Positions 1 to 64,000 of a stretch of DNA of 64,000 nt are shown here, piece after piece. Where the stretch lies: assembly GCA_019915015.1 (NCBI GenBank), contig JAHBBC010000016.1:310001-374000 (forward strand), given 5' to 3'. The stretch's first letter is position 1, and each line of letters begins with the position of its first letter. This stretch comes from Auriscalpium vulgare. Its lineage: Eukaryota > Basidiomycota > Agaricomycetes > Russulales > Auriscalpiaceae. The notes beneath the pieces are model-generated. The model was not told the origin of the DNA. It saw nothing but the letters and a program-made list of their open reading frames with translations, and did not search any database. Both the position numbers and the translations under genes were made by a program.

Positions 1-1999
1 ACCTGACGACGCGCGCCGCTCGCCAGCGGACTACCTATCGACATGTCAGGCCATTGCCAAGGCAGTGTCGAACGCGTCGGATGTGTACTATCCAGGGCTT
101 CGTACGTTCGCTGTCATATAACACTGCAACATTCGAGTTGACCATCTGTTCATAAACTAGTGTCCCTGAACTACGCTGCAGATAATGCGCACTGGGCAGC
201 GTCGAGCTCTGACGTGTCGGCATGCTCAGTTGAGCCGGGTACAGTTGCCGACGTTGGTGAAATTGCGAGCAAATTGTTTTTTTTTGCATCAAGGACAGAT
301 GCTAACAAACCGACAGCTACAAATTGTGGGATCCACGAAAACTCCTTTTGCGGTACGGCCCTATATTCCTACTGGCGCCCTCATCTTTGACAATAATTTA
401 TCTAGGTCAAGGGCGGGGGACACGCAAGCAACCCTGGATTCTCGTCCACGAAAGGCGTTCAAGTATCTATGAGCCGATTCAATCAAGTGACGAACAATCC
501 TGCAGCGAGTACTGTAGACGTCGGCGCTGGCCTCATATGGGACGACGTTTACAAGGCTCTAGATGGCACCGGCGTGAACATCGTAGGCGGCCGTGTCCCT
601 GGAGTCGGCGTAGCGGGCTTTACCCTCGGTGGAGGTAAGTTCATCGCGCTCCGGGAAGACATGAGCGCAACGAACTGACCACTTTACAGGGTACTCTTGG
701 AAAACAAATCAGTATGGTTTGACAATCGACAACATCGCTGCGTACGAGCTCGTTCTGCCTAGTGGGAATGTGACCACGGTCACCTCAGCCGATAATGACC
801 TGTGGTTTGCTCTGCGGGTGCGTCTCTGTCAGTTCAACAGTCCTATACGTGGGTTACTCAATAAGAGGCAACAGGGTGGGGGCAATAACTTTGTAAATGC
901 TTTCAGGTCTCATGCGCACAGTTAGCAAAATACACATTATCCGTTACGCAGGGCATCGTGACAAAATTCACTTTGAAGTCCCACCCGCAGACGGACGTTT
1001 GGGTGCGATCCAATATTTTTCCACGCTGTGAGCTCTGACAGTGACTACATTGCAAGGGGGGCTCCGTCATCTACTCGAACCTCGAAAACGACGTGCTCTT
1101 CGCAGCGATCGCAAAGTATTCGTCAACAGTCAACGACAAGAAAGCTGCCATCCTGCCGACCATCAACACAGAAGTAGGCGGCCTAGTAAGCAGTGCCTAG
1201 CTTTCATCTCAAGATTTGAAAATCTAACTATTCCTCGCGCAGTTTATCATAGTCGTGTTGATGTTCTATGACGGACCTTCCCCGCCGTCGGGCATCTTCG
1301 ACGATCTCCTAGCTATCCCGAGTGAAACGAATTCAGTCAAGACACAGTCCTTCAGTTCGTTCTTGACGTCCCTGCCGAGCACCAATCCGGCTGCAGGACC
1401 TCGGTACGTCTTGTGCAGCAGCGCCGATCGTGATCAGTGGCTGATATCTTCGGTCGATGTATCAGTGCATTGTTCAGCAGTGTATCTGTTTTGCAGTACA
1501 CAGATTCGCTGTTGAAGGTTATTTACAATGAGACTGTGGTAAGCTGATGCCTGCGCAGCCTCTGAAGTTTCCCAATGAGTCTCACCCCGCGTTCTTCACT
1601 CAGTATTGGGCCGCCCGCCTGGCGCTCCTCGATACAAGCCCTTTCGTCTCTTACGACATTGAGCCCTTCAATCCGGCACTCTTCTCATACGGTTCGGGTT
1701 CCGCATACCCACCATCGCGAGCGCAGCCGCTCCTCCCCACAAACCTATACTTCTCCTGGACACTCTCGGCCATTGACGGTCAAGTCCATGATGCGATCCT
1801 TCAGAGCTCCAATACAATCAAGGCGGCGGCAGTGGCGGAGGGTCAGAATGTGGACGGCGCGTCGGAATATGGCAATTACGCCCTATACGATACGCCGCTG
1901 CAGGGGATATATGGCGGCAATGTCGCTCGGCTTAAGGCAATTCATGCAAGGGTGGACCCGCAGAATGTCATGGGGTTAGCAGGAGGCTTCAAATTTTAA
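1..1999 (+). CDS. FAD-linked oxidoreductase, PCMH/BBE type (5' end missing)
   Basis: A flavin-dependent oxidase of the berberine-bridge/VAO superfamily; fungal members are usually secreted and oxidise sugars, alkaloids or other small alcohols. The frame is broken by about nine short introns, so single frames show only pieces. In order I read KTPFA joined to VKGGGHASNPGFSST (FAD-binding loop with the usual GGGH, about 329-465), VDVGAGLIWDDVY, then GGRVPGVGVAGFTLGGG before a GTAAGT donor at 634, GGYSW after it, GNVTTV, a GGGNNFG block, and a C-terminal BBE-like end (YGNYALYDTPLQGIYGG ... RVDPQNVMG) stopping at 1999. Upstream pieces such as SACSVEPGTVADVGEI are in the right order for the family, so the true start lies left of the window. 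Exon limits are my estimates and the substrate cannot be inferred. Confidence 0.8.
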
Positions 2000-2114
2000 T
2001 CAGCCGGCTTCTCATTCACGGGACTATACTTTATCAAAATAATCGGGCTCGGCACCGTCGAGGCGTGGAAGTGCGGCTCTGATATCTTGACTCTCTTAGC
2101 TCGCAATGAAATAG

Positions 2115-2216
2115 TAGCATCCATGTGTATAGTGATAGCATCCATGTCTGCGGTGATATCCATGCGTACAGTGATAGTATCCATGTGTACAGTAATAGTA
2201 TCCATGCGAACGACAG
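2115..2216. repeat. Short ~21-bp tandem repeat
   Basis: About five imperfect copies of a ~21-bp unit close to TAGTATCCATGTGTACAGTGA (one copy is 18 bp). It lies just 3' of the oxidoreductase and 3' of the convergent aspartic peptidase. Open frames through it are repeat artefacts. Confidence 0.8.
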
Positions 2217-2273
2217 TATCACCTCGAAGATACAATGTACAGAACCTCAAGCGTCAAGATCTAGCTTTTCTTT

Positions 2274-4144
2274 CTAATTCGCATCGTCCTGTAGAAGATG
2301 CGCCATCTTCTTCGGCGGCGTCGGTTCCCGCACAGGGAAGAACGGTTGGATCTCGCCAAAACGCCAACCATCTGCTTCCCTGGACGCCTTCCTCCAGCGA
2401 TCCACTGCGATGATCGTGCCGGCGATGAGCATCAGCAAGACCGCACCCCCGATGGACGACAGCGCAATCACGGCTGTCTTGTTCCTAGTGAAGAAGCAAT
2501 GGTCGGAGTGAACGGAAGCAAACGCTGGTGTCTTATTGCTCATCTGGGCCGCCTGAGCACCGGTGGTATCGACTCCATTGAGGCGAGTTTTGACGAATTC
2601 TAGATGGGCTGCGCTCGCATTGGTGGTGGATATTAGTTGCATGTATGGGTCGTCTGTGCTCTTGGAGTCCGAGATGAGATTGCCGTAGCTGTATGAAATG
2701 TACACATTTCGCACTGAAAACCCCAGATCGGTCAGCAAGGAGGTTACTGGTTAGATGATCGACTCACGGAAGGGAGCCCCGAGAATCAAGTCAGGGCCGT
2801 GTGGGATAATATCAACAGGTTGGAACTGGCAAGAAAGTATCAACTGATAGAAGCCCTAGATGATAGTGTGTCGCTTTACAGTTCCGGCACACTCTCCAGG
2901 CTGTGCGGTTCCATTCGTAAGGACGGTAGCGGCGCTCAACACATCAAGCGGATGTATCACGAATGTTGAGCCTGCGACTTTGATCGTCACGTTGACTTCG
3001 AGGTCACACGGAAGATACCACAGTGAACGTTTGTCGTCGAATCGAGCATCCTTGAACCTCGAGTATATCGAAGAGGCGACGGGACTGCAGATGGCCATCA
3101 GATACATGGAACCGCACAAAGTGCGGGCACTCACGACGACACTTGTACTAATGACGAGCCAGTATCGAACAATGCCGTCAACTGGCGTCCATTCTGTGAT
3201 TTGGCGCTATTGCTGGGCGTTGATATGATAGGCAAACCATCTGGACCCAATATGCCGTCTTCGTCAAGAAGAGTTTGCCAACGATGGATGGTCGGATCCT
3301 TCTTGGAAGACTTTGGTGGGATTGCTAGAGTAATTTTCGTCTGTTGAGCAATGCGTTCGAAGCCTGCCAGGGTTTCGCCTATAGTAAAATGCCCTGACGC
3401 CGCATCGTCAATTCCGTTCGTGCGATTGAGCAGGACTGTGATAATTCGAGGCAGGCTAGTATTCTGTGTGAATATGCGATCAATGACACTTTTGCCGACT
3501 GCTTTTGAGCCAAGCGCGTCGTCAATGCTGGAGAGCGAAGGTGGTCCAAGGCCAATGCCGCCGCCATAGCTGATAATCGACCCTGATGAAGGTACCATCT
3601 CGACTGTAAACACGTACGCAACAGGTAATCAATTTAATAACTCGGATACATGTCGTAGGGACTCACAGAAGGCTTGGTCGTTCAAAGTAAAACCCGCAAA
3701 ATCGAGCCCGGCGGACTTGATAGGTCCTTCCTCAGGTGAGTCAGTATCATGTATGCTGACCAAAAACCAATACTACCTTCGGAGGCTACTTCGCCAGTCG
3801 GTGTCTTTAGCCGCGCTACAGTGCCCAAGTCCTTGGAGCCATCCACCCAGTTCGACACCCAGAGGTCGGAACTGAACAACATCAGATAGGCGGCTGACAC
3901 AAAGAGAAGAGACGATTACTCACATTCCAGTATCAATGTAGACGGTGCGCTGGTTCCCGTTGAGAGAAATGTTGGTGTAGTATCTCAAGTCGTCTGCTTC
4001 GGCGAGGTTGAAGCCAGTGTCTGTCTTAGTCGATGATTTTGCCAAGACATTTGGCCAGTCAGCGCGAACATTCAAGTGAATAGCAGCGGCCTGAGACGCG
4101 TGAAATGCCACGACGAAGGCAAGAGCATAGCAAAAGCGGGGCAT
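2274..4144 (-). CDS. Membrane-anchored aspartic peptidase (A1 family), copy 1
   Basis: A pepsin-like acid protease destined for the secretory pathway. The ATG at 4144 opens a signal peptide (MPRFCYALAFVVAFHASQA) and a short pro-region. Exon 1 ends in YIDTG and the next exon continues SDLWV, giving the first catalytic Asp. Further exons read GPIKSAGLDFAGFTL, a long block 3604-3141 with IISYGGGIGLGPP, LLDEDGILGPDG and the second active site LTALFDTGSSLVQV, then SPVASSIYSRF, FQPVDIIPHGPDLILGAPF, and RNVYISYSYGN. The last exon has a hydrophobic helix (ALSSIGGAVLLMLIAGTII) and a basic tail, so the enzyme is probably tethered to the plasma membrane or wall. About seven exons; internal borders are approximate. 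Both catalytic DTG motifs are present, so it is probably active. It is a tandem paralogue of the next gene. Confidence 0.85.
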
Positions 4145-4568
4145 GAAGACGATAGTTAGAAGTCCCTGCAGTGGCCCAAGTAAAGGGCATTCGAACCTGT
4201 GCATTCGGTGCAGAGCTACAGAGTCGCGGCGAAGGCCACGCGGCGGCGCCGACGCCCAAGCTATACTTAGGGAAAGTGATCTAGTGGCATGGCGTAGTGC
4301 GAGCGCTGTTGGTCCTTGGACATCATTATTCAATTTGCAGTCCGGTGTCTTCCGGTGTTCGCGGATTCTCAAGTTCCGTGACTCCTTTGATGGGATGAAA
4401 TGTAGACTCACAGTACTGTCAGAGTCGGGTGTCGCGGGTTGCGCCGGTTAATATTCTATTGCCGTGTGCCCCTGCCCAATAAGGTATGATATATTATACC
4501 TACATGCTATCTAAGTCCTTAATGTCCGTCCAGAAGCTAATAAATAACCTAAGTATTTTCCATATTCA
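4145..4568. other. Intergenic, upstream of aspartic peptidase copy 1
   Basis: Contains the presumed promoter of copy 1 and the 3' flank of copy 2. No ORF or repeat that I can support; an AT-rich patch lies at about 4470-4565. Confidence 0.5.
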
Positions 4569-6410
4569 CTAGGACTCTGCCGCCATGTCGAGAACTGTGT
4601 ACCTCTTGCTGTTCTTATACCTCTTCACCCTTTCCACCAGAACTGGTGAATGCAACGAGTGCAAATCATCAGCAAGGTCGTGAACGTTGGCGCTCTTCAC
4701 CGTCCTTCTCCATTTATACAGCGCATAGATCGCAAACACAACAAGTGCAAGAACCAAAGCCCCGCCGACCTCGAAGGACACGAGGAGAACCGTTTTGTGG
4801 CGTTCAAAAAAGCAATCCTGGAAATGGGGGTCTTGCGTGCTCGAAATTGCGGAGGTAAGGCGCTGGCTTCCAGTAGTGTCTATGCCGTGGAGCCGAACAC
4901 CGACGAAGTCGGCATGGGAAGTATCGTTCGTCGTGGACAGGAGCTGCACAAAGGGAGATGCTCTTGTTGTAGATCCATCGACAAAGTCCCCGTAGTTGAT
5001 GAGCAAGTATACATTGCGGACTATGCGACAGGATGAGCTGAGCCCGCAAAATAGAAAGTCGCTTCAGAACTTACGAAACGCCATCCCCAAAATCATATCG
5101 ATATCTGGATCGCCTTTGTATGTTATAGGCTGGAACTGTCAAGCGGTACTGAACATTTGCAGGGTAGAAACTAGATGTCCGCTTACCGTCCCAGTGCACT
5201 CACCAGGCTTGGCATCAGACAGGCCGTCATAGTCCGTGCTCATGTCCAGAGGATGGACAGGATACAGTTGGCCCCCGATCTTGAATGAGACGTTCAACTC
5301 TGCTGTGCAGGGAATAACCCAAAAATTATGCGCCTTGTCGAATCGGGCACCGTCAATCCTCGAGTAAAAAGCCTCCGCAACGGAACTGTGGCGTCGCGTC
5401 AGTTTCCGTTAACTGAGAATGCCGCCTTCACTAACGGGAGCACCTGGGGCATCGAGAACCCAGAGTCGAATACCGCCGTCAGCTGCGCCTTGTTAGACGT
5501 GCTCGCAACAGCGCTTTTCACATTGATCGGCTGCCCATCTGGTCCAATGACGCCGTCTTCGTCCAGCAGGACCTGCCAGTGCTGTTCGCCGCTATCCTTG
5601 CGCGCGTTCACCGTTACATTCACCGTTGGCTGATTCACGATACGTTCATAGCCAGGTACCAGTTCGCCGATGGTGATGCTCCCAGGAACCGGCTCTGCGG
5701 GATCATCAGAGCGATTGAGCAGTATTGTGAGGGAATTAGGGGTGCTGGTGTTCTGGCGGAATATGCGGTCGAGGGGAGCGTCGCCAGCTGGTTTCTGCCC
5801 GAGCGCTGAATATACTTCTGAGCTAGAAGTTGGGCCCACGCCAATGACTGCGTCATCAGGCAATGTTGACGTCGACGGGTCGATTTCAACTGCGAAAAAA
5901 ATTAGACAATCCAAGAGAAAGAAAAGACGACTTACTGAACGCTTGATCGGGAACATTGAAGCCGAGCAGGTCAAGGGACGCTGTCTTTACCGGGCCTAGG
6001 CGCTGTTGAGCAAGAATTGAAGACAACATCGGTAATCCATAACGCACCCGCTACTTCCCCTATGGCATAGGAAAGGGATGCATTGGTGCCAGTCGCTACG
6101 GCGCCTGGTATGGAGCGAGCCACCCACAGATCTGAGCTATGGATGCACGTGAGGATACTGTTTGACCACGTACTAGGAAAGGTTAGCCGTACCTTCCTGT
6201 ATCAAGGAGTGCATTGAACACTTGACCACCGACGGTGATATTGACATAGTACTTGACGTTGGAGTTGTTGTCGAGAGTGGCGATGCCACCTCGCCGCCCG
6301 TGGGAGGCGCGAGCATCGATGCCACGAACCTCGAGGCGAAGAGCCACAGCAGAGCTAGAAAGTCCGAGAACAATAGTAAGGGCAAGGAGAGACCAAGACG
6401 ACGTTTTCAT
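4569..6410 (-). CDS. Membrane-anchored aspartic peptidase (A1 family), copy 2
   Basis: Tandem paralogue of the preceding peptidase with the same exon plan. The ATG at 6410 starts a signal peptide (MKTSSWSLLALTIVLGLSSS). Exon 1 ends LLDTG and splices to SSDLWVARS, giving the first catalytic motif DTGSS. Then follow GPVKTASLDLLGFNV, a long exon 5890-5400 with AVIGVGPTSS, LLDEDGVIGPDG and the second motif AVFDSGFSMPQV, then AEAFYSRIDGARF, DPDIDMILGMAF, RNVYLLINYGDF, and a C-terminal helix (LLVSFEVGGALVLALVVFAI) followed by a basic cytosolic tail ending at 4569. The second active-site triplet is DSG instead of DTG; DSG is functional in many A1 enzymes, so activity is likely. Exon borders are estimates. 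Confidence 0.85.
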
Positions 6411-7142
6411 GGCAAGCCCAGTGAGATGATGGAGGGTTCAACGACGCGTGTAAGGAGCGATGGGTTGCTGTGCTAGCAGTCGCCAGTCCTGACATATAGC
6501 AGCGCGGTCAAGGCGCGCAATGCCATGCGGTTAGCGATAAACCCGGAGATGTAATCAGAGAATACGTTCCTTGTTCCACTGGGCGCCAGCGCTTCAGCTC
6601 CTGAGAAAGCCACCGGGAATGCCGTGTATCCTTAATATCCTACGATCCTCACGGTAAAACAGCTAGACGGAGGAGGGAGGGATCCAGAATGATGGCCGCG
6701 CGGGCAGCTTCTATGCTGGCAGTGCTGATGATCGTTGCAGCTTCCCTTCTAGGCGGGGCGCCGAAAAACGAGACCCTTATGAGAACCAGGCCTCGGTCGG
6801 AGCACCCCAGAGTCCGAATTACACGCATGCGCGGCTAATTCTTGCGCCAAAATGTAGCTGGATGATATGGCAAGCTGTCACTGTCACTTATCAAGCAGCG
6901 AGCTCAAAAGCAAGAGGCACTCACCAACTGGAATACTTACATGAAATTCAGGCCCAAGTCAACATCTCTGACAACCATGATCCAGGCACGTGGCTGCTTG
7001 GCATCAATTATTATGTAACCATCCTCGGGCTGGAGCCCGAAGCGGCAGTACATGTTTGGTCGCAAGAGCTGCGACATCGATTGAATAATTATTGACGCAC
7101 GTACAAGTACCAGTAAATAAGACGCAAGGTAGGGTTAAATTA
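6411..7142. other. Intergenic, left flank of the mobile region
   Basis: Promoter side of aspartic peptidase copy 2. I see no convincing gene; a 77-codon frame at 6862-7095 has no recognisable motif. At 7130-7140 is TAGGGTTAAAT, which recurs in the same orientation at 27267-27277 beyond the other end of the mobile region. Confidence 0.5.
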
Positions 7143-7181
7143 GGCTACATCAAAGTTAGGGCCCTTGGCTGGCAGACCCCC
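7143..7181 (+). repeat. Left terminal inverted repeat of the DNA transposon
   Basis: Begins GGCTACATCAAAGTTAGGGC and ends GGCAGACCCCC. Against the reverse complement of 27181-27220 I count 14/14 matches over CATCAAAGTTAGGG and 17/20 over the next 20 bases, with one indel near the tip. Weaker similarity seems to continue inward. Confidence 0.7.
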
Positions 7182-8901
7182 AGGCACGGTACCGACCCCA
7201 TATACGGACGTCCTCGATCACCTTTGTAATTCACCCTCGTAGTACAGTAGTAGTAAGCAAAAATACACGTGAGGACGCGTCGACGCGTTGTGCGTATCAA
7301 CGGAGTCACGAGCCCCCTGTGCAGTACAGGAGCATGTCGACGGCCCTCATGCACCTCTATACCTATTACCCCCGCTCGCTGATACCCCTTTCCATGCCCG
7401 ACGCCGCACAGGACCGCTGGTCGTCCTTCGATGGTCAAAAGCTCATAGCAACGATTTTGAAGGCGGCTATCCCGGCCTGGCCAGATGGCCCACATGCCTG
7501 GCAAGTGGAGGCAACGGCACACATCCTGGAGGGCAGGAACGAGCTCGTCATCGCGCCGTGCGGGGAGGGAAAGACTGCGGTGATGTACCTGCATCTACTC
7601 GTCCGCAAGGCTTTGCGAGAAAATCCTACCCTCCCGCGACTGGGTGTTGACGTCACCGAGACGCCGGTTGTACTCACGGTAACACCACTGACGGCGCTCG
7701 CTGACAGCCAGGTGAGTTGTTGGTTCATGCAGAAAGTGTGCGTAGCGCTTACCTCCAGCTAGGTGGCCGAGATGAAGAGGGTCGGCATCAAAGCAATATC
7801 TCTCGATAGCCAGGAGATGTCCGACGCGCGGCTTCGAGGCGATGACCTGATGAAGGAAGTCAGAGCATGCGACTGGTCCGTTGTGCTCACCTCACCAGAG
7901 CGCCTTACGGATCCCGAGTTCGACAACGTCCTGCGGGACGACGAGTTTATCAAGAATCTTGCGCTGTACTGCGGAGACGAGGCACATACCATCGTCTCAT
8001 GGGGTCAGACTTTCCGAGAGTCCTACAGCGACATCAACCGTGTCATTGCGCGCATTCCTGCGCGTGTCCCGGTCCTGCTCATGACTGCAACACTCACTCT
8101 CCAGGCTGAGAAGGTGCTCTTGTCGCTGATGGGCTTTCGCGCGGGCGCATACCATACGATCAGGAGGCCAATTGAGCGGCCAAACATGCGGATCGTGTTC
8201 CGCACCTTGCACCATGGCCTCGGCAACAAGGAGTTCCCGGACCTAGCGTGGGTCGTTCAGCACCGGTACAAGACCCTGCTATACTGCCAAACTTACCGCA
8301 TGTGCTTCCGTCTTGCCTCATATCTGCAGAAACTACTGCCCCTCGAGACCCGCGAACGCCATGTTCGTGTCTACGACGCCCTCAGTGACGACTCGGGGCT
8401 CGGCGGAAACGAGAATGAAGCCGTCTTGGATGCCTTCGAGAACGACCCCGAGACATTCGTGATTGTCGCGACGTTGAAGTTTGGCATGGGCGTGGACGTG
8501 CGCGGCGTCCGGTTTGCTGCAAACGTTGGCATTGCGAAGACTGCGGCACAAGTTCATCAGCAAAACGGGCGCGCGGTGCGCAACAAGAAAGAGATCGGGG
8601 TAGGACTCACTTATGTTGAGATGGCGTACGTCAAGACTGTCCTCGAAGAGTACGAGAAGGCACATCAAGACGATGATGTTGACCTGGCGGAGCTGGACGT
8701 TCTTCCTGCGCCGACACCGGAGGAGCAACAAGTCCAGCGAAAGGCTGTCCAGACGCGCAAAACGAAAGACGATGATGAGGATGCGACGGGACGCAGCCAC
8801 CTTGAAGACCCCGACTTGCGCAGACTTGTCCTCTGCCACGCGAAGCAGCTCTGTCTCGTGGCAGAGTTCAACCGCTTGTTTGGAGGCCCAGATGTGTCTT
8901 C

Positions 8902-8905
8902 CCAC
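8902..8905. repeat. Target site duplication (left), CCAC
   Basis: CCAC directly before the LTR at 8906 matches CCAC directly after the other LTR at 23001-23004. A 4-bp duplication suits a Ty3/Gypsy integrase. Confidence 0.8.
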
Positions 8906-9620
8906 TGATGAGTAAACCCCCACTGCAGTCGCTGGAGGGGCCAAGGGTCGGGGTGAGGAGTGCTCTACTGCCTGGGGCGAGAGGAGAGAGGGTAAGAAGG
9001 AGCGTGAGAGCGCGCGACCGCTGGCGAAAACCCCCAACCACAGCGCGCTCTCTATCCTGGGGCGCGCTGCCGCTGCCGTCCTTCTCCTACTAGCCAGATA
9101 CCGTCAGTCCCGTCGCAAACGTAATACACATACCGTCAGTCCAGCACCGTGCCGTCGAGTCCCTCAGTCTCCCATTTCGCTCGCCGTGTTCGCCTAAGCC
9201 GTACTGACTTGGTGACTCTTCGCCGAGACTACCGCTTCCCCTGCCGCTGCTATCTTCGCCTTTCCCCTAGTGCATGGTTAGGTCCCGTCGCCTGGTTCGC
9301 CGAACGCTCGCTAGGGTCGTATCTCTTGTTTTGTGCTGTGAAGTCTCGGGTGTCGTCTCCCAAGGGTAGATTGCTTTGTCATCACTCGTACACGTACACT
9401 CTATGCTCTATCACCTCTCGATTCCCACGCTACCCTTCGTTCGGCGCCTACGACATCTCCCGCCTCCGGTCACTCTACCCTTCGCGAGTGGCAACCTTCC
9501 CTCAGTTCGCTGCGTTTCGCCGACCTTGGTTCTGTCCCGCCGCGCCCAGGGGAGAGTGTGGTGGTGTGGTTTGAGGTGTGCGGTCCGGTCTACGTGCCTG
9601 TAGCACGCGAGGTCCCATCA
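8906..9620 (-). repeat. 3' LTR of the Gypsy element
   Basis: 715 bp, TG...CA with 5-bp inverted ends (TGATG/CATCA), identical to 22286-23000. Contains TTCGCCGAA at 9296. Its first three plus-strand bases act as the stop codon of the truncated helicase frame. Confidence 0.97.
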
Positions 9621-9637
9621 TTCCTCCCCCCAACTGA
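9621..9637 (-). promoter_or_regulatory. Polypurine tract next to the 3' LTR
   Basis: On the element's sense strand this reads CAGTTGGGGGGAGGAA and abuts the LTR start, the expected place for the plus-strand primer. Near-identical copies lie at 11415, 12867 and 15400. Confidence 0.8.
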
Positions 9638-9785
9638 GCTACCGACTGTCCTCAGTCGGGTCCTCCTCGGAGACCCTCGGCGATGCTCGGCGAATCGCGC
9701 TCCTGAAAAGACCCCCTCCCTACCGCCGAAGGCCCTAGCTGCGCCATCCCCGACGCCGCTATCCCAAACACACCCAACCACCAAC

Positions 9786-11009
9786 ATGGCCTGGTCCCCT
9801 TCCATCCTTGCCTTCCAACTCCATACCTTACGCCAGCTCGCTGAAGTCCCGCGTCCCTTCGCGTTCGCCGAAGACTCCGCCGTGGCCCTGGCCGAGCTGG
9901 AGACTTGGGGGCGCCAGCTGGTGGCCCTCCTGGTACGTGAACCGCGTTGCTCGTCCGTTTTTATGCCCAAATCTGACCGTAATTGCCCACAGGAAAACTT
10001 GGACCGCGGCAGTTCGCCCAGCATCTTTGCCGCCGCCGAACGAGTTGCTATGCCTTTGTTTGAGCAGGCCATGTTGCTAGCGCCCACGACTACCGCCAGC
10101 TTCGCCGAATGGGCCCGGCCCCTCCTGCGGCTGTACTCCGCCTACCACGCCCCCATGCACCCCTGGGATGCCGTCCTGGGCCCCGACGAGGGGCTCCCCG
10201 TGCGCGAGCTCCTTTTTAAAGCCAGCATCGTTGAGGAGGATCTGTGGACCACATACCGCGCCGGGACCAGCGACGTCGAGTCTTATTTGGAGGAGCTACG
10301 TCAGTTCCACGCCACGTTCCCCGCCCATCGTCCCCGCGGAATGCAGACCTTCGTCGCCGACGTTCTCCGCCGTGTTTTGACGCAGGCTGCCATCGTCATC
10401 GACCAATCTGACGGGGGTAGCCGTGTTCTGCTAGCCACGGTCGACCAACACGCCTCCCTGACTACCCAGCTCAACGCGCGTGCTTCGCGTGGCCGTCACC
10501 TCGCCGGACTTGGTGGTCGTTTGTTGGGCGCCTTCGTGGCTGAGTCCACTAGCAGCTTGGATCGCTTCCATTCCGCCTTGCGCTCCTTGGTCGGTATCCG
10601 CGCCGCGTGGGCTGACGCCCCTTATCTCCTCGACCTCATTGCCGAGCCCGTCGTCATCCTGGAGCGTAGCTTTATAGCCTTCCTGGAACGCGGCCGCGTC
10701 TACCACCACTTCCTTCTTGGCCTGCCCGCGACGGCTGCTGTGGCCGATCCGTTCGCCGGCTCCGCGGTGGCTATGATGTTGCTCGGTGGCGATCTCTCCG
10801 ATTCCTCCGACGGAGAGGACGGGGCGTCGTACAGCCCCCTCGGCGTCACCTACAGCCCTAGCAACGGTTCCGCGGCGTCCAACGCTGAAGTCGCCCTAAC
10901 GATCGCCGAAGAGTTGGGGGTGGCACTAGATGATGAGGAGATACAGACGTCCTCGGTGGTGCTGACCGCATCCGCTGTGGCCGCTGCCCTTCGTGACGCG
11001 GCCGAGTAG
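9786..11009 (+). CDS. Antisense accessory protein A of the Gypsy element
   Basis: Unknown function. The ATG at 9786 (context CCAACATGG) opens a frame of 387 aa if the intron 9933-9992 (GTACGT..CCACAG, 60 nt) is removed. That intron has a length divisible by three and no stop, so an unspliced 407-aa form is also possible. The protein is mostly helical and rich in Ala/Leu, has no signal peptide, and ends in an acidic Ser/Asp stretch (GGDLSDSSDGEDG). The block FAAAERVAMPLFEQAMLLAP aligns with FLRVAAMVTVPVFEALFVVA of the next gene, and the first exons of both are exactly 49 codons. These two are therefore paralogues. It is transcribed opposite to gag-pol and does not overlap pol, so it needs its own promoter, perhaps antisense activity of the LTR 165 bp upstream. 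Confidence 0.75.
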   Translation: MAWSPSILAFQLHTLRQLAEVPRPFAFAEDSAVALAELETWGRQLVALLVREPRCSSVFMPKSDRNCPQENLDRGSSPSIFAAAERVAMPLFEQAMLLAPTTTASFAEWARPLLRLYSAYHAPMHPWDAVLGPDEGLPVRELLFKASIVEEDLWTTYRAGTSDVESYLEELRQFHATFPAHRPRGMQTFVADVLRRVLTQAAIVIDQSDGGSRVLLATVDQHASLTTQLNARASRGRHLAGLGGRLLGAFVAESTSSLDRFHSALRSLVGIRAAWADAPYLLDLIAEPVVILERSFIAFLERGRVYHHFLLGLPATAAVADPFAGSAVAMMLLGGDLSDSSDGEDGASYSPLGVTYSPSNGSAASNAEVALTIAEELGVALDDEEIQTSSVVLTASAVAAALRDAAE

Positions 11010-11414
11010 TAGATACTTCTGTACCGTTCTGCTCCTTCAAATGGCAATTGTGCGAGTCCTTATGACGCTCCTCGTTGACCCGGGGAGGCGGGGGTTCCTC
11101 CTCCTTCGCTACTGACTGGGCGAAGCTCGCGCGTGGTTCGGCGAACGTCCGCCCCACCCTGTCCTGTCGTTCTGATCCGGTCAACGCGGTCTTCGTGCTC
11201 TCGTCGCTCCTCCTCGCCTTTATCGCTGTTCCGGGTTCCTCATGGTGCTTCTCGCCGCGCCTGTGTCTTGTGTCTTTGATCCGCCCGCTAATCTCCCGAT
11301 AGGTGCCCTTTTTGCTCCGCTGATTTGCCTTTCCCGCTTGTAGTCCGCGGATCCTATTCGGCGGCGGTTCGCTGGCGAACGCCCTGCGATCGCCCTGCGC
11401 TCCTCCACGCGCGT
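11010..11414. other. Spacer between accessory genes A and B
   Basis: No ORF of note. Holds one exact TTCGGCGAA (11137-11145) and a looser copy near 11358-11380. Probably 3' flank of A and promoter of B. Confidence 0.5.
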
Positions 11415-11429
11415 CCTCCCCCCAACTGA
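11415..11429 (-). promoter_or_regulatory. Internal polypurine-tract-like copy 2
   Basis: CCTCCCCCCAACTGA on the plus strand, identical over 15 bases (16 with the preceding T) to the tract at 9623-9637. It lies 113 bp before the start codon of gene B. It could be an extra plus-strand priming site or a pyrimidine-rich core promoter element. Confidence 0.6.
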
Positions 11430-11541
11430 AATTTCGCCTGTCCGCAGGCGCACGCGGCCACCGGCCGCCGGCTCAGGAGTCCCGGCTGGCTGTAGCATAA
11501 AAGCTGACTGGGTCATCTGTCGCCGACGCTCCCCACGTACC

Positions 11542-12705
11542 ATGCCGTCGCCTTTTGTCCTGTCTGTCCGCGCCCTCGACTTGCTCACGCTTCTCCTCGC
11601 CCCGCCGTCGCTGATGCTAGAGGCTACTCCCGTGGTCGCCCTTGTCGAGGAGAGGGAAGCCTGGGGTCGCCGCGTGGCTGGTGCCATTGTATGTGAACTG
11701 CGCGGCCGCTCTTTACTGCCCAATACTGATTCTCCACAGGAGGGTGTCCGTGTTTCTGAGCGCCCATTGTTCCTGCGTGTGGCGGCCATGGTTACTGTCC
11801 CCGTGTTCGAGGCCCTCTTCGTTGTCGCCCCCCACGTTCGCGACACGTTCGCCGTATGGGGTGGGTCCCTCGTTTTGGCCTCGGCGCCCCCGGCGAACAG
11901 CCTCGCGCAAGATCCGCTCGGGCAGCCGCCCCTCGCCGCCCTTTCCTTCCGCGGAGTTTTGAGCCACGGGCGTGACGTTGTCCGCCTCGGCGAAGCTGTC
12001 TTGTTCAAGATGCTCGAGGGCGGCCAGCTCTCGCACGCAGCGTACCAGGGCGAACTCGGGGCGCTGTACCGCACCCGCGTACCCCTTCGCCAGAACCCTG
12101 GCTGTCTGGCAGTGCATGAGGGGATCGTCGACGCCATGTATGCGTGTTCCACCGCCCTTCGCGCCGAGCATGGCGGCTCCCAGATCATCCTGTCCGCGGC
12201 CTATCATGCCACCACCGCCGCCGCGGGCGGCACCGCCGTGGACCTCGCCGAAACCTTCCAACGCATCGCCGGCCCCATTTCAGCGTCCTTCCTGACGTAC
12301 GCCGAAGATTCCATTGTACACCTTCGCCTCGCTTTCGATTACGTCCAGCTCGTCCGCGGCTCCCGTACTTCCGACCTGGCATATGGCGTTGAGTTTGCCC
12401 GCGCGGCCGACCAGCTGGAAGCCACCGCGCGGGAACATATTCACGACCTTACGCTCTGGGCTGTCATGCTTGATCGTTTTCGCCTCGTCACGTCGTTGGC
12501 GCGTTCCCTTCGCGTGGCCGGGCTGCCGCCTTCGGTGACGGGCCACCCCGGCGAGGAGGACATCATTCTAGTCGGCGATACCGGTCGCGGGGGTCGCCCC
12601 GTGCACAACCCTATGGAGGAAGGCGCGTACGTCCCTCCTGCGCGCCGCGCGGGACGGTTCCGCCCTCGTTCGGCGAACGCCGGCGTGAACGCCTCCGCAA
12701 CGTAA
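11542..12705 (+). CDS. Antisense accessory protein B of the Gypsy element
   Basis: Paralogue of accessory protein A; function unknown. The ATG at 11542 (context GTACCATGC) opens 370 aa after removal of the intron 11689-11739 (GTATGT..CCACAG, 51 nt). As in A, exon 1 is 49 codons, the intron is phase 0, divisible by three and stop-free, and the intron starts share GTRYGTGAAC. Exon 1 ends with EEREAWGRRVAGAI, matching ELETWGRQLVALL in A. The rest is Ala-rich and helical with FLRVAAMVTVPVFEALFVVA near the start of exon 2 and a basic C-terminus (PPARRAGRFRPRS). No known domain recognised. The motif TTCGGCGAA lies within its last codons at 12669. A polyadenylation-like AATAAA follows at 12783. Confidence 0.75.
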   Translation: MPSPFVLSVRALDLLTLLLAPPSLMLEATPVVALVEEREAWGRRVAGAIVCELRGRSLLPNTDSPQEGVRVSERPLFLRVAAMVTVPVFEALFVVAPHVRDTFAVWGGSLVLASAPPANSLAQDPLGQPPLAALSFRGVLSHGRDVVRLGEAVLFKMLEGGQLSHAAYQGELGALYRTRVPLRQNPGCLAVHEGIVDAMYACSTALRAEHGGSQIILSAAYHATTAAAGGTAVDLAETFQRIAGPISASFLTYAEDSIVHLRLAFDYVQLVRGSRTSDLAYGVEFARAADQLEATAREHIHDLTLWAVMLDRFRLVTSLARSLRVAGLPPSVTGHPGEEDIILVGDTGRGGRPVHNPMEEGAYVPPARRAGRFRPRSANAGVNASAT

Positions 12706-12782
12706 ATGCGTCTGCGTAGCTGGGCGAAGACAGTAGAGGTTCTTGGTCGCCCAGCTATCCTGTGCGTTAGTAGTCGGAATGC

Positions 12783-12788
12783 AATAAA
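12783..12788 (+). terminator. Possible poly(A) signal for accessory gene B
   Basis: AATAAA 78 bp after the stop of gene B. It supports separate transcription of the antisense genes but fungal poly(A) signals are loose. Confidence 0.4.
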
Positions 12789-12866
12789 AGGTTGCTTGCG
12801 CGTTGATGGTATAGTGATCCCAGTGCATTTCCCCTTGTCGGCTACCATCGACCTCTTCCGCGCGAT

Positions 12867-12881
12867 CCGCCCCCCCACTGA
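12867..12881 (-). promoter_or_regulatory. Internal polypurine-tract-like copy 3 (diverged)
   Basis: CCGCCCCCCCACTGA on the plus strand, 13 of 15 identical to the tract at 9623. It lies 256 bp before the start of gene C. Confidence 0.45.
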
Positions 12882-13136
12882 GTGATGGGCGCTTCCGACT
12901 TGTAGGTTTTCTGGTGGCCGCGAGGCAGTGCTCCGAAGTAGCTGCGCGCGTACGTCATAGTGACTACACGCCTGCTGCCGAGCTAGGGCGCCTATACACG
13001 GAAGCAAAACTCGCGCGCTACGCACGGCCCAGCTCGTCTGTACGGCATCCGCGTCTCTTTTGTGCCACAAGTTCGCCGCGCTTCGCTTCTTGTTCTTGAC
13101 CTTCACTTCCCCTCCCTTTCCTCGCGCACGCTTTCC

Positions 13137-15208
13137 ATGGCCGACCCGTCCGCCCTGGCTGATTTCGCCCGCGACATCGTCGTCGCCGACCTGGCCTCCG
13201 TGGAGGCCGACCTCCCGGTGTCCGGTACAGTCGCTGAGCGGCAGGCTTGGTGCGTTCGCGCAGCCGTCGTTTCCGTGCGTGCCCCACTCTCCCCTTTTTC
13301 GTGTCCGCCTTGCTAACCTTCCCTTCAGGAGCGCCTGTGGGCATTACTGGGTCGCGCCGTCGCGCTGCCTCCCGGTGTGGCGGACCGCCTCCGCCTCTTG
13401 GACAGCGCGGTCGGCCGCCTCCGCCCCGCCGATCCCGCGCCCGCTCCGACGTTTGCGCCTCTCGCGCCGTTCCCGGCCCCTTCCCCTCCTGCTGCCAGCC
13501 CGGCACGTCCTACCCCCGCGTCCCGTAAGAAGAAGGTGCGTTCTCGTCATCTCACCCTTCTCACGTCCGCTAATCGCTCCGCCCCCAGCCCGTCAAGAAG
13601 CCGGCTCGCGTCGAGGTCGTGATCCCGGCACGCCCAGCGGTCCCCCCGCCCGTCGTCGCTGCGGCTCCTGGGGTCCCGCCTCCCGAGCCCGAGCCCGCAC
13701 CGCTCTCTCCACGCGACGAGCGAGCCCAACGGAACGCAGCCCGCAGGGCTCGCACCGCCGTTGTGCCCGCTCCGGTCATTCCTCCCCCCGCCGTTACCGC
13801 GCCCGTACCCGTGACTCCCCCTACACGCAAGCGAACGCGGAGTCAAGCCCGCAAGAAGACCCGCGCCCCGATCGACGCCGACGCCCTGTCCAGCGAGGTC
13901 GACGACGAGGGCGATCCCCTCTACCAAACTTCCCGCGTCCGTCCCACGTTCGTCGAGCGGTACGCCGGTGAACGTGTCCCGGTGCGTTCTTGCCTCCCGT
14001 CTCGTCCTCCTAGAGTCTGACCGCCCCTCCATCCTCTGTAGACCAGTCAGCGGTGCACGTACTGCCGTTATCACTTCGACGAGCCCGCGGACTGCTATTT
14101 CAAGCCCCACAGTCTCGCCAAGTGCGTCAAGTGCCGGGTGCACAAGAAGCACTGTGGTGGCGCTGTTCTGGAGGGCGGGTACGTACAGCGGCCCAAGCGC
14201 CGTACCCGCGCCGACTCGCCTTCGCCTGGACCTCGCCCACGCAAACGTGCGCGCGCCAACCCTCCGTCCTCGTTGCAAGTGGCGCACCCGCCGGGTTCGC
14301 CGTCGCTCCCCAACCACCGCGGGCTCTCCCCTGGCTCTCGCGTCGCGATGATGCCCTTCCCAGAGGCGCTAGCTTTCGCCGACCTTCCCAGTAGGTCACT
14401 TCTCCTCCTTTCTCCCTACCTGCCTTGACCCATTCCCGCAGGCGCATATGGCCCCGCCGCGCCGCTCCTCCGCGATATGGCGGCCGAAATCGAGACGGCT
14501 CAGGCTGAGTGGACGTCCCTTCTGGCGCCCATCTCGGACTTCGGCGAGACCCTTGGCGACCTCAATGGGCTCTATATCGAGCTGTCCGCTAACGCGCACG
14601 CCCTCCGTGTCCTGGCGCGCCGCCACGACCGCCTCCACCTCCGTGCGCGCCAGATCGCCGATATCCTCGATCGGTCCCCCACTCCCGCGTCTGAGCCGTC
14701 GCCCGTCATCCCCACTGCTCTCCGGGTAGCGCCTGGCGGCCGCATCCGCTCGACTCCTCCCCCGGTCGCTGGTCCCTCCGGCCCCCAGTCGCGGGCGCGT
14801 CTTGAAGACGAGCTGGAAGACCTCGCTCGCTCCCCTTCGCCTCCGCTCCTTGCCAGCCCGCGTGCGCTCATTCGCACGGCTTCGCCTCCCGTCGCTGGCC
14901 CTTCCCGCCTGCGTTCGCCCACTCCTGTCGCCGAATCCTACGACACCTGGGGAGGGTTCCAGGATTCCTGCGACGAGATCGCAATGGGGCCGTCCTTCTC
15001 CGACCCTCTCGCCCCGTCGCCCCTCCCCGAGTCCGTTGCCAGTCCCGCGCCCGACGCCGCTGTGGCCGATGATCACCCCGGCCTTTTCCTGCCCGGCGCG
15101 ACCGCTACCCCCGTCTTGGATGTCGGCGACATCGGCATCCTTCTGCCTGTTGCCGAGGATTCGGAGGGGGTGGAAGGGGAGGTCGCTGGCGTCATTGCCT
15201 TGGAGTAG
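13137..15208 (+). CDS. Antisense accessory protein C with a Zn(II)2Cys6-like cluster
   Basis: Probable DNA-binding protein encoded by the Gypsy element. Five exons keep one frame: 13137-13274, 13329-13535, 13589-13981, 14042-14390, 14442-15208, together 617 aa, all introns GT..AG and 51-60 nt. Exon 1 is 46 codons and phase 0, ending ERQAWCVRAAVVS, like the EREAWGRR end of gene B exon 1. Then comes a Pro/Ala-rich region with KRTRSQARKKTR (nuclear-localisation-like). The cysteines run CTYC, C, C, CVKC, C with spacing CX2C-X9-C-X9-CX2C-X6-C; fungal binuclear clusters have CX2C-X6-C-X5-12-CX2C-X6-8-C, so the second half fits and the first loop is longer. A basic patch RPRKRARA follows, then a helical region and an acidic C-terminus (EDSEGVEGEVAGVIALE) that could activate transcription. 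Role in regulating the element is inference. Confidence 0.78.
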
Positions 15209-15399
15209 TGGTGTTGCTTCGTTTCCGTTGTTTCCGGTTCCTCGTTCTTCTGTCTCTCTTCCTGTACCGTTCCCCTCTTGTTTCCTGCTGCCTTCTCCGT
15301 GTCCTTGTAGCCTTCTCTTTTTCCCCAAAATGTAAATAGCCTGTGTCTTCCGCTGTTCAATTGAGATCCCTCCTGTTCTTGACGCGTGAGCTCTGCCAA

Positions 15400-15415
15400 C
15401 CTCCCCCCAACTTGA
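15400..15415 (-). promoter_or_regulatory. Internal polypurine-tract-like copy 4
   Basis: CCTCCCCCCAACTTGA on the plus strand, the 9623 tract with one inserted T. It sits 22 bp beyond the pol stop, where a simple Gypsy element would have its polypurine tract before the LTR. Confidence 0.65.
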
Positions 15416-15436
15416 AGACAGAGCTGTCCTCAGCGC

Positions 15437-18400
15437 TTATTGATCGGCATGGTCGTCCACATCGCTCCCTACACTCGCGCGGTCGCTCCCGTCGGCGCCG
15501 TCTTCGCTGAGCGAACGTGACTCGCCTAGCTCGCCCACTACACTGGGAGCCAGGTCGCCAGACGTGAGTGCCACGACCCGGTCGATCGGCACATCTATGA
15601 AGTCGGGCAGCCTGGGCAGGTCCATGTGTGTACGGGCGAAGTAAGGGATGACGCGAAATTCGGCGACCGGGCGGTCAAAGATCGCGCCGTTCAAGTCGCA
15701 GAGGATGTACGGGCCGCCTTTTCGCCGAGCAACGACAATGAAGGGCCCATCGTACCGCGGGAGCATCTTCCGGTCCAGCGATTTCTCATACTGTGTGTAG
15801 CGGAGTAGGACAAGGTCGCCCCGTTGAAAGTTGTAGTCCTTGATGGACGTCTCGTGATCGCGTTCAAACTTCACGGCCGCGATTCGGCGAGCGTCATAAA
15901 CTTTCGAGTGCAACGTCCGCAGTTGTGTACGGCGTTTCTGCAAGGCGACCGCCCGTCTCGCGATGAGATCCGTCGTAGACAAGATTGAGTCTGGCGGCGG
16001 TAGGAGATACGTGGCTTCGACGATATCGAGTGGCAGCAACGGTTGCGTGCCCGTGGCCGCAAAGTACGGCGAACAGCCCATGCGCCGGCGCGTCGTGACC
16101 CTATCAGCCCAAAACACGGAGTGCGCCACATTCGCCCACTTAGTCGTGTCGCCGTCTGCTGCCTTATAGAGCGCCTGGCGAACGTCAAAGTGGGAGCGTT
16201 CGATGAGCCCATTGGAGCGCGAATTATAGCCGGAGATCCTGATGTGTCGCACGCCGTATTGGTCCTCCAAGGCCTTCAGCGCGGCCACGTACGGGGTTCC
16301 GTTGTCTGTGACGATTTCGCGGAGAGCACCCCACCGGCACAGGACATCTTCGAAGATCCATCTGGCGATGGACGTCGCGTTCTCCTGCCGGAGCATTCTC
16401 CATTCCGGAAAGTGAGACACGGAGCAGCGGCCTTGGACCAGATACTTGAAGCCTTTTGACGCCGGCATGTGCATGGTGTCGGCGTACATTTTGGCGAAGA
16501 GTCCCGCGGGCGTGGCGACTTTCGGCGGAATGAGGACGTGCTTGACTTGGCGCGTCTGGCAGATGCCACACGTCCTCACAAACCAGGCGACGTCCCGGTC
16601 CAGGAACGGCCACCAGACGCGCTCCAGTAATAGCATGCGCGTCGCGTAGACGCCGCGATGCCCGACGTCATTGTGACAGGCCTCCAACGCTGCCATCCTC
16701 TTGTCCTGGGGCAACACCAACTGATGACGTCCCTGGGGTTCCTTCTTGAAAAGGCTCGTGCCGTCCAAGAAAAATTCCGTGCAGTACCGCAAAAAGGTGG
16801 CGTATTCCTGATCGCTGAGGTTTGCCGGCCGCTGCAGCGTACGATGCCACTCGCGGACTTTATCAATGCGCGAGTCGGCATCCTTGCTGCGAGCGTCTCG
16901 CTCGACCTTATCATAAGAAACCGATACTACTTGGTTCAGCGAAAAGAAAGTGGCCACGGAGGTTCGAGTAACCCCACTCTGCTCCGTCGGCGAGCTTCGG
17001 CGAACTCCGGGCACGTAGACGTTGATGAGATGCATAAACCCGTACAGCGCGTCCACCCAGTCTTCAAAATGGTCGTCGTTGGGCTCGTCGGCGTCGCCTG
17101 GTTGGCGACGGCGACGCGATAACCCGTCTGGGCCGTGGAACAGGCCCGGGACGTGTACCAAGATAAAGTGAAACATTAAAATCGCTATGATCCACCTATT
17201 GATGCTCGCCGACGGCTCAATGTCAGGGTTGTCCAGCATGCCTTTTATGTATCTTGCATCGACTTCGACCACGAGGTTCCGTACCCCAATCAGGTAAAGC
17301 TTTAGGGCGCGTAGCGCCCTGAAGAGGCCGTATAGCTCCAATTTCGGCTGTGAGAACCGTGCTTCCCGGTCGTTAAGGGCTATGGAACCAAATCGTGCGT
17401 AATGTCGCTTCTTGCGGCTCTTTGGCTCGTCGTGATCCGCCTGGCAGAGCAAGAACCCCACCGCGATCGGCGAAGTATCCACGGCAAGAATGACCGCGTC
17501 GCCCGAATGGTAGTCGATAGGCTGTAGCGCCGGGGACTCTAGCACCGCAGCCTTTAGGTCTTCCATGGCTGCCAACTGCTCCGCCCCAAATTCGAAAGGG
17601 ACATCCTTTCGCGTGAGGTGCGTCAACGCGTGTGCGCGATGGGCAAAATGTTGGATGAATACGCGTAGGACCCCAACCGTCCCCAGGAATGCGCGCACGT
17701 CTGAAAGGTCTCGACACGGCCCCCAGTTCACGATTTTGGACACACGGGCCTCGTCGGGTACGCGGCCTTCCGCCGTGCAGCGGTGGCCGACCACCATGAT
17801 CTCCGGCGCACAGAGCACCGTTTTCCAGCCCGAGAACGTTCCACCCGAGTACTTCATCCGTTGTACCACCCGGTTGAGGTTCTGAAAGTGTTCCCACACG
17901 AATCGGCGAATACCCTCATTGTCGGCGATAGTCTCGTAGTTTCCTTCCTCGTCTTGGTACCTACTCGCCGGACCTTTGACCGGTACGTCGTCGATGAATG
18001 GTACCGTGATGTGTGGTATTTCCGCCTGCAGGATGTGGGTGACGTCGTCGTGAAATATCGGCACGGAATTCGTCCATCCCATAGGCAAGGTGACCAGTCG
18101 TAGGGCGCCGTACGGGGTCTGGAACGTAGTCAGGTCCCGTGACGCGACGTCCAGGGTCCGTTCGTCGTAGCCCACATACAGGTCCAACATCCCTCCGCAC
18201 GCTCTCCCAGCAAACTGTTCGGCGAGCTGGTCCGTGAACGGCGGAACTCCCGAGTGCGCAATTGTCACCGCGTTGAGGGGCTCGAGGCTGTGTACTAAAC
18301 GCAAACTCGTGCCGTCTTTCTTGACCACACAGAACCATTTGGAACGGTACGAGGAGTTGGATGGTTCGTAAACGTTCGCCGCTAGCTTTCGGCGAATCTG

Positions 18401-19120
18401 TTCGCAGACCTGATCGTAGATGCCAGGCGGGATTGGGATGTTGCGCTGCACCCACAGCGTATGGGGAACTACGGGAATGGTAACCGGCGGAAAGAAGTCC
18501 TCACGGAAGTGCCCTCGCTCTGTATCGTCCCATGCAAACGCCTCGTTGTGCACTCCCATGAAGTGGTGCATCAGCTTGCGCTCCTCCGGCCACAGGAAGT
18601 CCGGTCCGTGGACCACGTCGAACTGGGCTCTCCTCTCAGCCGTATACCGGCCTTCAGCTTTAAAGTCCGGGGGCTGGGTCGGCAGTACCGGTATGTCCGC
18701 CAGCGGGTCGCCAGCGATATCGCGCACTATCCGGAACTGCTGGGGCAGGTCGGCAAGAACGGGTTTCACTTTGAGATGTACTGGCTTGTACTTCTTTTTA
18801 GTTGCCGCAAAGACGGCCTTCGCTTTCTCGTTCTGTACCAAGGGTTCGGCGCCGAGGGTCTTGTCCGAACTCGCGTGCGAAGGCAGCTCAGCCGCTGCGA
18901 AATAGAATAAAGGATCCGCGGGTATATGGACGACATCGACCGGCGACGTCTTAAACAATCGTGGGGTATCCCCCGGCAAATCACAGAAAGATAAATAGGT
19001 TGCACGTAACTCGTTTGCTCCCGTCGAGGAGTCGAAGGGGACCAGGTTTTCAATCTTAAGCTCTTCAGTGTCGCCGGGCCGGAACGAGACCACTAGCGCC
19101 ACCTCCGCCTGATCCACCAA
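15437..19120 (-). CDS. pol: Gypsy Pol polyprotein (reverse transcriptase, RNase H, integrase)
   Basis: Copies element RNA into DNA and inserts it. The frame is open from 19120 (first possible start-like codon TTG, no ATG nearby) and continues upstream overlapping the end of gag in the -1 frame, so it is probably made as a Gag-Pol fusion. Reverse transcriptase has RSKWFCVVKKDGTSLRLVH and the catalytic FIDD at about residue 375 (YxDD in most relatives). RNase H starts near 546 with AVDTSP. Integrase has the HHCC finger (H..H in NDVGHRGVYATR, CGICQTRQ), then catalytic D in ADTM (about 880), D in TDNG (about 939) and E in IERSH (about 972). A GPY/F-like module (YDGPFIVVARRKGGPY) lies near 1125. 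No chromodomain seen. The C-terminus is acidic. No stop or missing catalytic residue. Confidence 0.93.
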   Translation of the reverse strand: MVDQAEVALVVSFRPGDTEELKIENLVPFDSSTGANELRATYLSFCDLPGDTPRLFKTSPVDVVHIPADPLFYFAAAELPSHASSDKTLGAEPLVQNEKAKAVFAATKKKYKPVHLKVKPVLADLPQQFRIVRDIAGDPLADIPVLPTQPPDFKAEGRYTAERRAQFDVVHGPDFLWPEERKLMHHFMGVHNEAFAWDDTERGHFREDFFPPVTIPVVPHTLWVQRNIPIPPGIYDQVCEQIRRKLAANVYEPSNSSYRSKWFCVVKKDGTSLRLVHSLEPLNAVTIAHSGVPPFTDQLAEQFAGRACGGMLDLYVGYDERTLDVASRDLTTFQTPYGALRLVTLPMGWTNSVPIFHDDVTHILQAEIPHITVPFIDDVPVKGPASRYQDEEGNYETIADNEGIRRFVWEHFQNLNRVVQRMKYSGGTFSGWKTVLCAPEIMVVGHRCTAEGRVPDEARVSKIVNWGPCRDLSDVRAFLGTVGVLRVFIQHFAHRAHALTHLTRKDVPFEFGAEQLAAMEDLKAAVLESPALQPIDYHSGDAVILAVDTSPIAVGFLLCQADHDEPKSRKKRHYARFGSIALNDREARFSQPKLELYGLFRALRALKLYLIGVRNLVVEVDARYIKGMLDNPDIEPSASINRWIIAILMFHFILVHVPGLFHGPDGLSRRRRQPGDADEPNDDHFEDWVDALYGFMHLINVYVPGVRRSSPTEQSGVTRTSVATFFSLNQVVSVSYDKVERDARSKDADSRIDKVREWHRTLQRPANLSDQEYATFLRYCTEFFLDGTSLFKKEPQGRHQLVLPQDKRMAALEACHNDVGHRGVYATRMLLLERVWWPFLDRDVAWFVRTCGICQTRQVKHVLIPPKVATPAGLFAKMYADTMHMPASKGFKYLVQGRCSVSHFPEWRMLRQENATSIARWIFEDVLCRWGALREIVTDNGTPYVAALKALEDQYGVRHIRISGYNSRSNGLIERSHFDVRQALYKAADGDTTKWANVAHSVFWADRVTTRRRMGCSPYFAATGTQPLLPLDIVEATYLLPPPDSILSTTDLIARRAVALQKRRTQLRTLHSKVYDARRIAAVKFERDHETSIKDYNFQRGDLVLLRYTQYEKSLDRKMLPRYDGPFIVVARRKGGPYILCDLNGAIFDRPVAEFRVIPYFARTHMDLPRLPDFIDVPIDRVVALTSGDLAPSVVGELGESRSLSEDGADGSDRASVGSDVDDHADQ

Positions 19121-19128
19121 CGACCCCT

Positions 19129-22100
19129 CTAGTTCCGAAAACCCGCAGCCTTTGTTTCTTGTTCCACAATCCGCCGCGATCCCCGTTCGATAGTGGGGAC
19201 GGTCGCTGTCTCCTGAGTATTGGGGTCTGTGATCGTGATGGTCTGACGCTCATCCGGAAAGTTGCGGACCACGCTGCCCGTCAATACGTCAAACGGCCTC
19301 CCCAAGAGGATGTCATATGCCGGTGAGCGAATGACGTGTATCTGAACGTAGAGCGTGATTTCGCCGAGTTTCAGCGCTACGTTGCGCGCCAAACCCAGCG
19401 ACTTGTCGACGGACCCGTTTGCCGACAGCATATCTAGCGTGATGGTGGGGTCGTAAGCGAGCCCTAAAAAGTGGCATGTATCTTCGGACATGGAGATGAC
19501 CTGCGATCCTGGATCCAGGATCGCCTCTATGTGCGCTTGGTTGTCTACCAAAGGTAGTACTGCCCGTAGCGCCGACGATTCTTTTGCCACGATCAATGGT
19601 TCCGACGGCCGCTCGGTCGCGTTGAGGAACTGCGATAAAACCGGGTCCGGCAAGATGAGGGCGCCGGCGGGCGGCGCCGCCGTCTGGAAGCCCATCGCCT
19701 GCATGAACGATGCCGGCATATGCGAAGATATTCCCCGGACACGGTCCCTCTCGGATTCGCGCTCACTGCTGCCGTCGTCTAAACCGCACAGGTCGCCGAA
19801 GGCTTCGGCGAATTCATCCTGTCCTGCCTGTAGCTCCGTTTGCATCACCGCCACCGGCTCTTGTGCCGCTCGGGCCGGTGCGGTAGGGATACGCCGAGGG
19901 GTGACAGCGTGTCTTATCTGCGCCCGTACTTCTGGGGCCAACGACAGTAACTCCCGTTGCGTCAGCGTAACTGATGCTCCCATTGCCCGCTCGTACACCG
20001 TGGATGCTATGCCCTCCTCGTGTACCGGCGTGTCCTTGACGTAGGCCGCGGTTGCCTTCTTATTCCTTTCTGCGCGCTGTTCCTCCTCCGTGGCCACGTA
20101 CGTGGCATCCGGTACTAGCGCGAACGGGTGTATAGGCTCCGTGTCTAACTCCGGTTCTTCTTCGTGCCCCGCGACCGCCTCGCTGGATGGCTTGGCGTTC
20201 TCCGGTTCGGCGAATGCGACTTTCTTTGGCTTCGCTGTATACTTGGATGGCAAAATGACCACTTCTGGGACCATGCGCCTCGTCTTAACCCGCTCTCCGG
20301 GTAGGGGACCTATGGGTTTGGCTAGCTCCCCGTTCGCCAAGGCTCGCTCCCTTCTAGCTTTCTCCTCTGCCCTCTTGTCTCGCAGATTCATCAAGACTTG
20401 CACCTCCTGATGTAGTTGTGCGATGCGTTCCTCATCCGTGAGCTGGGGTATCATCTGGATCATCCCTGCCACCGGTTGGTCGCGTGCAGGCCTCAGCGGG
20501 TAGTCGGTAACCGCGATCGGCCCCGACGTGGCTAACATCATGTTCTCGGTCACCGCGTTCCCGAGTCTCGCTGCGACTTCGGGCCTCAACGCCGCCGGGT
20601 TCGCTCGATAGTAATCATCGACAATCTGCTGTAGAGTTCCTTTGCCCCAGGGTATCTCCAGACCGCTGGCGAGCGTCACTTGGCCACGGTTGTTTCGGCG
20701 AACCTTCCCGTCGGCGATGCTCTCCTGGAGCACCATGCACTCGCGCATGAAGTGGTCCGGCCCCCCACAGAACGTGCACCGCGCACCGCCTTGTCCTGGC
20801 CCTGGGCGCGGCCGATCGTACCCCATGTTGGCCGCCTGCATCGGGCCCGCGGGTCCGCGCGTGAAGTTCGGCGCACCGTTGCCGTTGCCAGCTAGTGCCT
20901 CAGCTCTCCCGGCCTGGTACGCTCTCGCTATCTGTTCGGTCGCCTTCTCCAATAGCGCCCCAAACTGCTCGACCTTTACTACCGGTTCGGCGGCCTTCGC
21001 TGGCGGCAGCTGGCTCTCCACCGCCGCGGTTACTGACGGCATATCCGTGTGTGAGCGCGGCGTCGTCGTGGTCCCGTGCAGCAGGTACTCGGCGGCCTCA
21101 AAGACCTTCGCCATTGGATAAGGGTCATCGCGATCATGGTCCGGCTCCTTGTACTGCAACCGCTGTTCCACCCTGTCCTGCAGCGACCTGGGAAGCCCTC
21201 GGAGGAATGCGAAGTCTTGATCCCTCTCCGATACGCGGCCCCTCTTCTTCAAGAATTCGGAGATTGCGTAGAACTCCCGGTAGTAGTGGCTCAGGTCACC
21301 AAGAGAAGTAAGCCCCCCGTTTGCGTACTGGGCCACCAGCCTATCGAGGTCCCCTAGGACGTACTTCCGTTCACCGTCCGCGCCCGGGTAGAGGGCTATG
21401 ATCGCCTTCTCGAAATCGGCGAACTTCTTGCCCTTCTCAAACTCCGGACGTATCACCCACTGATCCGCTGTGAGGACGTCGAGGTAACGGACCGCATGCG
21501 CCTTCATCTCTTCATCGTTCGTAATCCCAGCTTGCGTCAACAGGTGCTTGAGTTCGGCGAAGTAACGGGGTAGCTCGCGGGGACGGCTCCCATCGAACGT
21601 GGGGGCGCGCCTATCACCGCGCGTAGGCATCGGGGTTGTCATCCTGGTGGGTAACGGCTGGTTTACGGGGGAACTGGGTGCGTCTGAAAGTGGGGAAGAG
21701 GCAGCCGACCCGCTTCGCTGCCGCTCGCCTGATAAACCTCCCTGCGACCCGCGGTTCGGCGAAACTGGTCTATTTCGCCGTGACCCTGGATTTGATGGTT
21801 GCCGTTCCCCGCGCCCATCAATGATGTCGGCGACTTCGGGCTCCAAATCGTCCGCCTCCGCGACTCGTCGTGAGCGCGGTGTCTCGACTGGGCCAATCCT
21901 GAGCCTGGCCGGGCTCTCGCCCATGCGCAACAGTTCCCTATACAGCATTAGCGACTCTACCCACCCGTCTTGCTCCGCTGGGCGACCATCTGGCCCGTCG
22001 TGTCTTGGCAAGGGAGGGCCCTGACGCGACACTTCGACCTCGTCGACCCCTCCACGGCTTCCCCTGCCTGCGTTGGTCGGGTCGAGTGCAGCGTCGTAAC

Positions 22101-22242
22101 CAGCAACGTTCCCGTCTTGTTCCTCGTCTTCGAAGTGGCCTGGCATTTCGGCGAATTGAGCCACGGCATATGCGTCCGTGCGTGAGGCTCGCAACGGCTG
22201 TCGCCTCGTGGGCTCCAACACTACTCTGGCCTTCGGACCCAT
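19129..22242 (-). CDS. gag: Gypsy Gag-protease polyprotein
   Basis: Structural polyprotein that packages element RNA and includes the protease. The ATG at 22242 is the first in frame and lies 44 bp inside the 5' LTR; the protein has 1037 aa. Acidic, Pro/Arg-rich N-terminus, then a retrotransposon-gag domain (about 216-390, starting TFDGSRPRELPRYFAELK and including LRGLPRSLQDRVEQRL). A CCHC zinc knuckle CTFCGGPDHFMREC is near residue 485. The C-terminal third carries a retropepsin-like domain with ILDPGSQVISMS near 907 and YDILLGRPF after it. The catalytic triplet reads DPG, where most retropepsins have DTG or DSG; from memory DPG occurs in related mushroom elements. The gag stop TAG (19131-19129) is preceded by a -1 slip site. 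Confidence 0.9.
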   Translation of the reverse strand: MGPKARVVLEPTRRQPLRASRTDAYAVAQFAEMPGHFEDEEQDGNVAGYDAALDPTNAGRGSRGGVDEVEVSRQGPPLPRHDGPDGRPAEQDGWVESLMLYRELLRMGESPARLRIGPVETPRSRRVAEADDLEPEVADIIDGRGERQPSNPGSRRNRPVSPNRGSQGGLSGERQRSGSAASSPLSDAPSSPVNQPLPTRMTTPMPTRGDRRAPTFDGSRPRELPRYFAELKHLLTQAGITNDEEMKAHAVRYLDVLTADQWVIRPEFEKGKKFADFEKAIIALYPGADGERKYVLGDLDRLVAQYANGGLTSLGDLSHYYREFYAISEFLKKRGRVSERDQDFAFLRGLPRSLQDRVEQRLQYKEPDHDRDDPYPMAKVFEAAEYLLHGTTTTPRSHTDMPSVTAAVESQLPPAKAAEPVVKVEQFGALLEKATEQIARAYQAGRAEALAGNGNGAPNFTRGPAGPMQAANMGYDRPRPGPGQGGARCTFCGGPDHFMRECMVLQESIADGKVRRNNRGQVTLASGLEIPWGKGTLQQIVDDYYRANPAALRPEVAARLGNAVTENMMLATSGPIAVTDYPLRPARDQPVAGMIQMIPQLTDEERIAQLHQEVQVLMNLRDKRAEEKARRERALANGELAKPIGPLPGERVKTRRMVPEVVILPSKYTAKPKKVAFAEPENAKPSSEAVAGHEEEPELDTEPIHPFALVPDATYVATEEEQRAERNKKATAAYVKDTPVHEEGIASTVYERAMGASVTLTQRELLSLAPEVRAQIRHAVTPRRIPTAPARAAQEPVAVMQTELQAGQDEFAEAFGDLCGLDDGSSERESERDRVRGISSHMPASFMQAMGFQTAAPPAGALILPDPVLSQFLNATERPSEPLIVAKESSALRAVLPLVDNQAHIEAILDPGSQVISMSEDTCHFLGLAYDPTITLDMLSANGSVDKSLGLARNVALKLGEITLYVQIHVIRSPAYDILLGRPFDVLTGSVVRNFPDERQTITITDPNTQETATVPTIERGSRRIVEQETKAAGFRN
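19138..19144 (-). promoter_or_regulatory. Candidate -1 ribosomal frameshift site, G GGT TTT
   Basis: Sense-strand GGGTTTT in gag phase (GCG GGT TTT CGG AAC TAG) fits the X XXY YYZ rule and lies two codons before the gag stop. A -1 slip enters the open pol frame without meeting a stop. I could not assess a downstream RNA structure. Confidence 0.6.
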
Positions 22243-22263
22243 TGTGAATTTGAGCAGAGAGAT

Positions 22264-22281
22264 CCCTCGCGGTGGGCTCCA
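22264..22281 (-). other. Candidate tRNA primer-binding site
   Basis: Four bases inside the 5' LTR the sense strand reads TGGAGCCCACCGCGAGGG, starting with the TGG expected opposite a tRNA CCA end. I could not assign the tRNA; complementarity would imply a U discriminator base. Confidence 0.45.
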
Positions 22282-22285
22282 CAAA

Positions 22286-23000
22286 TGATGAGTAAACCCC
22301 CACTGCAGTCGCTGGAGGGGCCAAGGGTCGGGGTGAGGAGTGCTCTACTGCCTGGGGCGAGAGGAGAGAGGGTAAGAAGGAGCGTGAGAGCGCGCGACCG
22401 CTGGCGAAAACCCCCAACCACAGCGCGCTCTCTATCCTGGGGCGCGCTGCCGCTGCCGTCCTTCTCCTACTAGCCAGATACCGTCAGTCCCGTCGCAAAC
22501 GTAATACACATACCGTCAGTCCAGCACCGTGCCGTCGAGTCCCTCAGTCTCCCATTTCGCTCGCCGTGTTCGCCTAAGCCGTACTGACTTGGTGACTCTT
22601 CGCCGAGACTACCGCTTCCCCTGCCGCTGCTATCTTCGCCTTTCCCCTAGTGCATGGTTAGGTCCCGTCGCCTGGTTCGCCGAACGCTCGCTAGGGTCGT
22701 ATCTCTTGTTTTGTGCTGTGAAGTCTCGGGTGTCGTCTCCCAAGGGTAGATTGCTTTGTCATCACTCGTACACGTACACTCTATGCTCTATCACCTCTCG
22801 ATTCCCACGCTACCCTTCGTTCGGCGCCTACGACATCTCCCGCCTCCGGTCACTCTACCCTTCGCGAGTGGCAACCTTCCCTCAGTTCGCTGCGTTTCGC
22901 CGACCTTGGTTCTGTCCCGCCGCGCCCAGGGGAGAGTGTGGTGGTGTGGTTTGAGGTGTGCGGTCCGGTCTACGTGCCTGTAGCACGCGAGGTCCCATCA
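22286..23000 (-). repeat. 5' LTR of the Gypsy element
   Basis: 715 bp, identical to 8906-9620, next to gag and the candidate primer-binding site; presumed promoter for the gag-pol transcript. Confidence 0.97.
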
Positions 23001-23004
23001 CCAC
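23001..23004. repeat. Target site duplication (right), CCAC
   Basis: Matches 8902-8905. With one copy removed the helicase reading frame resumes at 23005 with GAA. Confidence 0.8.
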
Positions 23005-23830
23005 GAACTTGCTTCTTGCATAACGGCACGAAGGCAACTGCCGTGTTCCAGCTGCCTTCCTCGAGCGCCCGCTTCCCATCGCATCCCCCTCCGTCTCACG
23101 CAAGCGACTCGACCCACGGTGGCTTCCCCAGCTCTCCCTTCATCATCCTCGTCCTCATCGCAGCCCACCGACCCCTTCCTGGACGCTCTTGAGGACGAGG
23201 ACAGCGCAGGCCCGAAGGCAACTCCGCGCGCCAAACTCACGGGCGCCATGGAGTCGATGGCACGCAAGGCTATCCATAAATTCTGTCTCAAGACTTGGGT
23301 GAACAAGGACGGGGACGAATTCGATTGGCTTCCTTACACCACACTCATTCCAGACGACATACTTGCCACAATCCTCGCAAATCTCCATCTCATTCGGGAC
23401 CGCGAGGCGCTCGCACACTTTGCATTTGGTTGGGAGTTTCTTGAAGCCGACGGCAAGGCACTCTTCGACGTGGTCAAGAGCCTCAACAGCGAGTTTGATG
23501 TAATGCGCAAGGAGGCTAATGAGAAGAAGAACGCAAAGGCGCGGGCAACTCGCGAGAGAAACGCGCAGCTGAGTATGTCTCGTCGTTCGTATTATCTATT
23601 GTAGTCTCACCGCAGGCATCAGAAGCAGCGCAGCCTGCTTCCAGCAATTCCAGCAACGCAGCCGCGTCAAGTTCTCAGTGTGCTGAGAACGCACCACCAG
23701 TATCCTCTTCGCTTTTGAGTCCCGGTCGCAAGCGCGCAGCGACTCGGGCACCTCCAGCGTCAGCCCCTCTGAGCCCGGCGCGATCAAAACGGCAAAGAAC
23801 CTGAGGTGAGAACCCAATTCTACTTGTGTG

Positions 23831-26800
23831 CTATGCTGGAATACTGAGACCACCCTCGTTGCAGGAGATCGGCGGATGTAAATATGTAGATGCATCTTCG
23901 TAGCCTTCCGGGACGGCGGCCTCAACATGTTTGTTATCCCAAACCTCCATAGTCTGCTCAATGTACTCCTCCAGCTTCTGGCCAGCTCCAAGACGGTCAT
24001 GTCCCCGACTGAGGTTGTCGTCCGCATGGAACCCGAAGTTGCGCCCGATGTGCCGGCGATGCAAATCATGGTCACGGCATACACGCATGGCCTCGCGCAG
24101 TTCGTTGTCCATATGCGGTTCGGTGTGGCCTTTGCGACGGCGTTCGAGCTGTACACCGCTCTCGAACTCGTCGGTGATCTCCAGGAAGTGTTGCACATGC
24201 ATCGAGAGCACGTTTCGGTACCATTCATTGTCGAACTCTTTTCCCTTGTGTTGAGCAAGCTCTTCTAACCAATGATTGAAGTGTTCTTGCATTAGGTCTA
24301 GCTCAAGGAAGTGTCCAGGCTTCCCTTTCAAGTTGACGAGCCAGTTCTGGAAGAGAGCATCTCTGGTTGCCTTCGGATAGTCATGCTCGATGTTTATGAA
24401 CATCTCGACCAAGTATGACGCATAGTTCGAGTTTCCAGCGCCAGCGAAGGTAAAAACCCATATCTATTTGCAGTTGTTAGTACTGATATTTCTCATGTAT
24501 ACAGTTGCCGCCATACTCCGCACCTTCAAGATTTCCCACACGCGCTCCGCGTCTCCGATCGCAACAGCCCGGACAACTTCAAGGAACCAGATCCCATCCC
24601 GAATGCGCAAGATCGAGTTGGCCAGCGGCCAGTCGCCCTGGAATCCCGCTTCACCGCTTCTACTTTGCGGGTCCTCGCGCGGCGTATCGGGCTGAGGCGC
24701 AACGGGTACGTCATACATGTTAGGCACGGTATTTGGCTCCTTAGCTTTGTAGTGCGCCTTGCTCGTCGCATAACAACGGGCCAAGAGATCGGCTTCTTCA
24801 AGCAGGATGAGCACAGATGGTAGGTTGTCCGCCGCTCTCAAAGAATCGAAATGCGCGACAAGATCATTTGTTTTCAGGCGCACTCTGCATGCACACCGGC
24901 GTCAGCATCGCACCCGTCAACGATCGAGTTAGCCACGTACTCCCAGCAATTCAAGATATGTGCCCGAACGTCGATGTCGAGCAACTTGGCATATGGATAA
25001 TAGTCAACTTTATGAAAATCCGACGGCGTTGCGGTGCCCACAGCCTTCGCCATGAAGCCCAGCGTGGAAGGGTCGGACATGCTGTGTTCGCCTCCCCAAT
25101 GGCCGCGACAGATCCGGCTGAGGTCAGTCCACTTTGTATGCCATAGTTCAAGCACCGGTCGTAGGAATTGAAGCGCGGAGAACTTATTGGAATTGAGCGA
25201 CAGGTACTTCTGAACTTTCTGCATCCCATCGAAGCTCTTGCCGTCGCCATGGAAGAACATCAACCGGCCCCCAAGTGTGTCCTTCGTGATACCCAATTGC
25301 TTCAAGAAGTCGACGATAGCATCGCGCAGGCCCTTCGTTGACACCTCGTTAGCGCTGTTGGTGCCCAGTGGATAAACCTTGGTGCGTCTATTCGGGTTGA
25401 TCGGCGTCTTCTTTGCGGCTTCCTTGAACATGCGACTGACCTCCGATCTGTAGACTGCCAATGCGGGGACGAAATTGACGAGGGTCTCAAGGAAGTGGAA
25501 TGTCGCAACCTTCTGTAAGTGGCCGTGATCAATCTTGTCGAGGATATCCTTGGCCTTGATCTCCCGGCGAGTGCCCGCTTCCATTTTGTCTAGGATCGGC
25601 TGGAGCTTGAATGCTTCCGGAGTGCAATCGTACATCTTGACCCCTGTCCCACCGCAGCCCGTGATCATTTTGTTCTTCGACCCAATCCTCTGCGCCCACC
25701 GCCTTGCATAAGCTTGGATGTTATCAAACACAACGAGAGGAGGCACGACATCCGGCATTGCAAACAAGCTCCGTAGCTTTCCGCGCTCGGCCGCCGACAT
25801 TACAACGAGAGCAGCACGCGTCGTGGAGTACGATACGCATTGCGCGAGCCGGCTCCCGATGCGATATATCGACTGGTGGGCCTTTGTAGCAAAGAGTGCG
25901 ATCCCGCGTGATAAAGCGAACAGGTTCGTGTACGAGTTTCGAGTAAACATGACTTCACTGATGACACTAGTGCAAATCTGACAGCCTCGTGAGCGACGGC
26001 GTGTACATCGTGATACCATGACACATACCACTTCCGTTGGCCGGTACTCAGCGTTCTCCGCGCTGACATTCTTTGATTTCGACTCCATTAGGCTGCTGAA
26101 GAGCCCCCACATCGTCGGTGCGCGCTTCTTATATGTCTCTGTGAGTTTCTGCACCGAGAAGCCGCTGATGATATCCCAGGACACGGAGGGGTCCTTCGAG
26201 ACCGCTCCCTTCTTCTTTCGTGGAGGCGCCGCTCTCGAGGCTGTTGGCGCCGGGATTGCGTCGTTTGGGACGTCATCAAGACCATCGACATCCATTGGGC
26301 TGCCTGCGGAGCCCATCAGGTGAGCATGGAAGACGGCTTTCAGTGTCATGTTACTTACCGGCGCGTTCCTCAATAGCATCTTCGTGTGCGGTGTCCCCAG
26401 CACGAGCGGCCGTACCAGCGTCATCCTCTGCCCCACGATCGTCCATGTCCGCATCCTCGCGGCCTTGTATGCTACCGGTAGCTTCTTCAATCGCAGTATT
26501 GACCTCCTTCGGGGGTGCCGTGCCACCCGTCGCCCGAACACGAAGACCGGCCTCCGGCGAGCAGAGATCATCCGCCTCCGCAAGCAGTTCGTCCTTCACG
26601 CGTTGGACAGCCCAGCTCGAGATTGCAGGCCGCGCATACCCGAGGGTCTTCGGGTCTTGCGAGACCGAGAAAATGTGCGCCCATTCGTCGTGTCGATTAG
26701 CGGGTTTTGCATACTTGTGGTCATACATTCTCTCGACGATGTCGACGGCTCGTACTTTCGAGACACTCGGGCCCAAGAAAGACTTCAGCATTGCGCTGTG

Positions 26801-26999
26801 TTTCGGATCTGCATCGACATCTGGATCAAAGACTTCGTAAAGGAACTGGCCCAGTGAATAATCTCGGCCCAGATTTGCCAGCACTTTCCCGGCTCTTGTC
26901 CGGGGCTCTGCATCTGTTGCTGTAGGCTGTCCAACCCTCAATATCAATAGTAGTCTTCTATCACAGAAAACAAGGCTTTTTCACCTTTTTCCTGGGCAT
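23831..26999 (-). CDS. DUF6589-like putative DDE transposase
   Basis: Likely transposase of the surrounding DNA transposon. Six exons keep one frame of 962 aa: 26999-26985, 26926-26359, 26303-26029, 25977-24941, 24884-24524, 24463-23831; all introns are GT..AG, 51-60 nt, and phases agree. The ATG at 26999 gives MPRKK. I recognise the DUF6589 style by LVVFDNIQAYARRWAQRIGS, FHGDGKSFDG, VLELWHTKWTDL, FAGAGNSNYASY and GKPGHFLELDLMQEHFNHW. Candidate catalytic residues are D371 (FDN), D531 (HGDG) and E812 (QEHFN), which is the D..D..E order of an RNase-H-fold transposase with a long helical insert before E. The N-terminus is acidic with a basic RKKK stretch. No break was found, so the enzyme may be functional and able to move non-autonomous copies. 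The family name is from memory and should be treated as provisional. Confidence 0.72.
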
Positions 27000-27180
27000 G
27001 ACGCTCTTCTTTCGCGAGGGCGGGCAAGCACTGTGTAGCGCACTGATTACTACTGATTATCACAGCTCCTTGCTCACGTGCTCATTTGTGTAAGAGAGAT
27101 GACGCAAAATGTAATTACGATGACATGTCGCTACGATGTGCCTGGCAAAACACCAGTTAGTTCCGCGGGTGTCCTCGGCC

Positions 27181-27220
27181 GGGGGTCTGCCCGCCAGGGT
27201 CCCTAACTTTGATGCAGACC
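27181..27220 (-). repeat. Right terminal inverted repeat of the DNA transposon
   Basis: Reverse complement starts GGTCTGCATCAAAGTTAGGG and ends GGCAGACCCCC, pairing with 7143-7181. The transposase start codon lies 182 bp inside it. Confidence 0.7.
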
Positions 27221-27303
27221 TTAGTGGCGGAACGACTGTCTTCCGCGCGTGGTCGGCAACGGAGACTAGGGTTAAATAAGCAAACGAGCAGCGAAGTCGG
27301 CAT

Positions 27304-28755
27304 TCATTCCTCTCCAACTACTGTCAACCAACGCCCCTGCCCATCTTCAAGTAGCGTAACGCGGCTAGCCTCTTGCCGTGCGGCACGCACTCTGTTCTTC
27401 TTCCCTAGCAAACGCTGCACTCCTTCGTCGATGCTTCGTACCTGCTCCTCTACAGGGATCATATGCCCGACCAGCGCAGATTCCGACACGCGACCCCTCA
27501 GAGCCTCCATGTCGTTATATATGCCATGAAGGATGTGCAACGCTTCGACGACGCGCGCGGTAGCATCTTTTCGATACTGGACGACAGCACGAATCAACAC
27601 CATGGCTTCATCGAGACGAGCGAGCGCGTGCTTGTTGGCCCCAAGCTGCGTCCACAGAGACGCGCGCACGTTGAGAGCGCGGGATTGGACAACGGTGTCC
27701 TCTCGTTCCGCCATGTCATACACGAGCTGGAGTTTCAATTCCATGCGGTCAAGCTCGGTCAGAAGCACTCGTGCAAACATGATTAGGACGTCGAGTTTCT
27801 TGGTCACAAGCGCCATAGCCGCGCTGAATTGAAGGGATAACTCAAGAGCCGACGGGACTTCGCGCTTTGCAAGCCACGACGCAGAGTCGGACTTGGCTGC
27901 GAGAATGGAACGGCGAGCAAAGTCGGTGACCGCGACGATACTGGCGATAAGTGTAAGCATTGGCAAGGTCACAATCCGGTCTCAGACTTACTCATCGACA
28001 ACACCGCCAACTTTGACGCTGAACTTGTCCAGCTCGGGGCCGGTCGCGCGAGCGGCGTCCGCAAATTCGACCAACCGGGCGCACAAATCTTCGCTGGTCT
28101 TCAAATCGCTGTATCGAATGATCGTGGCGAGGTCTCTCGTGCTCAGCTCGGCGGTCTTCATGTTAAGCGAGACCACCGGGAGGAGCTCCGTCTGGTCAAG
28201 GAGGACTTCGAAATGCTTGACCGTGTTCATCAAGGCAGGGAAGTCCGCCAAGATTGGAGTGCTGACATTCGCGGGAGCGAGGATGGGGGCGGCTCGCACG
28301 GACAGGTGGCATACGCGGGAGACGCCGGGGATGGTACACACGGGGGACATCGCGGGGCCGAGCACACCCACCAGCACGACGGGGAGGATGGAGATGAGCC
28401 ACAGCAAGGAAGGGAATATGACGCGTTGATGGAGTACTTCAATCAAAGCGCCCCTGGTTGCCGTCCACGCAACGGTGAGGGTGAGAAGGGGTTCGATACG
28501 CGGGGTGATGCTCTGGACGGTGTCCACGGCCCACTTCCGTCCTGTGAGTATATATGTGCGGATGACGGTGTCGGTGGAGGGTTCCGTAGGGGGAGTGTGA
28601 TCTTCAGGTGTGCCACTGGAGGGCTGAGCGTCTTCCGTGGCCTCTTCGGATCGACTGACATCCTCGGAAGGAGTCACCGTAGCGTCCTGCACAGTGGCAT
28701 GAGGATCGATAGGAAAGTCCTCCCACTCGGCGAAGTTGTTCTGAATCTGTGTCAT
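27304..28755 (-). CDS. Single-pass membrane coiled-coil protein, paralogue 1 (function unknown)
   Basis: Two exons, 28755-27992 and 27940-27304, intron 51 nt, 466 aa. The N-terminal 65 residues are acidic and Ser/Thr/Pro-rich; one hydrophobic segment (VIFPSLLWLISILPVVLVG, about 112-133) is followed by CTIPGVSRVC. The remainder is predicted helical with heptad-like Leu spacing and basic residues near the end. The protein at 60313-61834 shares the layout: a membrane segment, CxIPGxSRxC, VGGxVD at the exon junction, and a phase-2 intron at the same place. The family is probably fungus-specific; a role as an organelle-membrane scaffold is only a guess. The gene stops 84 bp from the transposon end, so the transposon landed in its 3' flank. 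Confidence 0.75.
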
Positions 28756-29348
28756 GGCGAGTCGGTGGGTGAAGAGACTGGATTCTGTGCCGAGAAAGCG
28801 CAGCAGTTTTATACCGCGGAACAGCTACCAATGAACATAGGAGACTCCTTTGTCCCATCGATGAAGAACAAAAGATTGTGGCCTATGATACAGCCACGCG
28901 CCAAGCCACGCCCATGGAAGGCAGCATTGTGGGCAGCGAGGCTTTGCTAGCTAGTCATACCGCAATCGATGAGCACAAGGTTCATTATCAGAACCACCAA
29001 CCGAAAGCTCCGGAGGGATCCGACAAAGGCATCAGTGGACGATAGGGATTACCACGAGTCGAGTGCGAGTTGGCAAACGTGGTGGAGGGTCGAGGTGAAG
29101 TTTCAATGAAGGAGTCGAGGTCGCGTGGGAACTGCGCGAAGGTTGAAGCTGTCTATATACTTTGCCTCCGGACGCCTCCGAGTCGTTCTCAGTGGCCGCT
29201 GACCTTCCGCAAGCCAAAGCATTAACCAAGAGCGCAGATATAAGTGAGGGATATGTACTGTACACTGGAGTCTACCTAGATGTATCGTATGTTGGCTCCC
29301 GGATTACAACAAATGCATTCATGAGTCATCATATCAATCGTCACCGTG
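28756..29348. other. Intergenic
   Basis: Upstream region of the coiled-coil gene and 3' flank of the ABC transporter. No gene or repeat that I can support. Confidence 0.5.
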
Positions 29349-32300
29349 TTACCGCCTTTCCCGCACGTAGAAGTGCAGCACGACATAGCTGATAGACGTA
29401 AACGACACGAAGAATATGCCGAGGAGCGTGATATTCGGCCACCAGAACGACTGCGCGCGCAGGCCGAAGGTGGACAGGATTGTCGCGGCAGGTACATCGA
29501 GTTCCACACCGTACTGCATGAGATTCCCCGGCTCAGCATCACCATTGGAGAGTATTATAAAGATAACCGACCTTATCTTCTTTCAGTTGTAAGAATCGTA
29601 GCTCGTTCACCGCCAGCGCCTCAAACGCAGCATGGAAGAATGAGACTGTATGCAGCCACTGTAGCCATGGCTCAATCTTGTTCCTATTGATGAGCAGGCC
29701 CGTGAACAGAAGGCTGGGACCACTATAAGCAGCATTTCTGACGAGAAAGAGGAAGAGACTCACTTGAACAGCATGACTAGCGTCCCGATAAGACTTGCGA
29801 CACTGGTGTTAGCGCAAGCTATTGAAATCAACAGGATCACGCTTGCAGTCGTCAAATTGAACAAGACGAGTGTCAGGAGGAACTTCCAGAAGGACGAAAC
29901 GGTAGGCACGAGACCAACGAGGCCATACACGATGCCACCGAAGAGGAGTGGCGGGACGACGCGAAGGGGCAAGATGTCGAACAGGATTTTCGAGGCGAAG
30001 TACGTGAAGGATGAGTAGTATCCGTTCGCTCTGTGGATGGCTTGCATCAGGATTGCTCTGACTAGGAGGTAATGGTGTACATACCGCTCGCGCATGAACA
30101 GGATACGCTCGTTGGCAAACAAGCCTAGACTTGACAGGCAGGAAAATCCAAACAGAGCTAATGTGAAGAAGAATACGCCTGTGGTGGGCAGAGTAATCAG
30201 GAACGGGTTATCACGAAACAGTAAAGAGACTCACCCAGTCGATTCTGGAAGCCTCCAATATCATTGGACACATCGTGGTAGAACAAGCCGCAGAGCACTA
30301 ACGCCACCCAGTCAGCTCATTTTTTTACCTAGAGCGAAGATGAACTCACAAGCCAGCGCAATCGAGCCAGCATAGTGGAACGTGAGCAGCGCCGGGTCCC
30401 GATACAAGTTCTTGAACGCCCTGCCACTCAATATCCTGAACTGCGTCGCGTATGTCGCCCGCTTGCGCCCCCTCAGCAGCGTGCTCTCTACCACCACATC
30501 CGGGAGCTCCGTGCTGCCGTCCGGCCCGGCGCGCGGCTGCGCCGCATCAGCAATGTCCGCGCGTATCCCACGCGCGATGTCGCTGCTGGCGTACGCCTCG
30601 ACGAGCGTCGCGAGGTGGGGCGACAGCGGGGCAGCCTCGCCCGACTGTGACGAGAACGAGACGGCATCGAGGAGCTGCGAGGTCTTGCGCTTGATGAAGC
30701 TCTCGCCATTGGTGTTGTGGGCGGACACGGGGCGCTCTTGGAGTTCCGTCTCGTCGGGCGCGGTGGGCGCTGAGAAGCCGTTCGTATTGGAGGGCGTGAG
30801 GAGCCCGCGCTCTTCGTCGCGGAGGTTGGACTCGTCGGGCGGGGAGATGAGTCCGGTGGACGGGCTGCCAACGCTCTTAGGCTCGGATTCAGATTGCATG
30901 GTGAGGTCGACTGTAAAGCAACGTCTTAGAACAGACAGCGCGAACCCAGACGAAAGTAAAAACCGTACTCAGATAGTCAGCAATGTTGAAGCCTGGTGGA
31001 CAGTGCTGGTCAATGCTGTCAAAGTAGGACTGGCACTTTGAGAGCTCTCCAGAATAGACTAGTCGGCCTTGAGCGAGGAGCACAAGCTGATCGAACAGGG
31101 CGACGATGTTGCTGCGTGGCTGATGGATTGTAAACACCACTGTCCGGTTGTAGTCGCGTGCCAAGGACACCAGGCTGTCGACGACGTTGAATGCATTGTA
31201 TGCGTCCAGGCCTTGGATAAATAAGTATGGGTATGGTATAAAACTCAGTGAGGAGAGTATACGCACCGCTAGTTGGCTCATCCAGGAACAATATTGAAGG
31301 GCTCGTAACAAGTTCGCATGCGATAGACACGCGACGCTTCTCACCGCCAGAAATCGAACGATGCCCTGCAAAGAGTCATTTCGCGTGAACTCAACAATCA
31401 AACAATCACGTACCAGAGTCCCCAATCCTCGCATCCTTGATAGATAGAATTCCCAATTCGTTCATAGTTTCCAGCGTTCGGTATTTCTTCGCCTCCAGAC
31501 TCATATCCCTCGGCAGCCTCAGCAGTGCCGAATACAGCACCGTCTCATACACCGTGAGCGTGCTCATCAGCGTGTCCTCCTGGTCAACGAACCCGATCAC
31601 CTTCCTGAACTCCGCGTCGCCAACCGTGCGACCGTTGACGAGCGTCGTCCCGCCGACCGCGCCGCGCTTGCGCTTGCGCGCGAGGATGTCGAGGAACGTC
31701 GACTTGCCCGCGCCCGACGGGCCCATGATCGCGAGCACCTGCCCCGGCTTGACGCTCCCCGTGATGTTCTCAAGGATCGGACGCCCCGCGAGCGTGTACG
31801 TGATGTCGGAGAACTGCAGTGTCGCGGGGACGTGATCCGCCATGAGTTGCGACACGTCCGACTCGGGTAGGCGGATCTGCCCGAAGTCGCTCTTGCGTGC
31901 GCGGCCCGCGTACCACAGCACTGTGAGCAGGCTAGGTCAGATTTTGGAAGGCGGAGAGGACGTGCGACGCACCGGCGGACGCGAGAACCACGATGAGACC
32001 AGCTCCGGCGATGCTCAGCGCGATCCACCGCGTGTTGTCTGGCTTGGGCGGCCGCTGGGGAGTTGGGCATCAGTTGAGAGCGTCCAGCAGGATCATAGAT
32101 AACGCACCACGTAGCCCGGCACCTGCGAATAATGCAGGCACTCGCCGCCCTCGCACTCCAGCGTGATGTACCCATCACCGAAAATATCATTGATGAGCAC
32201 ATTCATCGCAGGCTCCTCAAACTTGCATCCCGCGCCCGTCTTGCAGCTAAATGTTGCCGGGCCCTTGATCTCCTCCGTCAAGAAATCCCCAATATCTGCG

Positions 32301-33394
32301 CGCGTGAGCCTCGCGTCGCCCGTTCGCGCGCCTAGAACGACTCACCCACGCTGCCATTCTCACCACAGATGAACCTTCCTGGCACACAGCTGCACGCAAT
32401 CTTCTCGCACCGGTATGCCGTAACGTTGGCGTCGTAGCCGGGCGTCACCTCCGTCTTGCACGTGTCCAGCGCGCAGTAAAACGACTCGACCTGCGCGGTC
32501 CAGAACTGGAAGTCGCACGTCGTGTCCGTCTTGTCGCAGCTGAAGGTGACCTGCGGCGGGCGGTCTGGAAGCATGTCGAGGATCTTGCGGTCTGCGGGCG
32601 CGTGAGCGATACGTGACGGGACGAACAGCGTAACTCACTGGTGACGTCGCAGAACTGGTGGTTCTGGAACACGGTCTCGCCGCCTTTGTAGCAGGTCATG
32701 TTGGCTGGTTCAATCTCGTCGAGCAGCTCAACGCCGCCGCTGCGAAGCGGGAAGTTGTGGCACGCGTCGTCGGTCTTGCACACTGGGATAACGATGACGT
32801 TGAGCGGTATGTCTAGCGAGGGATGTTGCCGACGCACCGTTGCAGTTGATACCATCCCAGCCATCCTTGCACTCGCATGACTTGCCATCCTCGCGCAGGT
32901 GGCGCTCGTCGCCGTCGGCGAGCGAGTCACATTCTGAGCGGGGGGAGTGAGCGAACCCTCCCACTGGGACCGGTTAGAACACGTACGCGGCGTCAGACAA
33001 TCGATGCCTCCCCATCCCGGGGGACAGTTGCACTGGCCGTTGTACGGATCGCACTCCCCATATTGACCACACGTGAATGCCGGCAGTAAGCAATTGAAGC
33101 AGGGCGGGCACTTCTCTGCAAGCGCGCATGATATCGAACGCGTCCTTTCGCGCGAGGAGACAAGACTACGCACCGTGGGGCGGAGCAAGGTTCGTGATGG
33201 GCTTGAGCACCGGCGAATCAGTGCTTGAACTGTATGAACATGCATGATGAGGAACGCACCGTTTGATATGATGAGATGCCCGGATTTAAGCCATATGAGC
33301 GATTGCCAGCGCAGTGAACGAGAGGGAGAATAGAGGATAACCAGACCGCAAGCGAAGCGATCGCAAGCATGTTGACTGGTAGACGACAGAGCAT
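29349..33394 (-). CDS. ABCG-type ABC transporter with cysteine-rich EGF-like ectodomain (Adp1-like)
   Basis: Half-size ABC transporter of the Adp1 group; substrate unknown. From the ATG at 33394 there is a signal peptide ([20 protein letters not shown]), then Cys-rich EGF-like segments over several exons ([61 protein letters not shown]). A membrane helix precedes the ATPase domain: Walker [10 protein letters not shown] (about 31730-31700), ISGGEKRR signature, Walker [11 protein letters not shown], and TIHQPRS H-loop. A Ser/Pro/Glu-rich linker (30900-30450) leads to the C-terminal six-helix membrane domain ([42 protein letters not shown]), ending FYVRERR at 29349. At least a dozen exons; first-intron borders near 33240 are unclear to me. 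All ATPase motifs are intact. Confidence 0.85.
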
Positions 33395-33794
33395 AGAGCC
33401 CCCGTTGACCGTCGTATGGGACTGGCGGCTGCGGGATGGGAACGTCACGGGCGGAAGGCAGTGACGGGCGCTTAGTTCTGCGGGCCGCCATGGCTCTCCT
33501 ACTCCTAGACTCTCTCCTCACCCCATAGTAGCTCGCATTGGACCCATCTCTTTGCGCCTCCTTCCAAAGCCCTCGCTGCTAATCCATTATCCGACGAGAC
33601 AATGCACACGGCAGGTTTTGCTCACGACGATCGCAAGGTGTTACCGCGATTGGGCGGCAAGAGTGACAAGCGTGTCCGGTCCACGTCCTTGACCCATGTT
33701 GATATACTGTACAAGTGCAGACAAGGCGTATGCGAGAGATTACCGTTACAAGCGACGGGATAGGAACGTCCCTCCTCTGGATCCGCCGGCGACT
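33395..33794. other. Intergenic, upstream of the ABC transporter
   Basis: Promoter region of the transporter gene and 3' flank of the next minus-strand gene. Nothing else seen. Confidence 0.5.
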
Positions 33795-34930
33795 CTACTC
33801 CTTCGCCTTCACATCCCACGGCAGCAACGCGTCCGAACCCAGGACGTCCTTCACCATCTTCTCGCTCAAATTCCACAAGTTCGCGCCATTCTCCTCCGTC
33901 ACCAGCTCGCCTTCCTTCCCAAATTCACCCGGGTTTTCGAAGTACTTTCCCTGATACCCCTCCTTCGACACGTCGGCGCTCGTCGCCGCCCACAGCGTGC
34001 TCAGGCTGCCCTGGTCCGGGCTGCGCATGAAGGGCGTCACGAGTTGCTTCATGACGTTGCCCGGGATCGTGCCGTACGCCTCCTTGTACTGCTCGACCTG
34101 TGCCGTCGCCACCGCGCCGGGGTGCACCGCAAGGGCGAACATCCTATCTCCGTTCGGGCGGATGACGCGCTCGACGACGCCGTACTTGATGAACAGCAGG
34201 TTCGCGAGCTTCGAACGCCCGTACAGCCCGAGCGCGCTCATGTTGCGCGCGCCATCGCCGGTGATTTCTTCAGCCGACGCGAAGCGAGTGGAGCTGGGAG
34301 CCTGGCGGTGCAGCGTGGATGACACGGCGATGATACGCGGGGGCGCGGAGGTCTCGATACGCGAGGTGCGGCGAAGGAGTGGGAGCAGTCGGTTAAGCAG
34401 GAGGAAGTGCCCGAGGTGGTTTACGGCGAAGTGGCGGTCAATGCCGTCCGAAGACACGTCGAACTTGTTCACGCCGACACCTGCGTCCGCGACGAACTGC
34501 CAGTCGAACGCCTGTCAGCTTCTGATGCGCATACACACGGGTGCGAGACGTACGATGTCCAATCGGTCTTCATCCTTTACGATTCCGTCGCCGACGTTCT
34601 TGACCTCGCGCAGATTCCCGAGGTCGCACGGGATAAAGCGGATATCAGCTGCGGGGTTTGTCTTTTTGATTGACTCGATGGCGTCGTTGCCACTTTCGGT
34701 TTTGCTGGAGAGAAGCAGGACGCGCGCGCGAGAGAGGGCAAAAGTACGGGCGACCTCAAGACCGATGCCGCCTGTCCCGCCGGTGACGAGTACAGTCTAC
34801 TCAACGCGTTGGGGACGGTCTATGTCCTCCTGGTGGGCGCACGCACCTTTCCTTGGAGGTCGGCTACATCCTCCTGCGTGAAGCCAGGGTTGCCCATGAG
34901 GGCGTCTTTTGCGTTTTGTAGAGTCTGCAT
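33795..34930 (-). CDS. Short-chain dehydrogenase/reductase (retinol dehydrogenase-like)
   Basis: NAD(P)-dependent oxidoreductase with a Rossmann fold. ATG at 34930 (MQTLQNAKDALMGNPGFTQE), intron after LQGK, then the cofactor loop TVLVTGGTGGIGLEVA, CDLGNL (adenine-ribose side), an intron before VADAGVGVNKF (the NNAG-equivalent strand), VNHLGHFLL, IIAVSSTLH with catalytic Ser, and LGLYGRSKLAN holding the YxxxK pair. The stretch ALAVHPGAVATAQVEQ follows, as in retinol dehydrogenase/WW-oxidoreductase relatives. About three exons; it ends in KAKE at 33795. All catalytic residues are present. The exact substrate cannot be told. Confidence 0.82.
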
Positions 34931-35154
34931 CGTGGTCAAGTGGTGGGAAGTTGAAGGGGATTTGGCCTCATGAATGCGAGCTTTATACAAGGCGACATGG
35001 ATGTATTCAACGACGTCATCTCGACGCTGTGGCTCGATGTCGGCCACCATGCATTCTGGACGTCCAAGCGGACGACTCCGAGCTCAAGGGCATCGGCGAT
35101 GACGTCATCTTCGTTCCGCCCCCCTATCGAGCTCGCTGCGTTCATCAATTCTGG

Positions 35155-36180
35155 CATGTCTTCGACAACACGATCGACGCTCTGAAGCGCCTCCGCGAGT
35201 CCCTCACCCGCAAGCCTCCGTATGTCAGCGGCACCCTCCCTCTTCAGCCCGACGACCTCATCCTCTTCTTCGGCAAGGAGGACATCTCACAGTACCAACC
35301 TACTTCGCCTCCGTGCGCCTTGTACGAGCTCTGACAACTTCTGCAGGCGCCTGAACTACGCCACGGCTGGGCTGGGCAGGCTAGACGCTTTGTCGTGCAT
35401 CGTTTGGTGTTGATAATCAGACTGCTCTCGACGACACCTACCGCAAGGCAGGCAAGCTGGACACTGCATTCTTCTCGACGCCCTTTGTTCCCGAGCGCAG
35501 CAGGCTCGTCGAGGTGATTCGGGGCAGCCTTCTAGAAGGCAAGGACGCCACACGCCCCATACATATCGAGCTTTACAAGCTGAACGTCTATGGTACGTGT
35601 CAGAGAACTTGACCTGCTTCAACATATCTGACGACTCCTAAACTTTCTAAGATGAAGGTTCCTTCTTCAAACCGCACAAAGATACGCCTAGGAGTGGGAG
35701 CATGTTCGTGTTTCTTGTGGTCGTGTTTCCCACTCTACACGAAGCCGTCACGGAGCCGCTGCAAGTCTAAGTGCGAGTGCGAGTGGTTTTCACGAAGACC
35801 TGGGGCAGCTTTCCCTGATCATGACGGAGTAAACAATTGTCGAACACGACCGCTACAACATGGAGTCGTCTTTCAAGCAGCACATCAGATGGGGAAGCAC
35901 GTGGCACGTAGAAAAGGGTCCGCCGTACCTCATGGGCATCCCGTCAGCGGTTGTGTATAACTTTGGTGACGAAAGGTTGTTGGACATGAAGGTGAGCTGG
36001 GTTACTGTGCCGAATTCGTGGACAAAGATTTCGCAGCCGATGCTGGTATATGGGAACGAGACGAGTTTGAGTCGGACGTATGTGAACGTCTGTCTGGTGG
36101 TGCGAGTTGGACAGCCTGGTAGACGGTGGGCATGGGACGACGTTCCTAATTTCCTATGGACTTGGACATGTGACCGGTGA
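35155..36180 (+). pseudogene. Broken copy of the 2-oxoglutarate/Fe(II) dioxygenase gene
   Basis: Inverted, decayed relative of the intact gene at 38148-39651. Shared stretches include LKRLRESLTRKPPYVSGTLP, LILFFGKEDISQ, KLDTAFFSTPFVPERSR, GSLLEGKDATRPIHIELYK and FFKPHKDTPRSGSMF. Breaks: the ATG at 35155 is out of frame with what follows, a frameshift near 35393 brings in TGA TAA, and after VVVFPTLHEA most of the catalytic core is missing before a C-terminal piece (VTVPNSWTKISQPMLVYGNE). The intron at the shared site is still recognisable. Confidence 0.75.
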
Positions 36181-36439
36181 CCGCCACGGCCGGCTTACTT
36201 CAAATCCGTAACTGCTCACTCACCCGACAAGAAATTGTTGTCCATACCATTCCCATCGACACTTTCCTCAGGACGTCGAAAACGTCGAGAATTCCGTTTG
36301 CTTGCAGCGCTTCTTCAGTTCTGTCGGACGCAGCAATGCTCATACTCTCTTCAGTGCTAGAGTGACTCCTATCACCTTTTCCCGCACGAGTCACCGATAG
36401 GAAGCAGATAGGACATATAAAAGGTACGCATAGGCGTGT

Positions 36440-36618
36440 ACAACCCGGATGGTGACAACTCGGATGACGAACCGGACGAGGTCAACTAGGTTACGATGCC
36501 AAATTCATGGACGAAGGTGTCACAGCCGTTGATAATCTACGGGAATGAGGCAAGCGTGGGATGGGTATACGCGGACGTTTGTTTCCTCGTGCAGGTCGGC
36601 AAACCCGGTGACCGTTGA
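36440..36618 (+). pseudogene. Second C-terminal fragment of the dioxygenase family
   Basis: Encodes DDEPDEVN, a TAG where relatives have Trp, then VTMPNSWTKVSQPLIIYGNE and VGWVYADVCFLVQVGKPGD, ending TGA. It matches the last ~45 residues of the intact gene at 38148. Nothing of the catalytic domain remains. Confidence 0.7.
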
Positions 36619-36698
36619 GAGAGGTGGACACTCTCCTTCGCCGAGTTTTGCATGGTCATCCTCATGGCCACGGTTCTGATCAGGAATGCTATGTACAG

Positions 36699-37586
36699 TC
36701 AATCTCGATACAAACTTTGCTCGACAATGTACTCCGCGATACGTTTTGGCACAACACGCGTCCATGAGCCGTCGCCCGTCTTTGCCTTTGCCCGCGCCTC
36801 CGTCGAGCTGAACCTCTGCACTTCCTCGTCAATGTCGATCAACGCGATCTTTCCGGATCGCAGATACTCTTCAGCTGGCTCGAGAACCGTGCGTTCATAT
36901 TGCTGCTGCTCGCGTGGGTCGGGCAGTGATGCTGACCGCCGCGCATATACCACGCTCGAGTCATCCCCATGGCGCGAAAAGAACTTCGACAGCGCCGCGT
37001 GCATCTTCCCCTCTGAGCCGTAGTACCGCGGTGCCAGCAAACGCTCGATTGTGTCGAAGCCTTGCAAGAAAGCAAGTTGCACGCCCGGCAGAGTTCGTCC
37101 GGCCTCTGTCTCTCCACTATCCATCTCCGCGAGTCGGCCGTGCAGGAAGTTGAGCAGCGCGGCGGACTTGCCGACGAACGTCGGCTCGTCGATGATCGCA
37201 ACCGCGACATTCACCGCACTGCCAAGCGCGTCCTCGAGCTCCGCGGCGAGGAGCACCATCATGTGCATGCGCTGCGCGTACACTGCGTCGCCGGCCTTGA
37301 GTTGCTTGTCTGCGTTGCGCACGCTGAGGAGCAGTAGGCGTGCGACGTAAGGGGAGCTAGTTGCGGAGGTGGGTGGGGGTGCGGCGGCGAGGGCGAGGTG
37401 GGCGAGGGTCGGAGGGTTGAAGGAGGAGTCGAGAACGGAGATGGGGAGCGTGGCATGGGACGGTGGGAAGGAATTGGGGAGGGAGGGAGGATGGGGCCAG
37501 CGTGGACTCGGTGTGTGAATGAGTTCTACGGTCGAATGGCCATCCCGGACACGCTGAAGAGCTACCTCTAAGTCTGCCAGAGGCAT
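36699..37586 (-). CDS. Nicotinamide mononucleotide adenylyltransferase-like protein (POF1-like)
   Basis: Nucleotidyltransferase fold of the NMN adenylyltransferase family, which makes NAD from NMN and ATP. Single exon, 295 aa from the ATG at 37586 (MPLADLEVALQRV). The ATP-binding motif appears as VLDSSFNPPTLAHLAL, where the classical (H/T)xGH is TLAH. Next come LLLLSVRNADKQLKAGD, MVLLAAELEDAL, VAIIDEPTFVGKSAALLNF, LAFLQGFDTIERLLAPRYYG, VVYARRSA, and a C-terminal SWTRVVPKRIAEYIVEQSLY in the place of the ISSTxxR nucleotide motif. The layout resembles the yeast Pof1 branch and not the core Nma1/2 enzymes. An in-frame TTG lies upstream but the ATG is preferred. Confidence 0.8.
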   Translation of the reverse strand: MPLADLEVALQRVRDGHSTVELIHTPSPRWPHPPSLPNSFPPSHATLPISVLDSSFNPPTLAHLALAAAPPPTSATSSPYVARLLLLSVRNADKQLKAGDAVYAQRMHMMVLLAAELEDALGSAVNVAVAIIDEPTFVGKSAALLNFLHGRLAEMDSGETEAGRTLPGVQLAFLQGFDTIERLLAPRYYGSEGKMHAALSKFFSRHGDDSSVVYARRSASLPDPREQQQYERTVLEPAEEYLRSGKIALIDIDEEVQRFSSTEARAKAKTGDGSWTRVVPKRIAEYIVEQSLYRD

Positions 37587-38147
37587 GGCCACTTCCAAGC
37601 GTAACGTCGAGGTCGTTGGGTCCCAGCGTTCTACGCGTTTGCACAAGGCGTCGTGCAGCAGCTACGCACGCCAGCGTGGCTTGATCCTAGCACTGAGGGG
37701 TGCCCACATTGGGTACAACAGCATGGGAGAAACAAGGATTCATACCGTACGCTGCAGCGAAGGAGTGGGTACCCTGCTGAGAGCAAGACTGGACACAGTG
37801 GTTGACTGAGCTATAGAACTTGGCAACTGGCATTGGCAACCCGAGCCCGTGAGAATCTAGTACTAGTATCAACTGGACCACTACTTTCTCTTCATCCGCA
37901 TTTTTCATCTGCCTTTCAACAGAAGATCTCAGTTCATCAACTCCGTCATGGAAACGACACAGACGGGTTCGATAAGTACCGTCGCGGATAGTGACGACGC
38001 TCACAGAAGGTAGTCATTTTGTGGGGCTCGCAATTAATAATGATAATTAATGCCAAGGTTGATCACGTGTATAGCGACAAAATTGCTTTTTTTTGCAATG
38101 CCGAATCTATGGAGATATACTACGCATTCTGACCCAGTCTGCCGACC
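37587..38147. other. Intergenic
   Basis: AT-rich spacer between two minus-strand genes. No supported gene. Confidence 0.5.
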
Positions 38148-39651
38148 TCACCGTCTACCGGGCCTTCCAACATGCACAACCAAGCACACATCTGCATAGG
38201 CCCAGCCCATTGTCGTCTCGTTCCCATAAACCATCATGGGCTGAGTGATCTTTGTTTGCGAATTCGGGACCGTGACCCAGTGCACCTGTTCGCCCTCTGA
38301 ACCAGTGTAGTAGTGAGAGTCGTATACCACCTTCGCATTTAGGTCACTGCCTTCACCGCGTCCCGGCTTATACGCCGGGAACCCACTCACCATGCGCTCT
38401 TCGAACCCGCTCTCCGCATCCCAGACAGAGCGAGTGTCAGCTACACGCTCCGTCATGATGATGGAATAGTCTCCCAGATTGAAGTGGTATCCCCCGGCAT
38501 TGGCGTAGGCGGCTCCCTCAGCCTCGTGGCGCGCCGGGTCCTCGGGGTAATGCTGCTCCTCTTTGTACATGAAGTACAAAGTGGCGTCCAGGCCAAGAGC
38601 GGTGCACGCATGATGTACCAACGCGTCGGGGCCTTTCAGCAGCCTTCGCACGCGGTCGAGCGACCCGGACATTGGGTGTCCTGGGTCAGCGAGGACGGGA
38701 TACACATGGCGCAGCCCGAAGCCAAGCGCCCCGCCCTTCGGTAGGAAGTCGGGTGCGTCCAGAAGCTCTTTGAGAGCGTAAAGGAACATGTTCCCGTGGC
38801 TGGACGCAGCGAGCGGGTCCACAGAGGGGAGAGCGGCTGGGAGGTTGGGGTCGTCATCGACGTCCGCGTAGTATATGTTATAGGTGAGGGTGACGCGGTG
38901 ACCTTTTGTCACGGGAAGGACCTCGTGTTCGACGTCGCTGAAGAAGGTGATGTAAGCGACCGAGGGGGGTGCTGCACTCGCCAAGGCCTGCGCAGAGTCG
39001 AAAGTCCACTCCTCGCCACCGTGGCGCAGAACGAGGGCTCCACCTTCGTGTTGAGAGGGAAACACGACCACGAGGGACGCGAACATGCTCCCACTCCTAG
39101 GCGTATCTTTGTGAGGTTTGAAGAAGGAACCTTCGTCTTAGAACATTCAGGAAGTCGTCAGGTACGTTGAAGCAGGCGAAGGTCTCTGACACGTACCGTA
39201 GACGTTCAGCTTGTAAAGCTCGATGTGTATGGGGCGTGTGGCGTCCTTGCCTTCCAGGAGGCTGCCTCGGATCACCTCGACGAGCTTGCTGCGCTCAGGA
39301 ACAAAGGGCGTGGCAAAGAACCGAGTGTCCAGCTTCCCTGCCTTGCGGTAGCTGTCGTCGAGAACATCTTCATTATTCCGGCCGAATGATGCGCGATCGC
39401 ATGTGAGTGACAGTGTTTCCAGCTGGTCCGGGCCTGCCGTGGCGTAGTCGAGGCGCCTGCGATATTATCAGAGGAGTCGTCCATGCCATGAAAGAGGCCA
39501 TGTACTGGGAGATGACGTCCTTGCCGAAAAAAAGGATGAGGTCGTCGGCCTGAACAGGGAGGGTGCCGCTCGCGTACGGGGGCTTGCGCGTGAGGGACTC
39601 GCGGAGGCGTTTCAGCGTCTCAATCGTGCTGGTAGAGATAGGATATGGCAT
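38148..39651 (-). CDS. 2-oxoglutarate/Fe(II)-dependent dioxygenase (prolyl-4-hydroxylase-like)
   Basis: Oxygenase with a double-stranded beta-helix core. ATG at 39651 (MPYPISTSTIETLKRLRESL); intron after ISQ; exon 2 QRLDYATAG...RPIHIELYKLNVYG; short intron; exon 3 begins DEGSFFKPHKDTPRSGSM. The iron ligands are probably H and D of HKD and a distal His in DVEHEVLPVTKGHRVTLTYN, with the nearby Arg for 2-oxoglutarate. Mushrooms have many such proteins annotated as Fe2OG dioxygenase domain proteins; substrates are mostly unknown. Ends VCLVVHVGRPGRR at 38148. Three broken relatives lie within 4 kb on both sides, so the locus has duplicated and decayed repeatedly while this copy stayed open. Confidence 0.82.
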
Positions 39652-39805
39652 CCTGGAGCGCAGTGTTAGGAGCGCACGGTAGAGAGGATAGGGGCTTTAT
39701 ATATGCTTTCCGCGCTGTGTGGGAAACGATAAGATCATCGATCGACTAGATGCAGACGAGGCCGCTGAGAGGATTCATGACAGTCAGAAACGCGACATCA
39801 CCATC

Positions 39806-39880
39806 GAACTTGTTGACCGGGCTTCCCGTCAATGAGGCAAACGTCCACGTATCTCCGGCCCACACTGGCCTCAAAACCGG
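39806..39880 (-). pseudogene. Third C-terminal fragment of the dioxygenase family
   Basis: Minus strand reads EASVGRRYVDVCLIDGKPGQ, close to EASVGWVYADVCFLVQVGKP of the fragment at 36440-36618. Only this tail remains. Confidence 0.5.
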
Positions 39881-39885
39881 GCTCA

Positions 39886-40891
39886 TAAATCGCCGTCGGT
39901 TGCGACACATACGAAGGTCTACATGTGAGGATCTACGACGAAGGCCCTTGGTGGTGTGTTAACATCCAGTGGTGTCGTTCTGCCAAAGAAGCAGCGGGGG
40001 CTTCAGAGTGTGACTGTGACAAAGAAACGAGCCGCTCACCGTTAGCTTCACAGGCGTGCTGAAACGATTAATTACGAGATAGAGGACAAGCTCCAGTGGC
40101 TTGCGCGGGAAGGAACAGATTGGAAGATTTTGGCCCCGACGAGCAGATCTCCAGTCGAGCATGCATGAACGTTTGGGCAACCCGCAGACTCAGAGGACAC
40201 ACTGTCGGCGTCAACTAACCAGCGCCGTGTCCTTTCAACCAGCGCGAAGTTATGTGCTAGGAGCAAAAACTTCCAAGTAGACATACGCGTACAAGGACAC
40301 GTTAGTTCTTCCTCCACGACGATCTACAGACCGCATATCTGGACCAGTCTCTGCGAAGAGTTCGTACTCGGTCGGTGTGACGAACACACATAATTCGGTT
40401 TAAAAAAGAGAGCATATTGCATTGAACATTATGCCCCAAGCTATGTACAACAAGCACTCATCTAATCGACATGTCGGTCCGCCTCGACGCGCCCTCCTCC
40501 TTCCACTCCACCCACTAATCATGAGCGCCAGCCGAAGCGATGCCTCCAAGACAGGCCGAGGTGGTTGAGCAGAGAAAGGGCGCAGGCGAGGAGAGAGACC
40601 CGCACTGTCTGGAGACAGCACGGCCGGTTGCTCGAAGGGACTGGAACGCGCGCAAGGGGGCTAGGAGCACCCGAGCCCGAACTTTTATGTCCCCATGATT
40701 GTTCTAATGAAGAGAGGAAACCCGCGCTGGCGACTTTATACGACTCTGTGCAGGGCCGGCGTAAGCAACTCCCACGCTCGCGACGCCCTCGAAATCAGGT
40801 GGAACCGGCAGCGCCGGTCGTTGTCGGTGATGATGCGCTCGTTTTCGTTGAATCTCTCTCCCATCCACCACCGCGACGCAGTCATTTGTCG
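39886..40891. other. Intergenic, upstream of the PEX11-like gene
   Basis: No recognisable gene. The open frame at 40565-41050 is a shadow of the following gene and its leader. Confidence 0.5.
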
Positions 40892-42132
40892 ATGTCCAAA
40901 CCGCTCACGCTGGCCCGTCTGAACGATCTTACGCTCGGCGCGTTCGCCAATGTCGCGCCGTCGGAAACACTCGACCATCTCATTCGCTACCTGAGTACCT
41001 GGAGTGGCAGCGAGTACGTGTCTCGGCCATCCCAGGCTCCCCGTGGCTGACGGCTTCTGTTCTATGTGCAGCAAGCTGTTCATGGTGATTGTCCCGTTAG
41101 CTTACGATTTGTCCCCACTGAAGAAGCCCTTTCAGATCATCCAGTACAGCGCTAAACTCTTGGTGCCGTTCTTGCAGCTGCGCGCACGCCTGCAGCATCG
41201 CGCGGGTCTGCGCTCACAGCCGGTTAGCAATGTTGCCCCTTCTCTGAAGAAACTTGCGGATGTCGTGAGCGGCGCGCGCGAGCTTTGGGGGATCTGGGGT
41301 GCGTACATTCGTCTTCATCCTCTTTCGCATGGTGACCAAGTCTTGTCAGGCCTCCTTCCCATCATCCAATGGCTCATCTCCCTCGAGCGATCGCCTCCAC
41401 CTACTCGCCGACTGCACACCATCGAACGTCTGCAAGGCTGGTCGATGCTGGCGTTCTACCCCCTGCAGCACATCTACTACCTCCGCTCGCGGGACATCAT
41501 CCCCACATCCGCATCCTTACCTATACCTGTCGGTTTTACTTCCACAGCCCCGTCGGCATCTGCGCCCAAGGGCTCTGCGAAGTCGTCGGTCAGCGTCCCC
41601 ATCAACGCGACGGCGTTGTCTCTGTGGTCAACTCGCCTGTGGGCAGTGTATGTTGTGCTGCAACTTGCGCACCTCGGTGAAGATCGCGAGCTACTGCGCC
41701 GGCGTCAGCGCGCTCTGAGCCGGGAGAAGGCGGCAGGGGAGGAGCAGCGCGAGGAGATCGAGCAGCGGTGGGCGGCGTGGTACAACGAGCTGGCGGTGAA
41801 TCTGGCGTACCTGCCGATGACGATACACTGGTGGGCGGGGCATTGGGTGATCAAGGGCAGACGACTGACCCGGGTCTTTATCGTATAGGTCGCTGGAGCG
41901 GGGCTTATTTAAGAACGAGGTACGGCGGTCGCATGCTGTATAACCTCGCTGACTTGTCGCTGACATGGGGTTGCAGGTGTGGGTATCGGCACTCGGGCTC
42001 GCAGCGGCCGTCGCGTCGTTCCGCAGCGGATGGACAGCCACTGCGCTTCGCCCGCCGTCCGACGCGTCGCCTGCCGCGGACTCCGAGTCGATCGAGGGCC
42101 CGGAGAATGCGGTGCCGGGCCTGGAAATTTAG
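40892..42132 (+). CDS. PEX11-like peroxisomal membrane protein
   Basis: Probably shapes and divides peroxisomes by remodelling their membrane. ATG at 40892 (MSKPLTLARLNDLTLGAF). Exon 1 ends SGSE/D and an intron 41015-41072 joins it to KLFMVIVPLAYDLSPLKK, giving SGSDKLF, the counterpart of the GRDK motif near the N-terminus of Pex11 proteins, followed by FQIIQYSAKLLVPFLQLR. The middle has helices and a Ser/Pro linker. Near the 3' end I infer two more introns (about 41846-41897 and 41920-41976), giving RGLFKNE and then VWVSALGLAAAVASFRSGW, a terminal membrane segment typical of the family, with the stop at 42132. Without the first of these introns the frame ends at 41888. The family call rests on the N-terminal motif and layout. 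Confidence 0.68.
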
Positions 42133-42563
42133 AGATGGATCGGATGGCCCGCACCCGGGCTGCCCACTGGCTGCCCGATCTGTGGGGGACGCGCCTACGT
42201 CACTCGGCACACCTGCTCGCTACTTCAATGAACCTTTGACCCCACGCTGCTTGTCCGCCCGCTGTATAAGCTCCCTCAACTACTTACTGAACAATCTTGC
42301 CAAGTCGTACGATTTTCGCCGGCGGGTCTCAGAATGTGTCCGGAAAAGGCAATCCAAGTCAGCCTTCCTCATGCCGCCGCACAAGGGCGCACACGCGTTG
42401 CGCGTCCCCGACATCATCGTTTCAATGTGCATCTCCTGCAGGGGGCTATGACGATAGTTCTTTCGAGTCCAGGTTGGAACCGCCCCATGAAATTCTCAGC
42501 GCGCGGCAGTATATAGGCGAGGCGCGTCTGCCCTGTCTCGATCAGCTGATACAGTACCCCAAG

Positions 42564-43807
42564 ATGCCCGCCCTCGGAAACCGACCGCCAACTTTCAGTG
42601 CCGTCTACAAGACAGTCAACGATTTGCCCATACCATTGGACGTCTTTCTCCCTCAAACCCCTCCTAGCGACGGCAGCGGACCCGCGCCCATCGTCTTCTA
42701 CATCCATGGCGGCTGTAAGCAAAGCCTTACTTCCTGGCCCGGTTCAAACACCTCTGACACCACCATTCGGCACGCAGGCCTAGTCGCGAGCGACTCGTCC
42801 GATATCCCTCGCTTCCTCCCCGTGTTCTGCGCGCGCGACTCTTACGTGCTCGTGAGCGTGAACTACCGCCTCGCGCCGCAAGCGCACCTCGCCGACGCGT
42901 TCCAAGACGTGCGAGACGCGCTTGTGTGGTGTGAGAAGGAGCTCCCGGCACTCGCGGGTGTGGGGGGGTGGCGCGTGGACCCTGCGCGCGTTGCACTCGT
43001 CGGCGACTCGATAGGTGCGCCCTCGTCGTCTGTGGGCGATTGGCACGGCGCTGACGACAGTGTACGTAGGCGCATGGCTCGCCCTGCTTATAGGCAACGA
43101 GCGACTGCCGTTTGTGCGGGTTCTCGCGGCACTGTACCCGATGACGAACCTCACTGATGAACAGTACAAGCACGTAAGTCCCTGAATCGCCTGGGGGACA
43201 TTAATGTGTTGACAAGTTTTCTCTAGCCTGCTCCTGTACCTCCCACTCCACGTGCTGCCGTTGCAGCCTATATCGAGGGACCCTGTGTTTCTGGCTGGGT
43301 GAATGACATCGACTACTCACTCGATCCGCCGCCACCCCCGACCGGTCGCTCGCTGATGGTCAACTACATGGCGCAAGAAGGTAAGCCGCGGATACATCAT
43401 CTTGCTGGAGGGGAGCCTGACTGACAGTGACATGACCAGCCTTGTGGACGCAGTGGATTATCGGCGCGGAACCCGATCAAATCACAGAAATTGAGAAGTG
43501 GGATGTGCGCAAGATGATCACACCAGGGACGTGGTCCGTCCCCACCGCTGTCATGCACGGTACGTTCACGCATTGGCCGCGTAACCCGTGCTTACTATAT
43601 TTCTCAGGCGACTCGGACAAATACATCTCGCCCACAAATGGCGCGGAACTCGCGTCTGCTCTGCACCGCGCAGGCGTGAAGTCGTTCTACCGGTCAGTTC
43701 TGAAGGCAAACCACTGGTTCGACATTCTGGCGGACCCGGCGGACGCTGCACTCATGGACGCACTCAGTATCACGCCTATGTGGAATTTTTTGCGGGAGAA
43801 CTTGTAG
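42564..43807 (+). CDS. Alpha/beta hydrolase (lipase/esterase, hormone-sensitive-lipase style)
   Basis: Serine hydrolase. ATG at 42564 (MPALGNRPPTFSAVYKTV). The oxyanion motif FYIHGG ends exon 1 just before a GTAAGC donor; then YVLVSVNYRLAPQ, FQDVRDALVWCEKEL, and the nucleophile elbow VALVGDSI at another intron. Further exons give VRVLAALYPMTNLTDEQYK, a variable lid (YIEGPCVSGWVNDIDYSLD), LWTQWIIGAEPDQITEIEKW, and the acid and His regions FSGDSDKYISPTNG and LKANHWFD. It ends NFLRENL at 43807. About five exons. The residue after GDSI depends on the splice site, so the exact GxSxG cannot be fixed by eye. Substrate unknown. Confidence 0.75.
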
Positions 43808-46800
43808 AGAGTCTAGCTTGGCTGATACCCGATGTTCAATGTATACATTCGACCAGGAACAGTAGGCACCAAGACAGCTCGACTAGGTGGCGATGGAGCG
43901 GAGTGACGGGCCTCGTTTGAGGTGGCGCGCATACTTCTAGAATAACGGTTCTGATGCGCGACTCTGAATGACCACGACGCCTTCAACGTGCTTCGCGGGC
44001 ACGATGTACTGTATTGTATTGATCCAGTTGCGCCGATATACTCTAAGACCCAGGCAGAAGCGGCTGTGTCTCTGTCAGACTATTCTAGCCGCTTTTGTTT
44101 CCGAACATCATGCCTAATGCTGGAGACATGGAGACATGGTCAGGGTAATCATATGCGATCTGAGCGCAAGCGCGCTGTCGACAAGAACAATCCACTGCAT
44201 TCCGCAGACGGTAGTAGAAAAATTCCTCTGAACTCCATGACTCCAGCGTCAGCGACGCAAGGCGAGCAGGGTAAGTACTCACCGCGACCTACTGAGCAAA
44301 AGCTCAATCATGTAGTCGTCCAGAAGTATGCCGGATAGATAACAGGTGGAAAGTTTTACACTTCCCGTCGTACTTGAGCAGCAGCATTCCTCGGTACTCC
44401 TCGGCACTCTCACACTCCACAAGTTTAGCGAGAGTCTCGAGACGGCGGCTTGTGTCCGATGGTCTGTAAGGTGAGACAGAGAATTTGCTGGCCATACGAT
44501 CGCCAGTTTGTTGATCCGAAATCAACCTGAGTAGGCAGCAGCCTTGACGCGTATCATACGATAGCGGTGCTTTGCTGGGAATAGTCTGGAGAAGCAAGAC
44601 ATGGTCGGTCAGCCACTGAGCCAATGTCTCACTTCGCGACGCATTGCAATCGCCTCAACTGTACGTTGCATGAAGAGAGCCACTAGCGTCTTGATATAAT
44701 ACATTGCAGAAGCACTCCGCGATACCCGGGCTCGTCATTCTTGAGGCTGGGTGACGGTCCACGGTTGGTCCACGGAATAACTAGCGGGCCGACTCTGAGA
44801 CTTGAGTACTCGCAGTCACGTGCGTGGCACAACTCAGCTGCCAGATGTAAGTTGACCGCCATTCGAAAAGCATGGTGACGTACTCGACAATCTATTTTCA
44901 TTCTCTCGGGGTCGAGCCAGCACTCCGCATGGACTCGATATACACCGCCTCGTCTCGCGCGATCCTGCCTCGCAGGTCCGACTTCATCTCCAGGACACTC
45001 TCGGTTCCGCCGGAAACGATGCATGTCCTTGGTAAAACAGGACGCCCTCATGTCTGCCAGTGGAAGAGCGTCCTCCGAGAGTCGTGACGTAGATCACTAC
45101 CGCACAATGCCTATCGGAAGTCCGAAGCCACGTTGTGCTCCGTCCACTGACCGGGACTGAGATGGAAGTACGCCCAGCCCGTAGATGGTCGAGAGAGAAG
45201 CAGAACACCGGGAGATCGATGCAGTAGAATGCACTAGGAGACATGCCAACTCCGCCTCCCAGCTCATCGCCAACCAGGACGATCCATCTGTTCCGGTTGA
45301 ACCCTTTGTCGATGACATATGTAACCTGCGAGGGCATCCACGAGCGCCACTGGGTAGGGGTTCCGGTCGTCAAAGGGAACGGGTGGCATCGAAACGCGGA
45401 TATTCAGCGCAAAAGCGCGGTTGGCTCGAGAACGGCGCGTGACCGAGTCTGACAGTGTCTGAACAACGAGTTGAGTCATAAGGATCCACGTCTTCGAGTC
45501 TCACAGCATCTTCCAGGTGTTCAAAGAGACAGACTTTGGGAACGACGGGGCGAGTGCTGTCGGCGACAATTGAGATTCCCGGCGCCGTAGACTGGAGAGG
45601 GGCTAGCTTCTCGTAATTCGCGCCCGAAGCAATCCCTTGCCCAGCGGAAAGTCTATTCCTCGTGTTCGTCTCCATGGTGCCTCAATCCCCAGGCGACTAG
45701 ACGTCGTTTTTGGCTGCGGCTTTCTCGGAGTTGAGGGACCATGAAAAATATCGTGGGTCGTAGACCTTGAGAACGATGGGTGGGTTCGACAGCAAAGTTT
45801 CCGTGGCTGCGCGAGCCAGGCCCAGGAGAAGATCGGCACGGGATTTGTTGGCACTTGAGCAGCTGGGCGCGCGACAACCATCTGCAGCTCGAGACAAAGG
45901 GTAGAACCAGCGTGATAGTACTAGGAGGGCACGGCTCTCAGTGTCGGTCGCGCTCATCGCAAGTCAGTGCTCTAGTTCAGGTGAATTGAGAAGACTCGGC
46001 GCACCGCATTGATCCGCACGGGAGTCAGCGATACAAGTGAAGGTCACCCCGTTCTTACAGAATCTTATCATAGGGACGCTCTCACGCAGCCGCCGTCGCC
46101 GATCAATGACATCATGGACTGGATAGTTCGGTTCCGGAGGCGTGTATACTTACGTAATTACAGTGAAATAAAATGGCCTCCACGGTTACGGACTTCGGAG
46201 ACTACCTCCCGGCCCTCCGTCGGACTCGTCGCGTGCAGCTCCTTCAGGCGTGCAATCAACTTGCAATACGTGACTCTCCCTTCGTAACCCCGCGAGTCTG
46301 CCGACCTTCTGGTCGCGCCGCGTCAACGAGACAAGCCGTACAACAGTGCTTCCATTGGTTTGCCGGAGGCCTTTAATACTATTCGTTGATTTGTGAACCA
46401 ATCGGGTTCGGCTCAGGTTCCCATGCTGTTGTTGCGCGCATGCACCGATGAATGTTATGATGTGCCAGGTGTGCTACATTTCTTGCTGAAGGTGAACACA
46501 CCGTGGCTAACGTGCCCCCGAAATTTCCAGTTCGATACTTTGATGACATGGCACATACGTGACGAAGTTGGCGACTTCGTCGACGTCTGCGTCTCTTTTT
46601 TTATCCTTGTTTGTCCGTCAATTTGAGCTTGAACGCGTTCAGGTTACAATGCGTCCCGTGCAAAGGCTGGTCACCCCAACTCATTCACGATCGGTGCGAA
46701 CATCTCCGCTCGCCCGGCTGTGCTCACCCCAACCTTTTCTGACATTGAGCACTTTCAAGAATTTGCAACATCCAGTCTGCTTGCCCACGAGTGGGTCTCC

Positions 46801-47129
46801 TCCCCCCGTTTCAGACTCATCGCCCCTGCGCAGTCGAATCGGCCGTAGTCAAGCCCTCTTCAAAATTATTCGAAGCTCCCATGGCAATGGCAGTTATTGT
46901 TTGGGGATGACGATGCTGATAAGCGTCGAGCGAAGCGGTCTTTCGGAGACTTCTCATGATCGCTCCACTGCCACTGCGCGGCATGTTGTAACACAAGCTC
47001 TAACTCATACCCCGCGGTGATATCGCCGACGCCAGCATTAGAAACGTTGATGGGCCGACCTCACGCGGAAGACCGTCGTTACGACCGGGCTCCGGACTCC
47101 CGAATATAAGACCAGGGTCACTACCCAAG
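43808..47129. other. Gene-poor stretch
   Basis: 3.3 kb with no intact gene that I can support, apart from a possible decayed frame on the minus strand at 45385-45957. The short open frames on both strands lack motifs and conflict with each other. Confidence 0.5.
45385..45957 (-). pseudogene. Possible relic of a basidiomycete protein-kinase-like gene
   Basis: Minus-strand pieces PPIVLKVYDPRYFSWSLN and PKVCLFEHLEDAVRLEDVDP resemble segments of kinase-like proteins common in mushrooms (a VLKxYDPRF strand and a LEyixdAVSLrDVDP segment). They lie in order but in separate frames with no start and no catalytic HxD or DFG seen. Low confidence; it may be chance similarity. Confidence 0.3.
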
Positions 47130-48987
47130 ATGGGTTCTCACATTCCCGTGCCGCCCAGGATATATCCTCTCCACTTGTCCTCTGCCCCAATGACCGACTT
47201 TCATGACCCGACGGTTATTCAGGCAGACTACTGTGAGAACACTCTCCTGTCCGCGTCGGGGGTATATCTGATTTACACGCACGCTCAGTGGCCTTCATCA
47301 AGTTCTTGCACTTGGTAGATGGCATCTACATGTATGTCCTTCTTGTGACGTATATTGGTGGCTCCGCTGACACTGGATTTGCTTGGTCTTAGCTGGGAGT
47401 ACTTCATGTCTCTCGACTATGAGTGGAGCGTCCTCACTGGCAAGCGTCCATACCGGTGGACTATTTGGGTGCGAAGTTGACAGCCCACCGCAGACATGCT
47501 GTACTAACTAACCCCTTGGCCAGATTTATTCCATCACCCGTATTGGGGCTCTCATGACGGTCGTGATGAATTTGATTGGTTTCAATGTCACGAGCAAGAT
47601 GAATTGCCAGGTGCGCCTCGGTGACAATCGAACGGTATAAATGACAAGTCTGACCGTTCATCAACAACAGACGTGGATCGTCTTCCAGCTTGTAGGCGTC
47701 ATATAATCAATCCAATCCCAACATCCTGTTGAGCCTGTGGCGTCAGATGTTCGCCTACGTGGCTCTTGTGGCGGCGTCCAGTCTGATTGTCCTCCGAATG
47801 TAAGGCATCTAGTTCAAGTGCCGTCATCAATAGTACTCAGTCGCCTCAGTGCTGCGATCTGGAATCGCAATCATTTCGCAGTAGCTTTGGCTGTGGCCAC
47901 CTGGTCGACTAATGTTGGGTTCCTGCTTCACGGTCAGTTAGGTTCCTTTCTTCTATTTCTCACGTTGATGTTGATTTTGTTAACCCGACGTTTACAGACA
48001 TTATTACCGTACGAATTTCCGTCTGCCTACTCTTTCGTGGCTTGCGCTGACATGCTGTTCAGTCGCGCTCCGTGTGGAATGCTACAGCCGCTAGCTGTAC
48101 CTTCGTTAACACTGTGCACAGTCGCAACAACATCATCGTCACGTTCACTACAGACTTTGTGCTGTGCTGCATCGTCATCGCGGGCCTTCTCCGCATGCGC
48201 CGCTTGCACGGCACGACAGGTATTTGGTCCTTGCTGTACAAGCAAGGTCTCATATGGCTTGGCCTTGCAACGGTTGCTATGATCCCCTCGACTGTACGCA
48301 TCTCTTTCCGCGCCTACCCCTCGTGTTCAAGTCTTGATCGTTCTGGTGCAGGTGTTCATCATCCTGAACCTCAATGGTGAGCGATACTGCGATGCTGATC
48401 CGCTTGAAATTGTTTGACGCGACCTTACAGATCCATGGAACTTGGTGAGCCATGTGCTGTCCGGTCTCGTATCTTCTGTCCCTAAGTGCTGTCCCGGGTA
48501 ACGTCTCCGCCTCCTATCAGATGTTCCAAACGCCCTCTCGTGAGTCTCCTTTGCCTGCGCGCTGTCGGTCAGGTGCTAATGAAAGTAGTCACCGTCATGT
48601 AGGTCACCTAGAATCTTTTCCCCGCCAACGTTCTGACCCAACCGACCCCAGGTCCATCGGTGCGACTCGCATGTACCGTGCTCTATCTGACTTCAACGCC
48701 GCCGAAGGATTGTACGTGCACGCTGCCTTTCTGCCACTGCTGCCGCCCGCGCGCCTTCCTGACAGTCTCGTAATTGCAGCTACGAGAATCCAAGGTCTGG
48801 CAACGCCATTCCCTCGAGGCTGGTCGTGCGCCAGAATGAAAGTGCCAACACGGCCGTCATTCCTATGACTCGGCTTGCGGTGTCGGTCCACACCGCGCAC
48901 GAGAGCTACTCCGAGATCGACAAAGAGAAGCCCGTCTATCTCGGCGACGCGGACAACAGTAATAGCACGGGACCCACGGCCTACTAA
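47130..48987 (+). CDS. DUF6533-type multi-spanning membrane protein
   Basis: Member of a very large Agaricomycete family of seven-helix-like membrane proteins of unknown function. Exons are short. In order: DPTVIQADYCEN, YEWSVLTGKRPYRWTIW (the family hallmark), IYSITRIGALMTVVMNLIGF, LWRQMFAYVALVAASSLIVL, AIWNRNHFAVALAVATWSTN, VWNATAASCTFVNTVHSRNN, TTDFVLCCIVIAGLLRMRRL, WSLLYKQGLIWLGLATVAMI, VFIILNLN, and a hydrophilic tail ending in NSNSTGPTAY at 48987. At least eight introns; borders are estimates. Start at 47130 (MGSHIP) or 47190 (MTDFHD). No break seen. Confidence 0.75.
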
Positions 48988-49784
48988 ATCTTAGTCATGT
49001 AAAACTCGCAATACCATTCCAGATGCGCAGTAATAATAACATTAATGAAGCGCTGTACCATGACATATATTGAAGCTCTTGTCGACATCGTAGTGCTCTC
49101 AGGATTAGTGGGTCTCGGTACAAAGTTTTTGAGTGTGAGCAAATGAGGCGAGGGCTCTCGCGCGAAGGCCGTTACTTACAGTTACATCCACATGGAGGTC
49201 TGATTCGGTGTTCCAGAGTTTCTAAAGGTTAGGGGTAGGATAGGATAGGATTGAATAACAAACCGAAGGGGTCCCATCGAGCTCCGGGCCCGGCTGAGCG
49301 CCTCCTGCCACACGATTAAAAAAATAATACAAGCAGACATGCTAGTACTAAGCACATGTAAAACACAAGTCCGACTCCATCTCCAATATTCCAGCAGCGG
49401 CGACTCGGACGCGACAAGAGTCTAGTAGTAAGTAGAGCGGGGTAATACGACATAGAAAGATGATACAAGGCGCCACGGCGCGCGGGAAAACACTAGTAAA
49501 ATAAAATAGAATCCGATAGAATAGATCATATACGTAGGAAGGGTTCGTGGGATAGGCGTAATCAGGTACGCGTGGGGCGAGGTGGGGAGGTGACGCGAGG
49601 GAGGCACGGGTAGGTTGGGCAGGCACATAAGACATTAGAGCAGGGTATAAACAGCCTGGGCTCTGGACGAAGAAACAAAAGAGAAAAAAATGCAAAACAG
49701 CTCCCCTAAGCAGATTCACGTCAAGGCATTTGTTAGCCACCGCTGCCACCGCAGTCCATGCCCCGCACCTTGAAAAGCCCTGCG
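48988..49784. other. Intergenic between convergent genes
   Basis: 3' flanks of the DUF6533 gene and of the RhoGAP gene. The minus-strand frame running through it is a low-complexity shadow. Nothing supported. Confidence 0.45.
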
Positions 49785-52096
49785 CTACGACGCACCCTTC
49801 GCGCCCGCGGGCGGTCGCCGCGCCACGTCCGGCTGTGCAGATGCGCGCCGTCCCTTGCGCAGGAGCCGCGCCGCCGCGTGCTCGTCGCCCGATTGCGCAC
49901 CACGGTCCTTCACAGCCCTGTCTTTGTCCTTCCGAGTCGTGCGCTGGGGCAACGTGCGGCTGCGCGTGACGCCCGGTGCCTCGATGTGCGCGCGCGCTGG
50001 GGGCTTCTCGGCGACGGGAGAGAGATCTGCGCGTCCGCCTCGGAGCGGCTCTGCACCTACACGCGCCACCGAGATCACCAGAGAGGGGGAAAGCAACCGT
50101 GGGGGGCAAGGGGTGAGATAAGAGGAGAAGGGAGGGAAGCATGACGTCAGTACTTTATGCCCCACGTCGCGTCGATAGAGGAGCTTCACCATGACGTTGC
50201 GCGCGTTCGCGCTCCGTGGTTGTGCGGCGTCGTCCGACCTTCGAGCCCGCCGGAGATGTCGAGCGCCCGGGCGACGCGACGAGTTTCCATCCGCCTGTCG
50301 CCTCCTCGTCCGAGCTCGACATGACCACAATGTCCTCGTCCTGTGTCGGACGTGGCCGCCCTGCTGTCGCGCCACGCGGAGGCGCCTGCTGCGAATGGCG
50401 GCTATATGATGCGGGAGGCGGGGGGATATCGAGCATGAACCAGTCCTGGTGCGCGATCAGGAACTCGAGCACCTCTTGGCTCAGCTGGTGCTCTGGGGGC
50501 GACATCTCGTGCGTGGGGTGTGAGATTAGGCCCGGGCGGAATATCACCGCAAGATCTGTGCGTAGGTGGCGCTGAAGTTAGCGTCTCGGCAAGCGGAGGG
50601 AGTGCGTCTAGCTCACTCTGGGCGGTCATGAGGTTCTTGTCAGATTTCCGCGCGAAGACCGACAAGAGGTCAAGGACGTAAAGGAGGAGGTACTGGTTGG
50701 CGTGCGGCATGGAGTGGATGAGGCGTTTGTACGTCGCGATGACTTCGTCTTGGTTATAGGGTTTCTTGGCTGCTAGACGTTAGCACAAGTCCGGTGTAGC
50801 ATCAGAAGAGCCCACCAATAGCGTCTCGGAACTGTGTGACATATCAGGGGGATGGCGGGTCCAGCAGCATCGGTGGCAACGTACCTGGTGATACAGATCA
50901 TGGGGTATAACAGGTTCCTGATAAGAGAGTGAAGGTCAAGCGCCTAGCCGGGCCACAGGGGGGAGTGGACCTACAGGCATCTGGGTAAGATATCTCCGGA
51001 ACACGCTCGCAACATCGTGTGTGGTGTAGTTCTCCTTCTTCCAATCTATTGATTTTCCGTACTGTCACACAAACGCGCCTGTTAGTGTCTGTGGGCAAGG
51101 CTGGGCATGCGACGTACCCGTGGCGGCGCCTCGAATATGGCCTGTAGATCGCGCATCCGCTTGTTAGACCCATTGACGCGGAAGGTGCCTTCTACTTCCG
51201 TTGCTAGTCGAGGCCGGGGGTTAGCGTGGAGTAAAAGTGACGGAGAGGACGCATGAGGCACGCCACCGGCCGCCGAAAGGGCAGACGTGGGCTGGGCGAT
51301 ACGGAGCGACTGGACTGCTATCTCCTGACAGGGGAGCAACCGCTCACCATTCTCTTTCAAAAATAGGCCACTGCGCAGGGTCAGACTCAATGCTAGCGAA
51401 GCACGGGACGCACGCACCATTTCGCCACAACGACGGGTATATATCCCCACACATAGAGCTCCCCGTTTGCATTGGCAGTCGAGATCTGCACGCTCGCATA
51501 ACGCAAGCTCTCCCTCAGCGGCGTGCCGAACACCGTCTGCGCGCCCCCTTCTGACCACGCGCAGGCCATAATTTCAGCTCTCACTCCACTGTGCGGGGCG
51601 CACACGACGCACCTTTTCCAAGCTCGCGCGGCTTCATCTTCTGCGCGGTGGTGAAGTGCTGCCACCACGTCCTCAGCCCCGCCTTCGCGTCACGGTGCTC
51701 AGCGGTCATCTGGGGCGCCGCGGGGGAGGTGTTCGCTCTGGGGAGGCTGGGGTCGAAGGCGGGTTGCGCAGCGGCGGGGGCGGGGGCAGCTCCTGGGTGT
51801 GGAGGCGGAGCGTGTGCCTCGAGGGCGGCGGGGGAGTTGTTCGCGGGTTGTGCACGACGCCAAGGGAGGCCGAAGACGCGCTTTCTACTGGACTCTGCCA
51901 GGACTGGGCTGCGGGGACGTGGTGCGGGACGGGGGGAGAACGGAGTGGTGGTCGCGATGGAGAGGGCGAGGCGTTGACGTCGCGCGCGTGTCGCCAAAGC
52001 AGTGCACAGGCGCCCATTTTGTGGCGCGGAAGCAAAACCGCGCTCCTGTGAACCACAAATCCACAACAAATCATTAGATATTGTAACGCGTGCCAT
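49785..52096 (-). CDS. RhoGAP domain protein (SAC7-like)
   Basis: GTPase-activating protein for Rho-family GTPases, probably acting on cell-wall and actin signalling. The N-terminus has KRVFGLPWRRAQPANN and a Pro/Ala-rich linker, then GLRTWWQHFTTAQKMKPREL. Next exons give TVFGTPLRESLRYASVQIS, GELYVWGYIPVVVAKC, GLFLKENG, then the RhoGAP core VEGTFRVNGSNKRMRDLQAI with the arginine finger in FRVNGS, DVASVFRRYLTQMPEPVIPY, NQDEVIATYKRLIHSMPHAN, LLLYVLDLLSVFARKSDKNL, and NLAVIFRPGLISHPTHEMSP, and HQDWFMLDIPPPP. The last exon is basic and disordered, ending at 49785; an earlier stop at 50155 is possible if the last intron is not used. Start chosen at the ATG at 52096, with moderate certainty. Confidence 0.8.
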
Positions 52097-52251
52097 TGTC
52101 CGCAAAAGTCCGTACAGTAACAAAGCAAACTATACAGCGGACAAGTAGAGTCCAGGGTCAGAGCCGGGAGGTATGTAGATCGGCGGATATAGAAAGTGTC
52201 CTCGTCTGCGGGTATGCGACGCCGCGCGCGGAACCGTCTCCTCAGGGAGAC

Positions 52252-54462
52252 GGGCAGTCAGGTATCTCGATCGGCTTGAGGGTTTTGCTAGGACAGCATG
52301 TCAGTCAGCTGCGCACGGATACCACAGCCCGCGCAAAGAAAACGCACTTCGACGTGAACAGCCCCCACCAGCCCTCGACTCCACCAAATTGCTGGTCCTA
52401 GATTGGGGTCAGCATTGATGCGCAGCAATAACGCCTCTAAAAAAAGCGCAGCCCACCTTCCACGGCTCATCAAAGAATTCGAAGTAGAAGTATCCGGTTC
52501 CATTCGCGTTTGATTGACAGACGAATGTGTTCAGGAACTCCTGCAAGTTGGCGTTCGACGCCGTCGATGGCCCGTTACTCTCATTACCTGCGTCGGACGA
52601 GTTCTGTGCAAAAAAGTCAGCTCGGCACCCATCGCGATAGAAGGACTACGCACAGAGGGCCAGCCAGTCTCCGCGATGTACATCGTCGGGTGGTTGCTAA
52701 GCAGCGACGCGGGTTGCACGTTCTGCTCTTGGAAGAACTCGTTTGTCCATGCTGCAGCCTGGTCGATCGATACGTTCGCGAACCATGGGTGCACGTTGGA
52801 CATCTGCGCAAAGTCAGCTGGCTACACCGTAAGTTCCTTTGCACACAACGCACCCCATATTCGACCGCGCTGAGCACCTCGGTGTTGAAGTACGCGCCGG
52901 CATCGGCCGTGCCAACGGGGATGTGCTTGTTCAAGTTGAGCGCCTGGATCGCAGAAACCGTGTCCTGGATGTCCGCGATCAAGAGCTGCGCACCCGTGTT
53001 GCCGACAGCGCTGTTCGGGTCCTGCGCGCCGTTCGCGTTGAGGTAGCTGTGATGCAATGCATCAGTCTTCCCTGCACGAGATGCAGCGCGCCCACGCACT
53101 TGAGCATGAACTCGTTGCCAACGGTCACGCCTGCGATGTTGTCGGTCCCATAGGTCTGAATCGCGGCGATAATGGTGTCGCGCTGCCGTGTGTACGCCGT
53201 GTTGTCCGTCGGGACCGGGTAGTTGCCCAGGAACACCGAGATGTTCACCTTTGTTTGCTTGATTGCCTCAAGCTGCGAGAGTGTCAGCGAGCGAGCGTGG
53301 GCGACGGCACGGGCAATACGCACTACGAGCGCGGATTGGTTACAGTCGGCGCCGTACAAGCGGATGCGCTGCGGGTGAGTTAGGTTGACGCCGAGCGGAA
53401 TGAGAGGGAAGCACACACCGTTGTCAGCTGGGACATCAACTATGTAAATCACTCGTTAGAAACCAGGGTTCCTCCAATTCCAAAGATAGCACACGCCCAA
53501 AATAGCACACACCTGCACATCCTCGATGACATCCTCTGCAGCTCAAGTCAGCAACGGCTCCACGGCGGCCGGTGAAACAGATACACGCACGGAGACTGTT
53601 GCCGCAACTTGGCAGCTGCGAGCCGTTCGGCGTGTAGGCGAGGCCATAGAAGCTCTGCTTCAGGCGCGAGTCCTTGACGAAGGTGCTCGGGTCATTGGGG
53701 TCCGTCTGAGTGACTGCAGAGCTGTTGTTCGAATTGTTCGACTGGCTTGACTTCGACGCGCTCGCGGAGCGGTTGTCCTTCCCCTTGTGCGAGACGGCGA
53801 CACCCACGCCCACGCCAATCGCAATGATGGCCAGAAGACCGACGATGGATCCAACGATCTGTGTGCAATTGTTAGGACTCTGTACGCGGTCGTGCAAGCG
53901 AACATGGCTCGGCCACACGACGCCGTTCGTGAAGGGCCCATGAACACGAAATGGCGACTGACAATCCATTTGCGCTTGCTATTGCGCGGCTTCTCATAGT
54001 AGTGCTCGCCGGGGTTGTCGAGGTTCCCGTAGTAGTCGGGCATGACGGGCTGGGCGGCGCGCGGGTCCTGGGGTAGTGCGTATGCACCGCGGGCAGCAGA
54101 GTCGGGGGCGGTGCGGGCAGGAGCCGCGGCGGTCGAGGCTGTTTGTGACGGGGTGAAGGAGGGGTAGGGCGAATCTTGGTGGCTCGAGAAGCGATGTGGA
54201 GGCTAAGAACGCGCCGCGTTCAAAGTTAAGTTGTAGTTGAGTGAACGAGTGGACACCGACGGCGGCGGGGTCACGGGTGGGAGACGGGGAGAAAGAGCGC
54301 GAGTTGGTGGGAAGAGACAAGTGGAACGCCATTTATTTAGAATTAGAATTCAAGAGGTTCGCCTAGATGGATGCCTACCGGGATTCCAGAGGCATCGTAG
54401 TAGTCTTGCAGGTCTGGGTTCGAGATGCGTGGTTCAGGCGTGCTGAACGGGTCGCGCGACAT
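52252..54462 (-). CDS. Membrane-anchored GH17 beta-1,3-glucanase
   Basis: Glycoside hydrolase family 17 enzyme acting on cell-wall beta-1,3-glucan. The ATG at 54462 opens MSRDPFSTPEPRISNPDLQ, a cytosolic N-terminus, then a type II membrane anchor (IVGSIVGLLAIIAIGVGVGV) and a Ser/Asn-rich stalk. The catalytic domain begins FVKDSRLKQSFYGLAYTPNG, continues RIRLYGADCNQS, AIKQTKVNISVFLGNYPVP, and has the acid/base Glu in GVTVGNEFMLK and the nucleophile Glu in MYIAETGWPS. VHPWFANVSIDQAAAWTNEF and GYFYFEFFDEPWK follow, then EGWWGLF, ending IEIPDCPSP at 52252. About eight exons. All catalytic residues are present. The layout matches basidiomycete GH17 proteins of the Scw11/Bgl2-related group. Confidence 0.87.
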
Positions 54463-55001
54463 CTCGAGCGGACGTAAAGGTCGTGACAATTGGAAGCGGG
54501 AAGGATGAGGGAGGGAGGGAAGGGAAGCAAGGGAGCCTTGCCAGTGGCAGTGGGACCAACTCCGGATCCGGCGGCCACGGCCGGCCGTCTAGTACTACCA
54601 CTGTGCCTCGATCAATTGCAATGCTGCGGTGACATACAGTAGGACGACATGACATGCCCCCGACATCGTCAAAAATCCAGTGCTAACCCTGCAGATCCTC
54701 TATACTGCTCAGTTAGCTCTGGCCGACTTTCTGGGTTTGCTATTAGTATTCGCGCACAGAGACAGCCTGTGGAAGAGTCGAACGCCGCCGCTGCGATTCA
54801 TACTTGCAGTGTATCGCTTCAGTTCTTATCTTTTGACTGTTCACATGGCCCTCAAAATAGTACTTGACGACAATAATGTCTTGCGACTGACATCTTTGGC
54901 AGGCTCATGCGATACTGGCACCCCCACAACATATACCATGTCACAAACTCAATCATTCCGCTCTATGAGTGATCCAAATATTCATCGGTGTCCTCCTTCG
55001 C
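54463..55001. other. Intergenic, upstream of the GH17 gene
   Basis: Presumed promoter of the glucanase; pyrimidine-rich on the minus strand near 54490-54540. No gene supported. Confidence 0.5.
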
Positions 55002-56316
55002 TCAAGCGCTGAATTTATGACCGACAGCCTGTTCACTGAGCTGCCAAAACTTCTCTTCAATTTCCTGTGCAAAAATTCTTCGTAAGTAATCAAATTCGTA
55101 TATGTACCACAAGGCACGTACCGCATCCTGGGCGAACGGAGCCAGCTGGTCATCAGCGTCCTTGCCGTCGATGAGGTACATCCCAGATTTGTCCTTGAGT
55201 GCCGGATCGAAGGCTGCGATGACCTGCCTACGCTCACCAGCCAGAATCAGACCGAGAGAACACAGCGACTGATGAAGCACCCACGTAGACGTCCCGGTGC
55301 CCAGCGTCTTCCACAGCTCCGGGACCGTGGGTTTGCCCTCTGCGTCGAGCATTCCGTAGCTCTGGAGCTCCGCGTCGGACGCAGCGCCGCCCATCGTCGT
55401 CGAGCGCACGAAGCCCGGCGACAAGGTGAACGCAAGCACACCGTGCGCCTTGAACACCTTCGCGAGCCGGCGCGTGTACAGGATGTTTGCCGTCTTCGAT
55501 GCCGCGTACGCGACCGACTTGTCTGCGTACGTGCCCAGTCAGCGCGCTCGCGGGAAATTAACGGTAGGCTGGCCGGACGCACTATAGGTCTCCGTCCGCT
55601 GGGACCACGGGTCGTCGAAGTTGATCTCACCACCGTAAGCATGCGCAATGCTCGACACGCTGACGATGCGCGGCGCGAAGTTCTTGTCCTTAGCCGCCTG
55701 GAGCACGGCGGGGAAGATCAACGCGTTGAACAGGAAGTGCCCGAGATGGTTCGCGCCGATCTGCGACTCGAAGCCGTCCACGGTCTTCGTGAGCGTGGCT
55801 GCCTGAGCTGAGCCAGCGTTGTTGATTATCACCTGTAAGAACACATTTCAGCTTGGCATGGACTACAGGTGGTTGGGGGACGAGAACTGACATGGATTGG
55901 GAGGCCGAGAGCGTTGACGTCGGCTGCGGCCTTCCTGACAGAATCCAGCGACGCAAGGTCGAGGATCACGCTCTTCAAATTCGCGGAGGGTGTTTCTTTC
56001 TTGACCTCTGCGATGGTCTCGTCGATCCTGCGGTCCCAACACTCAGCTGTGGTATCGTGTCTGAGCACAGGCTGCTCACTTGGCTTGGCTGCGACTCGCA
56101 AGAATGATAGTCTTTGCGTACGGCGCGAGCACCCTGACAGTCTCCGCCCCGAGACTCTTCTGGCTCACGCCAGTGACGATCACTGCAGTACTTCAGAGTC
56201 AGGACAATACGCATGAAAGGGGCGGTAGAGACGCGCGCACCGTTCTTGCCGCGGATTTGGTCACGCAGGGCGATGGCCGCGCCTTGAGCAGTGGTTTGCA
56301 GAGTCCAGGTCGACAT
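55002..56316 (-). CDS. Short-chain dehydrogenase/reductase
   Basis: NAD(P)-dependent oxidoreductase. ATG at 56316 (MSTWTLQTTAQGAAIALRDQ). After a short first exon I read IVTGVSQKSLGAETVRVLAP (cofactor loop), TIAEVKKETPSANLKSVILD with LDLASLDSV, then VIINNAGSAQAATLTKTVDG (NNAG motif), GANHLGHFLFNALIFPAVLQ, APRIVSVSSIAHAYGGEIN with catalytic Ser, and YAASKTANILYTRRLAKVF with YxxxK. The C-terminus is GTSTWVLHQSLCSLG ... FWQLSEQAVGHKFSA, ending at 55002. About five exons. It is more like the fungal WW-domain oxidoreductase/dehydrogenase set than the other dehydrogenase here at 33795, and the two are not tandem copies. Confidence 0.83.
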
Positions 56317-57904
56317 GATTCACTTGCTGGAGAGGTAGAAAAGATGTTGCGGATGAATTTTGCTGGGGTATGGGTACTGTATATATACGCGTTGAGTTCT
56401 TGCGCTGTTGGGAGTTGAACCTACTCACTGCATGCCACTGGTGTCAAACACCTCTCTTGCAGAACGCACGATACGACTCGGACGCGTTCATAATGCGCTG
56501 ACGCTACAGAAATTAGGGGGCTTACTCACCAACAACTCAAAGGTCTTCCGGAGATCCTACCATGAGGAGGAACTGCCTCCTACTGACCTTCGCGAGCTCC
56601 GTAGGATTGGCGAAAGCGCTGGCGCACGCCATCAAAGTAGCTGACATATCGATCTGCACAAGCTAATACCCCATTGCACCATGTAGGCGAAGAGGGCTCT
56701 CTAAGCATGGCTGAGAGCGCAAGGCACTTTTGCTGACTGACCGCGTTACAAATATCAGGGCGAGGATGCTGCCAGTGTTTGAGGATGCCATCGCGTAGAA
56801 TGTGACGAAAGAGCGTGAGCCGGCTGGCAACACGGACGGCAGAGAGCATCGAATGCAAAGGTGCAAGGATTGGGATGAGATGCAGTATGTTGACGAAAAA
56901 TGATTTCTCGGGTACATTCGAGCCGTCGCATGCAGAATAGTGTAGATAATAGAATAATACGGAGGAGACGCATAAACTCAGTCCGCCGTCATGACAGACG
57001 TCCGTATACGACATCGGGGCATCAAGGTCATCAAGAAGAGTCTATTTTGGTAAGGAATGCGTACACGATAGTGCTGCTGGCATCCAAAGTCACATGCACA
57101 GGATACGCTCCAGTGCAGTTTCGCTACGAGGTAGACGAGATCGCGCAGCCTTTGAGTGGTCCGAAGGACTGAATTGATACTTTACACATGTGTAGGTGTA
57201 TTGCCTTGCCCAGAAAACATGTTTGATAGTCCCATTCTCATGAACCGCGCCAGTTGCCAGATGCTCAGGTGCTCTCAGGAGGATGCGACCAAGAGATGCA
57301 AATGGAGAATTCACCGCAACACACTCACGAGGATGTGAATGCTGGTCCCAAGAGGCCGGAAAGAGAGCGGAGACACAGTGACGGTTAACCAGATTGGGAT
57401 AGAATTTCATAGCTGGAGCCGCGTAACGCCCAGGAGATTAAGCCAGGCGACTTCGTGTGGTCTGGTGAATACGCACAAGCATGAGTGAAGCATCCAAGCA
57501 AGTGAAAGGAACCCAGGGGCCTTGCACTAGGAGGCACATCGAAAGACCAAAATGTTCCTTTGGTAACTCCAAGTGCGCTGATTTGACAGCGCTCGTAAGC
57601 GGGCCGCCGCCGAGGGATCACGCCCAGGTCGCGTACCTCTTTCGTCCACCGTTGCCGCCAACGCTGAGCAGATTTCGCGCGGGCATCGTCGAGACCCGGC
57701 AGACCGTGCGGAAGTTGTGTGGATGCATGTGGTAGACGACTGAGAGGTGATCGTCGCGACGACGGTTGCCGGGGTTGCCGTATCGGGAAGCGTATATGTC
57801 GACGTCAGTTCTGTCCATTGTCCTCTGCCACCGCTCTTTCTTTTCCTACTCTTCTTCTCACTAAACCATCATTGACACAGGCTGTCAGCCCACTTTCCCC
57901 AGCC
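56317..57904. other. Intergenic
   Basis: 1.6 kb between divergent genes. Open frames at 56580-57014 and 57090-57410 have no motif and no matching exon structure. I see no gene or repeat here. Confidence 0.5.
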
Positions 57905-59658
57905 ATGTACGTCGTTGCCCTCCTCGCTGTGCACAGCGACCAGCTCACATCGATGCGCGCGATCGCAGGCCGCTGCCCGACGAGCGACCCCGTCAGTCGG
58001 TAGCCAACCTCATCGGACGCTTCGAGCAGCAGCAGTCCAAGCGCCAGTCGCTGCCCGCCTCATCGAACGGTGGCTCGCGCCCGACCAGCGTCGTGTCCAA
58101 CGTCAGCTCCTCCGGGGACGCCGCCAAAGAGGAGGTCAAGATCGCACGGGAATGGCCTCCTGTCAAGACGAATCTCTCGCCCAAGGCTGAGCCTGCGAGC
58201 CCTCCGACGCTGTCCATGCCCATGCGTCGCATCAGCACTATGTCGCCACCCGTGCCACCGCTCGCGGTTGTCGAGCCCATGTCCCCGCCCACGACCCCGC
58301 CGCCCAAAGAGCCTACGCCGCCGCTGCCCGAGGAACCTGCCCCGCCGACCCCGAAGAGCGCAGTCACGCCTACTACCACCGTGCCTGTCACCAAGACTCC
58401 TGCTGCAACTGCCACCCCTGCACGCACTGCAGCCGCTGCAGCCACCAAACACACTGCGCCCCGTCAATCAGCTCCGCCAAAGGTTGGCGCCGCGGCGCGT
58501 ACCACGCCTGCGTCGACTCCCGCGAAGCCCCGGGCGAGCGCCGCGACGACCACCTCCAAGCCTTCCGCACACGCGTCTACACCTACGCCCAAGACACCTG
58601 CCAAACCGCCCGCACCCAGGGTCCCTATCCCCACAACCATGCCTCGCGCCGGCGCGCGCCCCAAGACGCCCTCCTCGACCCACGCGCGGGCCAAGACGCC
58701 CACTGCCACTAGCCCGCCGCCGCGCGCCAAGACGCCTTCCATGAGCAACAACCGCCTCTTTGCCCCCACAGCCGCGTCGCTCGCGAAGAGCCGCGCGCAG
58801 CCGCCGGTGCCCGTCTCGTCCGGCACGCCCAAGAAGGCGCCGGACCTGAGCAGGCTGAGCAAGCCTACCGCCGCGTCAGCGAGCAAGGCGCGCACGCCCG
58901 TGCCGGCGCCTGCCGCGCCGCGCGGGAGGGGCACGCCCGCGCGGAAGGGATCCGCGGGCACAGGGCGGGGCACCTCCGTGCCTGCGACCGCGAGCCGCGG
59001 GGCAGCGCCGAAAGCGGGTGCGGGGAAGACGGCGGCGATTGTGGGCGCGGCTGTGGGTGTTGCAGCTGGGGCGGCGGCAGTTGTCGCTGCTGAGCACGAC
59101 GAGCCCGCACACGAGGAACACCCGCTGGTGGACGAGAATCCCGCGGAGGAGCATGAGGAAGTCATACACGACGAGCCCGCCCACGATGACCACGAAGAAG
59201 AGGTCGCACACGAGCATGACGAGCACGAGCAGCTCGAGGACCAAGCGCAGGTGGTAGAGCACGAGCCAGAAACAGAGCCGGTGCACGAGTCAGAGATCGA
59301 GCCCGAGTCCGAGCATCTTGACGATTCCTTCGCCGAAGAATCCCACGTAGAGCAGATCGAATCCCCTGTTGTGCCCTCTGAAGTTGAAACGGAACCCAAG
59401 CATGAGCACGAGGAGCATCTGGAGCCGGAGCCTGAAGTCGACGTCACTCCCGCTCTCGTTGAGGAGCACCCAGCACACGTAGATCCTGTCGAAGAAAAGG
59501 CCGCGCCTATCCACGAGGAGCCGCAGCACGAGACGAACGGTCGCATGGACGAAGTGAAGCCGCGGCGCGGGCAGGACGATCTCGAGGACATCGTGAGCAT
59601 GCTCGAGAGCGGGCTCAAGCTGAAGGTCGACGCGGGTGAGATCCCGGATGAAGAATAG
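57905..59658 (+). CDS. Proline- and acid-rich low-complexity protein (function unknown)
   Basis: A long exon 57969-59658 is open in one frame. It has no ATG near its 5' end, but a consensus intron 57907-57968 (GTACGT..CGCAG, 62 nt) would join AT (57905-57906) to G (57969), making an ATG followed by PLPDERPRQSVANLIGRFEQ. The joined length is divisible by three, 563 aa. Otherwise translation would begin at an internal ATG (58222 or 58228), skipping the conserved-looking VANLIGRFE. The body is Pro/Thr/Ala-rich with repeated KTP, then an Ala/Val helix (AAIVGAAVGVAAGAAAVVAA, about residues 355-375) that could be a membrane or buried helix. A Glu/His-rich tail (EHDEPAHEEHP) follows, ending LKLKVDAGEIPDEE. 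No enzyme domain; perhaps a scaffold or septum/cytoskeleton-linked protein, but that is a guess. Confidence 0.65.
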
Positions 59659-60312
59659 GGATCCTGCCTTTGACGATCACATTTGTCTCCCCACGCCCGT
59701 CCTGCTTTCTCCTACTATTATACACCTCTTCCTTGCTGTCGCCTCCGTCCCAGTTTCCTGACTCTTCCCCGCGAGTCCGCCTTTGCTTTCGGTGCTTAGA
59801 CTACTCTTCTCAGTATGATTTGGTGATCTGGCTTGATTTTATTTTTGATTTGATCTGAACTACGTACCTGCCTCTGACTGACTGACTGCTAACGAAACCA
59901 TACGTACCATATCATATACGTCCTTCTCTTGCATGCATCTATCGATTTCTCTGAATCATTCGTCTCCTTCTGCAGTAGATACCCTCCGACGACGGCTACC
60001 GAGGTGCGGCGCCGAGTCCAACCAAATGAATTTGTTGACATGTATGGATCGAAGAGGAAACGAACGCAAACACGAGCCTCGTATTTTATTTTGGCCACTA
60101 GCGCGCACGGGCTGGCCCACGCAGTCAATTCGCCTCGGAGATCTTTGTGAAGCGCTCATCAGTAACCGCATGAATCTTAGGACACCACGCCAGGAATTTG
60201 TATACGATCGCAATATGATATGATAGTTGGCAAGTTGGCACATACATACACAGCGGTTGCAAGACCTGAAGACGATCAGCAATGAACACGGACCAAGGCA
60301 AGGAAAGACTCA
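59659..60312. other. Intergenic between convergent genes
   Basis: 3' flanks of both neighbours; T-rich near 59820-59860. No gene supported. Confidence 0.5.
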
Positions 60313-61834
60313 CTAAGAAGCACCAGAAACGCCAGGCCCGATACCCATCACCCTACTCACGATTTCCTCCTGCCGCTCCTGCGCCTTGATCCTGCGCTCC
60401 TGCAACCTATCCAAGCCGCTTCGGATGCTCTTCATATGCACCTCGACCGGGATCCGCTCCCCAACTAGCTCCGGTGCTGCCACGCGCTCTCGCAAATCCT
60501 CCATATCTTCACTCATGCCCTGCAGCGTCTGAAGTGCGGCGACGACGTGTGCGAGCGCGCGCTTGCGGTAGCTCCCGATGTTCTTCAGCAGGTCACGGTG
60601 GTTTTCGAAGCCGCGCAGCTCCTTTCGGTTCGCGCCGAGTATCGTCCACAAGTTGGAGAGAAGATCGGCCTGCTCCGACGAGAGCGTCGAGTCTTCGCGG
60701 GAGACGATCTCATGCAGGCTGCCGAGACGCTCCTCGAGCCTGTCGAGGTCGGCGAGGGAGACTTCCGCCTCGAGGACGAGCCGCCGCATGTTGGCGGACA
60801 GCGCGTTCATGGCGTCGTTGAATGTCGCTGTTACGACGGCCTTTGTGGCGTCTTTGTCGGGGGAGAATGGCCAGATACTGCGCAAGGAGAGTGCGCCGGA
60901 CTTTGTGTTGGCGGCTTCGATGGCATTCAGTGCGTAGTCGTTGACGGAAAGAATACTAGCATGATTTCAGCATGAGATGTATGGATTTTCGGACGCATAT
61001 ATGCACTCACTTGTCCACAGCGCCGCCCACCCTAGAGCTGAATTTCTGCAAACCACGCCCGGCCTTCCGAGCATCACTGACGAAGTCGCCCAAGGTATTG
61101 GCAAGCAGATCCCGGCTCTTTAGATCGCTGACGCGCACGAGCGCGGCGAGGTCGCTCGTCGCCATCTCCGCCTTCTTGATCTCCAGCGCCAGCCCCGGCC
61201 CATCCGTCACCTCCTCAAGCAGCATCTCAAACGTCTGGCTCTCCGCCTGCATGAGGCGCGGGTAGTCTGCCCACCGCGGCGGGCCAACGTCGCCCTGCCC
61301 CGCAGGGGCCGTGTGCCGCGCATCGGGGATGTCGCAGATGCGCGAGAAGCCGGGGATGATGCATAATGGCCAAAAGGTGGACCTGATTAAGTGGGAGATT
61401 CGTGCGAGGATGAAGGCGAGGAGCCAGAGGAACAACAGGATGCCGAATGGCTTCTTGAGCAGGCGGACAGCGGTGCCCACGACGTCGAGCGTATAGCCCG
61501 TGGCGTCAAGCGAGAAGTCCTTCAACACGTTTCCAACATCGACACTCTGGACCCTCCGCGAGCTGTTTGTTTTGGACACGAATGGCGAGGCATTCACAGG
61601 CGGCACCGCGGCGAGGTTCGACGTCTGGTGTTTCCGTGGGGTGTTTGCGCCGAGGGCACGCTGTCGCGCGCGTCGTTTCTTGGGGCTGGCGGTGCTGCTC
61701 GTCACCGAGCCAGAAGGGCTCTGCGTGCGATGGCTGCGGCCGTTCGGATGGGAGGAATTTGGTATGTCCTCCCACGCATCGTCAGAGTCGGAATACGCGT
61801 GAGACCGCGTCTTGGACCTCGTGCTGTGGTTCAT
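60313..61834 (-). CDS. Single-pass membrane coiled-coil protein, paralogue 2 (function unknown)
   Basis: Paralogue of 27304-28755. Two exons, 61834-61011 and 60955-60313, intron 55 nt, 488 aa. The N-terminus is Ser/Arg-rich with SPKKRRARQRA (nuclear-localisation-like or membrane-proximal basic patch). A hydrophobic helix (FGILLFLWLLAFILARISHL, about 130-149) precedes CIIPGFSRIC, then a long helical region: GPPRWADYPRLMQAESQTFE, DLAALVRVSDLKSRDLLANT, FSSRVGGAVDK at the junction, and exon 2 with LEAEVSLADLDRLEERLGSL and IPVEVHMKSIRSGLDRLQER. The intron lies at the same residue and phase as in paralogue 1, so the two are old duplicates 32 kb apart. No catalytic motif. Confidence 0.75.
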
Positions 61835-62800
61835 CGAGGCTTTGATAGGGGGTAGAAAGTGGTGAGGCGTGGTAAGAGGGCGGAAAGCTGCGGTCGGTGT
61901 CCGTCAGGCATGGTTATAGTTGGTGGCACGCCGTTCGAGCGCGTCATTGGCGCGTCGCGCCAACCGCGACGTTACCGCGTGCTCGATCTCTACCACCTAG
62001 GTCAGCTAGACTATACAAAGTCGGACGACAACAATGTTCATGGGACGATATTGGACGCTCTGCATGGCCAAGGAGGTTCATGTTGGTCCTGGTCCAGTCC
62101 ATAGTATGTCAGTTACAGGGCACAAGGGTGCCCGGGGGGCCGGTGGATGGCGCAGCAGCCAATCGGATATGCCGGGCCGAGTGCAACGACTTGCTCGCCC
62201 TCACAACCAACGCTCAAGCCAGGACACCCCCTGGCTCAAGCTCAAGCGCTCAAGCTCAAGTTCCACATGTACAGGATGACTTTGATATCGGCTGCGATGT
62301 GCAAGGGGCAGCGATGTCGAAGCTACTGCGAAGCTACTATTGGTTCGCCTCGGCGATGAAGGCCTGCTACTAAGCTTCCTGATACACTGCGGCCATCGAC
62401 GAACAACCAGGGCCCTTACTTGTTCTGCTCACAGTGGATTTGGATATAGATCTACAACACGCTCGCTGCGGCGTCTCCGAGTCGCTCACAGCGTGGCCGG
62501 ATTCAATACTGTCCGCATGGATGCTGCACACATGAGGCTGGACTTCCTTAATGTGAAGCGTCCTGGAGGTGTGAAGAATCCTAGAGACGACAAGACGCAC
62601 TGCTCCTATCTGGTCATCTCACAACGAGCGTCGTTTCTCTGATGTACTGATACACCTCCCCTCTTGGAACACGCCGCACACTCACCTCAGCAGCACACAC
62701 ACCGCATTCCCCCGATCAACATCTAATCTTGGAATGCGACGTCTTTGACGTCTTCATTTACAACTGTAGCTGTCCATGACTCCGCTGCCATACGCTTTGC
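61835..62800. other. Intergenic
   Basis: Between divergent genes. A short CTCAAG-rich tandem patch lies at about 62231-62263. No gene supported. Confidence 0.5.
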
Positions 62801-64000
62801 ATGGGTATGTTTTCCGCCCAGCACCCGCCCAGGTCTCCTGCTGAAGTTCTCCAGATGTCCGGAACAGAGATGCACCAACCAAACGTTTCTCCCTCTACAA
62901 CATCTCTTGCATCATCAACCACAGAAACACCGCGCGAAGGCCTACCGGGCAAGGCAGGCCCGTTTGTCGGCACGGAAAAGGGCACGGAAAGTAAAGGGCC
63001 GTCTTGCAAGTGCAAGCCACTTCCCGACGGCAAGCATGGGAGAAACCTTGTCGTCTGTATCGACGGCACGTCCAATCGGTTTAGCTTAAAGGTTCGCTTT
63101 CTCGCTTTCCCTCATAGCGATTTGCCTCACACAATGTCGCTCGCCGGTCTGTAGAACACCAACGTTCTTGAACTGTACAGCCGTCTCCACAAGGACGAGT
63201 CGCAACTCGCATACTACAGCAGTGGAGTTGGGGCCTCTGTAAAGGATTCGTCTTTGAAACAGAAGATTAAGCAAACCATCGATACCGCGATTGCCTGGTG
63301 AGTTATTCGGGTTCGTGCAATATTTGTTTCTCTCATCGATGTTGCATAGGAACTTCAAGGAGATTGTGCTCGACGCATACCAGTGGCTGTGCGAGAATTA
63401 TCAGCCTGGAGACCGGATTTTTTTGTTCGGTGAGCCGCTCTGCAAGTCCTGTTTGACACTTCTGACGTCAAAATGCCCACTGTAGGTTTTTCTCGCGGAG
63501 CCTACCAAGCCCGCGTGATCGCCGGCATGATAGAGAAGGTGGGCAGTTTCACTGTGGTGCAGACCAAAGCCATACTCAGTTTGTCCCTGCTCAGGTCGGT
63601 CTCCTCCATAAGGGACATAAGTAATAGCCAAATTCCCTTGTACGTCGTCTCCAAGCGCATGGGTGGCACCGCCTGAAGCACCACCAGCGCATATGAGCAT
63701 TACGTCTCGATTACCAGGAGCCAAACAGGAAGTACTTCAGTACCACCCACGGAGCAGGACGACGATATCAAGAGTCCAAAGGACCCTGGTTACGCGGAGC
63801 GGCTCTGTAGTAGCTTCAAAAATACGATGTCACAAAAGGATGTAAGAGTCCACTTCGTTGGCGTATGGTGGGTCTCTTATAAGATGTCTTCCGATGGGTG
63901 CCTTACACAGTAATTTCATCATAGGGATACGGTGTCGTCCATCTGGTTTGCGCGAGATACAAGCCTACCAGAGACGACGACGGGCATGTTGCATGTCTGT
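62801..64000 (+). CDS. DUF2235 (Tle1-like alpha/beta hydrolase) protein, 3' end beyond window
   Basis: Fungal DUF2235 proteins have an alpha/beta-hydrolase fold related to the Tle1 phospholipase catalytic domain. ATG at 62801 (MGMFSAQHPPRSPAEV). Exons: 62801-63091 ending NLVVCIDGTSNRFSLK; 63155-63297 NTNVLELYSRLHKDESQ ... YYSSGVGAS; 63350-63431 FKEIVLDAYQWLCENYQPGD; 63486-63538 GFSRGAYQARVIAGMIEK with the nucleophile elbow GFSRG; then VGLLHKG, QIPFAYEHYVSITRS, VHFVGVWDTVSSIWFARDTS, cut by the window end. The IDGT and GVWDTV motifs supply the usual acidic residues. In the exon near 63595-63645 the stretches VGLLHKG and NSQIPF lie in different frames, one base apart, which may mean a frameshift or an extra splice. 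Confidence 0.8.

Follow-up and report, generated by a model that had tools for sequence, protein, structure and literature searches.

A probable Gypsy lineage in Auriscalpium vulgare with a three-gene antisense array, repeated polypurine tract and stem-loop units, and gene exchange at short shared islands

A Gypsy retrotransposon of Auriscalpium vulgare carries three intact, intron-bearing genes antisense to gag-pol, and what appears to be its own 3' polypurine tract (PPT) recurs beside and between these genes. We consider it probable that this element belongs to a Gypsy lineage with a three-gene antisense array, PPT-stem-loop units and exchange of genes at short shared islands. Here we document the anatomy of the element, the conservation and covariation of its units, purifying selection on its genes, mosaicism among its copies and the positions at which the mosaics change over. 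The window, i.e. the whole stretch of DNA that was analysed, comprises 64,000 nt (assembly GCA_019915015.1, contig JAHBBC010000016.1, positions 310,001-374,000 of the forward strand).

Anatomy of the element

The element has two long terminal repeats (LTRs), and CCAC at both of its flanks constitutes a target-site duplication (Table 1). Its domain order is that of Ty3/Gypsy elements: the protease ends gag, and RT_RNaseH precedes Integrase_H2C2 in pol. The reverse transcriptase domain proper gave no Pfam match at E <= 1 in a scan of the pol ORF and was assigned within pol by position. As part of the explanation that we favour as a whole, the copy in the window is probably a recent insertion. 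Rfam gave zero matches at the gathering score within 8800-23100. The original prediction that three intact, intron-bearing plus-strand genes separate pol from the 3' LTR in this minus-strand Gypsy element is borne out by our exon model, and we refer to these genes as A, B and C.

Table 1. Features of the element, in coordinates of the window.
Feature	Position	Strand	Remarks
3' LTR	8906..9620	- (element sense = minus)	715/715 identity to 22286-23000
Tract at LTR border	9623..9637	+	exact; complement of 3' PPT
Stem-loop, LTR-border unit	9642..9659	+	CCGACTG-TCCT-CAGTCGG
Gene A, 387 aa	9786..11009	+	exons 9786-9932, 9993-11009; exon model
Tract between A and B	11415..11429	+	exact
Stem-loop, A/B unit	11435..11450	+	CGCCTG-TCCG-CAGGCG
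Gene B, 370 aa	11542..12705	+	exons 11542-11688, 11740-12705; exon model; paralogue of A
Degenerate tract between B and C	12867..12881	+	13/15; alpha only; without stem-loop
Gene C, 617 aa	13137..15208	+	5 exons; exon model
Pol-side tract (second PPT)	15400..15414	+	13/15 ungapped; one inserted base if gapped
Short stem-loop, pol-side unit	15423..15434	+	GCTG-TCCT-CAGC
pol ORF, 1227 aa	15437..19120	-	RT RNase H (RT_RNaseH), Integrase_H2C2
gag-protease ORF, 1051 aa	19129..22284	-	Asp_protease_2, E 8e-7
5' LTR	22286..23000	-	

The PPT-stem-loop unit

The tract copies were predicted to be exact at the LTR border and between A and B, to match at 13 of 15 positions between B and C, and to be nearly exact beside pol. 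All four were recovered, and they are the only sites with <=2 mismatches in the 64-kb window, where 0.13 would be expected. Genome-wide we counted 166 exact copies of the tract and none of the reversed pattern, which served as a control. The tract is present in at least three element families, named alpha (which includes the copy in the window), beta and gamma, and its position supports its identification as the 3' PPT of the element. The first description, in which every gene has a tract on either side, holds in the window and is not general. Between B and C, the scanned beta and gamma copies have nothing that corresponds to the B/C tract, which is also missing (<=2 mismatches) from L013, one of the five alpha copies fetched from outside the window; tracts between genes are absent altogether from the gamma copies scanned. 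The pol-side tract is kept in beta and gamma, so that three families have an internal duplicate of the 3' PPT, the mark of a central-PPT element. Internal copies are conserved family-wide.

The tract belongs to a unit of ~38 bp made up of the tract, a short spacer and a stem-loop with covarying outer pairs, and nearly all tract copies adjoin such a stem-loop. In each of the three families, the full copies that were fetched have both the LTR-border unit and the unit after pol; the A/B unit is restricted to alpha and beta. The composite unit gave 254 matches, with gaps of 5-9 bases before the CTG core, and its reversed control 0 (a pattern with the gap fixed at 7 bases matched nowhere, nor did its control). 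Across 15 distinct rows, 94.4% of the stem cells are paired with 13 double changes, and the covariation score of 0.363 compares with 0.084 +- 0.032 for the controls (0/500). The unit also stands out in comparisons between families. From the LTR to pol, alpha copy L009 and gamma copy L029+L010 align only in the unit (37-38 bp) and in pol (blastn, E 1e-5), the alpha LTR unit and A/B unit each matching the gamma pol-side unit. Likewise, 18 of the 23 12-mers shared by these two copies fall inside the two gamma units, and identity flanking the unit is mostly 1-4/10.

Covariation of the stem-loops beside the tracts suggests a structured signal adjoining the PPT. Folded as sense RNA, five of eight units have the stem-loop within the minimum-energy structure; the three LTR-border units favour another pairing without it, the centroid structures likewise lack it in the pol-side units of alpha and gamma, and z-scores of four of the eight lie between -0.8 and +0.2. 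The antisense strand folded as single-stranded DNA forms the stem-loop in 8/8 units. We also considered a double-stranded DNA operator; a single fixed site is made less likely by the arms, which vary from unit to unit within one element. No match to the composite unit was found in viral contigs.

Antisense genes

The A, B and C positions are occupied in alpha, beta and gamma alike, gamma C being assigned chiefly by position and cysteine pattern. Once spliced according to the exon model, the three genes of the window contain zero internal stops. In alpha, the introns of A and B have lengths that are multiples of three and are free of stops. They are probably spliced, a reading that rests on their conserved position, their GT-AG ends and the beta (61 nt) and gamma (64 nt) counterparts of the A intron, which shift the frame. 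A and B are homologous along their full length (probability 98.7, E 2e-16 over 280 columns), which makes them paralogues and not genes captured separately; A/C and B/C comparisons remained at noise level. Omega was 0.06 for A (against the diverged copy L034), 0.07 for B and 0.15-0.37 for C exons in pairs with dS > 0.5, indicating purifying selection on all three genes where measurable.

Pfam gave no match for A, B or C, nor did NCBIfam for A and C, the two that were scanned. A PDB profile search with A returned a designed helical bundle (E 0.018) and a cytochrome P450 (0.38), both of which we take as chance; B returned none up to E 1. The predicted structure of A exon 2 has a mean pLDDT of 37.6, and viral contigs held no relative of A or of pol. 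Gene C contains a six-cysteine cluster, C-x2-C-x9-C-x9-C-x2-C-x6-C. The Zn2Cys6 zinc cluster of fungi has the pattern C-x2-C-x6-C-x(5,12)-C-x2-C-x(6,8)-C, and we rejected this assignment for C as the loop preceding the third cysteine has 8-10 residues instead of 6 and Pfam gave no match.

Gene exchange among copies

Among 40 beta copies of B, near-identical genes (type B1) are paired with five types of C, and type C5 occurs with both B1 and B2. The contrast within single pairs is sharp: between L012 and L026, dS is 0.005 in A, 0.004 in B, 0.71-1.0 in C exons and 0.062 in pol, whereas L012 and L017 are mostly 95-100% identical over their whole length. Recombinants have themselves multiplied, with 10 copies of B1-C5-P3 and 9 of B1-C1-P1. 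Tree tests on five loci gave uneven results: the C tree is rejected by A data (AU p 0.009) and barely so by B data (0.0499), and the AU value of 2e-11 for A data on the B tree, where the log-likelihoods differ by 0.004, clearly cannot be relied on. These sequence comparisons support the view that the accessory genes move between elements as blocks, or cassettes.

The positions of the change-overs bear on the proposal that templates are switched near the tract. Comparison of the five C types places the beta change-over at L012 position 4220, 48 bp upstream of the C ATG, and this sharpest change-over lies in a block without a tract. A second one, between L037 and L038, falls no more than about 60 bp from the pol-side tract, with identities of 20/20, 17/20 and 13/20 in the 20-base blocks 55, 35 and 15 bases before it. 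Just past the A/B unit the change is weaker and gradual, from about 92% to 75% identity. The proposal is supported insofar as genes do move and change-overs lie near the pol-side tract and, more weakly, just past the A/B unit; the sharpest one does not support it.

Origin of the array and alternative readings

In the lineage that we propose, the tract would serve as the plus-strand priming site and would be inherited with the stem-loop as one unit. The ancestral element may have ended in pol-unit-LTR, and an antisense gene with a second unit may then have been inserted between the original unit and the LTR. The unit directly after pol is a putative internal PPT, and alpha and beta would have added the third between A and B in a tandem duplication that gave rise to these two genes and took in a unit; C would share at most its first exon with them. 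The genes would be transcribed antisense from their own promoters, their introns surviving because they do not appear as introns in the sense genomic RNA, and their proteins may have a nuclear regulatory role. Exchange may occur by reverse transcriptase switching between co-packaged RNAs at short shared islands, namely the A/B and pol-side units and a block of ~140 bp ahead of C, and internal tracts may prime internally. The proposed origin step has no direct trace, since there is no clear LTR relic beside the internal tracts (in seven of eight comparisons >=63/300 shuffles were as good, in the best 16/300). In alpha, the sequence past the A/B stem-loop resembles that past the LTR stem-loop (3/300 shuffles as good), which is expected as A and B are paralogous; beta has no such likeness. 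A bolder version, in which the unit is a modular joint that primes extra plus-strand segments on a 14-kb element, stalls reverse transcriptase, sets the exchange sites and yields reassortable antisense regulators, is speculative and we hold it rather doubtful.

One explanation in the original prediction was that gene cassettes had been gained step by step through template switching near the tract. The flanking of the window genes by tract copies and the exchange of C up to the vicinity of the pol-side tract fit this idea, but the paralogy of A and B and the occupation of all three gene positions in all three families do not. Elements with zero cassettes, or with one or two and a clean join at a tract, were absent among the matches listed. 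In seven deletion copies that have lost genes (L016, L022, L030, L031, L032, L033+L020 and L024) no join is at a tract; all break elsewhere, at short direct repeats, where the blastn pieces overlap by 7-24 bp. We therefore regard stepwise gain of unrelated cassettes as quite improbable. The lack of Pfam, NCBIfam and convincing PDB matches noted above might suggest that the block came into one Gypsy copy as a mobile or viral insertion of its own. This is refuted by counts: the block sits at the same place in gamma copies, in 40 beta copies with a B gene and in 9 alpha copies that are nearly identical, so we give this idea practically no weight.

Two further readings concern function and route. 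The motif was alternatively taken for a promoter, and the unit could act as promoter or 5' UTR element of the antisense genes, duplicated because each of them requires one, its PPT likeness being incidental or a double use. It lies 127-163 bp upstream of the A and B ATG in alpha and beta and 126 bp before gamma A, and its stem-loop forms more readily on the antisense strand. Against this, the pol-side unit has no plus-strand gene downstream in any of the three families, beta C, gamma B and gamma C have no preceding tract, and one copy always abuts the LTR, the place required of a PPT. A promoter-only function is thereby weakened and the promoter reading as a whole seems unlikely to us, while dual use of the tract as PPT and antisense promoter is compatible with these findings. 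As to route, DNA recombination or gene conversion among integrated copies is a real though lesser possibility, as many near-identical copies in one genome would permit ectopic conversion. The recurrence of change-overs at the same short islands across many copies, and the multiplication of recombinants expected for exchange before integration, point instead to the template switching that we prefer, though either route can give both.

Comparison with known elements

What antisense genes do in Gypsy elements, and where they come from, are posed as open questions in passages of PMC7264820 and PMC11963269. One genome with dozens of copies, in which genes are exchanged at defined joints, makes the origin and spread of such ORFs testable, and one of these joints adjoins the putative internal priming site. 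Our literature search found neither duplicated units nor exchanged cassettes reported for Gypsy elements, and no description of a stem-loop next to a PPT. Antisense ORFs as such are known from the plant Retand, Grande and RIRE2 elements, according to sections of PMC7264820 and PMC11963269, and Grande gene23 is described as having its own promoter and a nuclear product (in the part of PMC7264820 on this gene). The present element differs from these in having three genes, two of them paralogous, together with repeated PPT-stem-loop units. The antisense protein of Retand contains TRP28 (PF04195), which our Pfam scan did not find in A, B or C. The main text of PMC11963269 uses "PPT" and "polypurine" once each, for the LTR-adjoining tract, and "stem-loop" and "hairpin" not at all.

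Boty/BcGypsy1 of Botrytis (Zhao et al. 2011, as cited in PMC8365987 and PMC7264820) is also a fungal Gypsy element, in which the antisense gene brtn separates pol from the 3' LTR; the passages on it in the two citing papers name this one antisense gene and mention no tract repeats, as against three genes here. HTLV-1 HBZ and other antisense retroviral genes (named in PMC11963269) are likewise antisense to gag-pol and thought to be regulatory, and an antisense promoter is described for HTLV in a section of PMC7264820. We found no sequence kinship with these genes (no Pfam match), and the genes here are three, intron-bearing and putative regulators. Retroviruses and Ty1 have a second PPT inside the element, the central PPT (PMC5371799, PMC3227589), as does the present element, whose second copy instead lies after pol with a covarying stem-loop and is a putative priming site. 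In Tf1/Tf2 and Tosmo of fission yeasts, mosaics are ascribed to recombination among diverged copies, as here, and conserved nucleotides just upstream of the PPT are a further likeness (as treated in sections of PMC10085805); there it is gag and U3 that differ, while here antisense genes are exchanged, near PPT units and at an intergenic block.

The window element and its genes

We confirmed three plus-strand genes, here called A, B and C, between pol and the 3' LTR of the minus-strand Gypsy element, as the original prediction had placed them. The complement of the 3' polypurine tract (PPT), CCTCCCCCCAACTGA, referred to below as the tract, was likewise found at all four predicted places, two exact and two at 13/15; no further site with two or fewer mismatches occurs in the 64-kb window, where 0.13 would be expected. 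Pfam recognized RNase H and integrase domains in pol and a protease at the end of the gag ORF; the RT domain proper is placed by position, Pfam giving no match for it at E <= 1. The element is inserted in a helicase-like ORF whose frame is open across the insertion site once the flanks are joined with one CCAC.

Features of the element and its surroundings in the window
Feature	Position	Strand	Details
Gypsy element	8906-23000	minus	LTRs identical 715/715; CCAC duplication
Genes A, B, C	between pol stop 15437 and 3' LTR	plus	A 387 aa; B 370 aa; C 617 aa with five exons
Tract, LTR-border unit	9623		exact
Tract, A/B unit	11415		exact
Tract, B/C	12867		13/15
Tract, pol-side unit	15400		13/15
Host flanks, helicase-like ORF	7763-8905 and 23001-23300		Helicase_C E 1e-10; DEAD 3e-6
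Neighbouring ORF	24877-26583	minus	DUF6589, E 1e-55

Families in the host genome

The exact tract occurs 166 times in the host assembly (51.6 Mb, 96 contigs) and the reversed pattern not at all. Judging by its gene types, the host is probably an agaricomycete. Among the matches listed, 100 tract places formed 71 groups, 29 of them pairs 1.65-1.79 kb apart. Sequence was taken for 20 of the 71 groups, and 19 matched the window element by blastn. The exception, L022, is gamma-like, with gene A and a pol-side unit and no pol match, and adjoins a large tandem-repeat region. Once later pieces were added, the copies fell into three families: alpha, to which the window element belongs (five copies, with 99.7% identity where they align), beta (pol about 73% identical to that of the window element; 68.6% over a longer stretch in the copy L024) and gamma (pol identity around 70%, with individual pieces reaching 77%).

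A search with protein A gave at least 117 matching stretches (107 of 170 candidates scored) with identities of ~100% in alpha, 35% in beta and 30% in gamma. Protein B gave 77 stretches of alpha and beta types and none assignable to gamma, which has a B-like gene at the equivalent place, 18% identical to alpha B. Beta C was recognized by tblastn; gamma C reached just E 0.005 in one gamma stretch, and its probable identity is assigned from position, a six-cysteine cluster and a helical-looking stretch after the cluster, judged by eye.

Three-member profiles of A and B align over 280 columns (probability 98.7, E 2e-16), and in all three families both genes begin with an exon of 49 codons and then a phase-0 intron; A and B are paralogues. 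C resembles neither significantly (best E 0.1). All three genes are under purifying selection: omega is 0.06 for A (alpha against the copy L034, 338 codons, dS 0.89), 0.07 for B (beta copies L012 and L036, 324 codons, dS 0.91) and 0.15-0.37 for C exons, where beta pairs of dS above 0.5 were used; pairs of near-zero dS were set aside, their omega being unstable and as high as 1.5. None of the three has a Pfam match, and a scan of A and C gave no NCBIfam match. Since C carries a cysteine cluster, C-x2-C-x(8-10)-C-x9-C-x2-C-x6-C, and basic stretches, it is likely to have a nuclear, nucleic-acid-binding role.

A conserved tract-stem-loop unit

At a distance of 2-8 bases, every window tract except the B/C tract is followed by a stem-loop whose CTG...CAG core hardly varies and whose loop has four bases; beta and gamma tracts carry it likewise. 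The composite pattern of this ~38-bp unit occurs 254 times in the genome, against 0 for the reversed control. Between alpha and gamma, from LTR to pol, the unit is the sole DNA outside pol aligned by blastn, the alpha LTR-border and A/B units each pairing with the gamma pol-side unit, and identity beyond the unit edges is mostly 1-4 of 10. In 15 distinct rows of 18 given, covering the three families and one diverged alpha copy, 94.4% of stem cells pair and both sides have changed in 13; covariation scores 0.363, compared with 0.084 +- 0.032 among shuffles (0/500) and no more than 0.105 on sliding. The count of stem pair types is unremarkable (182/500 shuffles), and an earlier set of 10 rows gave the same picture. 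The covariation is strong evidence for the stem, yet its score is no probability, since the shuffles leave relatedness in.

As single-stranded DNA of the pyrimidine strand, all eight units have the stem-loop in their minimum-energy structure (z -1.35 to -5.02); as sense RNA five do, and the sense-RNA centroids of the alpha and gamma pol-side units lack it. In sense RNA of the three LTR-border units (e.g. 9621-9665) the 5' arm of the stem pairs with a conserved TCAGTT next to a G run; this pairing is absent from the minimum-energy folds of the five internal units and present in the gamma pol-side centroid. Terminal and internal tracts may possibly differ in their predicted sense-RNA fold.

LTR-border and pol-side units were present in the full copies examined of all three families, and the A/B unit in alpha and beta. 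Of 22 gamma pol-side units within 100 composite matches listed, 13 have an LTR unit 5.28-5.30 kb away and 4 have one at some different distance; the other 5 lack an exact partner within 7 kb. In gamma no tract occurs between genes even with up to 3 mismatches allowed, nor does one occur between B and C in the beta copies scanned. The original prediction that every gene has a tract copy on each side thus holds in the window and fails as a general statement; because the A/B unit is missing in gamma and the B/C tract in beta and gamma, the four-fold pattern is the fullest case and not the rule.

Loss and exchange of genes

Copies lacking a gene cassette with a clean join at a tract, which would have supported the original prediction, were looked for, and all seven deletion copies join elsewhere. 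One deletion, from within A to within C, is common to the gamma copies L016, L022 and L031; L030 shows a related yet distinct pair of losses, and L032 and L033+L020 have others. The deletion in L024 runs from within B exon 1 into pol, so that C is gone entirely, along with most of B and the 3' portion of pol; with 751-bp end repeats 99.87% identical, this copy is a recently moved non-autonomous derivative. The deletion joins overlap by 7-24 bp, which points to losses via short direct repeats. No element with zero genes was found among the matches listed.

Beta copies differ in how their genes are combined. In 100-base blocks, identity between L012 and L026 is 96-100% from a little upstream of A to the end of B (one upstream block 92%), mostly 50-80% in C, and in pol about 88-96% to ~8500 of L012 and 98-100% beyond; the corresponding dS is 0.005 in A, 0.004 in B, 0.71-1.0 across C exons and 0.062 in pol. 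The control pair L012/L017 is mostly 95-100% identical, its lowest blocks being at 91% on the LTR side and, within a repeat of C, one at 63%. L036 is close to L026 in C (dS 0.00-0.02) and has another B (dS 0.89).

By DNA searches, 40 B, 39 C and 40 pol places were assigned to sequence types (B1-B2, C1-C5, P1-P4), with two partial second pieces dropped and 40 of 163 pol candidates scored. A C partner was found for 37 B copies and both partners for 35: B1-C1-P1 in 9, B1-C2-P2 in 3, B1-C2-P3 in 1, B1-C3-P4 in 1, B1-C4-P2 in 3, B1-C5-P3 in 10 and B2-C5-P3 in 8. Two further B copies have no pol match and three B2 copies neither C nor pol match. P2 and P3 are close (97%), so firm pol types are just P1, P2/P3 and P4. 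The pairing distance was widened for one beta copy (G000:C12:727438-741366), where B and C lie about 12 kb apart and something is inserted between them.

Nine loci representing the five C types compared place the B/C change-over at position 4220 of L012, 48 bp upstream of the C start codon; a ~140-bp block common to B2 copies too precedes it, and beta has no tract at this point. L037 (C2) and L038 (C4) diverge through most of C and its trailer. Three blocks just before the pol-side tract match at 20/20, 17/20 and 13/20; from the fifth tract base on, 20/20 is followed by 17/20 and then pol at 98.7% (375/380). The 20/20 block before the tract is kept at 19/20 between L037 and L012, copies with different pol, and so is conserved in its own right, which places the C/pol change-over within about 60 bp of the tract. 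This block, ~35-55 bases on the C side of the tract, is perhaps a 3'-end signal of C. L042 and L043 show the same two states again. In L036 a less sharp A/B change-over falls just after the A/B unit (~92% before, 75% after).

Topology tests with five loci reject both the A and the B tree on C data (log-likelihood differences 197 and 1594; AU p 5e-29 and 7e-9, respectively); the C tree is rejected on A data (AU p 0.009) and barely on B data (0.0499). Since the AU value of A data against the B tree is unreliable (2e-11 at a log-likelihood difference of 0.004), the case for exchange rests on the identity shifts.

Proposed mechanism and known systems

Most likely, the tract would serve as a plus-strand primer site, in terminal and internal copies alike, and the unit would have been duplicated during acquisition and doubling of the antisense genes. 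The best argument is the pol-side unit, which is conserved with compensatory stem changes while flanking non-coding DNA between families no longer aligns, and which no plus-strand gene follows. Template switching is established for retroviruses, and gene exchange near the units and at the pre-C block fits it. Introns may survive the RNA stage because the genes are antisense.

Repeated PPT-stem-loop units or antisense-gene exchange appeared in no paper listed, as judged by title and abstract start, in a search largely of literature outside subscription. For the Tf/Tosmo elements of fission yeast, inter-element recombination, chromosomal or during reverse transcription, has been proposed (PMC10085805). 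Earlier examples exist of antisense ORFs between pol and the 3' LTR, in plants and Boty (PMC7264820, PMC11963269, PMC8365987), and of central PPTs, in retroviruses and Ty1 (PMC5371799, PMC3227589).
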